A stretch of 64,000 nucleotides of DNA from Orobanche coerulescens. Its lineage: Eukaryota > Streptophyta > Magnoliopsida > Lamiales > Orobanchaceae. How positions within the stretch are numbered: the stretch's first letter is position 1; the number at the start of each line of letters is the position of its first letter. The notes under the pieces are model-generated. The model made no database searches. It saw nothing but the letters and a program-made list of their open reading frames with translations, and was not told the DNA's origin. The DNA is taken from positions 136,324,096 to 136,388,095 of the forward strand of contig CM065802.1 in assembly GCA_033398695.1 (NCBI GenBank). Direction: 5' to 3'. Made by a program: the position numbers and the translations under genes. This document shows, piece after piece, positions 1 through 64,000 of this stretch.

Positions 1-861
1 GGGGCCATCCGGTACGGTGCCTTCGATATCGGGACGCATTGTGCTCCAACTCAATCGTGAATTCCACATCCTCTGTGGAGGCAAACCAGTAACTCGTGCG
101 GAAAACATCGCATATTCCCTCACCACCGGAATATCCGTTAACATTATCGATGATTTCTCGGTTTTGGTCATATAGCACCAATAACCGACACATCCTCGAT
201 TGAGTAATCTTACCGCTTTCATCAAATTAATGACTTTACTGCAGTAGGGATTACCTCCTGAAACACACATTCGACTCCATCGCGAAATGATAGTGACCAA
301 ATGCTTTGACACCGATGATGGCATCATGACGATCCATCCAATCAATACCCAAGATGACGCCGTCCCTCGGAAAATCTACTACGATTAGGTCCGCCGCCAT
401 ACACGACCATGAAGTCGAATCGACAATTCAATCTCACGACTTCCGACAATTCGTCTACCATCGGGTAGGCCAATGACATAAGGCTCACAACTAGTAGCAC
501 TACCCAGACGTAGTCTACTCAAACATGACTCGGAAATGAATGAATGCGATGCACCAGTATCAAAAAGGGTACACACAGGTTGAGATAGAATATCGAGTGT
601 ACCTGAGATCATTCGGGCCTCGGGATCGTCGGTCTTCTTCATCTCATAAATTCGGGGCTTGCCGGCCCCCGAACCGGATGCTCCCGTCTGATAGCTCTTG
701 GTTCCGCCTTTAGCTCCTGTCGTCTTGAACGACGCTGACTGAGTGGCCCGATCTCGCACATTGAATGACTGGGGCTTGAGATGACGCCGGAGTGGGTTTA
801 GAGTCCCTACGGCAAAAACGGGCCCTATGCCCAGCAATCCTGATTGTGGCACGTGATGCAT
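1..861 (-). pseudogene. Element A protease and start of reverse transcriptase (broken)
   Basis: Part of a gag-pol polyprotein that would process itself and copy the element RNA. Translation of 385-861 gives the gag tail (GAGKPRIYEM, as in E1), then the retroviral aspartic protease signature LFDTGASHSFIS with the catalytic DTG, then the linker to RT. Below 385 the same protein resumes in another frame (DGVILGIDWMDRHDAIIG) and reaches the RT N-terminus, APYRMAP, at the window edge. At least one frameshift near 385 and two stops near 235-250 separate the pieces, so this copy cannot make an active enzyme. The zinc-knuckle part at 800-900 is also scrambled by small indels compared with E1. Identification as a gypsy protease is secure from the DTG and its position after gag. 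Confidence 0.85.
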
Positions 862-1925
862 CGCTTGGACATTTGGTGCTGAAATGACCCTGCTCTCACT
901 TGAAACAGTGATGGCCGAACGGCCGCTCGCGATCGAGATTCCGCGGGTTTAGACGTCGTGGGAGGTCGCTCGAAAAAGTAGAGCCCGCACGTGGTTTCTT
1001 GAAAGTGGCACGACTCCCGCCGATCGACACGGTTCTTGGACTTCTTGCTAGCAGACGAAGGTTGCTGCTTAGCAATTTCCTTAGCCGTAAGCTCGTAAGT
1101 AAGAGCTTTCTCAATGAACTCGGCTAGAGTGGCACAGTTATGATTAAGTAACTGAAGTCTCATACGGGGTTTCAGCCTCTTGCTGAAATACTTGATCTTG
1201 TCCGCTTCTGAGTGAATGGTAGATGAGGCGAACGGAAGAAGTTCCTGAAATTTTTCGGCGATGGCGAGAACATCATCATCCGCCGAAAGGTCGGGAGTGA
1301 GTAATTCCGACAACTTGGCCTCCCTGAGTGGGGCCGGATAGTACCTATCCATCATGAGAGTCTTGAACTGATCCCAAGTACATGTTCCGTCTGTGGGCTT
1401 CAACGACAACCACCATGAATGAGCGCTCTTACCGAGATAGTAAGCCGCAACTGAAACTTTATGCCCTTCAGGGCAATCCACCATAGCAAATAACTTCTCA
1501 AAATGCTCAAGCCAATGAACAATATCCGCTGGCTCAGATGAGCCCTCAAAAGTAGGTGGTCGCTGGCGAGCGATATCGCTAATGATATTGCTTACACCCC
1601 TCTCTTGCCTCTGAGGTGGCGGCGGAGGAGCCTGCTGATTTTGATTGACGGAATTATGCATCGTCTCCATCAACTGAGCCATCTGGGTCATTTGGGCCAT
1701 CATGCCCTGCATAAATGCGAGTGGGTCAACTCGGACACCCTCTGACTGAGCCGTGTCCCGGGTACGACTCCCCGATAGTGAATGATCGCGTCCAGGTGAG
1801 TGAGTGGCGGCACACCGCCGATGAGTTAGCATTATTCTGGCATTTGCACGTGTATTCGCACGAGTTCTCGGATTCGCCCGCTCCACGGCCTCGTCCTCCA
1901 CGTCTTACGCGCCCTTTCCATCTCA
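825..1925 (-). pseudogene. Element A gag (capsid) with frameshifts
   Basis: Gag would form the virus-like particle. The frame from about 1750 to 980 holds a typical plant Ty3/gypsy capsid core: a Gln/Pro-rich linker, then RPPTFEGSSEPADIVHWLEH, a WW-containing stretch (SAHSWWLSLKP), WDQFKTLMMDRYYPAP, and the helix ending TLAEFIEKALTYE. It is followed by a basic KKSKNR tail. The likely start codon is near 1923, where a Gly/Arg-rich N-terminus like that of E1 can be read in a different frame. The first zinc knuckle (about 870-920) survives only as pieces in other frames. This copy keeps about 170 capsid residues that the E1 gag has lost, so it is the better guide to the family's capsid. Confidence 0.85.
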
Positions 1926-2398
1926 AGTGGAAAGTCATATGATTATTATATATCTCGAATGAGTATAACATGAGGATTACATTATGAAATGATGAAAATG
2001 AGCATACGCGCTCACATACAGCGATTACATGAATGATTAATTGACGTGACATGATTATCTGATAAAATTACTGAAATGATTATCTTGGAAAATTTAACAA
2101 GATTGATGATATGATCTTCAAGATCAACAACTGAGTAATGAAATGAATTGAGTGATTAATGAGTTAACATTATCGACTTGATCACAATTGAAATTGATGA
2201 ATGAGGATTGTTAACTGATGAATTATGAATGAATGATTATTGCCAGAAATTATACCATGGCATCAGAAATCTTACAGTTCTTGGTCTGATTGGCTCAGCG
2301 TTTGCACAGGTCACACATGACGCGAAAGTCCAATGATACTAGTCCGATGACGATGATTTCAAATGAGACATGACTTGGAGGGTAGTATTCAAAACCAC
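1926..2398 (-). other. Untranslated leader of element A
   Basis: This AT-rich stretch lies between PBS and gag, with repeated short words such as AATGATT and TTAATGA. No ORF of note and no recognisable domain. It aligns by eye with the E1 leader (26642-27124), including the region downstream of the PBS with the words TTGGACTTTCGCATCA and GATTTCTGA, so it is the RNA leader expected to carry packaging signals. Confidence 0.6.
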
Positions 2399-2410
2399 GC
2401 TCCGATACCA
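2399..2410 (-). promoter_or_regulatory. Primer-binding site, element A
   Basis: On the minus strand the sequence is TGGTATCGGAGC, four bases from the LTR edge. It matches the initiator tRNA-Met type PBS (TGGTATCAGAGC) with one A-to-G change, which is shared with E1. Confidence 0.85.
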
Positions 2411-4054
2411 ACTCTGTAACACCCCAAACTAGGCGGATATTACGGTCTGCAGTGGACCCCGATCGGGACCCACCGCGGATGAAAATGAATGAATTACATG
2501 TAAATGTAGTACCTTACCAGATTAAAAAATCTATTACTCCGATGAGGAGTTTTATACAACAACCTTGATTAAATATATTACATTTGTATTTTATGTGACG
2601 ATAAAATACACAACATCGAATGAAATGAGCATTCAAACGGAATGTCTGCAGGAATAAATAAAGGAAACATAAATGAGAATAAATGATCGAATGCATCGGG
2701 GCCCCTACTAGTATCACTGACTCGCCGTCACCGTGCTCTCCCGTGCTTTAGCCTTGCCATGACCGAAAAACAATATCCCAACGGCCGCCATACGTGAGAA
2801 CAACAATCCTCAAGGGTTGAAAATACACAATCATGATATATCAAATTATGAATTATTCTGTTGAAACATACGCAATCAAACATGCTATATGAATCAACTA
2901 TCAGTACGGCTCAAAGGAATGGCGCCACACTACGCCCGGGATGGAAATGTGTCCGTGCACAAGCCACCAACGATCAATACACGCATGGTCTTGTACCTAA
3001 TCAGTCTCACGAGACACATTGACTCGTGTGCACAGTCCAATGTGAGGCCAACAACCAACACACGACCATAATGTGCCCGACATGAAAATCCTACACATAC
3101 CAACCGGCACGCCAGTATGACCCGGAATGCCACAATATGACAAAAGTGACAACGAAAATGAATAATGACTCACCAAGATTAAATGATGGTGAAATGAATG
3201 ATAGCTCAATGAAATGATTGGAACCGTCGTTCCTTATGACTGAGGTGATTAATTGACAATGACAAGTTTTGATACGATTAAGACAATGATGAATGAGTTA
3301 CGATTATGAATGAACAACAACAAAAGGAATGAATATCCTTTTAACCGAGTAAGAATTAACTTACACAATACCGATGAAGAATGTCCTTCCACGAACAACG
3401 TCCTAAATGAAAAGTCGGTCGCTCGAACAACCTTGAACCACAATAATTACCAACAACCGATCAATACACGAATCAAATACGATCATAACCGACCCAAATG
3501 TCGATACAACAATATCCGAACTCGTAGATGTACTCTAACGAAAATGTTGAGATACCCGTGGGTTAAAACCAAACCCAAATTATCGAACCAACTCCAAAAT
3601 GATTGATTCAAACCAGCACAACATTATCAATGACATCAATAATCTCATAGAAGTCCACAATTCAAGTTAATAATAACGACAATCGGAAATCCCCAAAATA
3701 ACCGAAGTCAACCCCAATGGTTCTTGAAATAATTCTGAAAATAACCATTAAATCCGTACGAATATACTTATCCAAGGTTGATAATCCATATCTAACATAT
3801 TCCAATGATAATCCAAGCTTACACGAAGAAATCGGAAGGAAAACACAAAAATCCGAAATTCTAGATCCAAGAGATTAATACCTTTGATTCGATGAGATGA
3901 AGATGATGAAATGATGATTAATCTGAAAGATGAGCTTGAAGATGATGATTGATGATTACACCTCGAAGAATCCTCTATGAATCGCTCTAAATCGCCCAAA
4001 ACTACCGAAGGAATGAAATGAGATGAATAATGACGAACTCTGACTAAACTGTCC

Positions 4055-4062
4055 AATTTATA
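4055..4062 (-). promoter_or_regulatory. TATA box of element A LTR
   Basis: TATAAATT on the minus strand, 12 bp downstream of the last palindrome of the array. The same sequence and the same 12-bp gap occur in both E1 LTRs. Confidence 0.7.
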
Positions 4063-4074
4063 GTCAGTCCAGGT

Positions 4075-4627
4075 TAGCGTGCGCTAGCCCTTGTGCGTAG
4101 CGTGCGCTAACGAGTAATTTGGGTAGTCCAGTACCCACTGTCCGAACACGAGCGCGCTACGTACCTTCTTGTAGCGTGCGTTACGGCCATATTACTAGCG
4201 TGCGCTAAGATCCATTATTAGCGTGCGCTAACGAAATATTGATGCCCGATCGGAGTCCGTAAAATCGTCGCCCTCCGATTCGACTCGATAGCGTGCGCTA
4301 CAACCATAGTTTAGCGTGCGCTAATATATCGATTGCGACGCTAACAACAACACATAGCGTGCGCTATGAATTAATCCAAAGGTACCAAAGAGCCACCGGA
4401 CTCAACTCGATCCGTCCCTAGCGCGCTTACCCACACATATAGCGTGCGCTACTACAACCCGTTAGCGCGCGCTACTTACCACTCGTAGCGTGCGCTACAA
4501 TATCTCACTGCAGTCCAAGACTTACGGATCGCAGCCAGACAACCTTAGCGTGCGCTAAAGCCGAGTGGTAGCGTGCGCTACCTATACCCAATTAGCGTAC
4601 GCTAAAAGGAGTATGTAGCGTGCGCTA
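4075..4627 (-). promoter_or_regulatory. Palindromic 12-mer array, element A LTR
   Basis: About 18 copies of TAGCGTGCGCTA and variants. Clear copies start at 4075, 4098, 4172, 4196, 4219, 4289, 4312, 4355, 4440, 4463, 4486, 4546, 4569, 4593 and 4616. Decayed copies lie near 4149, 4333 and 4419. The pitch is 23 bp (21-24). Counting away from the TATA box, the grouping is 2, 4, 4, 4, 4. Gaps between groups carry pieces like AGTCCAG. The function is unknown; the position just upstream of TATA suggests a proximal promoter or enhancer. Confidence 0.85.
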
Positions 4628-4853
4628 CTCCTCACGCATACCGCAACGAAATGACAATGATGATAAACGCGGCACGAAACTCCAATCCGATTAGTGATGA
4701 ATGACGATTGATACACGATACAATTACTCTGAATGATGAATACCATGACTGAATATGAGTGACAAATGATCAATAATGAGTGAAATTACTGAGTGATAAT
4801 GACTGAATGATAAATACTGAATGATAATTACTGAATTACAACCGGGTATTACA

Positions 4854-4926
4854 ATTAAGCCTTGTAAATTCTTATGTAAAGGATTTACGGCACTATAATA
4901 TTACTGAATATATCGGGGGTGTTACA
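4854..4926 (+). repeat. Terminal fragment of a plus-oriented LTR
   Basis: Ends in GGGGGTGTTACA and contains GGCACTATAATATT, as do the plus-strand LTR ends of E1. It abuts the interrupted protease of element B at 4927. The simplest reading is that another LTR element inserted into B and was then itself split by element A. Confidence 0.5.
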
Positions 4927-5978
4927 GCTACCGTCTTCTCCAAAGTTGTTTTCCCCATCACATTCACCAGGAATCCTTGGCAACTATGCTTCTTCAACAT
5001 CTTCACAGCTTTCATGGCTGAAATCACTTTCGGGGTACTACAGTGTCTTATGCCCTCGAATACGGTCTTGACATCAACATACGGACATAAGGTTATCCTC
5101 CTTTCGGAGCATTCAACTACAGCTCTATGTTTGTCCAACCAATTCATACCCAAAATAACATCAAAATCACCGAGTTCAACTATGTGCAAGTCAGCTAATA
5201 AGCTATGTTCGTTAATCTCTATCTTCACGTTGTTAGTTATAGAGTCTACATGCACTACTCCCCCCGCAAGCATGCTAACTAACAGAGATCTAGGGGCTCT
5301 ACTACTTCTACAACCAATCATAGTACAAAGCTTCCTAGAGATGAATGAATGAGATGCACCCGTATCAATCAACACCAAAGCAACTGACAGCATACCTGAC
5401 ATGGTTTGGGGTTCAGTCTCTTCTTCGGCCTCTCCCATGCTATACACTCGAGCTTTCCCTCCTGAGCCTTGACCTTGCACACTATTGCCTGGGCCTTTTC
5501 CTTTCTTCGGACATGCTTAGGCCATGTGTCCTTCCTCACGGCAGAAGTAGCACCGATTCTGACCAAGCATACATGTACCTATATGTCCCTTGCCTCAAGT
5601 AGCACATGTAGGTTTATCGGACTGGGGTTTCTCCCCTGAAAATCCAGTCTTAGCATTCTTCTTATTACCACTCCCCTGAAAATCGTGTCGCTTGCGCTTG
5701 TTATTTGATGCGACTGGTGGTGCTCTTGCCTTCTCCACATCCAAACTGGCAGAAATGTCCTTGGCCCTTGAAACTGCTTCATTATAGGTCAGACGCCCAT
5801 GACCAACCAGGTGGTGACGAATCCGGTCACGTAGTCCATCTCGGAATTTCTCAGACTTCATGTCATCCGTCTCGACCATGTGAGAAGCAAAACGACACAT
5901 GTGGTTGAACTTTCTCTTGTAATCTGTCACAATTATGCTACCATGCGTCAAGTCTAAGAACTCCCATCTGCCCCACAT
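4927..5978 (-). pseudogene. Element B gag C-terminus and protease
   Basis: One minus-strand frame runs from 5978 to 4927 with only two stops, at 5595-5597 and near 5520. It starts in the gag C-terminal half (DYKRKFNHMCRFA, then FRDGLRDRIRHHLVGHGRLT). After a Lys-rich linker come two CCHC-like zinc knuckles. The first stop replaces a Cys of the first knuckle (TCAT*GKGHIGTC), and the second sits in CYFCREEGHMA*AC. Then come GGKARVYSM and an aspartic protease with LIDTGASHSFIS and the flap/terminal motif DVILGMNWLDKH. The protein would assemble particles and cut the polyprotein. It is cut off by the LTR junction at 4926. An acidic repeat region (EDPEEDPEKDAEE) can be read upstream at about 6000-6110 in another frame. 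Confidence 0.8.
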
Positions 5979-6158
5979 CCAACTCTTCCCGTGGTTCTCG
6001 CTCCCCTTCGGGTGTTCCCTATGGATCTTCGTCAGGATGTTCTACGGGGTATTCTTCAGCATCCTTCTCAGGGTCTTCTTCGGGATCCTCTTATGGGTCT
6101 TCTTCATCCGTAGAGTCGGAACTCTAATTTGCAGCGGTAATAAATGCCCATCTATGAA

Positions 6159-6476
6159 CTAGAAATCATCTGCGGTCTCTCGCTCTTCTAGTGCTCTCTT
6201 TATGGACTCTTTACAAAGCCGGAAGATGCAATAACCCCAATCATCGGGTAACTTCTCCATTAGATGGTTCAGCTGTTGCGTTATGGAACCTTGTTTCCCA
6301 GACCGCAACCACTTGCTCAGCCTGTTGATGACATAGTGCAGTGCATTTTCTGGTAAACTCGGATCATCCCACCAATCCTTGCGTGCTAGAAGACACGGGT
6401 CAAATGTAGCCGGAATCCTCTTACGTGGTGTCATCCTAGGTTTGACCATTATAAAAATTCGTACATACATATACAA
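6159..6476 (-). CDS. Short ORF between element B leader and gag, unrecognised
   Basis: I do not recognise this 105-codon ORF. The most likely internal start is the Met in MVKPRMTPRKR. It is basic at the N-terminus, then carries several Trp residues (KDWWDD, LSKWLRSG, PDDWGYC) and an acidic end. It lies immediately upstream of the acidic repeat and the recognisable gag of element B, and downstream of its PBS. It may therefore be the N-terminal part of that gag, separated by a frameshift. No catalytic motif, signal peptide or membrane segment is visible. A chance ORF is possible. Confidence 0.35.
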   Translation of the reverse strand: MYMYVRIFIMVKPRMTPRKRIPATFDPCLLARKDWWDDPSLPENALHYVINRLSKWLRSGKQGSITQQLNHLMEKLPDDWGYCIFRLCKESIKRALEERETADDF

Positions 6477-6611
6477 TCATGTAAATAAAATGAAATGAGA
6501 TATGCATGAATAATGACTGAAATTTGGTACCTTGGACGGAGTGACGAAGTGGCGAAGCTGAGAGCATATGATACTTTTATATTTTATCGAGTCTACAGAA
6601 AGGTAAAACCA

Positions 6612-6623
6612 TCTCTGATACCA
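6612..6623 (-). promoter_or_regulatory. Primer-binding site, element B
   Basis: TGGTATCAGAGA on the minus strand, matching 11 of 12 bases of the initiator tRNA-Met type PBS. It is followed within a few bases by the presumed LTR edge. Confidence 0.7.
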
Positions 6624-6626
6624 CTA

Positions 6627-7101
6627 TATAATGCCCCGACTTTCTAGGGATAATTATAGGGGAAAATAAGTAAAAAGTGGTAAATTTGATGAAAAATAAA
6701 TTCTTTTGAGAATATTAAAATTCTCGCCTACAAAGTCGAGTCGCTACACTGACTAAAATAAATACCTTTTAATTAAGGCAATAACACATCATAGATAAGA
6801 GATAATAATTGCGGCGGAAGACAATATAGAAATTGTTAATTTCTAATCAAAAGTTTCCCCAAATAAATATTTCAAAAAAAAAACATGAGTCACAAAAGAA
6901 ACATCGTTTAATAAAACATCATCATATTCGGCTCGCTCCTTCGTTCATCCGGCTCGGTTTAACCTGCAGGATCAATATAGGTGGAGGTGAGCTTCCTCCA
7001 GCTCGTGGAAATCACGCATATCACAGTAATATACAATCTCACGGAAAGCATTTAAATGATTATTCTATCAATAACATTTTCCTCAACATGAATACATACA
7101 C
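6627..7101 (-). repeat. Partial LTR of element B
   Basis: Begins TATAATGCCCCGAC, read as a decayed TGTAATGCCCC edge. It is AT-rich and has no ORF of note. It stops where the copia LTR begins, so only its inner 475 bp are present. No palindrome array is seen in this part. Confidence 0.5.
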
Positions 7102-8257
7102 TGTTGGCCACTAAGTATACATGATACAGCTTGGAAAGTGTTTTAAACAACAAGCTGTATGGTTTTCAAATCTTAGTGCGTAGCGGAAGTCTTGTTTAAA
7201 GTAAGTTGCTGTAAATACAGCAACTAGAAATGAAGTGTATACTTAAAATTAATCACAGATATTAAAACAGTAAATGCAGAAGGTAAATGACAAGGTAATT
7301 AAAGTGGTTCAAGGTAAACCCTCTACGTCCACTGGTCCTCCACACATGAGTGAAAATGTTTATTATAAATACTACGTACACAACTACATATTTATAATCA
7401 AACCTAATCAATATATCATTCACACAGGTTGATATAATGATCTTAGCCTTCAACCGTTCACACAGATTGGTTTAAGCTTTCACTTGACTGGCTTCTTCAC
7501 ACATAGTTCCGAAGCTTCGTATCTTCAATGCAAGTCCGTCACACACATTTCAGGAATAGCAAGATTTCTCAGTCCACACAAGGATGATGGGTTTTGTTCA
7601 AGGTTAGAACAATGTTTGAACAACAAATTTGACTTTCTAAACTTTTAGCTGATGATGTGTTGTTCACGGTTTGAGCACTTGTATATCTCTTCTTTCAGAA
7701 TAGCAGTATGCTTTGTGAGATATGTTTGCTTAGATGTATATGATGATAACTTCATTTTTGTTGATTTCGTGCATGCATCGATCTTCAAAGTCTGGGGATA
7801 TATATAGCCTTCTTGAACATATCCGTTGAGATAGATCCGTTGAGCATAAGTCCGTTCCAACGGGGTGATGTGTTTGAATAAAACACGATCCGGATTTTGC
7901 ACTTGATTGAAGATCTCTGACGGCTTAATTTTTAAATACTTTATCCGTTAGTATTTAAATATATTTTCTTAAATGGGAATTTGACTTTAGCGAATAACAA
8001 GGATTCCTTCTTGTCCTGTTCGGATACTGTATGGAATGATAGCTGTATTGTCGATTCGAGACAGCTTCCATACTTAGTCTTATGAGACTCCTTTGCTGTA
8101 TGATTAATTCACTGTATGCTGGGACTACGAGAAGTCTTCGATACAGGTTGACATCTTTGGTCAGCTTTTCGATACAGCTGTTTGCTGTATGCTAGATTGG
8201 CACATTGTCAAAATATTCTTATCATGATCTTTCGATACAGCAATTGTTATCCCAACA
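7102..8257 (-). repeat. 3' LTR of the copia element
   Basis: The LTR is 1156 bp with TGTTGG...CCAACA ends, next to a purine tract on the inner side. The words GCTGTAT/ATACAGC recur at least ten times, most densely at 8020-8245, which is the U3 side. The word TACAC at 7097-7101 is the possible target duplication, but its partner is lost with the 5' end. Confidence 0.85.
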
Positions 8258-8766
8258 ATTTCCCTCTTTTTGATAATTTGCCAAGTCTTTCCAAGTCTTC
8301 CTTTTAAAACCTTTTGATGTTATCCAAACATCCTTGATGATGCCAAAACTTTGACACTTAGCATCTGGAAGGAGGGCAGACTTCTTGGTCTTCTGTTCGA
8401 ATGTTCTGGCCTTCACTAATTTGCCTAATACTAAGAACTGCTCGCAGGCAAGTTCAGATTTTGTCAAAAGAGTATTACATCTATAAACTTATGATTGTCG
8501 TGCAGGCACAATCTTACATTTTATTTTAGATACATACAACTTAAACTATGAACTGTTCACAGACAAGTTCTTACATCTTATGTATTAAAACAAGTTTCAT
8601 ACTTGTATACAGCAAGAATAAATTAAGTGTTTGTAAACATACAAGAACACAGTAGATTACGAGTTGTAATCTTTCAAGACAGGCAAATATTTTATTGATA
8701 TTGAAACAAAGAGTACAATATTTTGTTGTTTTGAAAATAAAATTACAGAATAATACAACAAGGAAT
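8258..8766 (-). other. Copia 3' untranslated region with PPT
   Basis: The 14-base purine tract AAAAAGAGGGAAAT (minus strand, 8258-8271) directly precedes the LTR and is the presumed plus-strand primer. The rest, up to the end of the env-like ORF, holds no recognisable gene. Confidence 0.65.
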
Positions 8767-11700
8767 TCAATTCCTGTAATCTGAGTGTCTCCACGGCCTT
8801 TTGGGGTCATTCTTGGTATTTTTCCACCAGTTCTCATGACCGTCCCTGTCTCGATTCAGATATAAGGCTCGTCCTTCATATGACTTATCGAAGACTAGGA
8901 TCCAATCTTCTAGATAGGTAACCAAGTCACCTTGTCTATGCTTAGACTTCATCTGCTGCTGGAGCGGGAGCGTTCCTTCTTCCAACCTTTTCTTATATTC
9001 CTCAGCGGCTTCCTGTACCGTCCTGCATCTATTGAATATTGAAGATTCCCTGATAAGAACTACAAAGTATCTTAGCAGTTCATTCTTCCTCCAGTTTATT
9101 ATTTCTTCTGCAGTAGGCTGTCGGTTGGCTGGGAGGTTCATATCTTGCGGTTTTCGAACGAGGTTCTTCCAAGGAAACTTAGGGTCCTGGAATTCTGGGC
9201 GATCTCCTTGTATCCTAACGTTTGGAGATGAAAGACGGGCAAAATCAGCAGTGATGCTGTCTTCAAAAGGAGCTAGCATTTCCTTCTCTTGCTCAAGCCT
9301 TGTTCTCCTTGCAGCTTCCCTCGCTTCTTCCCCCTTTTTGGCGTCATCAAGGTATGACACCTTCTCATCAAGGCGTTCCAGGATTTGCATAGCAGCATCC
9401 TGTTTCGTCTCAAAACTTGTCATTTTCTCAACTAGGGAGGTGAGCACCTGCGACATATCTTGAATTTTCTTGTCGTGGGCTCGAAGCTGGGAACCGGATT
9501 CAATCATAGCTGATGCTGTCTTGGCCTCGGACATGCGTAGCTTAGATTGTTCTTCTCTCAGGATCTGCTCCTGTCGTTCTTGCAATTGGCTGCTTGAAGA
9601 CTGATGGCAAGATTCTAAAGGCTTCTTCCACTTGGGAAACTTCGTGCCTTAGACCTGTCATCTCTTCAATTGCTGATTGGTGCATCCAATCAAAAGCTTT
9701 TTCGACACAATATAGGGCGTTGACGGTGTCCTGGATGAAAACTATTTGAAGGCCAAGAGCATGTAATCGCTCTTTCTTTGTGGCAGTCCTTGGAGAATCT
9801 GGCTGGGCGAAATATTCAACTCCATTCAACCGTCTCAAGTTCATATTGGGACGTGAATTGAGTTGGACATCCTCAGGTATTATACCATCGTCGGATTCCA
9901 AAACAGTTGAGGTTTCGGGAGCATCAGAGGCAGGCTCGGCGATAGGGGTTGCTGTTTTCACTTATTCGGCAGTGGGTTCTGAAGACAAAGGTACAGGAGG
10001 GACTGATTCCTCCTGCTGTCTCTCAGCTTCCGCCTGCTCCTACAGAGGGACTGATTCCTCATGCGGGATGGCGTTGGGTTCTTCTTCGACTTGGGCGGCG
10101 ACAGGCTCGGGTGCTTGTTGGGTAGCTGGTTGTTCCTATGCTACAGGAGAGACTGAATCCTCTCTGTTGGGAACATAATTTTGTTGATGGGGAGGAGTTT
10201 GGTGTTGACTAGAAGGTCCTTCGCCCATCTGAGATTTAGATTCCTCACAACTCATTCTTAGACCAGCCTGAAGGGCGTCGTCATCATCGTCCGAGTCATG
10301 ATCTGATTTTGGACTTTCGGGACCTTGATCGCTGGATTTAGCTTTTCTTTTTTGACGGGCATCTGCTTTATCTATCAGGTGGCTCGTGATCAACTCTTTG
10401 CAGATTAGGTTGTCCCATTGGATCAGGACTTCAACATCTGGTGAGTCTGTCACTTCCAACACAAATCGTTCTTCTTCCCACCAATCGCTCCAGTTGTACA
10501 GGGTGCTGTAGGGAGCGAGCCTGTAGGCTTTCCATTGTACGAAGCGATCATAAGCTTGCTCTATCTGCACATAGAGCAGAGTCTTATTGATAATGGTGTC
10601 TAGGGAGGGGCTGCGTACAACGCTTGGGTCTGCTGTATGCACGAGTTCCTCGACAGGTATGGGTTCCTATGTCGGAGCTGGATCCCGAATAGGGGTTGGT
10701 ACCCTGATGGGAGATGGATCCTTAACGGGTGTGGAATCCCGAGTAGGAGAAGTAGCTTGTGGCTCCAAAGGGGCAGCCGACTCGCCAGAGTCTTTAGAAT
10801 TGGCAGATGTCTGAATATCCGTCGTAGCCTCCAAAGGCTCGGGATCTACTGTCACGACAGTAGCAGTCATCTCTTCCGCAGGGGTTGTGCCCTGGGGTGT
10901 CGATATAGTGGGTTGGGCTGTTAAAGGAGCATCCTTGGAGGTTTCGGTAGCTTTAACTTTCGAAAGCCTCCTTAGCTTCCTTTTCGGCTTCTCAACAGCA
11001 ACGGGAGTTTTGCTGTGAGATCTTTTTCTCTTCCTTGAAGTCTCCTCGCTCTGGGACTTCGAAGATACGTCTCTCGGATCAGCAGACAGAGGCAATTTTC
11101 GAACGAAATGTCTGTTTGCAAGCAGGGGTCCTTTCTTGAAAACGGTGGGTCTGATGCTTCCCATATAAATCCGAGAAGTGATCTTCTTTGCTCTTTCGTT
11201 TTGCGGAACACTGCATTTCGTCAGAATGTAGTTCAAGAGCAAACCAAAAGATTTCTTCTGTGAGGCAGGCTTAGAAACTTCTTCCTGCAACCGTTTGAGG
11301 ATTATTTGACACCAGTTGACCTTTTCACAGGTCATGATTGCAACCATCATCCTGAACCTTAGATTGGTGCACATCTCGAACGCACCTGTTCTATTCTCAA
11401 TTACACGGCAATAGAAATCGTGTAAATAAACAAAAGGTAAACAGAAGTGTTTCTTTTGGCAAGAAGTGTGAACCGTATCCACCGATGCTGAACCGGTGAA
11501 TAAGCCATAATATTCGGTCAAGAGAACTTGGGACCCAAAGGTCTCAAGATCTTCCATTGTCAGGCCATCAGCAGGTAGCCTGTAGAGATTCTGAAGTAGC
11601 TCTTGGTCAACACGGATCTCTACTCCGCGAATGACAGCAGTGATGTCAGCAACATTTCCTCCTTGAGCCAGCGAAAGGAAACGAACAGCAGCATTGAGGT

Positions 11701-11920
11701 AGAATTCCTCAACCAGGTGAACATCAAAACGTTCAGCGGTGTGACTTCCAAGACGATAAAGGCCTTGCTGACGAATCCTAGTAATGACGTATTCCATAGA
11801 TTCGACGTCATCACCTTCGGAACGAACACGTTCAAGCACAACAGATCTAGAGAAGATCCATCCGTCGATGATGTTGGAGGACTTCTTGAGAGAGATGGAA
11901 GAGGTCTGAGAAGATGCCAT
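8767..11920 (-). pseudogene. Env-like ORF of the copia element, four stops and one frameshift
   Basis: The ORF begins at the Met of MASSQTSSISL near 11920; an upstream in-frame Met lies at 11974. It runs in one frame to 9542 with in-frame stops at 10667-10669 (TAG), 10136-10138 (TAG), 10040-10042 (TAG) and 9962-9964 (TAA). After a frameshift near 9590 it runs to 8767, for about 1050 codons in total. The N-terminal third is globular. It is followed by a basic patch (RKRKRSHSK and KPKRKLRRL), a long Pro/Thr/Ser/Glu-rich low-complexity middle, and a coiled coil of about 90 residues (9585-9310). Position after pol and the C-terminal coiled coil fit the env-like proteins of Sireviruses, whose function is unknown. 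I see no convincing signal peptide or membrane anchor. All four stops are TAG or TAA and could each derive from a Gln codon by C to T. Confidence 0.75.
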
Positions 11921-11974
11921 TGGCGATTCTCGAAGAAAAGAAAGGGGATTCAAAGAGAAATGCAGTAAAAACAC

Positions 11975-12695
11975 AAAGACTTGTAGGCTGTATTCTCAAG
12001 AACTCGTTCAATATGCAGAAAGCATAAAGAGTCTCAAATGGCATTTACAGTCTTTTTATAGTGGGCGGCGAATAAGGGTTTACAAATAATGAACGGTCAG
12101 ATTTAAGGGATGGAAACCATTTGTTTAAAATGAACGACCACGATGAATTGAGTGTAACCAGTACAACTTATCCATCTAATTTTGAATTAAGAGCGGGTCC
12201 CACTTCTGACTTATCAAATTACCCTTATTGCCCAAAACGGCGGTGTAAAATTAATACAATAATATGAAACATCGCGGATTTGAAGTTACCAATGTCCAGA
12301 TGTCGTGTAAAGCATTTAATGCAAAAGACTTTTAATTATGACAGGGCACGTGGACACAAAGATCGTTTAAGAAATAAATAACATGATAATTGATTTCCCA
12401 TAGTATGTGCTGTATCCGCGAAAATACAGCGTTCCCCCTTAAAAGGTACATACGGGTTTTAATTCGATACAGAAACTTTTCGGATTAATGCTGTATTCTT
12501 GGGTCGTACTGTATCCCCCCTTAGTTATTGCACACGTCATCTGTAGGATGATTCATGTCTCTTTGTTCCTACAAGGTCTTGTTACGATCGAGTGTATAGA
12601 TAACTAACGGTGATATCGTATTCTCGGGTCTTCTGACATTCCCCTCGATCGAGCAAAAGCATAAAAAAAACTTACAGGGAGTTGGGATGTAGCAA
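11975..12695 (-). other. Copia non-coding spacer between pol and env-like ORF
   Basis: No ORF of note. On the minus strand it holds several purine-rich tracts, TTAAGGGGGAACGCTG (about 12432-12447), TAAGGGGGGATACAG (about 12508-12522) and TCGAGGGGAATGTCAGAAG (about 12630-12655). They resemble the PPT and are followed by the LTR words ATACAG/GCTGTAT. Repeated PPT-like tracts in this place are known from Sireviruses. Confidence 0.6.
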
Positions 12696-14290
12696 TCATA
12701 ATTCATGTCGAAGCATGCAGAATCTTGCTGTGTCGAGAGGTTTGGTAAAGATGTCGGCTAACTGGATATATGTATGAACTTTTTCCAGCTTAACATCCTT
12801 GTTCTCAACATGATTCCTAATGAAGTGATGTTTCATGTGAATATGCTTGATGCGCAAGTGCAATACAGGGTTGTGCGTGATAGTAATTGCACTCATGCTA
12901 TCGCACATAATTGGCGTTTCTTTGGCTTCAATTCCATAATCTGACAGCTGTTGTTGTATCCAAAGGATCTGCATACAGCAACTACCAGCAGCATAATATT
13001 CTTATTCAGCTGTTGAAAGCGAGTTTGCCAATTGTTTCTTACTAAACCAAGACACAAGTATAGGTCCAAGAAAGTGACAAATTCCACTTGTACTCTTCCT
13101 GTCTAGCTTGCAACCTCCGAGATCCGAGTCGTTGTAGCCAACTAAATTAAATCCGCCTTCTTTAGGATACCACAGTCCTACATCGACTGTTCCTTTGACG
13201 TATTTCAGGATTCGTTTGGCTGTTGTGAAGTGTGATTCTTTAGGTGCTACTTGATATCGCGCACAGACTCCTACAGCAAACTGGATATCGGGCCTTCTAG
13301 CCGTTAGGTACAGGAGTGAGCCAATAAGCTTCCTGTAGAGTGATTGATCAACCGGCTTTCCATCTTCATCAGCACTAATTTGCACAGAAGTGCTCATGGG
13401 GGTTGACGATGATTTGGAAGTATTCATTCCAAACTTGTTGAGAAGCTCCTTGCTGTATTTTTCCTGGTTGATGAAAATCCCTGTAGACATCTGCTTTACC
13501 TGCAACCCTAGGAAATAACTAAGTTCTCCCATCATAATCATTTCAAATTTACTTTGCATGATATTAGAGAACCGTTGACACAAAGCAAGGTTAGTTGAAC
13601 CAAATATTATATCGTCTACATATATTTGCACCATCAGGAGGTCATCACCTTCCTGTATTTTGAATAATATCTTATCCACAGCACCTTTCTCGAATCCATT
13701 ATTGGTTAGATACTGGGACAGAGTCTCATACCATGTTATAGGGGCTTGCTTAAGTCCATACAGCGCTTTCCTTAGCCTGTATACTAGGTCTTCGCCTTCT
13801 GGATTGACAAACCCTGGTGGTTGTTCAACATATACTTCTTCAGCAAGGTCTCCATTTAGGAATGCACTTTTGACGTCCATTTGGTATACAATGAAGCTTT
13901 TATGGGCGGTAAGGGCTAAAAATATCCTAATGACTTCTAGTCTGGCTACAGGGGAAAATGTCTCATCATAGTCTATGATTTCTTCCTGTCTATAGCCTTG
14001 GGCGACTAGTCGGTATTTATTCCTGATAATGAGTCCATTTCTATCCTTTTACTGATTGACGAGTAGGTCTGGGTACAAGATACCATACGTTGTTTCTTTC
14101 GAAATCGTTAAGCTCTTCTTCCATAGATGTGATCCAATGAGAATTGTTGAGAGCTTCTTAGGTAGAAATAAGTTCGGATTGGGCTAAGAATACATCAATA
14201 GTGCACATATTAAATCTTCTAAGCTCGGATTGAGATTTCCATTCAGGAAATGGAGATATCTCTGACTCGGGGTCTTCTTGCGATAGGCGA
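12696..14290 (-). pseudogene. Copia reverse transcriptase and RNase H (truncated)
   Basis: This would copy element RNA into DNA. From 13880 to 12696 a single frame gives the palm motif [12 protein letters not shown], then VYVEQPPGF, the thumb-side ALYGLKQAP and the catalytic YVDDIIFGS (about 13600), then YFLGLQV and [13 protein letters not shown]. The RNase H follows ([12 protein letters not shown]...RKSTSG), then ADIFTKPL, and the frame ends LRHEL. One in-frame TAA at 13002-13004 sits where copia proteins read STAEAEY. Upstream of 13880 the RT N-terminus (EALNNSHWITSMEEEL, then [12 protein letters not shown]) is readable but broken by stops and shifts. The acidic linker near 14230-14290 is the last recognisable part. 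Copia RT is certain from YVDD and LYGLKQ. Confidence 0.9.
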
Positions 14291-15060
14291 TAGAACGATG
14301 ATCGTCGAACCAAAGGCTACTGCCTGAGCAACGCCTCCAAAAAAGAGGATGACTCGCTCGCCCTCTAAAGTTCGTCATCTAACATGATGGACCTAGGCAA
14401 GCGATCACCTCCCCCAGCACAACGTATACCGTCGAGGATCGCCATCTAACGTGACGGTCCGAGGTAGAAGAGTTCCGACATGGTTGTGGAGGTCGATGGA
14501 ACCGATCTCTGCGACCATGAAAGGTTCCTTTGGGCAGATATCGCTTGCCCTTCATTTAAATACGAGGCGGGCGTAGCCAAAGGACCCTCCAAAACAGATC
14601 TGTGGACACGCTCGCCCGCCCTCAAAGGTCCATCATCTAACATGGTGGATCCGGACAATGCGATGTGTCCCTCCCCCCGTCACAACGTATACTGTCAAGG
14701 ATCGCCATCTAACATGACGATCCGAGGTAGCAAAGTGCTAACAAGCCGCGGTCGTGGAGTCGATTAATCTGACGACGCCCCGTGCAAGGACTCCTCCAGG
14801 CTGAGATCGTCCGCCCCATCGCTACATTGCGATGCAAAATGTATCCTACGGAGGACCCTCACAATTAAGTGAGTCGCGAGAAGTTGGCCATCAGACGGAA
14901 TGTCACTCGCGCACAAGACATGGTCGCGGAGGTCGGTTCCATCGAACTCCACGATTGTGCATGGTTCCTCTAGGCCGGGATGGTCGGCCTTCCTCGAGGA
15001 ATCTGCAAAATTGAAGACCGCTCACTAAACGATTTATTTTCATTCCCTTACTTTCACTAA
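14291..15060. repeat. Imperfect duplication in unidentified element DNA
   Basis: Two related segments follow each other. One, about 14337-14480, has CGTCATCTAACATGATGGA, CACAACGTATACCGTC and GGATCGCCATCTAACGTGAC. The other, about 14585-14735, has CATCATCTAACATGGTGGA, CACAACGTATACTGTC and GGATCGCCATCTAACATGAC. A third, weaker match (CATGGTCGCGGAGGTCGGTTCCATCGAAC) lies near 14917-14950. No protein is recognisable in any frame. It is probably the 3' untranslated part of the element that carries the spliced gene at 15380-16999. Confidence 0.6.
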
Positions 15061-15379
15061 GTAAACAAAAACAAGGGAGAGAGCGGAGCTATACATACCA
15101 CGATTGTCTTTACTCAAATACACGTACGACGATCGGCATTGTTCAGATATATGTGCAACGATCGACTTTGTTCTAAAGTTACCAGTATGAGTTTATCAAT
15201 TCACTTGGAGCTGTACGCACGACGATCGTTCCTCAAACACTTGTATAAAATCATACAAGCAAGAAATCAGAAGCAACCATATTATCCCATTTCATTCGAA
15301 ACATGTGTACAAGCACGGTCGCCCGAAGGCAAAATACAACGAAAGCTATAAAAAATTACAAGTCAAAAAGCAGAAAAGC
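15061..15379. other. Region with no recognisable feature
   Basis: AT-rich, with the word ACGATCG repeated several times (15128-15240) among short unrelated sequence. It probably belongs to the 3' end of the neighbouring spliced gene's element. Confidence 0.4.
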
Positions 15380-16999
15380 TCAAAGATCGGCGCCCGTTCC
15401 ATCGCCAGCAGGAGGCTCTGAACCCCCATCCTCCGGGGCACCCGAATGAACAAGGTTGTCCGGCAACGGGTACCAGCTCAAATCGATCCCATAATCCACG
15501 GAAAGGTCAAGGATCGGCATGGTAAAGGCTGGCTGCAGAGGGTGCTCAAGCGCATAAGCTTTAAAATTTTCAGCCAAAGGGCCAACCTCGAGCCCTCCCT
15601 TCTTAGTGGCGCGGATCGCGTCAGTATAAGCCATATAGTAGGCAAATTCACTGACATACTCCACGTTAAGGAAGGGATCGACCTCAATCGACTTCAACTT
15701 TTCCCTCAGCTCCACAACTGTTTGGCTTACGCCCTCGAGCTCGGCAGCTTTGGCGGCCACCTCTTCCTTCGAGGATGCCAGCTCGCTGGTCAGTCGGGCG
15801 ACAGTCACTTTCAGCTGGTCGGCCTCCTTCTGCGCGGCCGCGTGCGACCTGCGGGCTTCTGTCATCTGGTCCCGCATCTGGTTAGTCGCCGCCCGCGCCC
15901 GGTCAAGATCCTGCCTCGCCTGCTTAGTCGCCTCCATGGAGCTCTTCTCCATGGCTGCGAGCATGTCGGCAAACTCAATGTTATGTTTCCGTGCGGCTTC
16001 GAGGTCCGCATGGAGACGAGCGGTGGACGGCCGCCCCTCATAGTCCCTCACGGCCTGAGCAGCCATCGTCGCCGTCTGAAGGGCCAGCGCGAAAGTAGCC
16101 TACATCGCGTCAGCAGATCGCCGGCGCGCGATCGCATCCATATCGGTCGTCCAGGCCTTCAGCAGGGAGGCGGTAGCCCGAGCAATGTAAGAAGGGATAT
16201 CGCTGACCTCGCGAGGAACTTTGCTCGTCAGGAAGTCCAACACCATCGGCGAGTAGTTCGGGTCGGAGTGGCAGATCCTGCACAAAGAGCAAAAGAGTTA
16301 GTATGTTTCCTACACAAGTGACATAACTCGGCAAAGCGACCAGGCTTACCTTTCGACCTTGTCTGGGTCACGGCCGAAGAACTGCCTGCCACGCGGAGTC
16401 TCGGCCTCAGTGGTCGCCATGACCTTAAGGAAAGCCGAAGATGGTGTGGACCCCTCCACCAGAGCAACCGCGGAAAGCGGAGGCGCGGAGATCGGCGGCT
16501 CGTCAGCAGTGGCAGGGGCTAAGGGCTCCACAGTCCTCCGTTTCTTGCGGATGAGCCGAAGTTGCTCCTCCTCCCAAGGCTCATGTTTTTCGACAACCGG
16601 CTCCCGGAGAGGTCTCGCCTCTGGGATCGGTTGGAGCGGAGCAGCAGGAGCTCGGCTCACCTTCTTCCCTTTACGAAGGCGGCTCATGATCCCCGAATTA
16701 GACATGGCGATCGCAGCAGGGGGCTCTGGGAAACAAGGGAAGCGAATTTCTACAAAAGAAAGCAATCGACATAGTTAGTAATCTTCCTCAGTCAAGACGA
16801 TCGACATGTTAAAGAAGATCGTGAAAGTTCGTACCTGGAACCTTTAGATGGCGAGGGTAGCGAAATAGCCAAGCGGCCAACCAACAGGCTTCGTTGTTGA
16901 TTCGGCGTGCATCTGTATGGTCGTTAGGAAGACTCCGTATCTTCTCCCAGACGATCGCGAAATCAAAAGCGAGGTTGCCTGCCGCCGGAACAATGACAC
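15380..16999 (-). pseudogene. Three-exon coiled-coil gene of a transposable element, 5' truncated
   Basis: Three exons with standard splice sites can be read. Exon 1 (16999-16835) follows TTTTTGCAG and ends CCAG/GTACGA. Exon 2 (16749-16350) follows TTTTGTAG and ends AAAG/GTAAGC. Exon 3 (16277-15380) follows TTTGTGCAG. The exons encode a short domain with AACWLAAWLFRYPRHLKVP-like sequence (Trp-rich, one residue approximate), then a basic, Pro/Ala-rich linker (RLRKGKKVSR, IRKKRRTVEP). Next comes a long Ala/Glu/Arg-rich coiled coil (about 16060-15620), then an acidic Gly/Pro-rich tail. One in-frame TAG at 16100-16102 would be Gln before a C-to-T change. Composition and layout resemble plant proteins labelled putative gypsy-type transposon domain, but I see no catalytic motif and cannot prove this. 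Earlier exons are cut off at the junction with element F. Confidence 0.6.
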
Positions 17000-17070
17000 C
17001 TGCAAAAAGATCCAAATTAGATCAGTTCAGAATGTATTCGAACAAAGGGAGTCTAAATCCTTACTCGGAC
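17000..17070. other. Junction between spliced-gene element and element F
   Basis: The last intron of the spliced gene (acceptor at 17000) meets the F gag reading frame, which stops making family sense after QQNYGRG near 17070. The exact breakpoint is not visible and there is no clear target duplication. Confidence 0.5.
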
Positions 17071-17071
17071 C

Positions 17072-18226
17072 CCTGCCGTAATTCTGCTGAGATTGATCAA
17101 AAGATTGCCGCTGATTAACGCCTTGGTCAAGTGGTGCTGGGGCAGAAGCCCGAGTGTCCAAAGTTTGATTTGGTTCGGAACAATAAGCCGCTCTATGTCC
17201 CATCTGTCCACAAGTATGACACTTCAATGGCGGAAAATTGCATTTCAAATTAACGTGGCCTGGACGACCACAATTATAGCAAGTCACCGTGCAATTTGTG
17301 GTGCCCGAAGCAGGACGGAAACCCCTCTTTCCTTTAGCAGACCGTGACAACTGTCCAGTAGAACGGTTAGTCGTCTGTAACCTCTGGAAGTTGCCACTCT
17401 TAGAGCCAGAAAAATTTCCCACGATCTTCTGCTTCTTCGATTCTTTAGTGGTATCGTTTTCGGGGCTTAACATATCATGGGCTAAAGCTCTGTCCTGATA
17501 TTCCTTCAGTGTGGTGCAAACAAATGCGGCCATGTACCGCCATAAGTCTATATTCATCCGCACATCAAAATAACGGATCTTATCACGCTCGTTTCGCACT
17601 TGATCCTTCATGTGGATCAATTGTTGGTTGTACTCTACAATTGCTTGCGAAACGGAAATATTATGTGGTTTAGCCTCGAAAAAGGCTCGAATTCGGCCCT
17701 CTCGCACCGGCCAAGGACAAAACTCGGCCTCCAAAAGCTCTTTAAATTCATCCCACGTGGAAACACGATCCTGTGGATTGATAACTTTCCACCATGTAGC
17801 GGCCTCCTTGGTGAGGAAATACTGAGCAGTCGGTACTTTCCTCACTTCGGAGCAATCAACCGCTTCAAAAATTTTCTCCAACTCCGCTAGCCAATCTTCC
17901 CAACCTAACGGGTCTGTGGCACCGCCAAACTGTGGAGGGTACATACGGATTACATTCTGAAGCAAGGCATCTGCATTCGGGTTCGGATTATTCAGCTGAA
18001 CATTTTGGGCTAAAATGGTCATCTGGTTAGCCAATTGTTGAAGTACATTCGCAACTTCAACGTCCGCACTGTTCCCCTGGCCAGTCGACTGGTCATGCTG
18101 AATTTCGGTGTCCGGATGCACCGAGTTCGATAAACTGGGGTTGGTTGACCCCGCAACAGAACTGAGGGAAACGGCCACGCCACATCCTCGTCCACGTCCA
18201 CGGCCACGACCACGGCCAGCTGACAT
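17072..18226 (-). CDS. Element F gag polyprotein, truncated at the C-terminus
   Basis: Start chosen at the Met of MSAGRGRGRGRGRG (18224-18226), because a Gly/Arg-rich N-terminus is shared with E0. The upstream ORF extension to 18421 is leader. About 385 codons are open without a stop. In order there is a Gly/Arg tract, a Ser/Gln-rich linker, and the capsid core (IRMYPPQFGGATDPLGWEDW, AATWWKVI, WDEFKELLEAEFCPWPVREG). A C-terminal capsid helix follows (TLKEYQDRALAHDM), then two CX2CX4HX4C zinc knuckles (CYNCGRPGHVNLKC, CHTCGQMGHRAAYC) for RNA binding. It would build the particle shell and package RNA. This is the only undamaged long reading frame in the window, although protease and pol are missing. 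The last about 15 residues belong to foreign sequence. Confidence 0.85.
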
Positions 18227-18453
18227 ACTGAAGAACACACAAGGCACGTAAGTACAATTCAATCGTACGTCATCGAAGTGACCGATTCTTAAGAATACCA
18301 AAAATAGAAGCAAAACGAATAAGGAAACACGAGAAGAGTAAGAGGTTTTACAAGTACCGGTCGCATTGTGATGATGGCAGAGTAGTGATACTGTGGGCAA
18401 ATGATGACTCAATCGACCCAAAAGACCGACAGCCTAGGTATCCATAGACCTAA

Positions 18454-18465
18454 GCTCTGATACCA
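18454..18465 (-). promoter_or_regulatory. Primer-binding site, element F
   Basis: Exact TGGTATCAGAGC on the minus strand, five bases from the LTR edge. Initiator tRNA-Met type. Confidence 0.9.
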
Positions 18466-18470
18466 TATTC

Positions 18471-20236
18471 TGTGACACCCCCAAGTTAATCAGGGTATAT
18501 TACAGCGTCGTGAACACCACCGTGGGACCCACAAGGCTAATCATGTGCGGAACTATAAAACTTGACCGAGGAGGTCCAAATACAATGAAATGAAAGACGA
18601 TACAAAGGGTATTCAAACGATATCCAAGGTATCCAAATACATCACAGTACAAAATCAAAACCTCGTCATCACAGACCGGAACATCAAGGAAGACTGAAAA
18701 CAAGCAACACTCGAGTATTCAATAACCATTTCAGTACAACAACACTGAATGGAGAAACACAAAACATAACCGGAGATAAGACATAATATCACGCTTGCCC
18801 ATCATTTTCATGCCGACCCGATACTTGCCTGTCCGCTCTCCTGGAACCTGAAATACATAAAAAGTATTTCCCCCATAAAGGGGTTAGCCGTCGAATAGCT
18901 AGTACAAATATATCAAGTATGAAATACAATACTCCTCGACAATAAAGTAAAGGTAACCGTCAATTCATCAATTCAAGACTAGTGTTCCGGAATAACTAAA
19001 TCTCACAGCATCACAACAATGCATACATGATCAACCATGGAACTGCACCAGAGGCTACGGAACCCTCAGGGGACCCGTCGACCCGCCCCAGAGTGGTTAA
19101 CCCAAATTATCCGTGGAATTGCACCAAAGGCTACGAAACCCTCAGGGGACCTGTCGGCCCACCCCAGAGTGGATATAAACAATCATACCATTCATATATC
19201 TTACTTTCAAAGTCGAGAACGTATAATCATAAATATATACTTGCCTTTGAGACATCGAGAAATTGAACGGAAAAGAGTATGAGTTCGGTAGGTCCAAGAA
19301 CGCGCTTCCGGCACCTAAACGATTCGTAAGGGATATGATAATCAATAATCCATACTCATAATTCACAAAGAAACTCCCGAAACCCGTTTACAATTCACGG
19401 AAATACAAGGGTAAACAACTAGAGGTTGGAAAATCACCCAAACCCTCACAAGTCCGAACACGACACAAACCAATCCGTAAAATCGTAGGAAAAGCATGTA
19501 TACGGGATAGATACATCATAATATCAATTATTAGCCCAATATATACTCGCCCAGTCTATCACACGCTATGCCTCCATTATTTGCGTGCGCTAGCGAGGTC
19601 ACCGGGTAGTCCAGTGGCTTCTGCCGGCCCCGTTAGCGTGCGCTAATCGCCTATCTTTAGCATGCGCTATCCAAAAGTGGTGTCCAGAAACTGGAGTCCA
19701 GAACCTACTGTCCTCTGCCCTGCTCGGGTCTTAGCGTGCGCTACCGCGATAGCTTAGCGTGCACTACGCAGCTCTTATAGCGTGCGGTAGCCGAAGCATA
19801 GCGTACGTTACCTGATAGTCCAGACAGCCTGACAACTCCACCGCCTCTGCCGGCCCAGCCCGTTAACGTGCGCTACGGACGGATGTTAGCGCGCGCTACT
19901 GACCACGAATGGCGTGCACTAACGAACTCCTAACACGTGTTAACTGCCAGTCCAGAAAGCAGAATGAGTTACTGGTTATGACCTGACTGGTCCCTTAGCA
20001 CGCGCTACGGCTCAAAGCTAGCGTGCACTACTCAAGGATAATTAGCGTGCGTTAGCCTAGGCCCGTGCGCTATTTCTCTGACCCAGAACACTTCCGCAAG
20101 GTCAAAACAACACGATTTTGATCCAAACAAGATATGAAACTCTATAACAATATCGACAACATTACCAAGAGTTTACAGAGTGAAGAAATAAGAAAAACGG
20201 CAAGATAAAACAGTCAATAAAAGTACGGGTATTACA
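18471..20236 (-). repeat. 5' LTR of element F
   Basis: The LTR is 1766 bp, from TGTGACACCCCC to GGGTATTACA on the plus strand. It holds the palindrome array (19557-20072) with a TATA-like TATATATT (minus, 19539-19546). It also has a duplicated GC-rich element at 19056-19105 and 19130-19180 (CCCTCAGGGGACCCGTCG... and CCCTCAGGGGACCTGTCG...). Confidence 0.9.
19557..20072 (-). promoter_or_regulatory. Palindromic 12-mer array, element F LTR
   Basis: About 18 units, starting at 19557, 19581, 19634, 19658, 19732, 19755, 19778, 19799, 19864, 19887, 19910, 19931, 19996, 20019, 20043 and a worn unit near 20061. Pitch is mostly 23-24 (21 at block ends). Groups counted from the TATA box are 2, 2, 4, 4, 4. 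Variants include TAACGTGCGCTA and TAACACGTGTTA. Words like GTCCAGAAACTGGAGTCCAG lie between groups. Confidence 0.82.
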
Positions 20237-22286
20237 GTGGACCCCACACATTGGAGTCCACCAGTCTAACGTACCAATATGATATTCGACAAAGACAAAC
20301 ATCAATAACACACAGACAATTTCTCAATCCACGACATTTAAATTCAAAGACTGAAATTTGACAATACAATTTGACATCAAATCCATTCCCAAAATGGGTA
20401 CACAAAATTAATAAATTCAAGAAATAAGTACTCGAGTACTTAAGCAAATGACATAATAAGGAAATCCCAAAATAAGACACCAATAGACAACCATTGAACC
20501 GAATCACACCTGCCCATTATCCTCATACGGCTCGCATGCTCGTTTGCTTCCATGACCTGTACCTGAAATACAAAAGTATTTCCCCCATTTAAGGGGTTAG
20601 CGACAACTGCTAGTGCAAGTACAATCCATTTGAACTACCATTCTAATCAGATGAATAATGCGCCAAAAATCACTTTAGAAAACATTTATATTCCGGAATA
20701 TTTACGGTGCACAAGCAGAAAACACATTTCTCCAACAAAACAATTCAAAGTTAACCGTTGGTACGAGACTCACGGCCACTGTACCCCGCAGAGCCCCGTC
20801 GGACATCCCTGGGTGATTAACCATAGTTCGTGATACACACACTCATGGCAATACGTATCCCTAGAGGCCCCATCGGACCGTCCCTAGGTGAACATACACA
20901 TATCCATCCACAACAACCACGAAAACCAATAATCTAAATACTAGAACATGTAAACAAATGTAAAGTACTTGCCTTTGAGACATCTTCGAAGAATCGAGAA
21001 TGAATAACGACTACGAACGATCCGGATGGAAAACGACGGTTCCTAAATGAAGGATTAACATAACTCAGTCCTAACGGACAACAATAATCGAATGGAAAAT
21101 GCCCAAAACCCCGATTACAAGCTATGACAATATACGTTCAATCGATACGGGCGAGGGTTTACGCAAAATCTCCCCGAATCGATAATTCGCGGATTAATCT
21201 TGATGAAATCGGATTGGGAATTACCCGATTACAATAATTGGTAAGGAATAATACAACATACTTGAACAATTCGAGTTTCGATGAACAAAACCCGAAACCC
21301 CCCCAAAATTGACAAAGTAGGGTTCAAAGTCAAAATACCTTGAATTGGAGTGGAGAAGATGGATTACGATGATGATGTACTAAGCTTGGAACACAAGAAT
21401 CAGTCTGCAATGAGACTCCATGGATTACTCTCAACAAATCGCCCTAAAATCCCCGCAATCGCCCAAAGGAAGAGAAGAGGAGGAAAAATGAGGAGAAAGG
21501 GGGCTGTTGTCCTATTTATATAATGCATAGTTAGCGCACACTAGCTGTTGCCCGGTGTCGCTAGCGTGCGCTAGACATGTTTAGGGCGCGCTAAATACTA
21601 CTCGATAGCGTACGCTACAGAAGCCTAGCGCACGCTACCTGATCGTCAGAGTACAGGATCCTAAGTTCAGAACCCCCACTGGCTAGCTTGCTAAAGTCGT
21701 TAGCGCACACTAATAACAACAAGTTAGCGTACGCTAAGCGCACGCAAGGAGATAAAGAGTAGCGTGCGCTACTCACGCAGCAGTTCAGTACACTGCTGCA
21801 GAAGGTACGAAAATCGAAATGCAAGGCAAGGCCATAATCCAGAAACATGAACACGAAATATACAAGACGACGGAACTAAGCGTTGAAAGAAAGTAAAATT
21901 CCGACTATTGGGGGATCCAAAATACGATAAAGAAGATAAAATTCCCTAAACTTATAGGAAATTACAAAAATGGCCCAAATGTCCGAAAATCACGATAGAA
22001 CGTCGGATTCACAAATCGAAACTCACAACACGAACAAATCAACCATACGAACTTATGTAAACGAAGAAACCATGAAAACGAACGAGTTTAACGAGAATTG
22101 AACGTACATACGGCAAAACATAACATAAAGTGGAATTACGTAAAAACATCTCTGAAACTCGTCCAAATGGAAAAACTCCAGAAACAAAGTAGATTCAAAA
22201 CGTCGAAACGGTTACAAGCGAGTCGATAAAAATAGACATACACGAAAAATGGAAACTACTAAAAATGGAAAGGTACGGATATTACA
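20237..22286 (-). repeat. 3' LTR of E0, outer end missing
   Basis: Aligns with the right LTR from GTGGACCCCACACATTGG onward but lacks about the first 46 bases, which F has displaced. It has about 150 bp (around 21975-22124) that the right LTR lacks. It lacks part of the array that the right LTR keeps (second 12-mer and the spacer after it). It contains two GC-rich elements at 20785-20825 and 20855-20895. Confidence 0.9.
21532..21771 (-). promoter_or_regulatory. Palindromic array, E0 3' LTR (contracted)
   Basis: Contains TAGCGCACACTA at 21532, TAGCGTGCGCTA near 21562, several worn units, and TAGCGTGCGCTA at 21760-21771. It has fewer units than the sister LTR because of internal deletions. TATTTATA (minus TATAAATA) at 21513-21520 is 11 bp away. 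Confidence 0.75.
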
Positions 22287-22296
22287 TTCTCCCCCT

Positions 22297-24174
22297 CTAA
22301 AAAGAAGTTTTGTCCCGAAACTTAAGAATCAAAAAGCTCGGGGTGCCTCGAACCATATCCTCCTCCAACTCCCACGTTGCTTCCTCTACTCCGTGCTTCG
22401 ACCATTGCACTTTAACCAAAGGAATGGTTTTGTGCCTTAATTGATTGTCTCGACGTTCCAAAATCCTGATGGGCCTCTCCTCAAACGTAACGTCTTTATC
22501 GATCTCCACATCTCCGAAATGAATAACATGGGACGGGTACGGAACATACTTCCTCAGCTGAAAGATGTGAAATACACTATGCACATGACTCAACGACGGA
22601 GGCAATGCCAATCGGTACGCCAATTCGCCAACTCTCTCTAATATCTCGAAAGGTCCAATATACCTCGGGCTGAGCTTCCTCTCTTTCCCAAAATGGAAAA
22701 CTCCTTTCGACGGAGACACTCTCAACAAAACATGATCTCCCACCTCAAACTCTAAAGGTCGACGCCTAACATCCGCCTAAGACTTTTGTCGACTCTGAGC
22801 CGCCAACATCCTCTCTCTAATCAATTCAACTTTTTCCCTCGTCTCTAACACAAGATCCGGCTCGATGCCGACTAGATCGGACAGCTCATCCCAACATATC
22901 GGTGATCGGCAACATCGGCCATAAACCGCCTCATACGGTGCCATCTTAATCGACGTGTGTCAGCTATTATTATACGTAAACTCGATCAAGGCCAGATGCT
23001 CCTCCCAGTCACTACTCCAGTCTAACGCACACGCACGTATCATATCCTCGAACGTCTGAATGGTACGCTCGGACTGCCCATCGGTCTGAGGATGGAAAGA
23101 TGTACTCAAACGCAACCGTGTCCCCAATGCCTTATGTACCTCCTGCCAGAAATGCGATACAAACCGGCCATCTCTATCCAAAATAATAGTTTTCGGCGTA
23201 CCATGAAGTCTCACTATCCGTGCGATGAAAATACGAGCCAATTTTTCTGGACCCCAAGTATCCTTGATGCCTAGAAAATGTGCCGACTTAGTCAGTCGGT
23301 CCACGATCACCCACACTATATTCATTCCAGTCTTCGTCCTCAGCAAATTCGTGACAAAATCCATCGAGATATCTTCCCATTTCCATTACGTAACGGGGAG
23401 TGGTTTCAACAATCTGGCTGGCCGCTGATGTTCGATCTTGACTTGTTGACAAGTCAAACACTTAGCCACAAACTCAACTACCTCATTCTTCATGTCATTC
23501 CACCAGAAATTCTTCCTCAAATCTTTATACATGTTACTCGAGCCCGGATGGACTGAGTAAGGTGACGCATGAGCCTCCCGCATAATACTCTGCCTCAATT
23601 CCAAGTCGTTCGAAACACACAGCCGACCTTGGAATATCAACACACCATCCTCATGTATCACGAATCCCAGGGCTCTCCCCTTCCCTACATTCTCTCGAAG
23701 CTCAATAAACATCGGGTCTTCCAACTGTCCCGATTTAATGTCGTCGACTAGAGACGAAGAAATCTCAAGAGTACGCAACTGCCCGGAACTCTCTGGTAGT
23801 ACAATCTCAATGCTCAACCTCATGAACTCTCGCTGGAGTCCTAGATGGGCTGTAAGTAACTCAAGCGCCCGAAGCGATATCGATTTCTGGCTCAAGGCAT
23901 CTGCCACCACATTTGCCTGGCCCGGATGGTAAAGGATCTCGAGGTCGTAATCCTTAATCAACTCTAACCATCTCCGCTGTCTCATGTTTAGTTCTTTCTG
24001 CATGAAAATGTACTTCAGGCTCTTGTGATCGGTGAAAATCTGACATGACGATCCATACAAGTAATGACTCCATATCTTCAATGCAAACACAACCGCGGCC
24101 AAATCAAGATCGTGGGTAGGGTAATTCAACTCGTACGGTTTCAACTGACGGGAAGCATAGGCAATCATCCTCCC
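22297..24174 (-). pseudogene. E0 RNase H end, integrase and chromodomain-like tail
   Basis: This would remove RNA from hybrids and insert the DNA copy. The frame stays open from the E1 junction to 22297 apart from stops at 23386-23388 (TAA, where Gln is expected), 22960-22962 (TGA, Trp expected) and near 22780. In order: RNase H ([33 protein letters not shown]), then the HHCC zinc domain ([15 protein letters not shown] ... CLTCQQVK). The integrase core has Asp in IVDRLTKSAHF, Asp in LDRDGRF and Glu in DGQSERTIQTFED. Then come GPFEILERVGELAYRLALP and a chromodomain-like end (VQWSKHGVEEATWELEEDM). The usual stop has changed to a Lys codon, so the frame reads into the PPT hairpin. E1 split the gene just after the RNase H motif CVLMQHG. 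Confidence 0.9.
24170..24174. repeat. Target site duplication of E1, left copy
   Basis: CTCCC, identical to 33642-33646. Joining the flanks once across this duplication restores the RNase H protein order of E0 (CVLMQHG then RMIAYASRQ). Confidence 0.95.
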
Positions 24175-24397
24175 TGTAATACCCGGTTGTAATTCAGTCA
24201 TTATCATTCAGTAATTATCGTCCAGTAATTGTCACTCAGTAATTTTCACTCATTAATGATCATTTGTCACTCATATTCAATCATTGTATTCACCGTTCAG
24301 AGTAATTGTATCAATCGTCATTCATCATCAATCTAGTTGGAGAATTGTGTCGTGTTTATCATCATTGTCATCTTCATAGTGGGCTGTGTGTGAGGAG

Positions 24398-24965
24398 TAG
24401 CGCATGCTATGAACTCTCTTTAGCGCGCGCTAATTGAGTTCAAGTAGCGCACGCTACCTCTCAACACTAGCGCACGCTAATGCAGTTCAAAGTAGGTAGT
24501 CCAGAAGGCACTGGACTGCAGTTGGGTTGTGAGTAGCGCACGCTACGAATGGTAAGTAGCGCGCGCTAGTTGGTTGGAGTAGCGCACGCTATGCAGTCGG
24601 TGTAGTGCGCGCTAAGGTCGATCAGGCAGAGTCCAGTGGCTACTGGACTGAATTGGAATAATTCCTAGCGCACGCTACGAGTAGATATTAGCGTATGCTA
24701 ATCGGTGTCAGTAGCGCACGCTAAATCTTGTGTGTAGCGCGTGCTACCATGATCAGATCAGAGAACAGGAGGTTCTGGACTTCAGTACTAGACACCAGAT
24801 AAGTCGTTAGCGCACGTTAACATTTTGTGTTAGCGCACGCTAAATACATGGTTGTAGCGCACTCTACAAGAGGTACGTAGCGCACGCTACCGTTGCGAGC
24901 AGAGTATACTGGACTACCCAGTATACCTGTTAGCGCACGCTACGCATAGGAGCTAGCGCGCGCTA
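24398..24965 (+). promoter_or_regulatory. Palindromic 12-mer array, E1 5' LTR
   Basis: Eighteen units starting at 24398, 24421, 24445, 24468 / 24534, 24557, 24580, 24603 / 24666, 24689, 24712, 24735 / 24808, 24831, 24855, 24878 / 24931, 24954, that is 4+4+4+4+2 at 23-24 bp pitch. The consensus is TAGCGCACGCTA, with TAGCGCGCGCTA as a regular alternative. Spacers between groups contain inverted repeats: AGTCCAG-N6-CTGGACT at about 24498-24517 and 24630-24650, and GTATACTGG-N5-CCAGTATAC near 24904-24926. Confidence 0.93.
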
Positions 24966-24977
24966 ATCCGAGGACAG

Positions 24978-24985
24978 TATAAATT
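24978..24985 (+). promoter_or_regulatory. TATA box of E1 5' LTR
   Basis: TATAAATT begins 24 bp after the start of the last palindrome, that is, exactly one array pitch further on. Confidence 0.75.
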
Positions 24986-26629
24986 GGACAGTGTAGTCCA
25001 AATTCGTCATTTGCCATTTCTTTTCATTCCTTCATCGATTTTGGGCGATTTGGAGCTTCTTGAGGAGTGTTCTTCGAGGTGAAATCAGCTATCAACATTT
25101 CCAAGCATATAAACTAGAGTAATCATCATTTCATCATCTTCAACATCATAATAAAGGTAATCACCTTTTGAATCTAGGAATTCGGAGTTCAAGTGTTTTC
25201 CTTCCGATTTATTCGTGTAAGCTTGGATTGTTGTTGGAATATGTTAGATATGGATTATCTATCTTGGATAAATGTATTCCTACGGATTTTATGGCATATA
25301 TTTGGATTTCATGAATTATTGTGGGTTTGAATCAAGAACACTTGGTGTTGACTTTGATATTTTTGGGGGTTTTCGATTAGATGTTGTCGTTAACTCGAAT
25401 TTTGGATTCCTATGGGATTATTGATATCATTGAAGTTGCTTTGTTGGTTTGAAATACTCATTTTGGAGTTGGTCTTGATATATTCGGGATTTGGATATCA
25501 TCGAAGGATGTATGTTTCTAAGTATTCGCTAGAATGCCTCAATGAGTTTGGATATTGTTGTATCGACGTTTAAGTTAGTTATAATCATGTTTGATACGTA
25601 TATTGTGCGTTTGTTGGTAATTGTCATTCAAGGTTGTTCTAGCGACCGACATCTCATTGTAGGACGTTTGTTCGAGGAAGGACATTCTTCACCGGTTGAG
25701 TAAGTTAATTCTTACTCGGTTAAAAGGATATTCATTCCTTTTGTTGTTGTTCATTCATAATCGTAATTCATTCATAATATATTACCCATATTGAGACTTG
25801 TAATTATCAATTAATCACTTCATTCACGAGGAACGACGGTTAAAATCATTTCATTGAGCTATCATTCATTTCACTATCATTTCATCTCGGTGAGTCATTC
25901 TTGACTTTGTCGGATTGTTATTCATTATTATTCGTCACGGTCATTTCTTGTCCGTATGACCTTCTGGGTCTATATTGCGTGGCCGGGTGGGGATGTGTGG
26001 AATTTTTAGTCGGGCACGTGATGGTCATGTGTTGGGTTCACCGACACATTAGACTGTGCACACGGTAATGTACTTCCGTGAGACTAATTAGGTACAAGGA
26101 CGGGTGTGTCCGGACACTCGTCTTGTGCACTTGGACATACCATTACGGGCATACTATGATGCCTCTCTTCAGCGTCATTTTATAATTAAGATGTATCATG
26201 ATTGTGTTATTCAACTCTTGAGGATTGTTGTTCTGTGTAACTGACCCCGTTGGGGGATGTTGTTTTCAGGTCATGGCAAGGCCAAGGCATGGGAAGAGAA
26301 CGTTGACGGGGAGGAGTCCCAGTGGTACTAGTAGGGGCCCCCAGTCTTTTCATTCACTCGTGTTTTCTTTATTTTATTTCCGCTGCAGACTTCCATTTGG
26401 ATATTCATTTCATTCTGTGTTGTATATTTTATCTTCATATAAAATATACATGTATTTGGTATTATCTTGGGTGTGTTGTAATGGAACTCCTCATCGGAGT
26501 GATTGATGATATATCGTGGTTCGGTACTACAATTATATTATTTAATTCATTAATTTTCATTTGCCTGGTGGGTCCCAGTCGGGGGTCCACGGCACTATAA
26601 TATCCGCCTAGTTTGGGGTGTTACAGAGT

Positions 26630-26641
26630 TGGTATCGGAGC
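26630..26641 (+). promoter_or_regulatory. Primer-binding site, E1
   Basis: TGGTATCGGAGC four bases after the LTR, with the same one-base difference from tRNA-iMet complement as element A. Confidence 0.88.
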
Positions 26642-27124
26642 GTGGTTTGAATACTACCTTCCGAGTCATGTCTCAATTGAAATAATCGTTCATCAGACTA
26701 GTATCATTGGACTTTCGCATCACGTGTGACCTGTGCAAGATCCGTGCCCCTCAGACCAAAGAACAGTAAGATTTCTGACGCCATGGTATAATTTCTGGCA
26801 TAAGAATCACTCATTCATCATTCATTAGTCAACAATCCTCAAACATCATTTTCATTTTTGATCATGTCGATCATGTTAACTCATTAATCAATCGGTTCAT
26901 CTCATTAATCAGTTGTTGATCTTGTGGATCGTATCATTAATCTTGTTAACTTGTTCAAGATAATCATTTCAAGAATTTCATCATATAATCATGTCACCTC
27001 AATTGATCATTCATGTAATCATTGTGTTAGAGCACGTGTGCTAATTATTATCATTTCATAATGTAAATCATAATGCGGTACTCATGCGAGATCTATGATT
27101 ATCATGCAACCTTCCTACTTCAGT
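26642..27124 (+). other. Untranslated leader of E1
   Basis: AT-rich, with many ATCATTCA/TTAATCA words and no recognisable gene. It precedes the gag start at 27125. Confidence 0.6.
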
Positions 27125-27820
27125 ATGGAGAGAGTTGTCAGGGGACACAGGGGGAGAGGCCGCGGTGCGGGCCGAAACCCGGGAAATAATCACTCACTGT
27201 CGGGAAGTCGTACCCAGGACTCAGCTCGATCCAAAGATGTTCGGGTTGATCCACTCACTTTTATACAGGTCATGATGACCCATATGCAATTGCTTAATCA
27301 TCATTGTGCCACTCTGGCCGAATTAATCGAGAGAACTCTCACGTATGAGCCTGCAGCTAAGGTAGTTGCTGGGCAACAAACTTCATCTTCTGGAAAGAAA
27401 TCGAAGAAGCGTAATCAGCCCGAAGGCGGACAGGCAACCTTCAAGAAGCCTCGTGCGAGTCCTAACTTTTTTGAGCGACCTCCTACGGTGCCTAAACCTG
27501 CGGGATCTCAGTCCCGAGCGGCCAGATCAGCCATCACCTGTTTCAACTGTGGAGCGCCGGGTCATTACAGCACTAAGTGTCTGAAACCGTCTATCACGTG
27601 CCATAATTGTGGGGTTGTTGGGCATAAGGCCCGTTTTTGCCGAAGGGACTCCAAGCCGACTCCGGCGGCATCTCAGGCCCCGAAGCAATCAGTGATTCAA
27701 AATCAGGCTGCTCAGTCAGTGTCGTTTAAAACGACAGAAGCGAATAAAGGCGGAGCTCATATTTATCAGTCAAGAGCATCCGGTTTGGGGGCCGGCAAGC
27801 CCCGAATTTACGAGATGTAG
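27125..27820 (+). pseudogene. E1 gag with the capsid core deleted in frame
   Basis: Start chosen at the Met of MERVVRGHRGRGRGAGR. The frame is open to a TAG at 27818-27820. It has the Gly/Arg N-terminus, the linker VRVDPLTFIQVMMTH, then directly MQLLNHHCATLAELIERTLTYE. Compared with element A about 170 codons are missing here, including the WW region and the middle of the capsid, and the frame is kept. A Lys/Arg-rich linker, two perfect zinc knuckles (CFNCGAPGHYSTKC, CHNCGVVGHKARFC) and the tail GAGKPRIYEM follow. The TAG replaces the Lys codon with which A continues into protease. Such a gag probably binds RNA but could not form a normal shell. It would depend on gag from other copies. Confidence 0.85.
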
Positions 27821-27844
27821 AGGAGCAACGATCCGTAGGCCCGA

Positions 27845-28123
27845 ATGATCTCAGGTACCCTCAAAATTTTATCTCAACCTGTGTGTAACCTTTTTGATAC
27901 TGGAGCATCACATTCATTCATTTCCGAATCATGCTTGAATAGACTTCACTTGGATAGTCCTATTAATTGTGAACCTTATATCATTGGTCTACCTGGCGGT
28001 ATAAGAATTATCGGAGATCGTGAGATTAAGTATTTTCTGATTCAGCATCATGGCCGTATATGGCTGGCAGGCCTAATCGTGGTGGATGTACTGAGAGACG
28101 ACGTCATCTTGGGTATTGATTAA
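27845..28123 (+). pseudogene. E1 protease (fragment)
   Basis: In frame with gag after two stops (27818-27820 and about 27836-27838). Contains the aspartic protease signature NLFDTGASHSFISESCLNRL, then REIKYFLI and DVLRDDVILGID, ending with TAA at 28121-28123 where relatives have WMDRHDA. Catalytic Asp-Thr-Gly is present. The linker to RT (MDRRDSILIVRE) follows for about 75 bases before foreign-looking sequence starts near 28205. Confidence 0.85.
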
Positions 28124-28204
28124 ATGGATCGTCGTGATTCCATACTTATTGTCCGTGAACGTATGGCCACGATCATTTCAGACGATGGAGTCGAGTGTGT
28201 ATTT

Positions 28205-28565
28205 TAAAATGGCATATACTGGGTAATCGTGGATTTGATTGTTTATATTTGTAAAAAGTATATTTCAAACAGTATTCTTATCCATTTTGAAATGGCTTTC
28301 GATACTTTGCAATCTGAGTTCTTACTTCGTAAAACCGATTCCCTAAATCGAGTTTTGGCATTGGCCTTGAACGTTTAAACGATATTATTATGACGGTATT
28401 TGGTATTTGGAAAATGGAATATTTTTTTTCTTTTTCTGTATTTGAAAAATATTACCGTCATCGATATTTTTGGCATTTTTGTAAGGACGTGGAAAATTGT
28501 GTTTAGCCTGGTAAATCCCTGTGAGAAGGGTTTACGGCGTGTAAGATTCCCAGGAGGATTCTGTT
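28205..28565 (+). other. Non-coding replacement between protease and RT of E1
   Basis: About 360 bp of AT-rich sequence with no gypsy similarity. It stands where the RT N-terminus (PYRMAP to IDYRKLN) should be. I see no terminal repeats or target duplication around it, so I cannot say whether it is an insertion or filler at a deletion. TTTTGGCATT occurs twice (28353-28362, 28469-28478). Confidence 0.55.
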
Positions 28566-29198
28566 TCGCATTGTTGGAGTGACGTGTTGGGTCAGTTTCA
28601 AGGAGCTTCCGTATTTTCAAAGATCGATTTAAGATCTGGGTATCATCAGTTGCGAATTCGAGAGTCGGATATCGCTAGGTCGGCGTTTCGAACACACTAT
28701 GGTCATTATGAGTTATTGTAATGCTGTTTGGGTTAACTAATGCACCTGCGGTATTCATGGAATTATTGAATCAAGTTTTCATCGATTATTTGGATCAGTT
28801 CGTGATTGTCTTCATTGATGACATTTTGATTTTATTCTCGTGATTAAGAGGAGCACGAATTTCACCTTCATCAAGTTCTCGACGTGTTGAGACGAGAGCA
28901 ACTTTATGGAAAATTTTCCAAGTGTGAGTTCTGGATGTATGAAGTGACGTTTCTCGGACATGTAATTTCATCAGACGGAGTTCGTGTCGGCCCTCAGAAG
29001 ATGGAGGCTATCCGAGATTGGCAACCTCCGAAGAATGTTAAGAAAATCCGAAGCTTTCTCGGATTAGCTGGTTATTATCGGCTATTTGTAGAAGGATTTT
29101 TTAAAATCGCTCAACCCATGACGAACCTTTGGCGGAAAGATAAGTGATACATGTGGTCCGACGCGTGTTAACGGAGTTTTGAGGAACTCAAGAGTCGT
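28566..29198 (+). pseudogene. E1 reverse transcriptase, N-terminus missing
   Basis: Readable pieces in order: [37 protein letters not shown], then after a shift [18 protein letters not shown], and the active site VFIDDILI (about 28810-28835). A further stop follows before [36 protein letters not shown] and [18 protein letters not shown] (28884-29147). Stops at about 28840 and 29145 and a shift near 28720 break it. The fingers region is absent. It cannot be active, but the FIDD active-site residues themselves are unchanged. Confidence 0.85.
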
Positions 29199-30020
29199 TT
29201 GATTTCAGCACTTGTCCTTTCCTTGCAGCAAGGGACGGAGGGATTCGTAGTTTGTAGTGACGCATCCGGTCAGAGTCTCGGATGTGTACTAATGCAGAAC
29301 GAGAAGGTTATTGCCTATGCTTCATGGAAATTGAGACCTTATGAGGTCAATTATCCGACCCACGGCCTTAAGCTAGCAGCCGTGGTCTTCGTATTGAAGA
29401 TTTGGCATCATTATCTTTATGGCTTCACCTGTCAGATCTTCACCGATCATAAGAGCTTGAAGTACATATTTACTCAGAAGGAGTTAAATATGCGACAGAG
29501 GCGGTGGTCGGAATTAATTAAAGATTATGATATTGAGATACTTTACCACCCGGGCAAGGCGAACGTTGTCGCCGACGCCTTGAGTCGTAAGTCCGTTCAA
29601 GAGCAGATGATTGCTCGATTAACAGTTCAGAAGGAACTTCAGCAGGAATTTCTGAGACCCGAGATCGAGGTCTGGTTACAGCGAGTACAAGGGCAACTTT
29701 GTACGTTAGAGATTTCATCGCCACTTGAGAAGGCGATCAGGGAGAATCAGGGTTTGAACCCATTTTTGTTACGCATTCGAGATGATGTGACTCAGGGGAA
29801 AGCCCCTGGGTTTGTGGTCCACGAGGATGGACTTTTGCGATTTAAGAATCGGTTGTGTGTACCGGCGAATGACGAGTTGAAAAAAAACACGATTTTGAGA
29901 GAAGCTCATGCTACCCCTTATTCCGTTCATCCGGGGTCTAGCAAGATGTACAAAGACTTGAAACAAAATTACTGGTGGAGTAATATGAAGCGAGAAGTCG
30001 CGGAATTTGTTTCGAGATGA
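29199..30020 (+). pseudogene. E1 RNase H and integrase zinc domain
   Basis: An open frame of 273 codons. RNase [75 protein letters not shown], giving the catalytic Asp/Glu/Asp set. Then a helical linker and the integrase HHCC domain: [52 protein letters not shown]. The stop TGA (30018-30020) takes the place of the first Cys of the CLTC motif, which is intact in E0. The remaining [11 protein letters not shown] continues in the same frame. The stop separates this part from the integrase core. Confidence 0.9.
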
Positions 30021-31157
30021 TTAACATGTCAGCAAGTCAAGATAGAACATCAGCGACCGGCGGGTATGTTGAAACCTCTCCCTATTCCAGAGTGGAAGTG
30101 GGAGGATATTTCAATGGACTTCATCACAAGTTTACCGACGAGTCGTCGTGGTATGAATACAATTTGGGTAATTGTGGACCGTTTAACTAAGTCAGCTCAT
30201 TTCCTGGAGATTAAGGATACGTGGGGTCCCGAGGGACTTGCCCAATTGTTCATTAAAGAGATAGTAAGATTACACGGTACTCCTAAGAGTATCATTTCGG
30301 ATCGTGACGGGAGATTCGTGTCATATTTTTGGAAATCAGTTCATCGTGCTATGGGAACTCAGCTTAATCTCAGCACAACTTTTCATCCTCAGTCCGACGG
30401 ACAATCAGAGAGAACTATTCAGACGTTGGAGGACATGTTGAGAGCATGTGTTCTCGATTGGAAGGACGATTGGGAAGCCCAACTACCGTTGATCGAATTC
30501 ACGTATAACAACAGTTGGCATGCTTCGATTAAGATGCCACCTTACGGGGCCTTGTACGGTCATTGTTGTCGATCTTCCTTGTGTTGGGATGACTTATCAG
30601 AATCAATCGGCACCCAGCCCGATATGCTTATAGACGCCCGCGAGAAGGTAGCTTTGATCAGGAGTCGTTTGTTGACCGCTCAGAGTCGACAGAGATCTTA
30701 TGTAGATAACCGTCGTCGGCCACTAGAGTTCGAGACAGGTGACCATGTTTTGGTCAAGGTATCCCCGATTCGAGGTATCTTCCGTTTTGGGAAGAGGGGA
30801 AAGTTGAGTCCGAGATTCATTGGACCGTTTGAGATTTTGGATCGAGTAGGCGATTTAGCTTATCGATTGGCCTTACCTCCGGCGTTGAGCCGAATTCATA
30901 ATGTGTTTCACGTATCTCAATTATGGAAGTATGTTGCCGACCCAAGCCACATACTTCAGTTCGACGAAATCGAGATCGCCGATGATCATTCATACGAGGA
31001 GCGTCCTATACGAGTCTTAGAGCGACGAATCAAAAAGTTGAGGAACAAGACGATTCCTTTGGTAAAAATTCAGTGGTCTAGACACGGAGTCGAAGAGGCT
31101 ACTTGGGAAACCGAGGATAGTATGCGGGAGAGTCATCCCGAGTTGTTTGACCCTTAG
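30021..31157 (+). pseudogene. E1 integrase core with chromodomain-like tail
   Basis: Continuous to the natural stop at 31155-31157, but without its own start because of the stop at 30018. Core: WKWEDISMDFITSLP, IVDRLTKSAHFLEIK (first Asp), SIISDRDGRFVSYFWK (second Asp), FHPQSDGQSERTIQTLED (Glu). Then AAQ-type helix, the GPFEILDRVGDLAYRLALPP GPY/F module, HNVFHVSQLWKY, and the end RRIKKLRNKTIPLVKIQWSR plus VEEATWETEDSMRESHPELF. This end is the degenerate chromodomain of the Tekay/Del lineage, expected to steer integration to marked chromatin. Length and motif order match the lineage. Apart from the upstream stop it appears undamaged. Confidence 0.92.
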
Positions 31158-31190
31158 TTTCGGGGACGAAACTCTTTTAAGGGGGGTGTA
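31156..31190 (+). promoter_or_regulatory. Terminal hairpin and polypurine tract of E1
   Basis: AGTTTCGGGGACGAAACT (31156-31173), a 7-bp stem with 4-base loop that overlaps the pol stop codon. It is followed by CTTTTA and the PPT AAGGGGGGTGTA that primes plus-strand DNA. Confidence 0.85.
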
Positions 31191-33641
31191 TGTAATACCC
31201 GGTTGTAATTCAGTCATTATCATTCAGTAATTATCGTCCAGTAATGGTCACTCAGTAATTTTCACTCATTAATGATCATTTGTCACTCATATTCAATCAT
31301 TATATTCACCATTCAGAGTAATTGTATCAATCGTCATTCATCATCAATCTAGTTGGAGAATCGTGTCGTGTTTATCATCATTGTCATCTTCATAGTGGGC
31401 TGTGTGTGAGGAGTAGCGCACGCTATGAACTCTCTTTAGCGCGCGCTAATTGAGTTCAGGTAGAGCACGCTACCTCTCAACACTAGCGCACGCTAATGCA
31501 GTTCAAAGTAGGCAGTCCAGAAGGCACTGGACTGCAGTTGGGTTGTGAGTAGCGCACACTACGAATGGTAAGTAGCGCGCGCTAGTAGGTTGGAGTAGCG
31601 CACGCTATGCAGTCGGTGTAGCGCGCGCTAAGGTCGGTCAGGCAGAGTCCAGTTGCTACTGGACTGAATTGGAATAATTCCTAGCGCACGCTACGAGTAG
31701 ATATTAGCGTATGCTAATCGGTGTCAGTAGCGCACGCTAGATCTTGTGTGTAGCGCGCGCTACCGTGATCATATCAGAGAACAGGAGGTTCTGGACTTCA
31801 GTACTGGACACCAGATAAATCTTTAGCGCACGCTAACATTTTGTGTTAGCGCACGCTAAATACATGGTTGTAGCGCACGCTACAAGTGGTACGTAGCGCA
31901 CACTACCATTGCGAACAGAGTATACTGGACTACCCAGTATACCCGTTAGCGCACGCTACGCACAGGAGCTAGCGCGCGCTAATCCGAGGACAGTATAAAT
32001 TGGACAGTGTAGTCCAGATTCGTCATTTGCCATTTCTTTTCATTCCTTCATCGATTTTGGGCGATTTGGAGCTTCTTGAGGAGTGTTTTTCGAGGTGAAA
32101 TCAGATATAAACATTTCCAAGCATATAATCCGGAGTAATCATCATTTCATCATCTTCAACATCATAATAATGGTAATCACCTTTTGAATCTAGGAATTCG
32201 GAGTTCAAGTGTTTTCCTTCGATTTATTCGTGTAAGCTTGGATTGTTGTTGGAATATGTTAGATGTGGATTATCTACCTTGGATAAATATATTCCTACGG
32301 ATTTTATGGCTTATATTTGGATTTCATGAATTGTTGTGGGTTTGAATCAAGAACACTTGGGGTTGACTTTGATATTTTTGGAGGTTTTCGATTAGATGTT
32401 GTCGTTAACTCGAATTGTGGATTCCTATGAGATTATTGATATCATTGAAGTTGTTTTGTTGGTTTGAAATACTCATTTTGGAGTTGGTCTTGATATATTT
32501 GGGATTTGGATATTATCGAAGGATGTATGTTGCTAAGTATTCGCTAGAATGCCTCAATGAGTTTGGATATTGTTGTATCGACGTTTGAGTTGGATATAAT
32601 CGTGTTTGATACGTATATTGAGCGTTTGTTGGTAATTGTCATTCAAGGTTGTTCGAGCGACCGACATCTCATTGTAGGATGTTTGTTCGAGGAAGGACAT
32701 TCTTCACCGGTTGAGTAAGTTAATTCTTACTTGGTTAAAAGGATATTCATTCCTTTCGTTGTTGTTCATTCATAATCGTAATTCATTCATAATGTATTAC
32801 CCGTATTGAGACTTGTAATTGTCAATTAATCACTTCATTCACGAGGAACGACGGTTCCAATCATTTCATTGAGCTATCATTCATTTCACTATCATTTCAT
32901 CCCGGTGAGTCATTCTTGACTTTGTCGGATTGTTATTCATTATTATTCGTCACAGTCATTTATTGTCCATATGACCTTCTGGGTTCATATTGCGTGGCCG
33001 GGTGGGGATGTGTGGAATTTTTAGTCGGGCACGTGATGGTCATGTGTTGAGTTCACCGACACATTGGACTGTGCACACGGTAATGTACTTCCATGAGACT
33101 AATTAGGTACAAGGACGGGTGTGTCCGGAGACTCCTCTTGTACACTTGCTCATACCATTACGGGCGTACTATGATGCCTCTCTTCAGCGTCATTTCATAA
33201 TTAAGATATATCATGATTGTGTTATTCAACTCTTGAGGATTGTTGTTCTGTGTAACTGAACCCGTTGGGGGATATTGTTTTCAGGTCATGGCAAGGCTAA
33301 GGTACGGGAAGAGAACGTTGACGGAGAGGAGTCCCAGTGGTACTAGTAGGGGGGCCCAGTCCTTTCATTCACTCGTGTTTTCTTTTTTTTTATTTCCGCT
33401 GCAGACTTCCATTTGGATATTCATTTCATTCAGTTTTGTATATTTTATCTTCATATAAAATATACATGTATTCGGTATTATCTTGGGTGTGTTGTAATGG
33501 AACTCCTCATCGGAGTGATTGATGATATATTGTGGTTCGGTACTACAATTATATTATTTAATTCATTAATTTTCATTCGCCTGGTGGGTCCCAGTCGGGG
33601 GTCCATGGCACTGTAATATCCGCCTAGTTTGGGGTGTTACA
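31191..33641 (+). repeat. 3' LTR of E1
   Basis: The LTR is 2451 bp, the same length as the 5' LTR and about 2% different in the part I compared. It ends GGGGTGTTACA, followed by the CTCCC target duplication. Confidence 0.96.
31414..31981 (+). promoter_or_regulatory. Palindromic 12-mer array, E1 3' LTR
   Basis: Same 4+4+4+4+2 layout as the 5' LTR, first unit 31414, last 31970-31981, with TATAAATT at 31994-32001. Each LTR has its own worn units (for example TAGCGCATGCTA at 24398 against TAGCGCACGCTA at 31414), so they decayed after insertion. Confidence 0.93.
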
Positions 33642-33646
33642 CTCCC
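33642..33646. repeat. Target site duplication of E1, right copy
   Basis: CTCCC directly after the 3' LTR end GGGGTGTTACA, matching 24170-24174. Confidence 0.95.
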
Positions 33647-35141
33647 GTGCTGCATGAGTACACATCCGATCCCCTAGCCCGAAGCGTCACTAAAACTGAG
33701 AAACCCTCATTACCACTCGGTAAAGCCAAAATGGGGGCTGTCGTCAACCGCTTCTTTAACTCTTTGAAACTCTTCTGCCTCTCGTCGGTCCACACAAACT
33801 TTTCTGACTTCTGTAACAACTGAGTCAGTGGTCGAGCGAGCTTAGAGAACCCCTCGACAAATATACGATAATACCCAGCCAAACCCAGAAAACTACGGAC
33901 CTCCTTCACGTTTTTTGGCGGCGCCCAATCCAGTACTGCCTCTATCTTATGTGGGTCCACACGTACACCCTTGGCCGAGATCACGTGACCGAGAAACATA
34001 ACCTCCCACAACCAAAACTCACACTTTGAGAACTTCGCAAAAAGATGCCGAGTTCTCGAGATTCCCAACACGATATGCAAATGGCGTGCATGCTCCTCCT
34101 CACTCGAGTAAATCAAGATATCGTCAATAAAGACAACTACACACTTATCGAGGTATTCGATAAAGACTTTGTTCATAAGCTACATGAACACAGCTGGGGC
34201 GTTGGTTAGCCCAAAAGGCACAACCACAAACTCGTAATGATCGTATCTCGTCCGAAAGGCCGTCTTCGGAATGTCGGAATCCTTCACTCGGAGCTGATAA
34301 TACCCCGACCTCATATCAATCTTAGAAAACACGGTTGCCCCTTGCAATTGGTCAAACAAGTCATCAATCCTCGGAAGCGGATACTTGTTTTTGATAGTCA
34401 CTTTGTTCAACTTTCTATAGTCGATACACAAACGAAGTGACCCATCCTTCTTCTTTACAAACAGGACCGGTACGCCCCAAGGCGAAGCGCTCGATCGAAT
34501 ATACCCCATGTCTAGCAACTCTCCCAACTGTTTCTTCAACTCAAGCATCTCGGCAGGCGCCATACGGTATGGCGACTTAGAAATTGGTGCTGCACCCGGC
34601 TCTAAATCCACAGTAAACCCAACCTCCGGGTCTGGCGGCAAACCCGGCAACTCATCTGGAAAGACGTCAGGATACTCACACACTACCGGAATAGACGAGA
34701 GCTCAACTCCCCCTTCTTCCGATCTCAAAGCATAACACCAATAACCCGTGCAACCTCCTCGAAGAAGTCTCACAGCTTTCAAAGCGCTGACCAGAAATCT
34801 CTGACTACTCCGATTACGCCCCACAAAAGAATGGTCGGTACCGTCAGAGGCTAACATCGAAACGGTTCTCGTTCTACAATTCATGATCGCCCCATGACGG
34901 TCCAGCCAATCTTCACCAAGAATCAGATCCTCGTCTTTAATATCTACCGCAATCAGATTAGAAGCCAATCCCTCCCCGCGATACTCACCGGAAAATCTCT
35001 AATCTCACGATCCCCCACGATGCTATCCCCACTAGGCAGTTTAACAACAAATGGTTTACACGCAATTAGGCGATCAACATGCAGACGATGCACACAATCC
35101 ATAGATATGAAAGAAAGCGTAGCACCAGAATCGAATAACAC
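33647..35141 (-). pseudogene. E0 protease and reverse transcriptase
   Basis: 5' half of the E0 pol. Protease: LFDSGATLSFIS (DSG variant of the catalytic DTG) at about 35130. A frame change near 34960 leads to [16 protein letters not shown], then the [78 protein letters not shown], and the active site [10 protein letters not shown] (about 34130). A single in-frame TAG at 34180-34182 follows APAVFM, where Gln or Asp is usual. The connection domain ([27 protein letters not shown]) follows. A one-base loss near 33690 shifts the start of RNase H just before the E1 insertion at 33642-33646. All core RT motifs are present, so the lineage assignment to Tekay-like chromoviruses is firm. Confidence 0.9.
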
Positions 35142-36429
35142 AGAAACACGGAAACAGCTCGTCTCATCTCATACACACGGGGCGGAACAGACCCCGCACT
35201 AGAAGCTCCCCCTCTAGAAGGCTGCCCACGTCCTCGACCTCTACCGAAACTCTGCTGAGGCTGAGAAGCTATCGGTGCCTGATTAACGCTCGGTTCCCCT
35301 GCCGCTGGGGATGACACCTGAGTAACTGGTGCCCGAGCCGCATCTGTACAAAACTTAGCACGATCTCCCATCCTACCGCAAGCAAGACACGGAATCGGAG
35401 CCCTGTCACACTCACTTATCATGTGTTCGGGACGACTGCAGTTAAAGCAGGTAGGACCACGAAAGGAACCAGTAGGAGCAGACTTAGAACCATTTCCTCG
35501 CCCAAACGATGGGGACTGACTCCCGAAGACTCGCGAACCAGACTGAGCCTTCTGATACCCACCAGACTTACCTCCCGAAAACTGTCCGGAGGTCTTCTGT
35601 TTCTTTCCCTCGGTTGCTGTCTCTGTAGCAGAAAACGACATCTCATAAGCCAATGCCTTGTTCTGATAATCTTTCAGAGTTTTACATCCAAGACCAGACA
35701 TGTAGTGATGAACCCTCGGCTTCATCCGCATGTCAAAGTGGCGGATTTTGTCTAACTCGTCTCGGAGCTGGTTTCTCAAATAATGAAGTTGTTGGTTGTA
35801 TCCTTGATTGCATGCGAAATCGGAACATTTTGGGGCTTAGCCTCAAAGAAGGCTCGGATCCTCCACTCTTTAACTGGGCACGGACAAAATTCGTCCTCCA
35901 TCAACTCTCGAAACTCTACCCACGTGGCTACTCGATCTCGTGGTCTCACTGCTTGCCACCACGTTGCTGCCTCCTTGGCGAGGATGTACTGAGCGATGGG
36001 TACCTTCCTCTCCTCGGGGTAGTTAGCCGCCTGAAACACCTTCTCCATCTCAAATAACCAACTCTCCCAACTGAAAGGGTCGGAAGTGCCATCAAACTGC
36101 GGAAGACGCATACGAATCACGTCCTGAAGTAACTTATCATTGCCGGTTCCAGTAGGCGGAACCGGGTTGGCATTAGCTTGGCCGACCAAGACGGCCTGAG
36201 TTAGTAGCGTCATCTGGTTCGCTACTTGCTGCAAAATATTTGCCACTCCGATATTCTCATGAGCATTACCGGAGCTAGAAGATTGATCCTGCTGGCCTCC
36301 GGAACTAGGTGGAACACTGTTCGACAAGGAAGTCATCCGAATCAATTCCCGAGTTATCAGACATGGCCGCCCCACCGGCTGCGCCACATCCCCTACCGCG
36401 TCCGCGACCGCGTCCTCTACCAGTAGGTA
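35142..36429 (-). pseudogene. E0 gag with frameshifts and lost start codon
   Basis: The N-terminal Gly/Arg tract (GRGRGRGRGCG) can be read from about 36426. The codon that aligns with the F start Met is ATA, so the start is lost. A shift near 36340 leads into the frame with SLSNSVPPS, the capsid core (RMRLPQFDGTSDPFSWESW, AATWWQAVRPRDR, EFRELMEDEFCPCPVKEW) and a stop near 35776. A second shift there restores DELDKIRHFDMRMKPR, TLKDYQNKALAYEM, a basic Gly/Ser linker and two zinc knuckles. In the first of these a Gly is replaced (CFNCSRPEHMISEC), and the second is CLACGRMGDRAKFC, where His is replaced by Asp. Then come GRGRGRGQPSRGG and VYEMRRA. Overall it is about 60% similar in layout to the intact F gag. 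Confidence 0.85.
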
Positions 36430-36636
36430 TTCTGAAAAAGTAACGGGTGAGTACAATTCAAACGCAAAACGCAACAAGATACCAAGAAAGGAACCGAATA
36501 GAACAACGTAACGAGTCAAGTTAGGAGAAACTTACGAGCACCGGCGTACTGAGATGATGGCGTAGCAGTGATACTGTTCAAAAACGACACTCAACTAGAC
36601 CTAAATAACCGACAGCCTAGGCATCCATAAACTTAA

Positions 36637-36648
36637 GCTCTGATACCA
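36637..36648 (-). promoter_or_regulatory. Primer-binding site, E0
   Basis: Exact TGGTATCAGAGC on the minus strand, five bases from the LTR edge at 36654. Confidence 0.9.
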
Positions 36649-36653
36649 TATTC

Positions 36654-38668
36654 TGTAACACCCCGAAGACGATCAGGGCATATTACAGTGCCGTGGACCC
36701 CACACATTGGAGTCCACCAGGATAACGTACCAATATGACATTCGAAAAAGAAAAACATCAATAACACACAAATAATTTCTCAATCCACGACATTTAAAAC
36801 CAAAGACTGAAATTTGACAATACAATTTGACATCAAATCCATTCCCAAAACGGGTACACAAAATTAATAAATTCAAGAAAGAAGTACTCGAGTACTTAAG
36901 CAAATGACATAATAAGGAAATCACAAAACAAGACACCAATAGACAACCATTGAACAGAATCACGCCTGCCCATCATCCTCGTATGGCTCGCATGCTCGTT
37001 TGCTTCCATGACCTGTACCTGAAATGCAAAAGTATTTCCCCCATTTAAGGGGTTAGCGACAACTGCTAGTGCAAGTACAATCCATTTGAACTACCATTCT
37101 AATCAGATGAATAATGCGCCAAAAATCATTTTAGAAAACATTTATATTCCGGAATATTTACGGTGCACAAGCACAAAACACATTTCTCCAACAAAACAAT
37201 TCAAAGTTAACCATTGGTACGAGACTCACGGCCACCGTACCCCATAGATCCCCGTCGGACATCCCTGAGTGGTTAATCATAGTTCGTGATACGCACACTC
37301 ACGGCAATACGTATCCCTAGAGGCCCCGTCGGACCGTCCCTATGTGGACATACACATATCCATCCACAACAACCATGAAAAGCCATAATCTAAATACTAG
37401 AACATGTAAACAAATGTAAAGTACTTGCCTTTGAGACATCTTCGAAGAATCGGGAAAGAATAACGACTACGAACGATCTGGATGGAAAACGACGGTTCCT
37501 AAACGAAGGATTAACATAACTCAGTCCTAACGAACAACAATAATCGAATGGAAAATGCCCAAAACCCGATTACAAGCTATAACAATATACATTCAATCGA
37601 TACGGGCGAGGGTTTACGTAAAATCTCCCCGAATCGATAATTCGTGGATTAAACTTGATGAAATCGGATTGGGAATCACCCAATAACAATAATTGGTAAG
37701 GAATAATACAACATACTTGACCAATTCGAGTTTAGATGAACAAAACCAGAAAACCCCCCCAAAATTGACAAAGTAGGGTTCTAAGTCAAAATACCTTGAA
37801 TTGGAGCGGAGAAGATGGATTAAGATGATGATGTACTAAGCTTGGAACACACGAATCGGTCTGCAATGAGACTCCACGGATTACTCTCCACAAATTGCCC
37901 TAAAATCGCCGGACTCGTCCAAAGGAAGAGAAGAGCAGGAAAAATGACGAGAAAGGGGGCTGGTGTCCTATTTATATAATGCATAGTTAGCGCACGCTAA
38001 CCATCAAAAGGTAGCGCGTGCTAACGGGGGTTGCAAGCAGTCCAGTAGCTGCTGCCCGGCGTCGCTAGCGTGCGCTAGACATGTTTGGCGCGCGCTAAAT
38101 ACTACTCGATAGCGTACGCTACGGAAGCCTAGCGCACGCTACCTGATGGTCAGAGTACAGGATCCTAAGTTCAGAACCCCCACTGCCCAGTTCGCTAAAG
38201 TCGTTAGCACATGCTAATAACAACGAGTTAGCATACGCTAACTGCACATCGATAGCGCACGCAAGGAGATAAGGAGTAGCGTGCGCTACTCACGCAGCAG
38301 TTCAGTACTGCTTAATTCTGTACACTGCTGCAGAAAGTACAAAAATCGAAACGCAAGGCAAGGCCAGAATCCAGAAACATAAACACGAAATATACAATAC
38401 GATGGAGCTAAGCGCTGAAAGAAAATACAATTCCGACTACTGGGGAATCCGAAATACGACAAAGAAGATGAAATTCCCTAAACTTATAGGAAATTACAAA
38501 AATGGCATAAAGTGGAATTACGTAAAAATATCTCCGAAACTCGTCCAAATGGAAAAACTCCAAGAACAAAGTAGATTCAAAACGTCGAAACAGTTACAAG
38601 TGAGTCGATAAAAATAGACATACACCAAAAATGGAAACTGCTAAAAATGGAAAGGTACGAATATTACA
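36654..38668 (-). repeat. 5' LTR of E0
   Basis: The LTR is 2015 bp, from TGTAACACCCCGAAG to GAATATTACA on the plus strand. It lacks a block of about 150 bp present in the left copy (deletion point near 38506). It keeps the full palindrome array and two GC-rich elements near 37233-37275 and 37312-37345. Confidence 0.92.
37988..38288 (-). promoter_or_regulatory. Palindromic array, E0 5' LTR
   Basis: Ten units at 37988, 38012, 38066, 38086, 38110, 38130, 38205, 38229, 38253 and 38277. The groups of 2, 4 and 4 count from the TATA box (minus TATAAATA at 37969-37976, 11 bp away). Pitch is 24 in the outer block and 20/24/20 in the middle block. Confidence 0.85.
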
Positions 38669-38877
38669 ATAGTTTGTGATTGGTGTGGAAAGTGGTTTAC
38701 TTGTTATGTTTAGGCTCTCCTGGCACTGATTAATGACACTGAAAGGATAGAGATAAATATTAAGCTGAAGTAATAGTTGAAACCAATTAAGTTGTGTGAT
38801 TTTTAGTTTAGGCATGTTTTTGGTGAAGGTAAAACAATCTGTTGTAATTATAGAATCGTTAGGCGTACCTTGGGGTG

Positions 38878-41800
38878 CTAGTGTAGGTTGTTAAAAGCCT
38901 CCTTATACACAATATTCCTTGTGTGTTGCTTTAAGTTCTTGTCATTATCTTCTATCATTAGGATTTTCAGTCCTTCTGGGCTTGTGACTCTAGATAGCGC
39001 CACATAGAGTTGTCCGTGGCTGAAAACGGGTGCTGGCAAATACATGCCTAAAAAATTAAGTGATTGACCTTGAATTTTGTTGATGGTCATAGCATAACAT
39101 GGTTTAATGGGAAACTGTCTTCTTTTAATAATGAATGGCCATTGAGATCTGGTTGATGTCACGATAATCCTTAGTATCAAGACCACATCTCCAATATTTG
39201 AGCCGGTGATGATTTTTGCTTGAATAACACATTCTCCCAGATGCGTGATAATCAGTCTGGTTCCGTTGCACATACCTTGGCTTGGATTGACATTTCGTAA
39301 CAGCATAACTGGTAGATCTCTTTTTAGTTTTAGCCCGTGCGGCGGCATCCCTTGGAATTTTAAAGAATTTAAAAACTCCAGCGGGTATAACTCTTCTTGA
39401 TCAAGTGCATCAATTGATGCCTTACAGATCTCATCCGAACTTTTGTAGGTGATAGACTGACCTTCTAGATTTTTAAACATATATTCATCGATGTCGTCTG
39501 CATCATCATTTTTCGGTGTTAATATTGCCCTTTCTCTTAGATAGCCTTCATTTATTTGCCTTACAGTGAAGGCCGGAAATATTTCTTTAACAACCTCTGC
39601 TATGGGACACTCCCATTCTTTAATGAGGAAATTTTCTGGAATTTGAATCCAAGTTGTTTCATCCTCTCCTTCTTTCATTTTTGCCGGCACTTTTCCATCC
39701 CCAACATCTAAAACCCACTGATTAAACTTCTGTTTATCAGTGTCAATGCGACCATTCGTGTTATGCCAAACATATTTTGTTGGTATTTGAGCATAAGTTA
39801 GTTCCCTCGCATTTGCATCTCTTTTGTTTAATTCAAACCACTCTGTAAACATAGTTTCTATAATATTTTCTCGCCCAAGTAATTCTGGCAAACTTTGCGA
39901 GTCACGAAGTGTGATTGTTAGCTGTTCTGGCAAGTGGAAAATCAGATTCATGACTGATGGATAGCAGTGGTTGATATCGAAACGGTAGATACGCCAGACT
40001 GCCTCACACGGGGCCAAAAATCGATAATCCAAGTAATTTTTTATTTCATCGACTGCAACAATCCTTTCTGACCCCGATTATAAAGTTACATTCTCTTGTA
40101 TAATGATGGTGGCTCGGTCTGGTCCCTTGTTTAGGTATTTAAATAAATTTTTAATTGCCCTTGATCTATTGCACCATTCCACGTTAATGTGTGCTTGGTA
40201 TTTGAGCAGAAGGTATCGATTGTATGGGACGACATATGAGTTGTCGAATGTGTACTTACCTTTAATAGCACAGACTTTGTTGTTCCTTATGCGGTAAATA
40301 GGGTACCCATCATCATCAATCTTTGTTTCTGCATAAACTAACTTTGGGAAATGTTTCCCACATTTTCCTTCAACTGTGCATGAAGCACTGTTTGTTTGCG
40401 TGCCACACGGTCCATGTAGCATATATTATGTAATAGCTATGTATCCTTCCGGATCGCGGGCTGGTGACAGTATTTCAGCTGAGATTATATCATCTATATC
40501 GCTTGCGGTTTTGCATTTGTATATGTCTTCAAGCCATAGCAAGATATGGGCATACGGGAGTCCATGCTTTTGGAACTCGATCACGTACACAACTGTGAAA
40601 GAGCGCATGAAACAATATTCTGTTAATATATGACTATGAAAAATAGACAATTGTGTATATAAAGACTTTATAGTACCTGCCTGGGACTTGCCAAAACATT
40701 GATTTTGCGTAATATCATCCAGTAGCTCAGTTAAATTCATCTTGAAAACCCTTGTGCCAACTTCCGGCCGATCATGTGGTTTCTGCCCAAGAATATGAGA
40801 TAACATCTCTTCAATTTCCGACCATTTTGTATTAGAAGTGAAAGTGATGAAGAGATCCAGATTGCCATATGCGCGGCATAGAGCCATCACATCTTGGTAA
40901 TTTTGCATCATATATCTTGGGCCCCCAGTGAAACTTGAGGGCAGAACTATTCTTTAACCAATCGCTTCAGCTCTTGTATCTTCTCTTGTGACAGTGTTAT
41001 ATATATTATGATAGAGGTCGACACGCAAGTCACTTTGATTGTTTCTCGTCCATCTAAGTCTGTGCTCTTCAATTATTGTGTAAGCATCCACCAGGTATTG
41101 TTGAAATAAGCGTCCACCTCTTAGCAAAGTAGTTCCCTCATTATCCCTATACTGAATTACATAACAATAGTACTCTCGCATTGTTAAAAACCCGCAGTTA
41201 GTTTTTCATGTTCCTGAATTGCTATGGTAAGGTATCTTATCATGAAAGTCATCCTCTCCAAACGGGAATAACAAAAGATATTGCAGTGCCATGTATGATG
41301 GATGCAATTCTGATATTCATTTCGGGCCACAACTCTTGTTGTATACAATAATATCTCTCGTTTCATTTGCGTCACCAAAATCATTTGTTATTAATGCCGC
41401 CACTTCAGACATATTTGGCGCATTATATTGCCTTGAATTTATTCTCTGTCCGAGTAGTCGTAGCTGAAAATCATATGAGTTGTTTTGGGAACACCAATCT
41501 CTAGCCATCCGAAATGCTTGGGCAACAGAGCTGAATTCATTCAGCATATCAATCAGGCCTGTGACTATTGCTTCTTCTCGTCCTTCTCTTGTCTGATTTT
41601 TAATGAAAGCCGACATACAATTGGTGGTCTCATTTTGTGTGTCAAAGAAGTAAAGTTGAGCAAACTTGGGTTGAGTTCCCTCTGCCGGAAGTAGAGACCC
41701 CATTCGGTGATAATTTTGCCCATTTAGTTTAAATGTATATGGCCCTCGTCCTTGATTTATTGAGTGATCTATATTTCCTCCAAAAGAAGTGAAGCAAAAC

Positions 41801-42081
41801 ATGCCATTATATATCTTGATTTGTTCTCTAAACTTCGATGTTGCAGGATCATTAAAGTCCAGCAACCTGTTGAGTGGTGGAGGGGCATCATTGAATCTAG
41901 GCAGGCACACTTTACCATCCTGGCAGCACATGGAGAACGTTGGATTTGCAGTCCTGTTTGCCTTTTTGCTCCTTTCTTCACGCCACATGTATGCTTGACA
42001 GTTAGTACACTTTGTCGATGGAGGTCCAAGGTTATGGTATGATACTTGCACACCTTGTGGATTAAATGATTTACAATCCAT
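38878..42081 (-). pseudogene. Helitron RepHel with five stops and no helicase core
   Basis: A Rep nuclease fused to a PIF1-type helicase that would nick and unwind the transposon. One frame is kept over 3.2 kb, broken by stops at 41317-41319 (TGA), about 41210 (TGA), 40954-40956, 40426-40428 and 40078-40080 (TAA). In order: the N-terminal Helitron domain (MGSLLPAEGTQPKFAQLYF, YNAPNMSEVAALI), then PSSFTGGPRYMMQNYQDVMA and FITFTSNTKW. The HUH site reads GLPYAHIL instead of GLPHAHIL, so the first catalytic His is Tyr. After MLHGPCG, the YLDYRFL tyrosine region and YVWHNT, the protein jumps to the C-terminal helicase part (GMPPHGLKLKRDLPVMLLRN, YAMTINKIQGQSLNFLG, GQLYVALSRVTSPEGL). The Walker A/B part of PIF1 (GGTGKT) is absent; roughly 300 or more codons are missing. 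Confidence 0.92.
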
Positions 42082-44781
42082 GTTTAGGCTTAATTTTGAG
42101 ATAACTATAGTTATAATACACGTTAAGTGAATTAATGAATGTTAACAGCACATTCGCTTGCCTGTTGAGATGAGAGCTGCTCTTTTTGGGTTTTTTCTAG
42201 AAGGACGCCCACCACTTGTACCTAGAATAATCGTAATACGCCATAGTTTATATTCAAGGTATATTTCTCACTGGTTTAGAATGCGTAACAAGGGATGGGC
42301 AATATAAGGGTCAGAGGAAAAAAATATTTGAACCAATGACCTGCTCGTGTCTATTTCTGAATTATTTTCTGCTTAAATTTAGTGTTGTAGCTTGATGTAT
42401 GTGATGGACCAATCCCCAAGTCTTTTAGAATTGATGATGTACCTAAATTTTGGGGTCAATTTATGATCATAAATATAAGAATGTCATTTCCAAACCTTGT
42501 TTAGAAATTTGCTATCATAAAGAAAATCATGAATGTGTTTTTCCACCTGCTTGTTGCATGGTCAAGTCTGTTAACTTGAGACCACAAAAAGCCTGGACTC
42601 TACCGTATGGTCTTATATTTGTCTCCAAATGTATGCTTATTGAGTTGTGTATCATGTTGGAGAGGGAGGACATGTTGCCGATATTGATGTTTGAATCTGC
42701 AGCATAAAAAGTGGCTAGTAGCAATTATGCATTAAAATTCTTTATGGAACCATGAATATGATTATATTGACTACAAACCTTGAGCCATCTTTGAAGCAAA
42801 ACTCTGAGAGTATCTAGAATATGATTATACTGAGTGCAAACCTTGAGCCATATTTGAAGCCAAAGTTTGACAGCAGCTTTCTTTAGAATAATTTTTATAT
42901 AAAAATCTGTGTTAGGAAAATACCAAGGGTCCTTGTGCTAAATTCAGATTTATGTAGGAATTTAAAAAGATGATGTAACTGATTTCTTAATATTATTTAC
43001 CCTCCGTTATTTATTTTATAAACAAAGTGTAAGCTCAGTCATGTGACTCATGGCTTAAAATTCATTCTTATTTCCACCTTCCCACCGATTCATATAGCCT
43101 TTAGTGTCTTAAATTCAATAAACAACCAACTTGATCTAATAACAAAAGAGTTTAGGCCTGTCATCAATTTAATGTGATAGTTGTAATGACTTTGTAGCCC
43201 ATGTTCATTAGGATATATCTCTAATAAACCCACTTGTTCTAATTTACTTACCACAAATTCCTAAAAATCTGCAGCTTAAAAAATGGTAATCTCATGCAAA
43301 CTCGAGGGGTCTTTTATGGTCGAAATTATATCCTTAGGGGCATTTTTTGGATTTCGTGAACTTTGTATTTATGAATGATAAGATGGTTCTGCATGAAGTA
43401 ATTGAAGGGGTTTTTGGTAATGATGGCTTTCCAGCTTCCAAGGGAAAATATCTTCAGGTTTGCCTATTTATTTAATACTTCTATCATATCTACTCATAAA
43501 CACATCTAAACTATTCTCCTGTTTCTTTTTTTCAATGGCACAATTCCAAATCTTGGATGATCTGATGAATCTTGCTAGTTCTTATAACTTGCATAACCGT
43601 ATGCGCTTGTAGCTTGTGGCTTGTGGTTCTTTTAAAAAAATACATTTTTTGGTGATTCATTATAAAATTTGATGAAAAAATATCGAACAATGTCCAAAAA
43701 ATACATATTTTGTTCATTGGGATTGAAATTTCGCAACCTTGTAGATGACTCAAATTATACTGCCTAGGCAAAAGATCCGGACTCCATGCATATCATCAAT
43801 CAAAAGTTTCTCAGGTTTGCCATTCATTTCTAACGTGGAACAGAAAACTTGAACCATTCTTAATAAAATCGATCCTTTTTGTTTATTTAGTAATATGTTG
43901 CTTTGTAAACTGAAATGGTTAGAGTAATTTTCTTTTTCTTGTGTTGTTGTATAGTTGTCTAAGGAAGTAATTCCGTAAGTAAATTACAATTGACTCTGTA
44001 TTTATCAATTGTAATCTACTTCCTTTTTGTGCTGTTGTATAGTTGTTCTAAAAAAAGTTTCTTCAATTTTAATAAATAGCTTAAATGGAAAAGAGTACAA
44101 TGTGTTCAGACTGCGAAGCAGCTCTAATTCGACAAATGATTAAATTTTAAGCATCTTCATTTTCTAGAATTCATGCAGTTTAAATGCAGTTTAAAATGTG
44201 TTTCAGATGGCCTGGAGTCATCTTATAGTTGCTCAGGTCTGCATCTTAAATTAATCTTTTGATACTATAGGTTTAAAATTACATAGAATTGACAGTATTT
44301 TTTTCACCCATTCATGGGGCAATCTGGGCTATTTCCACCTCGGAAGGGTCAAATTATACATTTTAGATAAATAAATAGTGTCTTCAAACATCCACGGGCA
44401 TTTCATTACGTATAGCCTAATTAGACATGAGGCAAATGGGAGGGGTATATGAAGAACAGTAGGTGGATTATTCTTTAAAAAAGCTGAGCACAAAACATTA
44501 GCCACATAAAACACTTGCCAGTTCACGGTACTCAGACCAAAACTAACCAAACTATAACTAAGATTGTCTTTGAAACCCTTTATTTCTTCCTGAACACCTA
44601 CTGTGATTGGAGTTCCTTACTCTTCGTGATCTTTAGCATGCTTATCCCCTTGGGCTACTGCAACTGTCTCTTCCTCTGCATCTGAATCCTCTTCCACATA
44701 TCTTAAATCATTTGAAAAAAACATCTGTTATTACGTGCAATATTCAGCATTCAGTGAGGAATTTTATATTGTAACCTGAAA
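42082..44781. other. Helitron interior with no recognisable gene
   Basis: 2.7 kb of AT-rich sequence between RepHel and the RPA-like gene. I find no conserved domain in any frame. Short ORFs (for example 42450-42707 plus) look like chance. The sentence-like repeat CAAACCTTGAGCCATCTTTGAAGC / CAAACCTTGAGCCATATTTGAAGC in the 42775-42870 stretch is a local duplication of about 60 bp. Confidence 0.5.
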
Positions 44782-46622
44782 CTATACTTTCTTTTCTTTT
44801 TTGGCCTCAGCTGGCTTAGATGGAGTACATAATTGTGGGGCCCTGATCAGCCTCTTCATAAGGGGCTTGCGAGTGTTGCGGCTGCTTTCCGGTGTGACAT
44901 CATCAGAAACCTCGATCAACTCTTGGACTTCTGAAACTGTAGAATCATTGATAGGAAACACGCCGGTGCAGGCGAAGCTCTCAAATTCCCCATAATTATA
45001 GTATGTATGCAATTTGATCTCAAACACGTGCTTTGTATTATACAGATTTGTCAAAGCATGTGGCAGTGCCGGGGCATCATCTTCAACCTACATATGTAAA
45101 CTTATGAGCAAACGAACATATAACTAAAATTGAAGCTGCACATCTACCTCATCAAGCTCATCAAGTAACGCTTTGGCACTCGAATTTGTCAACTCCGAAG
45201 CTGTCTCATCCTACAGCACAATCACATTCTGGGTAGTCGCATTCTTCGCATCAACTTCAAGCCTAAATCTGTCGACAATTGCAAACAGCCCGCTAATTGC
45301 AAGTATTGAAATTCATATCTGCTTTATTAAGATTAGGTACATATTATAACCTGGGTTTAGGGTAGTTCACAGGCTTATTGCACGCGTCGCGCCAGAGCTG
45401 GCCATCCTTGCGGGTCACACCCTTATTGCATTGCCCACCACCACACGCAGGGTAGTACCAGTTGTTGTTTGTCCAGATGTTCATGATCTCATCTTCAGAA
45501 TGTTGCAGACTGCGAAACAACTAGTTAAAAACATAACAAGTAACATGCTATTACTTATAACTCTATGGGTGTCGGGTAAAAAGCAAAGTACATCTTTTCT
45601 TCGGTCACGGGCCAAGGCTAACAGTTCCTGAAGAGTTCCATTTTGTGCTTTAGACTCTGAAATAGGTACACCTGGTTCGGCAGCATCAACATCGCTGCAA
45701 TTTATAATTCTTATTAGTGGTTAATATTTTTGAAGTTGTGAGTGTTGCTAAATGTATGATAATGAATACCTTATTAGGGATGTATGATAATGAATACCTT
45801 ATTTGGGATTTAAATTAAACAATGGCGGGGATCTCATCACTGTCTAGAATAAGCGTAGATGAACAGCTAGATATGCCAAGCTGACCTGTAAGGTAAAGAT
45901 GCTTAAAAAAGTAGGTTTAACAGATACTTAAACGGTAGACAATCCACATAACCTTATACTAACCATTGTAATATTTAGCACTCATGGAAGTGAGAATTAT
46001 AGTGTACTTTTCAGCATGAGCGGACATCATTTTCAGTAGTTGATCACCCAATTTTCCCCATAGGGTGACACTTAGCGCGCGGCCCTTGTTTTAGGAAAAC
46101 ATCAACTATTTATGCGTCTATTTTCAAGCTGGGACCATAGCAGTCTATCTTGCAAATGTGATTACACAAAGAAGGTAGTACCTTTCATTTATAAGTGGGA
46201 AATCAACGTTCTTTGACCCGGTTCTTGGCTGTGAAGATTTTCCCATAGTTGTAATGAACCTAATAACATCTGCAACACAAAGACCATGCATATCAAGCTA
46301 CCAATACAACTGTAATTGCAACGGTCTTTTTTTGGTTTAAGTAAAAAAGTTTGTACCAATCAAATATTTTTCTCTGTAGGTTGAATGCTCTCAAACTCCA
46401 TAAACTGAAATGGATGCCTCAGAAATACACCAACTTTGTTGCAAACTTTTCGGACCGCTGTGGAACCATTAAGCTCAATAAAGTGATCGTTGTCTTTGAT
46501 TATTCGGTATTCATCTCTTCGCTGCACGGTAAAAGACCTCATAGAAACAACGTCACCGTCCTGGATCTTATCAACGAACAATGGGATATGTTGCTTTTCA
46601 TAGTGCAGTGCATCACATTTTC
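44782..46622 (-). pseudogene. RPA70-like single-strand DNA-binding gene of the Helitron
   Basis: At least six exons can be read. The first visible exon (46622-about 46357) follows TTTTTCAG and encodes the DUF223-type OB fold (GKCDALHYEKQHIPLFVDKI ... VQRRDEYRI). Exon 46269-46182 (GCAG before, GTACTA after) gives DVIRFITTMG. Then about 46085-45967 gives RALSVTLWGKLGDQLLKMM. Next comes GQLGISSCSS near 45890. About 45480-45355 has the C-terminal zinc fold (WTNNNWYYPACGGGQCNKGV ... LWRDACNKP), and about 45300-45165 has TTQNVIVL*DETASEL. The last exon is 45060-44782. RPA would coat single-stranded DNA during Helitron movement. Damage: the third zinc Cys is Arg (LWRD), one in-frame TAG lies before DETASEL, and the 5' exon is cut away by element C. 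Confidence 0.85.
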
Positions 46623-47620
46623 CTGAAAAAGAATCAACCCACATCAGTTGATCAATCAATTAAAATACTTACAATGATGCAACTGTAACACCTCCAGAAT
46701 CAAACCGGGAATATTACACGCCGCAGACCCTTTCCGTAAGGATCCACCAGGCTATACATCGAAACCATACAATAAATTACATACCGACATGATGAAATAC
46801 CAAATCCGTAGACCAACTTGGTCTTTTATCACTAACATACAAATCAAGGCATACATTTCTATATCGACTCATACCCATGCAAGGGTAAAATACACTCATA
46901 AACAAAAAGTACGACAACGAAAAGACCATACAACGAACTCCGACTGACTGCACCCAAAACTGGTCTTCATGTGATTAGTATCATTCGTCTTCCATCATCC
47001 TTCGCACCGATCCTGTGTTTTGCTCCCAAAACCTACATGTACCTGGACGCAGAACAGACATCCACCCCCCGAATACTCGGGGGTTAGCAAAACTCCACTG
47101 TTTTGCTAGTACAAGTATAAAATGCAAATACGAGCCATACACAACACATTCCGAGAATACAACGAAAGACTTCCCGAGATATATTATTTAGTTAAAATTG
47201 TTCAAATCTAGAAAGTAGAAACGAAACAAATAAGCACTTTGAAAACACTTCCAAATCTCGGGAGTTTTGAAAACATTTGAAATTGAAAAGTTCTTAATTC
47301 CTCGAAAGCCACTTAGGGTCACAACCCCAAGGTCCATTTTCCAAAATGTAAATCCGTTAACAAAACGCAGGGTCCACGACCCAACCATTCCGGTCATAAA
47401 ACACAGGGTCCATGACCCGATCATTCACGTCAAATCACTTGCAAGGACACATTACGCATAATACATTATTCTTATGCCATTCTAGTCAAACACCAAGACT
47501 CGATATATAATGTATCTCGACCCCGAGCACAAAGCATTGTGATACTCCGGACAATATCACAATTAACGAAAACATCAACATCATCCTCAAGATGAAAACC
47601 ACACCTGGTAACCCGCGACC

Positions 47621-47760
47621 GTACCCCTTAGTATCGGCCCCCAGACGCCCCGTCAAACGCTCCGGGTGGAAGTTCAACCACACACGCACCCAAGTCTACT
47701 TCCGTGGCCATACCCCTTAGTATCGACCCCCAGAGTCCCGTCGAACGCTATGGGTGGAAG
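47621..47760. repeat. Two tandem GC-rich elements in the left C LTR
   Basis: TACCCCTTAGTATCGGCCCC starts at 47621 and TACCCCTTAGTATCGACCCC at 47711, each followed by a GTCRAACGCT...GGGTGG end. The right LTR has three copies (53363, 53430, 53521). Confidence 0.8.
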
Positions 47761-49057
47761 GACAAACAACACACACACACACACACATGTTCCACAATTC
47801 ATAGTTGCAAACCACAAGCATCGAAAATCAATCACAGTATATATATAGTCGAGGTATCTTACTAGAATGGCCAGTTCATCCAACACATACTCACGACCAA
47901 GTAACGATACAATTAACAATAAAATTCAACGATGCAGCTAGTACCGTTCACATAGCAACGAGAGAAAATACCTTTCCAACCACACCGAATGGCAAAACTT
48001 CCTCGTAAGGGAGTTACCATCTTTATCTCACAATGACACATGATCATCAATAAACACATGATTCCCCACACATACCTCAACGAAAGGTTAAACTTTAAAA
48101 TGTATAAACGACATGATCACACAAAACGATACCCTACGAAAGTAAGGTATTCTTATACTCAGCATTAATACACATACTTAGACAAGTACATTTAACAACG
48201 AAAACATAGGAGTCATCTTTAAGGAAATATTGAAAAACATATTGATTCATTTGAAAGTTAATTTTAGACATTCATTCAGCATATATCGTCGATTACCAAC
48301 TATTAAATCCACAAAAAACATAATGTATGGGCAAGATACTTGCCTCGAATAACCACAACGCGAAGAATCGACCGAAGTAGGTTGGCACGAACCGACTACG
48401 AACCCGCCGACTCCACCGAATGCCAACTCGCGATAATAAACTACGAAGGACAATAACAACAATGACAATGAATTCCAAAGCACGACCTAAAGTCGCTGGA
48501 TTCAAGGAACAAACGACAAAAATTCGAGGGTTTCCCCTAAAATGGCCAAGAACACGAATCGACCCGTCAAAACACGAAAACGGAATTCCAAACCGAAATA
48601 TAGATATAAAATCCATAGGATATGTTTAACAACATCATTTAACAACAATCGATTTATCAAAATCAGATGAAAAACGAAATCCAGAACAAATCCCCCAAAA
48701 AGTCAACTCGAAGGAAAATCAAGAAATATACCTTGATTCGGCGAAGAACAGTGGATAAATGATGTTAAACACATGAATAATACTAAGATTAATCATACCC
48801 ATTATGGATTAATCAACAATTCGGAACGAATCGGACAAAAACCCAAAACCCCCCAAATTTCCCAAAGGTAGGGTTCTAAGATATCTAACCTTGATTCGCT
48901 GGATCAAAGGATGATATAGGATGATTAATCAATGATATGAACTCCCAAACTTCGTGGATTAATTCCTTGACAACATGTCTCCTTGATCACCAAGCCTCCA
49001 GCCGCGGAGATGAGAAGATGGAAATGAAGAACGGGTGAAAATATGACTGCTCAGTCA

Positions 49058-49065
49058 TATTTATA
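49058..49065 (-). promoter_or_regulatory. TATA box of element C LTR
   Basis: TATAAATA on the minus strand, 11 bp from the first array unit at 49077. Confidence 0.7.
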
Positions 49066-49076
49066 CTGGCGCGGCC

Positions 49077-49494
49077 TAGCGTGCGCTAGCCTTTCGGACT
49101 AGCGTGCGCTATCGGCCAGTATCGGCCCAGAACTCTCGGCCGAGGCCCGCACGGCCCGGCACTGATGACCCAACCTGCCGACCAGGACATGCCTGCCCGA
49201 CCCCGATAGCGTGCGCTGCGCGGATGCTAGCGCGCGCTAGCCGACCTGTCCAGAACCCTCTGGACTAAACTGCTCGGTCAGGTAATGTGCGTTAGTCGGC
49301 CGACAGCGTGCGCTACACATGCCGGTTAGCGCGCGCCACGACCGACAGTAGCGTGCGCTACCTGCCGATCCTCCCCGAGTCCAGAACTCCAGGAACCTAT
49401 CTGCCCAGCCCGATAGCGAGTGCTGGCCGGCCACATAACGTGCGCTACTCCTGTCGGGCTAGCGTGCGCAGCCTTCCGGCAGTAGCGCGCGCTA
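49077..49494 (-). promoter_or_regulatory. Palindromic 12-mer array, element C LTR
   Basis: Units at 49077, 49100 / 49207, 49228 / 49283, 49304, 49327, 49349 / 49414, 49436, 49460, 49483, grouped 2, 2, 4, 4 at 21-24 bp pitch. GTCCAG-N6-CTGGAC (49249-49266) and GTCCAGAACTCCAGG lie between groups. Only the left LTR shows it. The matching part of the right LTR is lost. Confidence 0.87.
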
Positions 49495-50379
49495 CGCCAG
49501 TTCCTGCCGCATCTGCCCGGCCAGTGCCCAGCACTTCCGACAGTGCTTGTCGCACCCGTTCGGCCAGTGCCCAGCCGCCCTGACCCGACGATTCAGTTTC
49601 CGAAAACGCACGGAACGAAACACGACGAAATGCTCGCGGACAACATCATCGATCCGAAATGAAATACTACGCGACAATTAATCACACGCGACCTAATAAA
49701 CACAAAAATCGATCAAGACAACAAATACGAATGTGGATACCCACAACTTTGGATAAATTACAAAATGGCCCAAAATACCCGAAAATCACGATACTTGATC
49801 GAATAACCAAACCGAAGTTCACAACACGTCTAACAAAGTTAAACGGACTTACGGGAAACTCGAAACAGTAGTTTCGAACGAGACGCAAGAATCGAACTCG
49901 AGTGCGGAAAAGTCGCTAAGAAGCACGGAACTCAACAAAACAGCACCGAAACGATCTCGGATGGCAAAAAGTGCAGAATTAATCATTTTCAGAATGACGA
50001 AACGGTTACAAGCGAGTCGTCAAAACGGATTACCGCTAAAAAAAATTACCGGAAATCGAAATTGCGGATATTACATACTACCCTCCTTAAAAGAAGTTTC
50101 GCCCCGAAACTTAAAACAAGTAGGGAGAAGCAATATCCCGCCAGGAAAACTCAACGAGATACACAAGAAACGCGTAACTTACGCCCAACGGCGAAACGTT
50201 ACAAGCAACACAAAGGAATATACGCCGTGAAAACATGCCCCACGACGACCAACACAACGTCGCCGTTAGGGATATAATAAAACCAACAAGTGACAAGCGT
50301 CATCAAATAGATAATACAGTCAAGTCAATTATCCGAAGCACCTATTACAAAGAAACATGCACAGTCGAGAAAACAGCAA

Positions 50380-50589
50380 TTAAACACAAAATGGTTCACA
50401 AGGACAATCACAAATAATTCGGACTACGCCGAAATCCTCAAAAATCACACTAGGCATCTCCGTGTCCTTTCGGAGCGGAGACGCAACCTCGATCCCCAAT
50501 CTCTCATCTACCGTCTCGCAATGCACGGCTCGGTGGCCCACCTGGCCACATTCGAAACAACAGACTAACGGTGAACAACAATTCTTCAC
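50380..50589 (-). pseudogene. Gag zinc-knuckle remnant of element C
   Basis: A 69-codon ORF whose only recognisable part is one CX2CX4HX4C knuckle, CCFECGQVGHRAVHC (about 50515-50560). It is of the type found at the C-terminus of retrotransposon gag and would bind RNA. No capsid core is found upstream on the minus strand (50590-52400). The sequence there is a tandem repeat and AT-rich DNA. This is what remains of a gag, or a very reduced one. Element D at the right edge has a better preserved gag of the same general kind. I cannot tell if the ORF was ever used alone. Confidence 0.6.
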
Positions 50590-50760
50590 GGTACGAGATC
50601 AGGCAACAACAGTCAGACAACCCCGATCGAACAACAATGATCGATCAACAACGAACGAACAACAACGATAGAACAATAATGATCAAACAACAACGATCAA
50701 ATAACAATGATCAAGTAACAATGATCGAACAACAACGGTCGAAAAATAACTCCGAAGTTC
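50590..50760. repeat. Degenerate AACAACGATCAA tandem repeat
   Basis: About ten loose copies of a 12-16 bp unit, AACAAYGATCRA, such as AACAATGATCGATC, AACAACGATAGAAC, AACAACGATCAAAT and AACAATGATCAAGT. Confidence 0.8.
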
Positions 50761-52408
50761 ACACTTCGACTCAAGACATTAAAAGAGCTGGTAGAAACTG
50801 AAAGATGTTACTTCCGAACAAGGTTCACAAGGATCGAACCGAACTCGTAAAAGTCACAACGATAAACAGATCAATCCGAAACAAGGTCACAACCCATTCG
50901 AACGATGACAACCGAGATACCGAACAAGTTTAAAGAGTATCAACAAACACAAGCAAGTCGATAGAATTTAGAAGAAGAAAATGCAGAAGTCAAAAATAAC
51001 ACGGGTGTTACATACGACCTATTTTAAAAGAAATGTCGTCCCCGCAACTCACAACAGCAGAAACAAGGCAACAACACAAAAAGAAACCGACAGAAACATC
51101 TCTCACGGGCCTCTCGGAGCCGATCCTGATATCTGTGCTAAAGCGCGAACTCCAGAAGTCTCGGTAACTAATTCGCAAAACTAAATTCTGTGTCCCTCGA
51201 GTCCACACTTGAAATGCATTACTGACGAGAAGGACAATTTGTACGTACATTCCCCCGACACAATACGGTTGAAGCACCTCGGCTCGGCATATCGAATATA
51301 CAACTACTAGGTACAATGGAATATAACATCGCCAAACAACAAACCGGAGATGCCAACTCAGCACAACAGAAAATCATATCACGCAACACATACGATGGTT
51401 ACTATCATAAAGCAACACACACATAATCACAAAGCGACAACCTTCAATACTAACATCTCACCTCTCACAGAGGGCTAATCACAACAAATGCGTGGCAAAC
51501 GACTCAACGTTCACGCCACAGATTCCATCATACTCGGGAGCTAACATTCTAACGACAATGCGAATATCACATATACATTCCCGGACCGCAAACAGGAATG
51601 ATAGGTTTTAAAAAAAACAAAAACCACCTTTTAAAAATAATTTGGAAACACCAGTTGATCTTGAGTATCCCATTCTCAAAAAGTTGTACAAACACCATTA
51701 CCGAGACTTTGAAAAAAACGAGGATACCTTTCTTTAAATTAAAACTTTTCAGAAATATTCGACCTTCGGGTCTAAGCAAATGCGTTTCTAAATCATTGGA
51801 AATATCTCAAAATATTTTGGTCCTCAAAGTGGAATAATTTCGAAACATAGTGTGGCACTAGTAGGCACCTTGAAGGTACCGCGAGAAAATAATCCGTTTT
51901 AAAAGTACGTCTCGAAATTTATTTTCTAAGATACTCAAGGTTTTTTCGAAAATTTATTAGGCTAGAATGCCTAAAAACTCACTTGTAACAACATTCACTT
52001 ACATACATTACAATACACGCATCAACTCATTCAAAACCAAGACAACACATGTCTTTTACCGGAACAAACAGTCAATTATCACAGTCAAAAGGACATAAAT
52101 AACGACAAGACTCCTCATATAAACGAAACATGATAGTCACATAAACGCATCACGAAACCGAGAATCTGCATAAAGATTCCATCACTTAATACATAATCAT
52201 ACCAGTAGCTCGCATCAGACGAGGCACAATCACAAAGAAGGGAGACTTACATCCACAGGTCGCACGAAGATGATGGCTGCAACATGATACTAATCACGAC
52301 TGACATACCAGACGACGCGTCGCGACACAACTCAGTCAGACACAATCTGACAAGACAAGACCCAACATTACACGACTGGACCCGACAGCCTAGGTTTCCG
52401 CAACCTAG

Positions 52409-52420
52409 GCTCTGATACCA
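52409..52420 (-). promoter_or_regulatory. Primer-binding site, element C
   Basis: TGGTATCAGAGC followed by CTAGG on the minus strand, four bases from the LTR edge at 52425. The match to the initiator tRNA-Met type PBS is exact over 12 bases. Confidence 0.9.
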
Positions 52421-52424
52421 TAAA

Positions 52425-54340
52425 TGTAACACCCCCAGAACCAAACCGGGAATATTACACGCCGCAGACCCTCTCCGTGAGGATCCACCAGGCTAGACAT
52501 CGAAACCACACAATAAATTACATACTGACATGATGAAATACCAAATCCGTAGACCAACTTGGTCTTTTATCACTAACATACAAATCAAAGAATACATTTC
52601 TATATCGACTCATACCCATTCAAGGGTATAATACACTCATAAACAAAAAGTACGACAGCAGAAATACCATACAATGAACTCCGACTGACTGCACCCAAAA
52701 CTGGTCTTCATGTGATTAGTATCATTCGTCTTCCATCATCCTTCACACCGATCCTGTGTTTTGCTCCCAAAACCTACATGTACCTGGACGCAGAACAGAC
52801 ATCCACCCCTCGAATACTAGGGGGTTAGCAAAACTCCACTGTTTTGCTAGTACAAGTATAAAATGCAAATACGAGCCATACACAACACATTCCGAGAATA
52901 CAACGAAAGACTTCCCGAGATATATTATTTAGTTAAAATAGTTCAAATCTAGAAAGTAGAAACGAAACAAGTAAGCACTTTGAAAACACTTCCAAATCTC
53001 GGGAGTTTTGAAAACATTTGAAATTGAAAAGTTCTTAATTCCTCGAAAGCCACTTAGGGTCACAGCCCCAAGGTCCATTTTCCAAAATGTAAATCCGTTA
53101 ACAAAACGCAGGGTCCACGACCCAACCATTCCGGTCATAAAACACAGGGTCCATGACCCGATCATTCACGTCAAATCACTTGCAAGGACACATTACGCAT
53201 AATACATTATTCTTATGCCATTCTAGTCAAACACCAAGACTCGATATATAATGTATCTCGACCCCAAGCACAAAGCATTGTGATACTCCGGACAATATCA
53301 CAATTAATGAAAACATCAACATCATCCTCAAGATGAAAACGACACCTGGTAACCCGCGACCGTACCCCTTAGTATCGGCCCCCAGACGCCCCATCGAACG
53401 CTCCGGGTGGGAAACCACTTCCGCAGCCGTACCCCTTAGTATCGGCCCCCAGACGCCCCGTCGAACGCTCCGGGTGGAAGTTCAACCACACACACACACC
53501 CAAGTCTACTTCCGTGGCCGTACCCCTTAGTATCGACCAGACGTCCCGTCGAACGCTCCGGGTGGACGGACAAACAGCACACACACACATATGTTCCACA
53601 ATTCATAGTTGCAAACCACAAGCATCGAAAGTCAATCACAGTATATATAGTCGAGGTATCTTACTAGAATGGCCAGTTCATCCAACACATACTCATGACC
53701 AAGTAACGATACAATTAACAATAGAATTCAACGATGCAGCTAGTACCGTTCACATAGCAACGAGAGAAAATACCTTTCCAACCACACCGAACGGCAAAAC
53801 TTCCTCGTAAGGGAGTTACCATCTTTATCTCACAATGACACATGATCATCAATAAACACATGATTCCCCACACATACCTCAACGAAAGGTTAAACTTTAA
53901 AATCTACAAACGACATGATCACACAAAACGATACCCTACGAAAGTAAGGTATTCTTATACTCAGCACTAATACACATACTTAGACAAGTACATTTAACAA
54001 CGAAAACATACGAGTCATCTTTAAGGAAATATTGAAAAACATATTGATTCATTTGAAAGTTAATTTTAGACATTCATTCAGCACATATCGTCGATTACCA
54101 ACTATTAAATCTACAAAACACATAATGTATGGGAAAGATACTTGCCTCGAATAACCACAACGCGAAGAATCGACCGAAGTAGGTTGGCACGAACCGACTA
54201 CGACCCGCCGACTCCACCGAACGCCAACTCGCGATAATAAACTACGAAGGATAATAACAATAATGAAAATGAATTTCCAAAGCACGACCTAAAGTCGATG
54301 GATTCAAGGAACAAACGACAAAAATTCGTGGGTTTCCTCT
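52425..54340 (-). repeat. 5' LTR of element C, outer part lost
   Basis: Follows the left LTR closely from TGTAACACCCCCAGAACC to TTCGTGGGTTTCCTCT, where similarity stops. The outer 1.5 kb, including promoter and array, is missing, so this copy has no visible U3. It carries three GC-rich elements (53363-53570) against two in the left LTR. Confidence 0.9.
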
Positions 54341-54371
54341 GATGTTCGAAAAATAGCACGACCTAAAGTCG
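54341..54371. other. Templated junction (filler DNA)
   Basis: AGCACGACCTAAAGTCG (54355-54371) repeats 54281-54297 of the nearby LTR, and TTTCCTCTGATGTTCG occurs at 54333-54348 and again at 54451-54466. Short copied patches like these are what break repair with template switching leaves. Confidence 0.7.
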
Positions 54372-55513
54372 CTATATTATATTAGAAAAATAGAAATTGT
54401 ATCCTAAAATGCTATCGGCTGTCTCTCTACTCTTCCAAACTCCTTCTACCTTTCCTCTGATGTTCGCCCGCCGCCGCTGCTCTTTCTCTTCATTTACTGT
54501 TTCAATTTTCAATACCCTCCCTCATATGTATTCTCCCCTCATATGATGGACTGGTATTTGTCTTCTCTAATCTCTTTATTTTGTTTTTATTTTATATATT
54601 TGTATTATTTGTAGATGTAATTTTAATTGAATTTTATGCTTCAACTATTAGGTTCGTTGGTTTCAATCGGTGTTATTTGCTCAATTTGTTATTAAAAATC
54701 CAGGTTTTATCATTATATGCTCAATTATTTAATCATTCAAAATTATTATTTGAGCTTGTTTGATGTTTTTCTGGGTAGCTAGTTTCGTATTTGTAAAAAA
54801 TGGTTCCACCCAAACAACTATCTGGCGCTCAAAAAAGAAAAAAAAAAAGAAAAAGAGAAGAAGAGAATAAGCAGTCCCAAAAGGGAGCTATAAGAAAATT
54901 TCTGATCAATTCCTTTGTTGAGTCGGTTCCTAATTTTATTAATAATCCTATTGAAAATGAAAATTCTATGGAAGAAAACCCTATTGAAAATAGAAGTCCA
55001 GTTGATGGATTTCATACTGAAAATGAATCTAAATCTACTAATATTTTTGTTGAAAATGAGAATGAGGTAAATGATAGTAAGTTTCCTGAAAATGCAAATG
55101 AAATAATTGAAGAAGTTGGTGATAGAATAGAAAATATTCAAGGCATTGGATGCATAAAATTACCAAATAACTTAAATATTTTTTATCCAAGAATTTGGGA
55201 TGGTTTAGACTAAAAAATGAAAGATTTACTTGTAGAAAAAGGGTATGTTAGAGAGTTTAATCTCACATTTCCTAAAAATACAGTAGGAATACACTTTTCT
55301 TAAGATTACTTTTCTCATAAATTGTCAAATCATGAACTTTGTGATAGGAAGTGGCTTTTTTACTCAAAAGAACTAGACAAGGTGTTTTGTTTTTATTGTA
55401 AGATGTTTAAAACGGATCGTTCAAGAAGCCAGTTAGCAAGTGAAGGAATAAACGATTGGAAACATCTTAGTGAAACATTAAGTGTGCATGAAAATAGTTC
55501 GGAACATATGGTA
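54372..55513 (+). mobile_element. ZMYM1/hAT-like gene fragment
   Basis: Non-coding upstream part (54372-54799, pyrimidine-rich near 54420-54560 like a 5' leader), then the N-terminal coding part, cut by the D1 LTR at 55514. TIR and the transposase core are not in the window. Confidence 0.65.
54800..55513 (+). pseudogene. TTF-type zinc finger protein (ZMYM1/hAT-like), N-terminal part
   Basis: Start Met at 54800 (MVPPKQLSGAQKRKKKRKRE). A very Lys-rich N-terminus is followed by an Asn/Glu-rich linker with repeated NPIENE/NENEV motifs. Then comes LPNNLNIFYPRIWDGLD before a TAA (55211-55213). The frame goes on (MKDLLVEKGYVREFNLTFPK) to another TAA near 55302. It then gives the TTF zinc finger: [40 protein letters not shown], and NSSEHMVC where the LTR begins. 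Proteins with this start, finger and spacing are the plant zinc finger MYM-type protein 1-like group related to hAT transposases. The DUF4371 and dimerisation domains should follow but are not seen. Two stops and the insertion make it non-functional. Confidence 0.8.
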
Positions 55514-56848
55514 TGTAACACCCCCAAATCTCATTGGGTCATTACAGCGCTGTGGACCCCACACCAGGAGATCCACCAGGCTAACACGACCAAAAATACA
55601 ATTAACTGACCAAAAGGGGAATCACAATCCCTATACTGACATCCAACATAATATTCAGATATGGAATTTCAATGACAACAGTGAGCCTACATGGCCAAAA
55701 TAAGATACAACACATCCGCGAGCCTTGCTCGGATAATACAAAATGACAAAGACTGAACAAAACTGGAGTACTCCAACTGTCTGACTGACATGAACACCAA
55801 AACATCTCGGACTAGTATCGCTCGAATGCCTCGTCGCCATCGTCATGCCCCTGTGTCTCAACTCTCTCCTCGCAAACACCTAAAACATGAAAACATGTTC
55901 CGCCCCCACGGGGTCAGTCATCCAGATAATGATTATCAAATACATGTACAACATGATAGGCATCCAAAGGGCAGAATGAATAGTATAGTAATGGACATAC
56001 GAGATGCTCACAAACCAAAGTAAGAATCGAGCATTCGTGGAATACTATGCCCACGGCATACGATCAATACCTGCTCAACAGGTTAGAACACAAGTGCCCA
56101 ACAGCAAATCATCAATACAGAACACAACAATACATCACCCGAAGGTAAACCAAGCCAAACACTGAAATATATACGAATCACAACGTCCGACGGCTCCAAC
56201 AGGAATACCGATACATCACAATGGCCTAAAAGCCGAACAGCACGAGGCTGTATATCATTTACTCAGCCGAAACTATCAATCACCACAGTGGCCCGAAGCC
56301 AAAACAGCCCGAAGCTGTGTCAATGAGGGCCGAAGCCACGGCACGAAGCCGTATCACAATGAGGGCCGAAGCCACGGCACGAAGCCGTATCACAATGAGG
56401 GCCGAAGCCACGGCACGAAGCCGTATCACAATGAGGGCCGAAGCCACGGCACGAAGCCGTATCACAATGAGGGCCGAAGCCACGGCACGAAGCCGTATCA
56501 CAATGAAGTCATCCAATGATCGTGACCTACTGAACTGTAGGTACTGGGAAACCAACCGCGAAGGTTTAAGCCCCAAGCTCACCCATCGAGCACTAGACGA
56601 GACTAGCCTCCAACACACAATTAATCACAACAGAAATGATCCCAAGATTACCAAATTCACAAGAATAATAGCGTGCTGCCTTGAGTCGGCCAACACGACA
56701 ACAACAACTCACGGATGGGCTCCGCCTATGGCGGTCCCAATTCAATACATCGATTACCTTAGAATGGTCAATCGATAACGATGACACAATGGATGGGAAT
56801 TATCTTCGATAATCCCAATTAAATACATCGATTACCTTAGAACGGTCA
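55514..56848 (-). repeat. 3' LTR of element D (D1), left part
   Basis: Begins TGTAACACCCCCAAATC and is interrupted at GGTCA (56844-56848) by the solo LTR D2. Together with 60544-62757 it makes a 3.55-kb LTR. TGGTA at 55509-55513 is the possible target duplication. Confidence 0.9.
56321..56500. repeat. 36-bp minisatellite, five units, in D1
   Basis: Units start at 56321, 56357, 56393, 56429 and 56465 and are nearly identical: CAATGAGGGCCGAAGCCACG followed by GCACGAAGCCGTATCA. Worn relatives (GGCCTAAAAGCC, GGCCCGAAGCC) stand just before it. D2 has only single worn copies in the same place, so the array grew in D1. Confidence 0.95.
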
Positions 56849-58249
56849 TGTAACACCCCCAAATCCCATTGGGTTATTACAGTGCCGTGGATCCCACACC
56901 AGGTGATCCACCAGGCGAACACGACTAAAATACAACAAACTGACCAAAATAGGAAATCACAGACCCTACTATGATGTCCCACATACTATTCCGATATGGA
57001 ATTTCAACGACAAGGATGGGCCTACATGGCCAAAATAAAATACAACAACATACACGAGCCTTGCTCGGATAATACAAAACGACAATGACTTAACAAAATT
57101 GGAGTACTCCGAACTGTCTGACCGATGTGAACCCAAAATATCTCAGACTAGTATCGCTCGAATGCCTCGTCGCCATCGTCATGCCCCTATGTCTCAACTC
57201 TCTCCTCGCAAGCACCTAAAACATGAAAACATGTTCCGCCCCCACGGGGTCAGTCATCCAGAATAATGAATATCAAATACATGCACAACATGATATGCAT
57301 CCAAAGGCAGAATAAACAGTACAACAATGGTAGTACGAGATGCTCAAAAACCAAAGTAAGAATCGAGCATTCGTGGAACACTATGCCCATGGCATACAAT
57401 CAATACCTGCTCAATAGGTTAGAACATAAGTGCCCAACGGAGAATCATCAATATAGAACACAACAATACATTACCCGAAGGTAAATCAAACCAACGCTGA
57501 AATAAATAAGGATCACAATGCCCGAAGGCTCAAACGGAAATACCGTTACAATGGCCTGAAAGCCCTCAGCCGAAGCTGCCAAAATATCACGATGGCCTGA
57601 AAGCGAGAAAGAAGCTGTAAATCATCACAATACATATCTCAAAGAAACAAACCTGACTGTCGAACATACCCCTCTGGCGTATGAACGCTCAATCACAAAA
57701 CGTCGAACTCATCCAATACTATGGACGATCAAAGTTGTACGGCTCAAAGATGGACATCACAGTACGCCCGATCCGGAAATGTGTCCGTGCACATGTCCGC
57801 CCCGTATACGGAATCCAGAATATACGTGGGACAATGTACCTAATTAGCCTCACGAAACTACGTCTCGTGTGCACAGTCCAATGCAGAATAATATCCACGC
57901 ATGACTATATATCTGCCAGGCTAAAAATCCTACACAATAACCAATCGGAACGCAGATATGATTCCGGATATGTCACGATACAACATGACAACGAAACTCA
58001 AAGGATAACACATCCAATACAGATCATACGACTCACCAAGTGAACGATGACACACGAATAATGAAAGATCGACACGACCAACAATATTCAAAACAACCAT
58101 CCTGGGATCAAAATCCCTAATGAACGATTAACATGAGCAACGATCACAACACAACAGTTCGGGAAATCCTCAACCTTCAACGATCACAAAATTACCGAGT
58201 TTACAAGAATAATAGTGTGCTGCCTTGAATCGGTCAACACGACAATAAT

Positions 58250-58545
58250 AATTCAACGGATGGGAACTATCCTCGACAGTCCCAATTCAATACTTCGATT
58301 ACCGTAGAACGGCCAATCGATAACAATTATACAACGGATGGGAATTATCTTTTTGACAACGGATGGGAATTATCTTTGATAATCCCAATTCAATATATCG
58401 ATTACCTTTAGAGCGGACAATCGATCATAATTATACAACGGATGAGAATATTTTTGACAACGGATGGGAATTATCTTTGATAATCCCAATTCAATATATC
58501 GATTACCTTTAGAATGGTTAACCGATAACAATTATACAACGGATG
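58250..58545. repeat. About 100-bp tandem repeat in D2
   Basis: GACAACGGATGGGAATTATC starts at 58355 and again at 58456 (101-bp period), with partial copies on both sides. Related single copies are at 56740-56848 and 60541-60715 in D1. D2 inserted inside this repeat. Confidence 0.8.
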
Positions 58546-59216
58546 TCTCGACACCTTTAATCGGTTACCGAGAATGAAGATGATAATCGAATACGTCAAT
58601 GCCTTCAATCGGCCAAAACGACATCAATAGAAAAACACTGATATCAATAACGACGATTCACAAAAAATATCTTGATGGAACATCAAGCAATAATAACAAT
58701 CGATACGTCGATGCCGCGAACCGGCTATCGACAACAATATCTCAAAGGAACATCAATCAACAATAACAATTGATATGTCGATACCGCGAACCGGCTATCG
58801 ACAAATATATTACCAACAAGTATCGCAATGCCTTAAATCGGCCATTTACGAACAACAATAATATTTGGCATAATTTGCCGAAGGGTATCGTATCAAACAA
58901 TCCCCTGATATCAACAAAATCATAAAGAGACCAAGTCTCGAAATGATACACACATTCATACACATACATGATAACATTAATCTCATTGACCAGTACAAGT
59001 ATAAAACTTGCCTCAAACCGAAGACGAGAAAGTCCTTCCACGATCAACGTCCTACCACGAATCGATCAACGCGTCCTCCGACAATCACAAGCACTCGAAC
59101 AACCTTGAATGAAATACAATTCATTCGATAACATGATATCGACCGAAAACAACACAATAGATAATTCCGATTCCAACACGAACACATATTACACTCGTAT
59201 TTATCCGTATACACAC

Positions 59217-59295
59217 ATATATAATATATATATATATATATATGTATGTATAATATACATACGGTACACACATTACTAACACACACTCACTTTAC

Positions 59296-59335
<40 letters not shown>

Positions 59336-59370
59336 CTGCACATGCACACACTTCACAATTTATATATATT

Positions 59371-59401
<31 letters not shown>

Positions 59402-59481
59402 ATATATGTACAACACACACTACACACACAGCACGTTATATATATATATTTACACCACACTGCACCTAACACAACACACAC

Positions 59482-59530
<49 letters not shown>
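59217..59530. repeat. TA microsatellite cluster in D2
   Basis: Four or five long TA runs with CA-rich interruptions at about 59218-59245, 59298-59335, 59358-59410, 59436-59450 and 59486-59529. Smaller runs stand at 60127-60147 and 60211-60228. Confidence 0.95.
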
Positions 59531-59559
59531 CTGAAAAAAAACACACACAACCTTACCAG

Positions 59560-60050
59560 AGAAGCCGATCGGACGGGCAGCCCATGCCGGAACCAGGTCA
59601 GAAAAAAAAACAACTCCCCTGCTGGAAGTCGGCCGCCGGAAAAATTGACCCGCCGGACCTTGTCCAACTCCAGCCCGTTTCCGTCCATGGCCGGTTTTCA
59701 CCCAACTCCATCTCCGCCTGCAACTCCTCGTCGGAAATCTGTCAAGCCTCCGTTCCGCCGTCCGTTCCGGAGAGAAAATACCTCCGGTCGCCGGAAACAA
59801 TGGAGAAGCGTCCATGGCCGGAAACCATGAAGAACCGGTGGACGCCTGAGCTTCGTCTCGCCAGAAAAAAAAAGTGCCGGAACAGCTCGACCGAATTTGC
59901 AACGCCTTTCAATCCGGAAATTCCGATCAGACCGTTGCTGCTCCAGTCACGAGCCGCCTGCCGCCGCCGAGCTCCGGTCGTCGCCGGAGATGTAGAAGCC
60001 GCTGCCCGTCCTTAACTCTACCTCGCCGAAAAAAAAAAGAAATGGGAGAG
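59560..60050. other. GC-rich, gene-like segment in D2, unrecognised
   Basis: About 490 bp rich in CCGG and GCCGGAA words, within AT-rich DNA. It is open in several frames (for example 59584-60015 plus, 143 codons). I recognise no domain, and many words recur (GCCGGA, CCGTTCC), so chance openness is likely. D1 has unrelated sequence in this position. Confidence 0.5.
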
Positions 60051-60296
60051 ATGGAGAGAAGAGAGGACGAGAGAGAGAGAGGAAAGGGAGAAGCATCCTG
60101 TGAGAGAAAAAGAGGAGTGGGTGTGAACATATATATATATATATATGTATGTACATGTATAACGTGAGAGATGGTGAGGAAGAGAGAGATGACAAAATGA
60201 TGATAACATATTATATATATATATATAAATAATCCCCCAAAGATACCTTCGCCCCGAAAGTTGACCACGAGGAAGGTTCCCACTACCTACCACGCA

Positions 60297-60331
60297 TTAC
60301 GTACGTAATGTTACACAGGTAGCGTACACTA
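60297..60331 (-). promoter_or_regulatory. Two-unit palindrome array in D2
   Basis: TTACGTACGTAA at 60297 and TAGCGTACACTA at 60320, 23 bp apart. The flanks match the outer block of D1 (62470-62550), which has four units. D2 thus lacks exactly two units (46 bp). Confidence 0.8.
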
Positions 60332-60538
60332 TGGCTATAAACTTAGCCAAAATTCCAAATTCGCCAAGCAACAACCAAACGACGAAACCAAACCGACGAC
60401 CAGTATAAATATTTCGATCCCGAAATATTCTAATACAATATACATTGTATCGGTCCAAACAACAACACTTGTACAATTCCAAATGAATACGTACAACTCA
60501 ACAGTAACACGAAAAAAAAATTACCCCCGGATATTACA

Positions 60539-62757
60539 GGTCAATCGATAACGATGACACAACGGATGGGAATTATCTTCGATAATCCCAATTAAATACA
60601 TCGATTACCTTAGAATGGTTAATCGATAACCAATGATACAACGGATGGGAATTATCTTCGATAATCTCAATTAAATACATCGATTACCTTAGAACGGTTA
60701 ATCGATAACCAATGATATAGTAGAGTAGATGTCCCGGCGTCTTAAACTGACCACCGAAACAGATATGATAAACGAATATATCAAACGCCTTCAATCGGCC
60801 AATGCGACATCATAGCAACAGTTCCAATTCAATAATAACAATTCAACGATGCCTCAGAACGAAATTAACGTCAACAATAATAATCGATACATCGATACCG
60901 CGAACCGGCTGTCGACAACATCAGTATCAACAAGAATCTCAATGCCTTAAACCGGCCGTTAACGAATAACAATAACATCTAGCATAATTGTCGAAGGGTA
61001 TTGCATCAAACAATTCCCGAATATCAACAAATCACGGAGAGACTAAGTCTCGAAATGATACAATACATTCATACACATATATGATAACATTAATCTCATT
61101 GACCAGTACAAGTATAAAACTTGCCTCAAACCGAAGGCGAGAAAGTCCTTCCACGATCAACGTCTTGGCACGAATCGACGAACGGCGCCTCCCGACGATC
61201 ACAAACACTCGAACTACCTTGAATGAAAACGATTCATTCAAAAACACAAAATCAATAGAAAACAACGACAAGGACAAAGCCCGATTCAACACGAATCGAT
61301 CACACCGCACGAACGAATATCATAGTTCTCAACTATGAATTCTAACATCCTCCAACACCTCGATGATCAATTAACATGATCATTACGTTCTTAACACTTG
61401 TGAAATCCATTCAACAAGATTCACTTAAGAACAATCATCAAAACAATCATCTCAAAATGATAATATCACCAATATCATCAAATTGATCCTCCTACAATGA
61501 TAATATTATCAATATTATCATTATCACCCCAAGAACATCATCAACTCAGTAATCATGATGTCTGAAACAGAAATCCTTCATCAATACATCATGAATTCGG
61601 ATTAAACAACAAGATTCACTCAACCATTTTCAAATTATGATAATCACCTCCTAAATCATCATAAATCCTTACTAAAATGGTTAAAATCCTTCAAGAACAC
61701 CACCAACAACAATAATCATCTCAAGACTATGTTAATCATATAACAATCTTAACATAATCCTTCCTAGACATGATTAAAAACCTCCAAACAATCTAAAACA
61801 TCAAGAACATAATCCAACTCAAGTAATACCATCATGTTCTTCGTCAAAAGTTTATCAAAACCATGAAGAATCATGATATACTCCATTAATCAAACAATAC
61901 CCGAAGAAGACAACAACAAAAACTCGAAAATCACTTGAAGAACAAGGGATTGAGGGAACTTACCAAAGAAGAACAAGAAGAAGCCTCCAAACACCAAAGG
62001 AGCACCAACAAGCTTCCAACTTCAAGCTTCAATCCAAGCTAGGATGATCAAGATCGAGTTGGAAGGGCTAAACATCAATAACAAGTCCAAACGGACGATT
62101 CTAGGGAGAGAAAAAGTGTTTTGGTTCGTGAGGAAATGAAATACGAAACCAAGATAAATAGACTGACAAGTCCATTACGTACGTTATACGCCCATGCTAA
62201 CGTACGTAAGGGCCTTTACGTACGCTATGTAAAAACATTAACGTACGTAAAGCTAAATCCAGAATTAACTGGACTAAAATACGAAGGCCTTAACGTACGT
62301 AAACAAAAACATATTACGTACGTTAACAAGACCTGCATTACGTACGTAGAGCTCACCTCTTAACGTACGTAAGGGTCCGTTGACTGCAATAGTGAGATCC
62401 GATCGGAAGGTGCTCGGGACCCACCGGCCAAAAGTAACCACGAGGAAGGTTCCTGCCACCTACCAAGCATTACGTACGTAACCTTACAGGCATAACGTAC
62501 GTAATGGCAACACGCTAGCGTACGTAATACTACACCCGTAGCGTACACTAAGGCTATGAACTTAGCCAAAAATCCAAACTCTCCAACCAACATTCAAACG
62601 ACGAAACCAACATGACGACAAGTATAATATTTCGATCCCGAAATATTACAATACAATATTCATTGTATCAGTCCAAAACAACAACACTTGTACAATTCCA
62701 AATGAATACGTACAACTCAGCAGTAACACGAAAAAAAAATTATCCCCGGATATTACA
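60539..62757 (-). repeat. 3' LTR of element D (D1), right part
   Basis: Resumes with GGTCA (target duplication) and the interrupted tandem repeat. It continues through AT-rich sequence to the promoter (TATA-like GATAAATA on the plus strand at 62153-62160), the palindrome array, and the end GGATATTACA next to the PPT. Confidence 0.9.
62175..62550 (-). promoter_or_regulatory. Palindromic array of a second sequence type, D1
   Basis: Twelve units of TWACGTACGTWA in three blocks of four: 62175, 62198, 62216, 62239 / 62291, 62314, 62338, 62361 / 62470, 62493, 62516, 62539. Pitch is 23 (24 once, 18 once). Between blocks one and two stands TCCAG-N6-CTGGA (62268-62283). Two units of the outer block are intermediate in sequence (TAGCGTACGTAA, TAGCGTACACTA). 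Confidence 0.9.
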
Positions 62758-63451
62758 TACTCCCCCCCTTAAAAATAGTTTCGTCCCCGAAACTCAGGGT
62801 ACGCAACAAGGGATAAAGACTATCCATCAGGATAAGAAATCAACATCTCCAGGAATACTCATCACTGCGAACCACTTCGCCTGAGTAATCGGGACAACCC
62901 CACGGGTTCCCGCGTCTCCTCTGTCTGCTCACGGCGAAAAACAGGGGATAAAAACACTCAACGAACTGCGATATCAGCCGAATCATAACTCTCCCGCTAG
63001 AGACCAGCCAGGAAGTCGTACCAACTGCATGACTAGTAGCACCGGCGTACACATCCCGCGGGAGTCGCCCATTGTACATGCCTACAACCATCGGTGTACA
63101 CTTCCATTGTTCTCATTAGCATCGAACGTCTATGCTATCACTGACTTACGTCACAAAAGAGAGTAACAACGCATAAATATAGTCCTCGGGACCATATCAA
63201 ACGCACACTCAAGTCCTCGCAACTTGACGTCTCGAATCACAATCAACGTTTACCCAGATCACCACAAAAATCTCGGGTACAATACTGAAAGGAAAAGAAT
63301 AACGCATCAGACGACGTCAAATCTCAAGATTCTCAAAAGCTATCATAACAAGATAGATCAATAATAAATGGTTCACAACCACAATATTACAATACAGACT
63401 GAGTCAAATATCAATCCGAGAAACAAGGGAAATATAAATCAAGACTACATC
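62758..63451 (-). other. 3' end of element D interior: PPT, hairpin, no pol
   Basis: The PPT (minus strand AAGGGGGGAGTA) and the hairpin AGTTTCGTCCCCGAAACT (62777-62794) are followed by about 650 bp with no ORF of note. There is no RT, RNase H or integrase between gag and the PPT, so the element is gag-only. Confidence 0.75.
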
Positions 63452-64000
63452 TCAAATGTACCCGAAATCAACCTCCTCCAGATCATCGGGCTCCTCGATC
63501 TCATCGACTCACGGAAAACCCAAATCTGAACTCGCTGCTCCTCCTCGGCTGTCCATACCTCTGGCTCTCGAAGCCTGATAGGACCCCTTGGATGAAGTAC
63601 GGACTAGAGTAACAAAATCTCTTGAGGCCCGTGAGCTTTCCTGAGATCTAATGGCACTAGAACTCCTGCAGTATTTCTGAAGGTGTCCCTGCCTCCCACA
63701 CAGAAAACAAGCAATAGCTGGCACAGTACAACGAGTGCTAACGTGCCCCGCTGAATCACAATTAAAGCAAACAACAGTCAAACTCGTCCCCTGAGAAGAA
63801 GATGCTTTCCCAACACGAGGACGACTAAAAAATGACCTCCTAGACGTCGGAGCCCGATGTCCCTCTGAATGAACCGGCATCCTAGTCCTCTCACCGGAAG
63901 AAGCTAAAGGGTTCTTCCGAGCAAGCTCCTTGATCAAAAGCTCTGCTCCAAGAGCCTTCTCGATGAATTCGCCAAGTGAGTTAAAATTATGATTGAACAA
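63452..64000 (-). pseudogene. Element D gag, C-terminal part (runs off the window)
   Basis: The frame enters at the right edge with NHNFNSLGEFIEKALGAELL, the last capsid helix, as in element A (LLNHNCATLAEFIEKALTYE). It then gives a basic Ser/Arg linker and two CX2CX4HX4C knuckles (CFNCDSAGHVSTRC, CFLCGRQGHLQKYC). A Ser/Arg/Gly-rich tail ends at TGA 63509-63511. The same frame continues after that TGA into an acidic end (DEIEEPDDLEEVDFGYI) with a stop at 63452-63454, so the TGA is probably a CGA (Arg) changed by C to T. No protease follows. The capsid similarity to A/E1 fits an element packaged by the A/E1 machinery or by its own gag, with enzymes supplied by them. Confidence 0.8.

Follow-up and report, generated by a model that had tools for sequence, protein, structure and literature searches.

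Among described systems, the closest to the arrays reported here are the repeated motifs (RM) of Sirevirus (Ty1/copia) LTRs, short palindromes clustered ahead of the TATA box in the upper half of the LTR, each element having 8 copies or more (PMC2829016). According to the text sections of that report, the RM are CpG-rich, stay conserved amid divergent flanks and lie in CpG island clusters, and 12 of the 13 tabulated motifs have a CGG-CCG core; the same sections name no single binding factor as identified (PMC2829016). The LTR palindrome regions of the maize Sireviruses Ji and Opie are hotspots of small RNAs (Bousios 2016, as summarized in PMC5311732 and PMC10760457). Tobacco Tnt1, a copia element, is also described, in the portions of two reports that treat it, as having regulatory boxes in its U3 that are repeated or symmetric (PMC3601003, PMC2829016). 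Generally, in the corresponding sections of a study of LTR structure across many clades, whose chromovirus model is drawn mainly from fish elements, U3 holds few recognizable motifs besides TATA (PMC3601003).

The window analyzed here, meaning the whole stretch of DNA, is 64,000 nt of Orobanche coerulescens (GCA_033398695.1, CM065802.1, positions 136,324,096-136,388,095, forward strand). An earlier note on it had described 18 palindromic 12-mers ahead of a TATA box in the LTR of one element, E3, and had pointed out that palindrome clusters are known in Sirevirus LTRs; the text of the Sirevirus report places them before the TATA box (PMC2829016). Like the RM, the arrays of the window are palindromic, have at least 8 copies per element and lie upstream of TATA. 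Unlike them, they belong to Ty3/gypsy elements, E3 having a gypsy-type RNase H and an SH3_Tf2-1 integrase, and their core is TWRCG-CGYWA instead of CGG-CCG. They also combine a pitch of ~23 bp, blocks of four, a CTGGAC motif and a TATA cassette, whereas the text sections on Sirevirus give no spacing rule (PMC2829016). Their CpG observed/expected ratio is 1.13-1.69 against 0.94-1.37 in the remaining LTRs. With Ji and Opie, as far as the two summaries describe them, they share a palindrome cluster in the LTR cis-region, fast-evolving surroundings and strong predicted RNA structure, but they differ in motif and superfamily. With Tnt1, as partly described, they share repeated or symmetric LTR boxes, although Tnt1 is copia; we know of no pitch of ~23 bp in Tnt1. 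The layout is palindrome clustering in another superfamily, new in its spacing rule. Among the titles and abstract openings listed in a literature search, none describes the motif or its layout; a machine-learning study of plant LTRs mentions, in the sections consulted, nothing resembling the 12-mer arrays (PMC11656987), and the words 'palindrom' and 'TATA' are absent from the text of a study of sunflower LTR elements including Tekay (PMC11728184).

Results

E3 (24175-33641) is a plant Ty3/gypsy element of chromovirus type. Its 5' LTR (24175-26625, plus strand) is 96% identical to its 3' LTR (31191-33641, plus strand), the LTR ends read TGTAATACCCGG...GTGTTACA, CTCCC borders the element on both sides, and a PBS-like TGGTATCGGAGC follows the 5' LTR at 26630. 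In the internal region (26626-31190, plus strand), open reading frame matches identify a gag zinc knuckle (27074-27820), a gypsy-type RNase H with the N-terminal part of integrase (29172-30020), and the integrase end (30021-31157), in the gypsy-type order Gag, RNase H, integrase; the integrase zinc-binding and SH3_Tf2-1 domains are among the matches. The chromodomain match is weak (E 1.7e-4, 21.9 bits, under the curated cut-off of 25.1), and PF00385 is present in several of the protein relatives among the best 120 of 7991 scored, the named members of which all come from flowering plants. The reverse transcriptase is visible solely as a short similarity to a second element, E2, in which E3 is nested and whose RNase H/integrase region it splits (20237-38668). 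No relative turned up when viral contigs were scanned with a protein as guide. Near the LTR start, ahead of the array, a 14-bp tandem repeat (ATTCAGTAATTATC, 5.2 copies) occupies 24192-24264.

All 18 of the described units, hereafter A units, are present in the 5' LTR (24398-24965, plus strand), 12 as exact TAGCGYRCGCTA and six with one mismatch, in blocks of 4, 4, 4, 4 and 2. Unit starts are separated by 23, 24 and 23 bp in the first block, 23, 23 and 23 in the second and third, 23, 24 and 23 in the fourth and 23 in the last, with steps of 66, 63, 73 and 53 bp between blocks. As had been claimed, the TATA box (TATAAATT, 24978-24985, plus strand) takes the next slot, 24 bp past the last unit start, and the 3' LTR repeats the array with identical spacing (31414-31981, TATA at 31994). 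Most of the units, however, are imperfect palindromes, the center being CA in 12, CG in five and TA in one.

The layout is there in E3 but is not limited to it, nor are the gaps between blocks empty. They contain a second, often inverted motif, CTGGAC (the B site). Gap 1 holds the inverted repeat AGTCCAG-N6-CTGGACT (24498-24517) and gap 2 AGTCCAGT-N4-ACTGGACT (24630-24649); in both, the CTGGAC half begins 23 bp ahead of the following A unit. Gap 3 has a half-site, CTGGACT (24775-24781), 33 bp before the next unit, and gap 4 an inverted repeat (24904-24926) with CTGGAC at 24909, 22 bp before the next unit and 69 bp before TATA; all four are on the plus strand. In E3, at least, the gaps are part of the design. 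The promoter-proximal pair of A units (24931-24965, plus strand) starts at -47 and -24 from TATA, and directly after the TATA box lies another inverted repeat, TTGGAC-N6-GTCCAA (24984-25001, plus strand). Its center is 14.5 bp after the TATA start, the same distance as in element E4, where a perfect 10-bp inverted repeat, AAATATGACT-N4-AGTCATATTT (49062-49039, minus strand), begins inside the TATA box; a post-TATA inverted repeat may be a further shared element of E3 and E4.

Read from its sequence, the A unit resolves into two abutting inverted hexamers, TWRCGY, and across arrays the core is TWRCG-NN-CGYWA. TAGCG and CGCTA lie exactly 2 bp apart 58 times in the window, and at all other distances from 0 to 12 bp together only once. 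When the center was left free, it was pyrimidine-purine (CA, TG, TA or CG) in 58/58 strict and 77/77 loose matches, which fits two abutting half-sites with C or T as the sixth base. Chance origin was ruled out by shuffles and random placement. Exact TAGCGYRCGCTA occurs 58 times against a mean of 0.0 in 100 Markov shuffles, and the wider pattern TWRCGYRCGYWA 77 times against a mean of 0.15 and a maximum of 1; all 77 matches lie within 1000 bp of an identified LTR start, 74 of them within 800 bp. In an unbiased count, the two commonest 10-mers of the window are TA microsatellite and the next 13 all overlap the A unit. In six LTR arrays, with one LTR taken from each element and up to two mismatches allowed per unit, 47 of 76 neighboring intervals measure 22-24 bp; 5000 random placements gave 6.0 on average and 15 at most. 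At three mismatches, chance unit matches climb to 4.5 per kb.

Arrays were found in the LTRs of five further elements, all on the minus strand: one close relative, E1 (LTR start 4853), and four distant ones, E2 (38668 and 22286), E5 (20236), E4 (50075) and E6 (62757). E1 shares 76% DNA identity with E3 and 48-61%, in pieces, with its Gag. By local tblastn, as for E1, the E3 Gag piece is 27% identical to E5, 29% to E2 and 33% to a gag at 63536-64000, which we infer belongs to E6; E4 gave no match, and the integrase ends of E3 and E2 are 69% identical. The arrays, all on the minus strand, span 4062-4627 in E1 (units 4627 to 4075, TATA 4062), 19545-20054 in E5 (units 20054 to 19557, TATA 19545), 37976-38288 in the E2 5' LTR (TATA 37976), 21520-21771 in the E2 3' LTR, 49065-49494 in E4 (TATA 49065) and 62175-62550 in E6 (TATA 62188, overlapping the last unit). 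At most two mismatches allowed, the eight LTR copies hold 9-18 units each. Random spacing in other members had been named as the outcome that would speak against the layout; in these five elements, only E1 of which is of the same family, spacing is non-random.

Blocks of four recur, and the commonest layout is distal blocks of four with a pair beside TATA, but exceptions exist among the six elements. With block sizes depending on the mismatch limit (here two), E3 has 4,4,4,4,2, E1 4,4,1,2,3,2, E5 3,4,4,2,2, the E2 5' LTR 4,4,2, E4 1,3,4,2,2 (the lone unit probably being a chance match) and E6 4,4,3. Off-pitch intervals include 20 bp in E2, 21-22 bp in E4 and E5 and one of 18 bp in E6. Despite a Gag match of ~29%, unit starts upstream of TATA in E3 (24, 47, 100, 123, 147, 170, 243, 266, 289, 312) and in the E2 5' LTR (23, 47, 101, 121, 145, 165, 240, 264, 288, 312) are at most 5 bp apart over ten units. 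The E5 LTR, starting at 20236, directly adjoins the point at which the matched stretch of the E2 3' LTR stops, and E5 therefore seems to have inserted into that LTR. Within 46681-54340, the stretch 52422-54340 is a probable 5' LTR of E4 that matches the 3' LTR in its downstream portion alone and has no array, and an E6-like LTR fragment (60297-60538, 90% over 240 bp) has two units near its start and then other sequence. Elsewhere, an open reading frame encoding a Pif1 helicase 2B domain (38878-40077, minus strand) is perhaps a Helitron remnant or a piece of a Pif1-like gene, and a copia-type reverse transcriptase (RVT_2) lies at 13002-14048 (minus strand), around which a self-comparison of the window gave no LTR pair.

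Most tightly fixed in these arrays is how far the last two units and CTGGAC lie from TATA. A unit precedes TATA by 21-24 bp in all six elements: 24 bp in E3 and E1, 23 in E5, E2 and E4, and 21 in E6, where another unit overlaps the box. Since TATAWA-type boxes are sparse (1-5 per LTR), this fixed distance is unlikely to be a pick among many. Five of the six elements have A units starting at -47/-46 and -24/-23, those of E4 being at -46 and -23. In four (E3, E1, E5 and the E2 5' LTR), they belong to a cassette that has CTGGAC at -69, followed by the units at -47 and -24/-23 and then TATA; CTGGAC starts 22 bp ahead of the proximal pair. The value of -69 varies with the chosen TATA start: in E2, an overlapping TATATA begins 2 bp earlier than the start used and would give 67 and 21. 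The cassette deviates in E4, where the CTGGAC copy has diverged, in E6, where it is shifted, and in the E2 3' LTR, where part of it, including CTGGAC, is missing. CTGGAC or GTCCAG occurs 26 times within the arrays, which total 4.33 kb over eight LTR copies (E3 and E2 contributing two each), against 16 times in the remaining 59.7 kb, a ~22-fold higher density; because the motif was spotted by eye before counting, this enrichment is no independent test. By array, the counts are six in the E3 5' LTR, eight in the E3 3' LTR, two in E1, five in E5, none in the E2 3' LTR, one in the E2 5' LTR, three in E4 and one in E6. In the other gaps of E5, CTGGAC lies 13, 13, 32 and 18 bp before the next A unit. 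The B site uses a slot of the A-unit ruler near the promoter but not everywhere.

E6 carries a switched core. Both halves are changed from TAGCG to TWACG or, once, CTACG in nine of its 12 units, and the remainder are two hybrids with one TAGCG half and one unswitched unit. The result is mostly TWACGTACGTWA at the same pitch of ~23 bp, with blocks kept; upstream of TATA, seven of eight within-block intervals are 23-24 bp and one is 18. The occurrence of hybrids alongside changes in both halves indicates that half-sites behave as independent modules. As read from the units, the switch fits the spread, through unit turnover, of a change in the putative binding protein or in its preference.

The motif itself had suggested binders of two kinds, CGTGYG being the BZR-type (BRRE) core and CGCG the CAMTA core. 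CGTGYG is found in 10 of 18 units of the E3 5' LTR, 13 of 15 in E1 and none of 12 in E6, and CGCG in 5/18, 1/15 and 0/12, respectively. With E6 units having neither, neither core is common to all arrays, and a BZR-type or CAMTA-type binder of every array is not supported; BZR is possible for the CA-centered units alone. An SBP (GTAC) core was also rejected as not common to all arrays. Scans for the pattern in viral and in bacterial collections returned a single hit apiece, and both hits were judged unrelated. In viral-collection contig L001 (12696-12730), TAGCGTGCGCTA and TAGCGCACGCTA are separated by 23 bp, equal to the pitch of the arrays; this may be an operator of bacterial or phage origin and the agreement coincidental. 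Bacterial genome record L002 has two TAGCGCACGCTA 22 bp apart.

Within arrays, units are 83-97% identical, a figure inflated by picking units for their likeness to the consensus, and the flanking 11 bp are 25-32% identical, a random level free of that inflation. Comparison of the E3 5' LTR with E1, with units defined in E3 only and Fisher tests applied, gave differences at 11/210 unit positions (5.2%), 96/322 spacer positions (29.8%) and 276/1772 positions of the remaining LTR (15.6%); the E3 3' LTR gave 11/211, 100/326 and 274/1774. Between the two LTRs of E3, in contrast, the classes are alike (units 8/216, 3.7%; spacers 16/352, 4.5%; remaining LTR 73/1882, 3.9%). Units at 5% against spacers at 30% between lineages, with all classes at ~4% within the E3 copy, suggest that units are held during replication of the element and released in the resident copy, as would be expected from selection on the active element. 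Spacers between E3 (24398-24965) and E1 (4627-4075) also differ about twice as much as the remaining LTR, a contrast not seen between the E3 LTRs; array turnover and escape from homology-based silencing are possibilities for this fast change.

Other comparisons were less clear-cut. The E2 5' and 3' LTRs differ at 4/94 unit positions (4.3%), 13/146 spacer positions (8.9%) and 5.6% of the remaining LTR, with 14 unit columns in gaps. In an unanchored alignment of E3 and E2 LTRs, there is little separation between units (33/165, 20.0%) and spacers (76/266, 28.6%), probably through misalignment of such distant LTRs. An anchored E3-E1 count gave a lower unit identity (191/216; equal-length spacers 75/135) because three decayed E1 units were included. 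Interval lengths are equal between E3 and E1 for 12 of 14 within-block and TATA intervals and for none of four gaps (Fisher 0.005). Gap spacers are four to five times longer, however, and at a minimum of two length changes in ~160 bp versus four in ~205 bp for gaps the per-base rates are not clearly different, so this contrast is not relied on.

Discussion

The idea that the array is a platform for a dimeric protein near the promoter is the reading that fits best, with TAGCG and CGCTA fixed 2 bp apart and TATA 21-24 bp after a unit in 6/6 elements. From sequence evidence, we consider it likely that the array would serve as the upstream enhancer and proximal promoter of a plant Ty3/gypsy lineage of chromovirus type, for a dimeric host protein. 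Each A site, with its two TWRCGY half-sites, would be bound by a host DNA-binding protein as a dimer, and dimers one ~23-bp pitch apart could touch their neighbors and bind cooperatively in pairs and in pairs of pairs. The last A pair and the B site at -69 would then contact the machinery at the TATA box, provided this TATA is the start signal used, and would set the strength or timing of transcription, presumably by activation and not repression. The accompanying claim on phase is not supported for the helix: 23 bp is ~2.2 turns, not a whole number, so neighboring units face different sides. In phage lambda operators, inverted-repeat sites lie ~23-24 bp apart, center to center, and are bound by cooperative dimers, with three sites per operator region; lambda is bacterial and unrelated, and the analogy is functional only. 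Across E3, E1, E5 and E4 the center is CA 42 times and never TG, so the sites have an orientation, for which a plain homodimer has no need; shared ancestry of the units may explain it.

The main rival is that the palindromes act as RNA (or cruciform DNA) structure, with the U3 transcript folding into hairpins that supply small-RNA silencing or have a role in the RNA of the element, an idea put forward for the maize Sirevirus palindromes; here we regard it as unlikely. RNA of 24390-25000 does fold far beyond shuffles (z -7.9, 0/20 as good), whereas the next 611 nt do not (z +0.41, 15/20 shuffles as good). E3-E1 spacers differ more than the remaining LTR, and the Sirevirus palindrome regions are, in the accounts cited, rapidly evolving small-RNA hotspots (PMC5311732, PMC10760457). 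Yet any palindrome array folds strongly, hairpins need no fixed distance to TATA, and the CA-centered units (12/18 in E3) would pair with two central mismatches, their TG partners being absent in E3. Slightly less probable still is a repressor or methylation platform, not an activator, at which a host silencing or methylation-reading protein binds the sites. The consensus unit has two or three CpGs at fixed places, CpG observed/expected is 1.13-1.69 in arrays against 0.53-1.35 in their spacers alone, and five of the eight unit differences between the E3 LTRs are CpG transitions. The remaining LTRs, however, are not CpG-poor (0.94-1.37), and that of E4 (1.32) exceeds its array (1.14). Conserved bases extend past CpG to the T and A at the unit ends, and an element should lose sites that merely silence it, whereas E3 and E1 keep them.

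That the array arose chiefly as a side effect of tandem duplication, a minisatellite with little function, seems very improbable and is largely refuted by the contrast in conservation between units and spacers. Tandem Repeats Finder reports short 23-bp repeats in blocks 2 and 4, the former also having one of 46 bp, and since part of block 2 resembles a 46-bp duplication, some of the regularity comes from copying. Corresponding spacers between blocks are slightly more alike (0.303 vs 0.259), but with a permutation p of 0.27 not significantly so, and block duplication was rejected as an origin. A whole-period minisatellite was likewise rejected, with flanks 25-32% identical and just 2.0-2.6-copy stretches reported in the array by Tandem Repeats Finder. 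Spacer identity is at the random level, so the array is not a plain minisatellite, and the unit and much of the cassette are kept in elements whose Gag matches are 27-33%.

Returning to the dimer platform, we more tentatively suggest that the arrays reflect an old chromovirus-type LTR grammar, B(-69) A(-47) A(-24) TATA with distal A tetrads on a 23-bp ruler, that has outlived nearly all of its surroundings. Its half-site specificity may switch symmetrically, as in E6, and it would mark a dedicated plant dimeric factor, or a pair of paralogues, that the elements have followed over evolutionary time. The question of what activates the abundant plant Ty3/gypsy elements thereby becomes directly approachable: the 9-18 bait-like sites per LTR, set at a constant distance from TATA, make the DNA a means of retrieving the factor, and the symmetric change in E6 provides a natural specificity pair for binding tests. 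A spacing rule kept over such strong divergence would also be a rare readable promoter grammar in plants.
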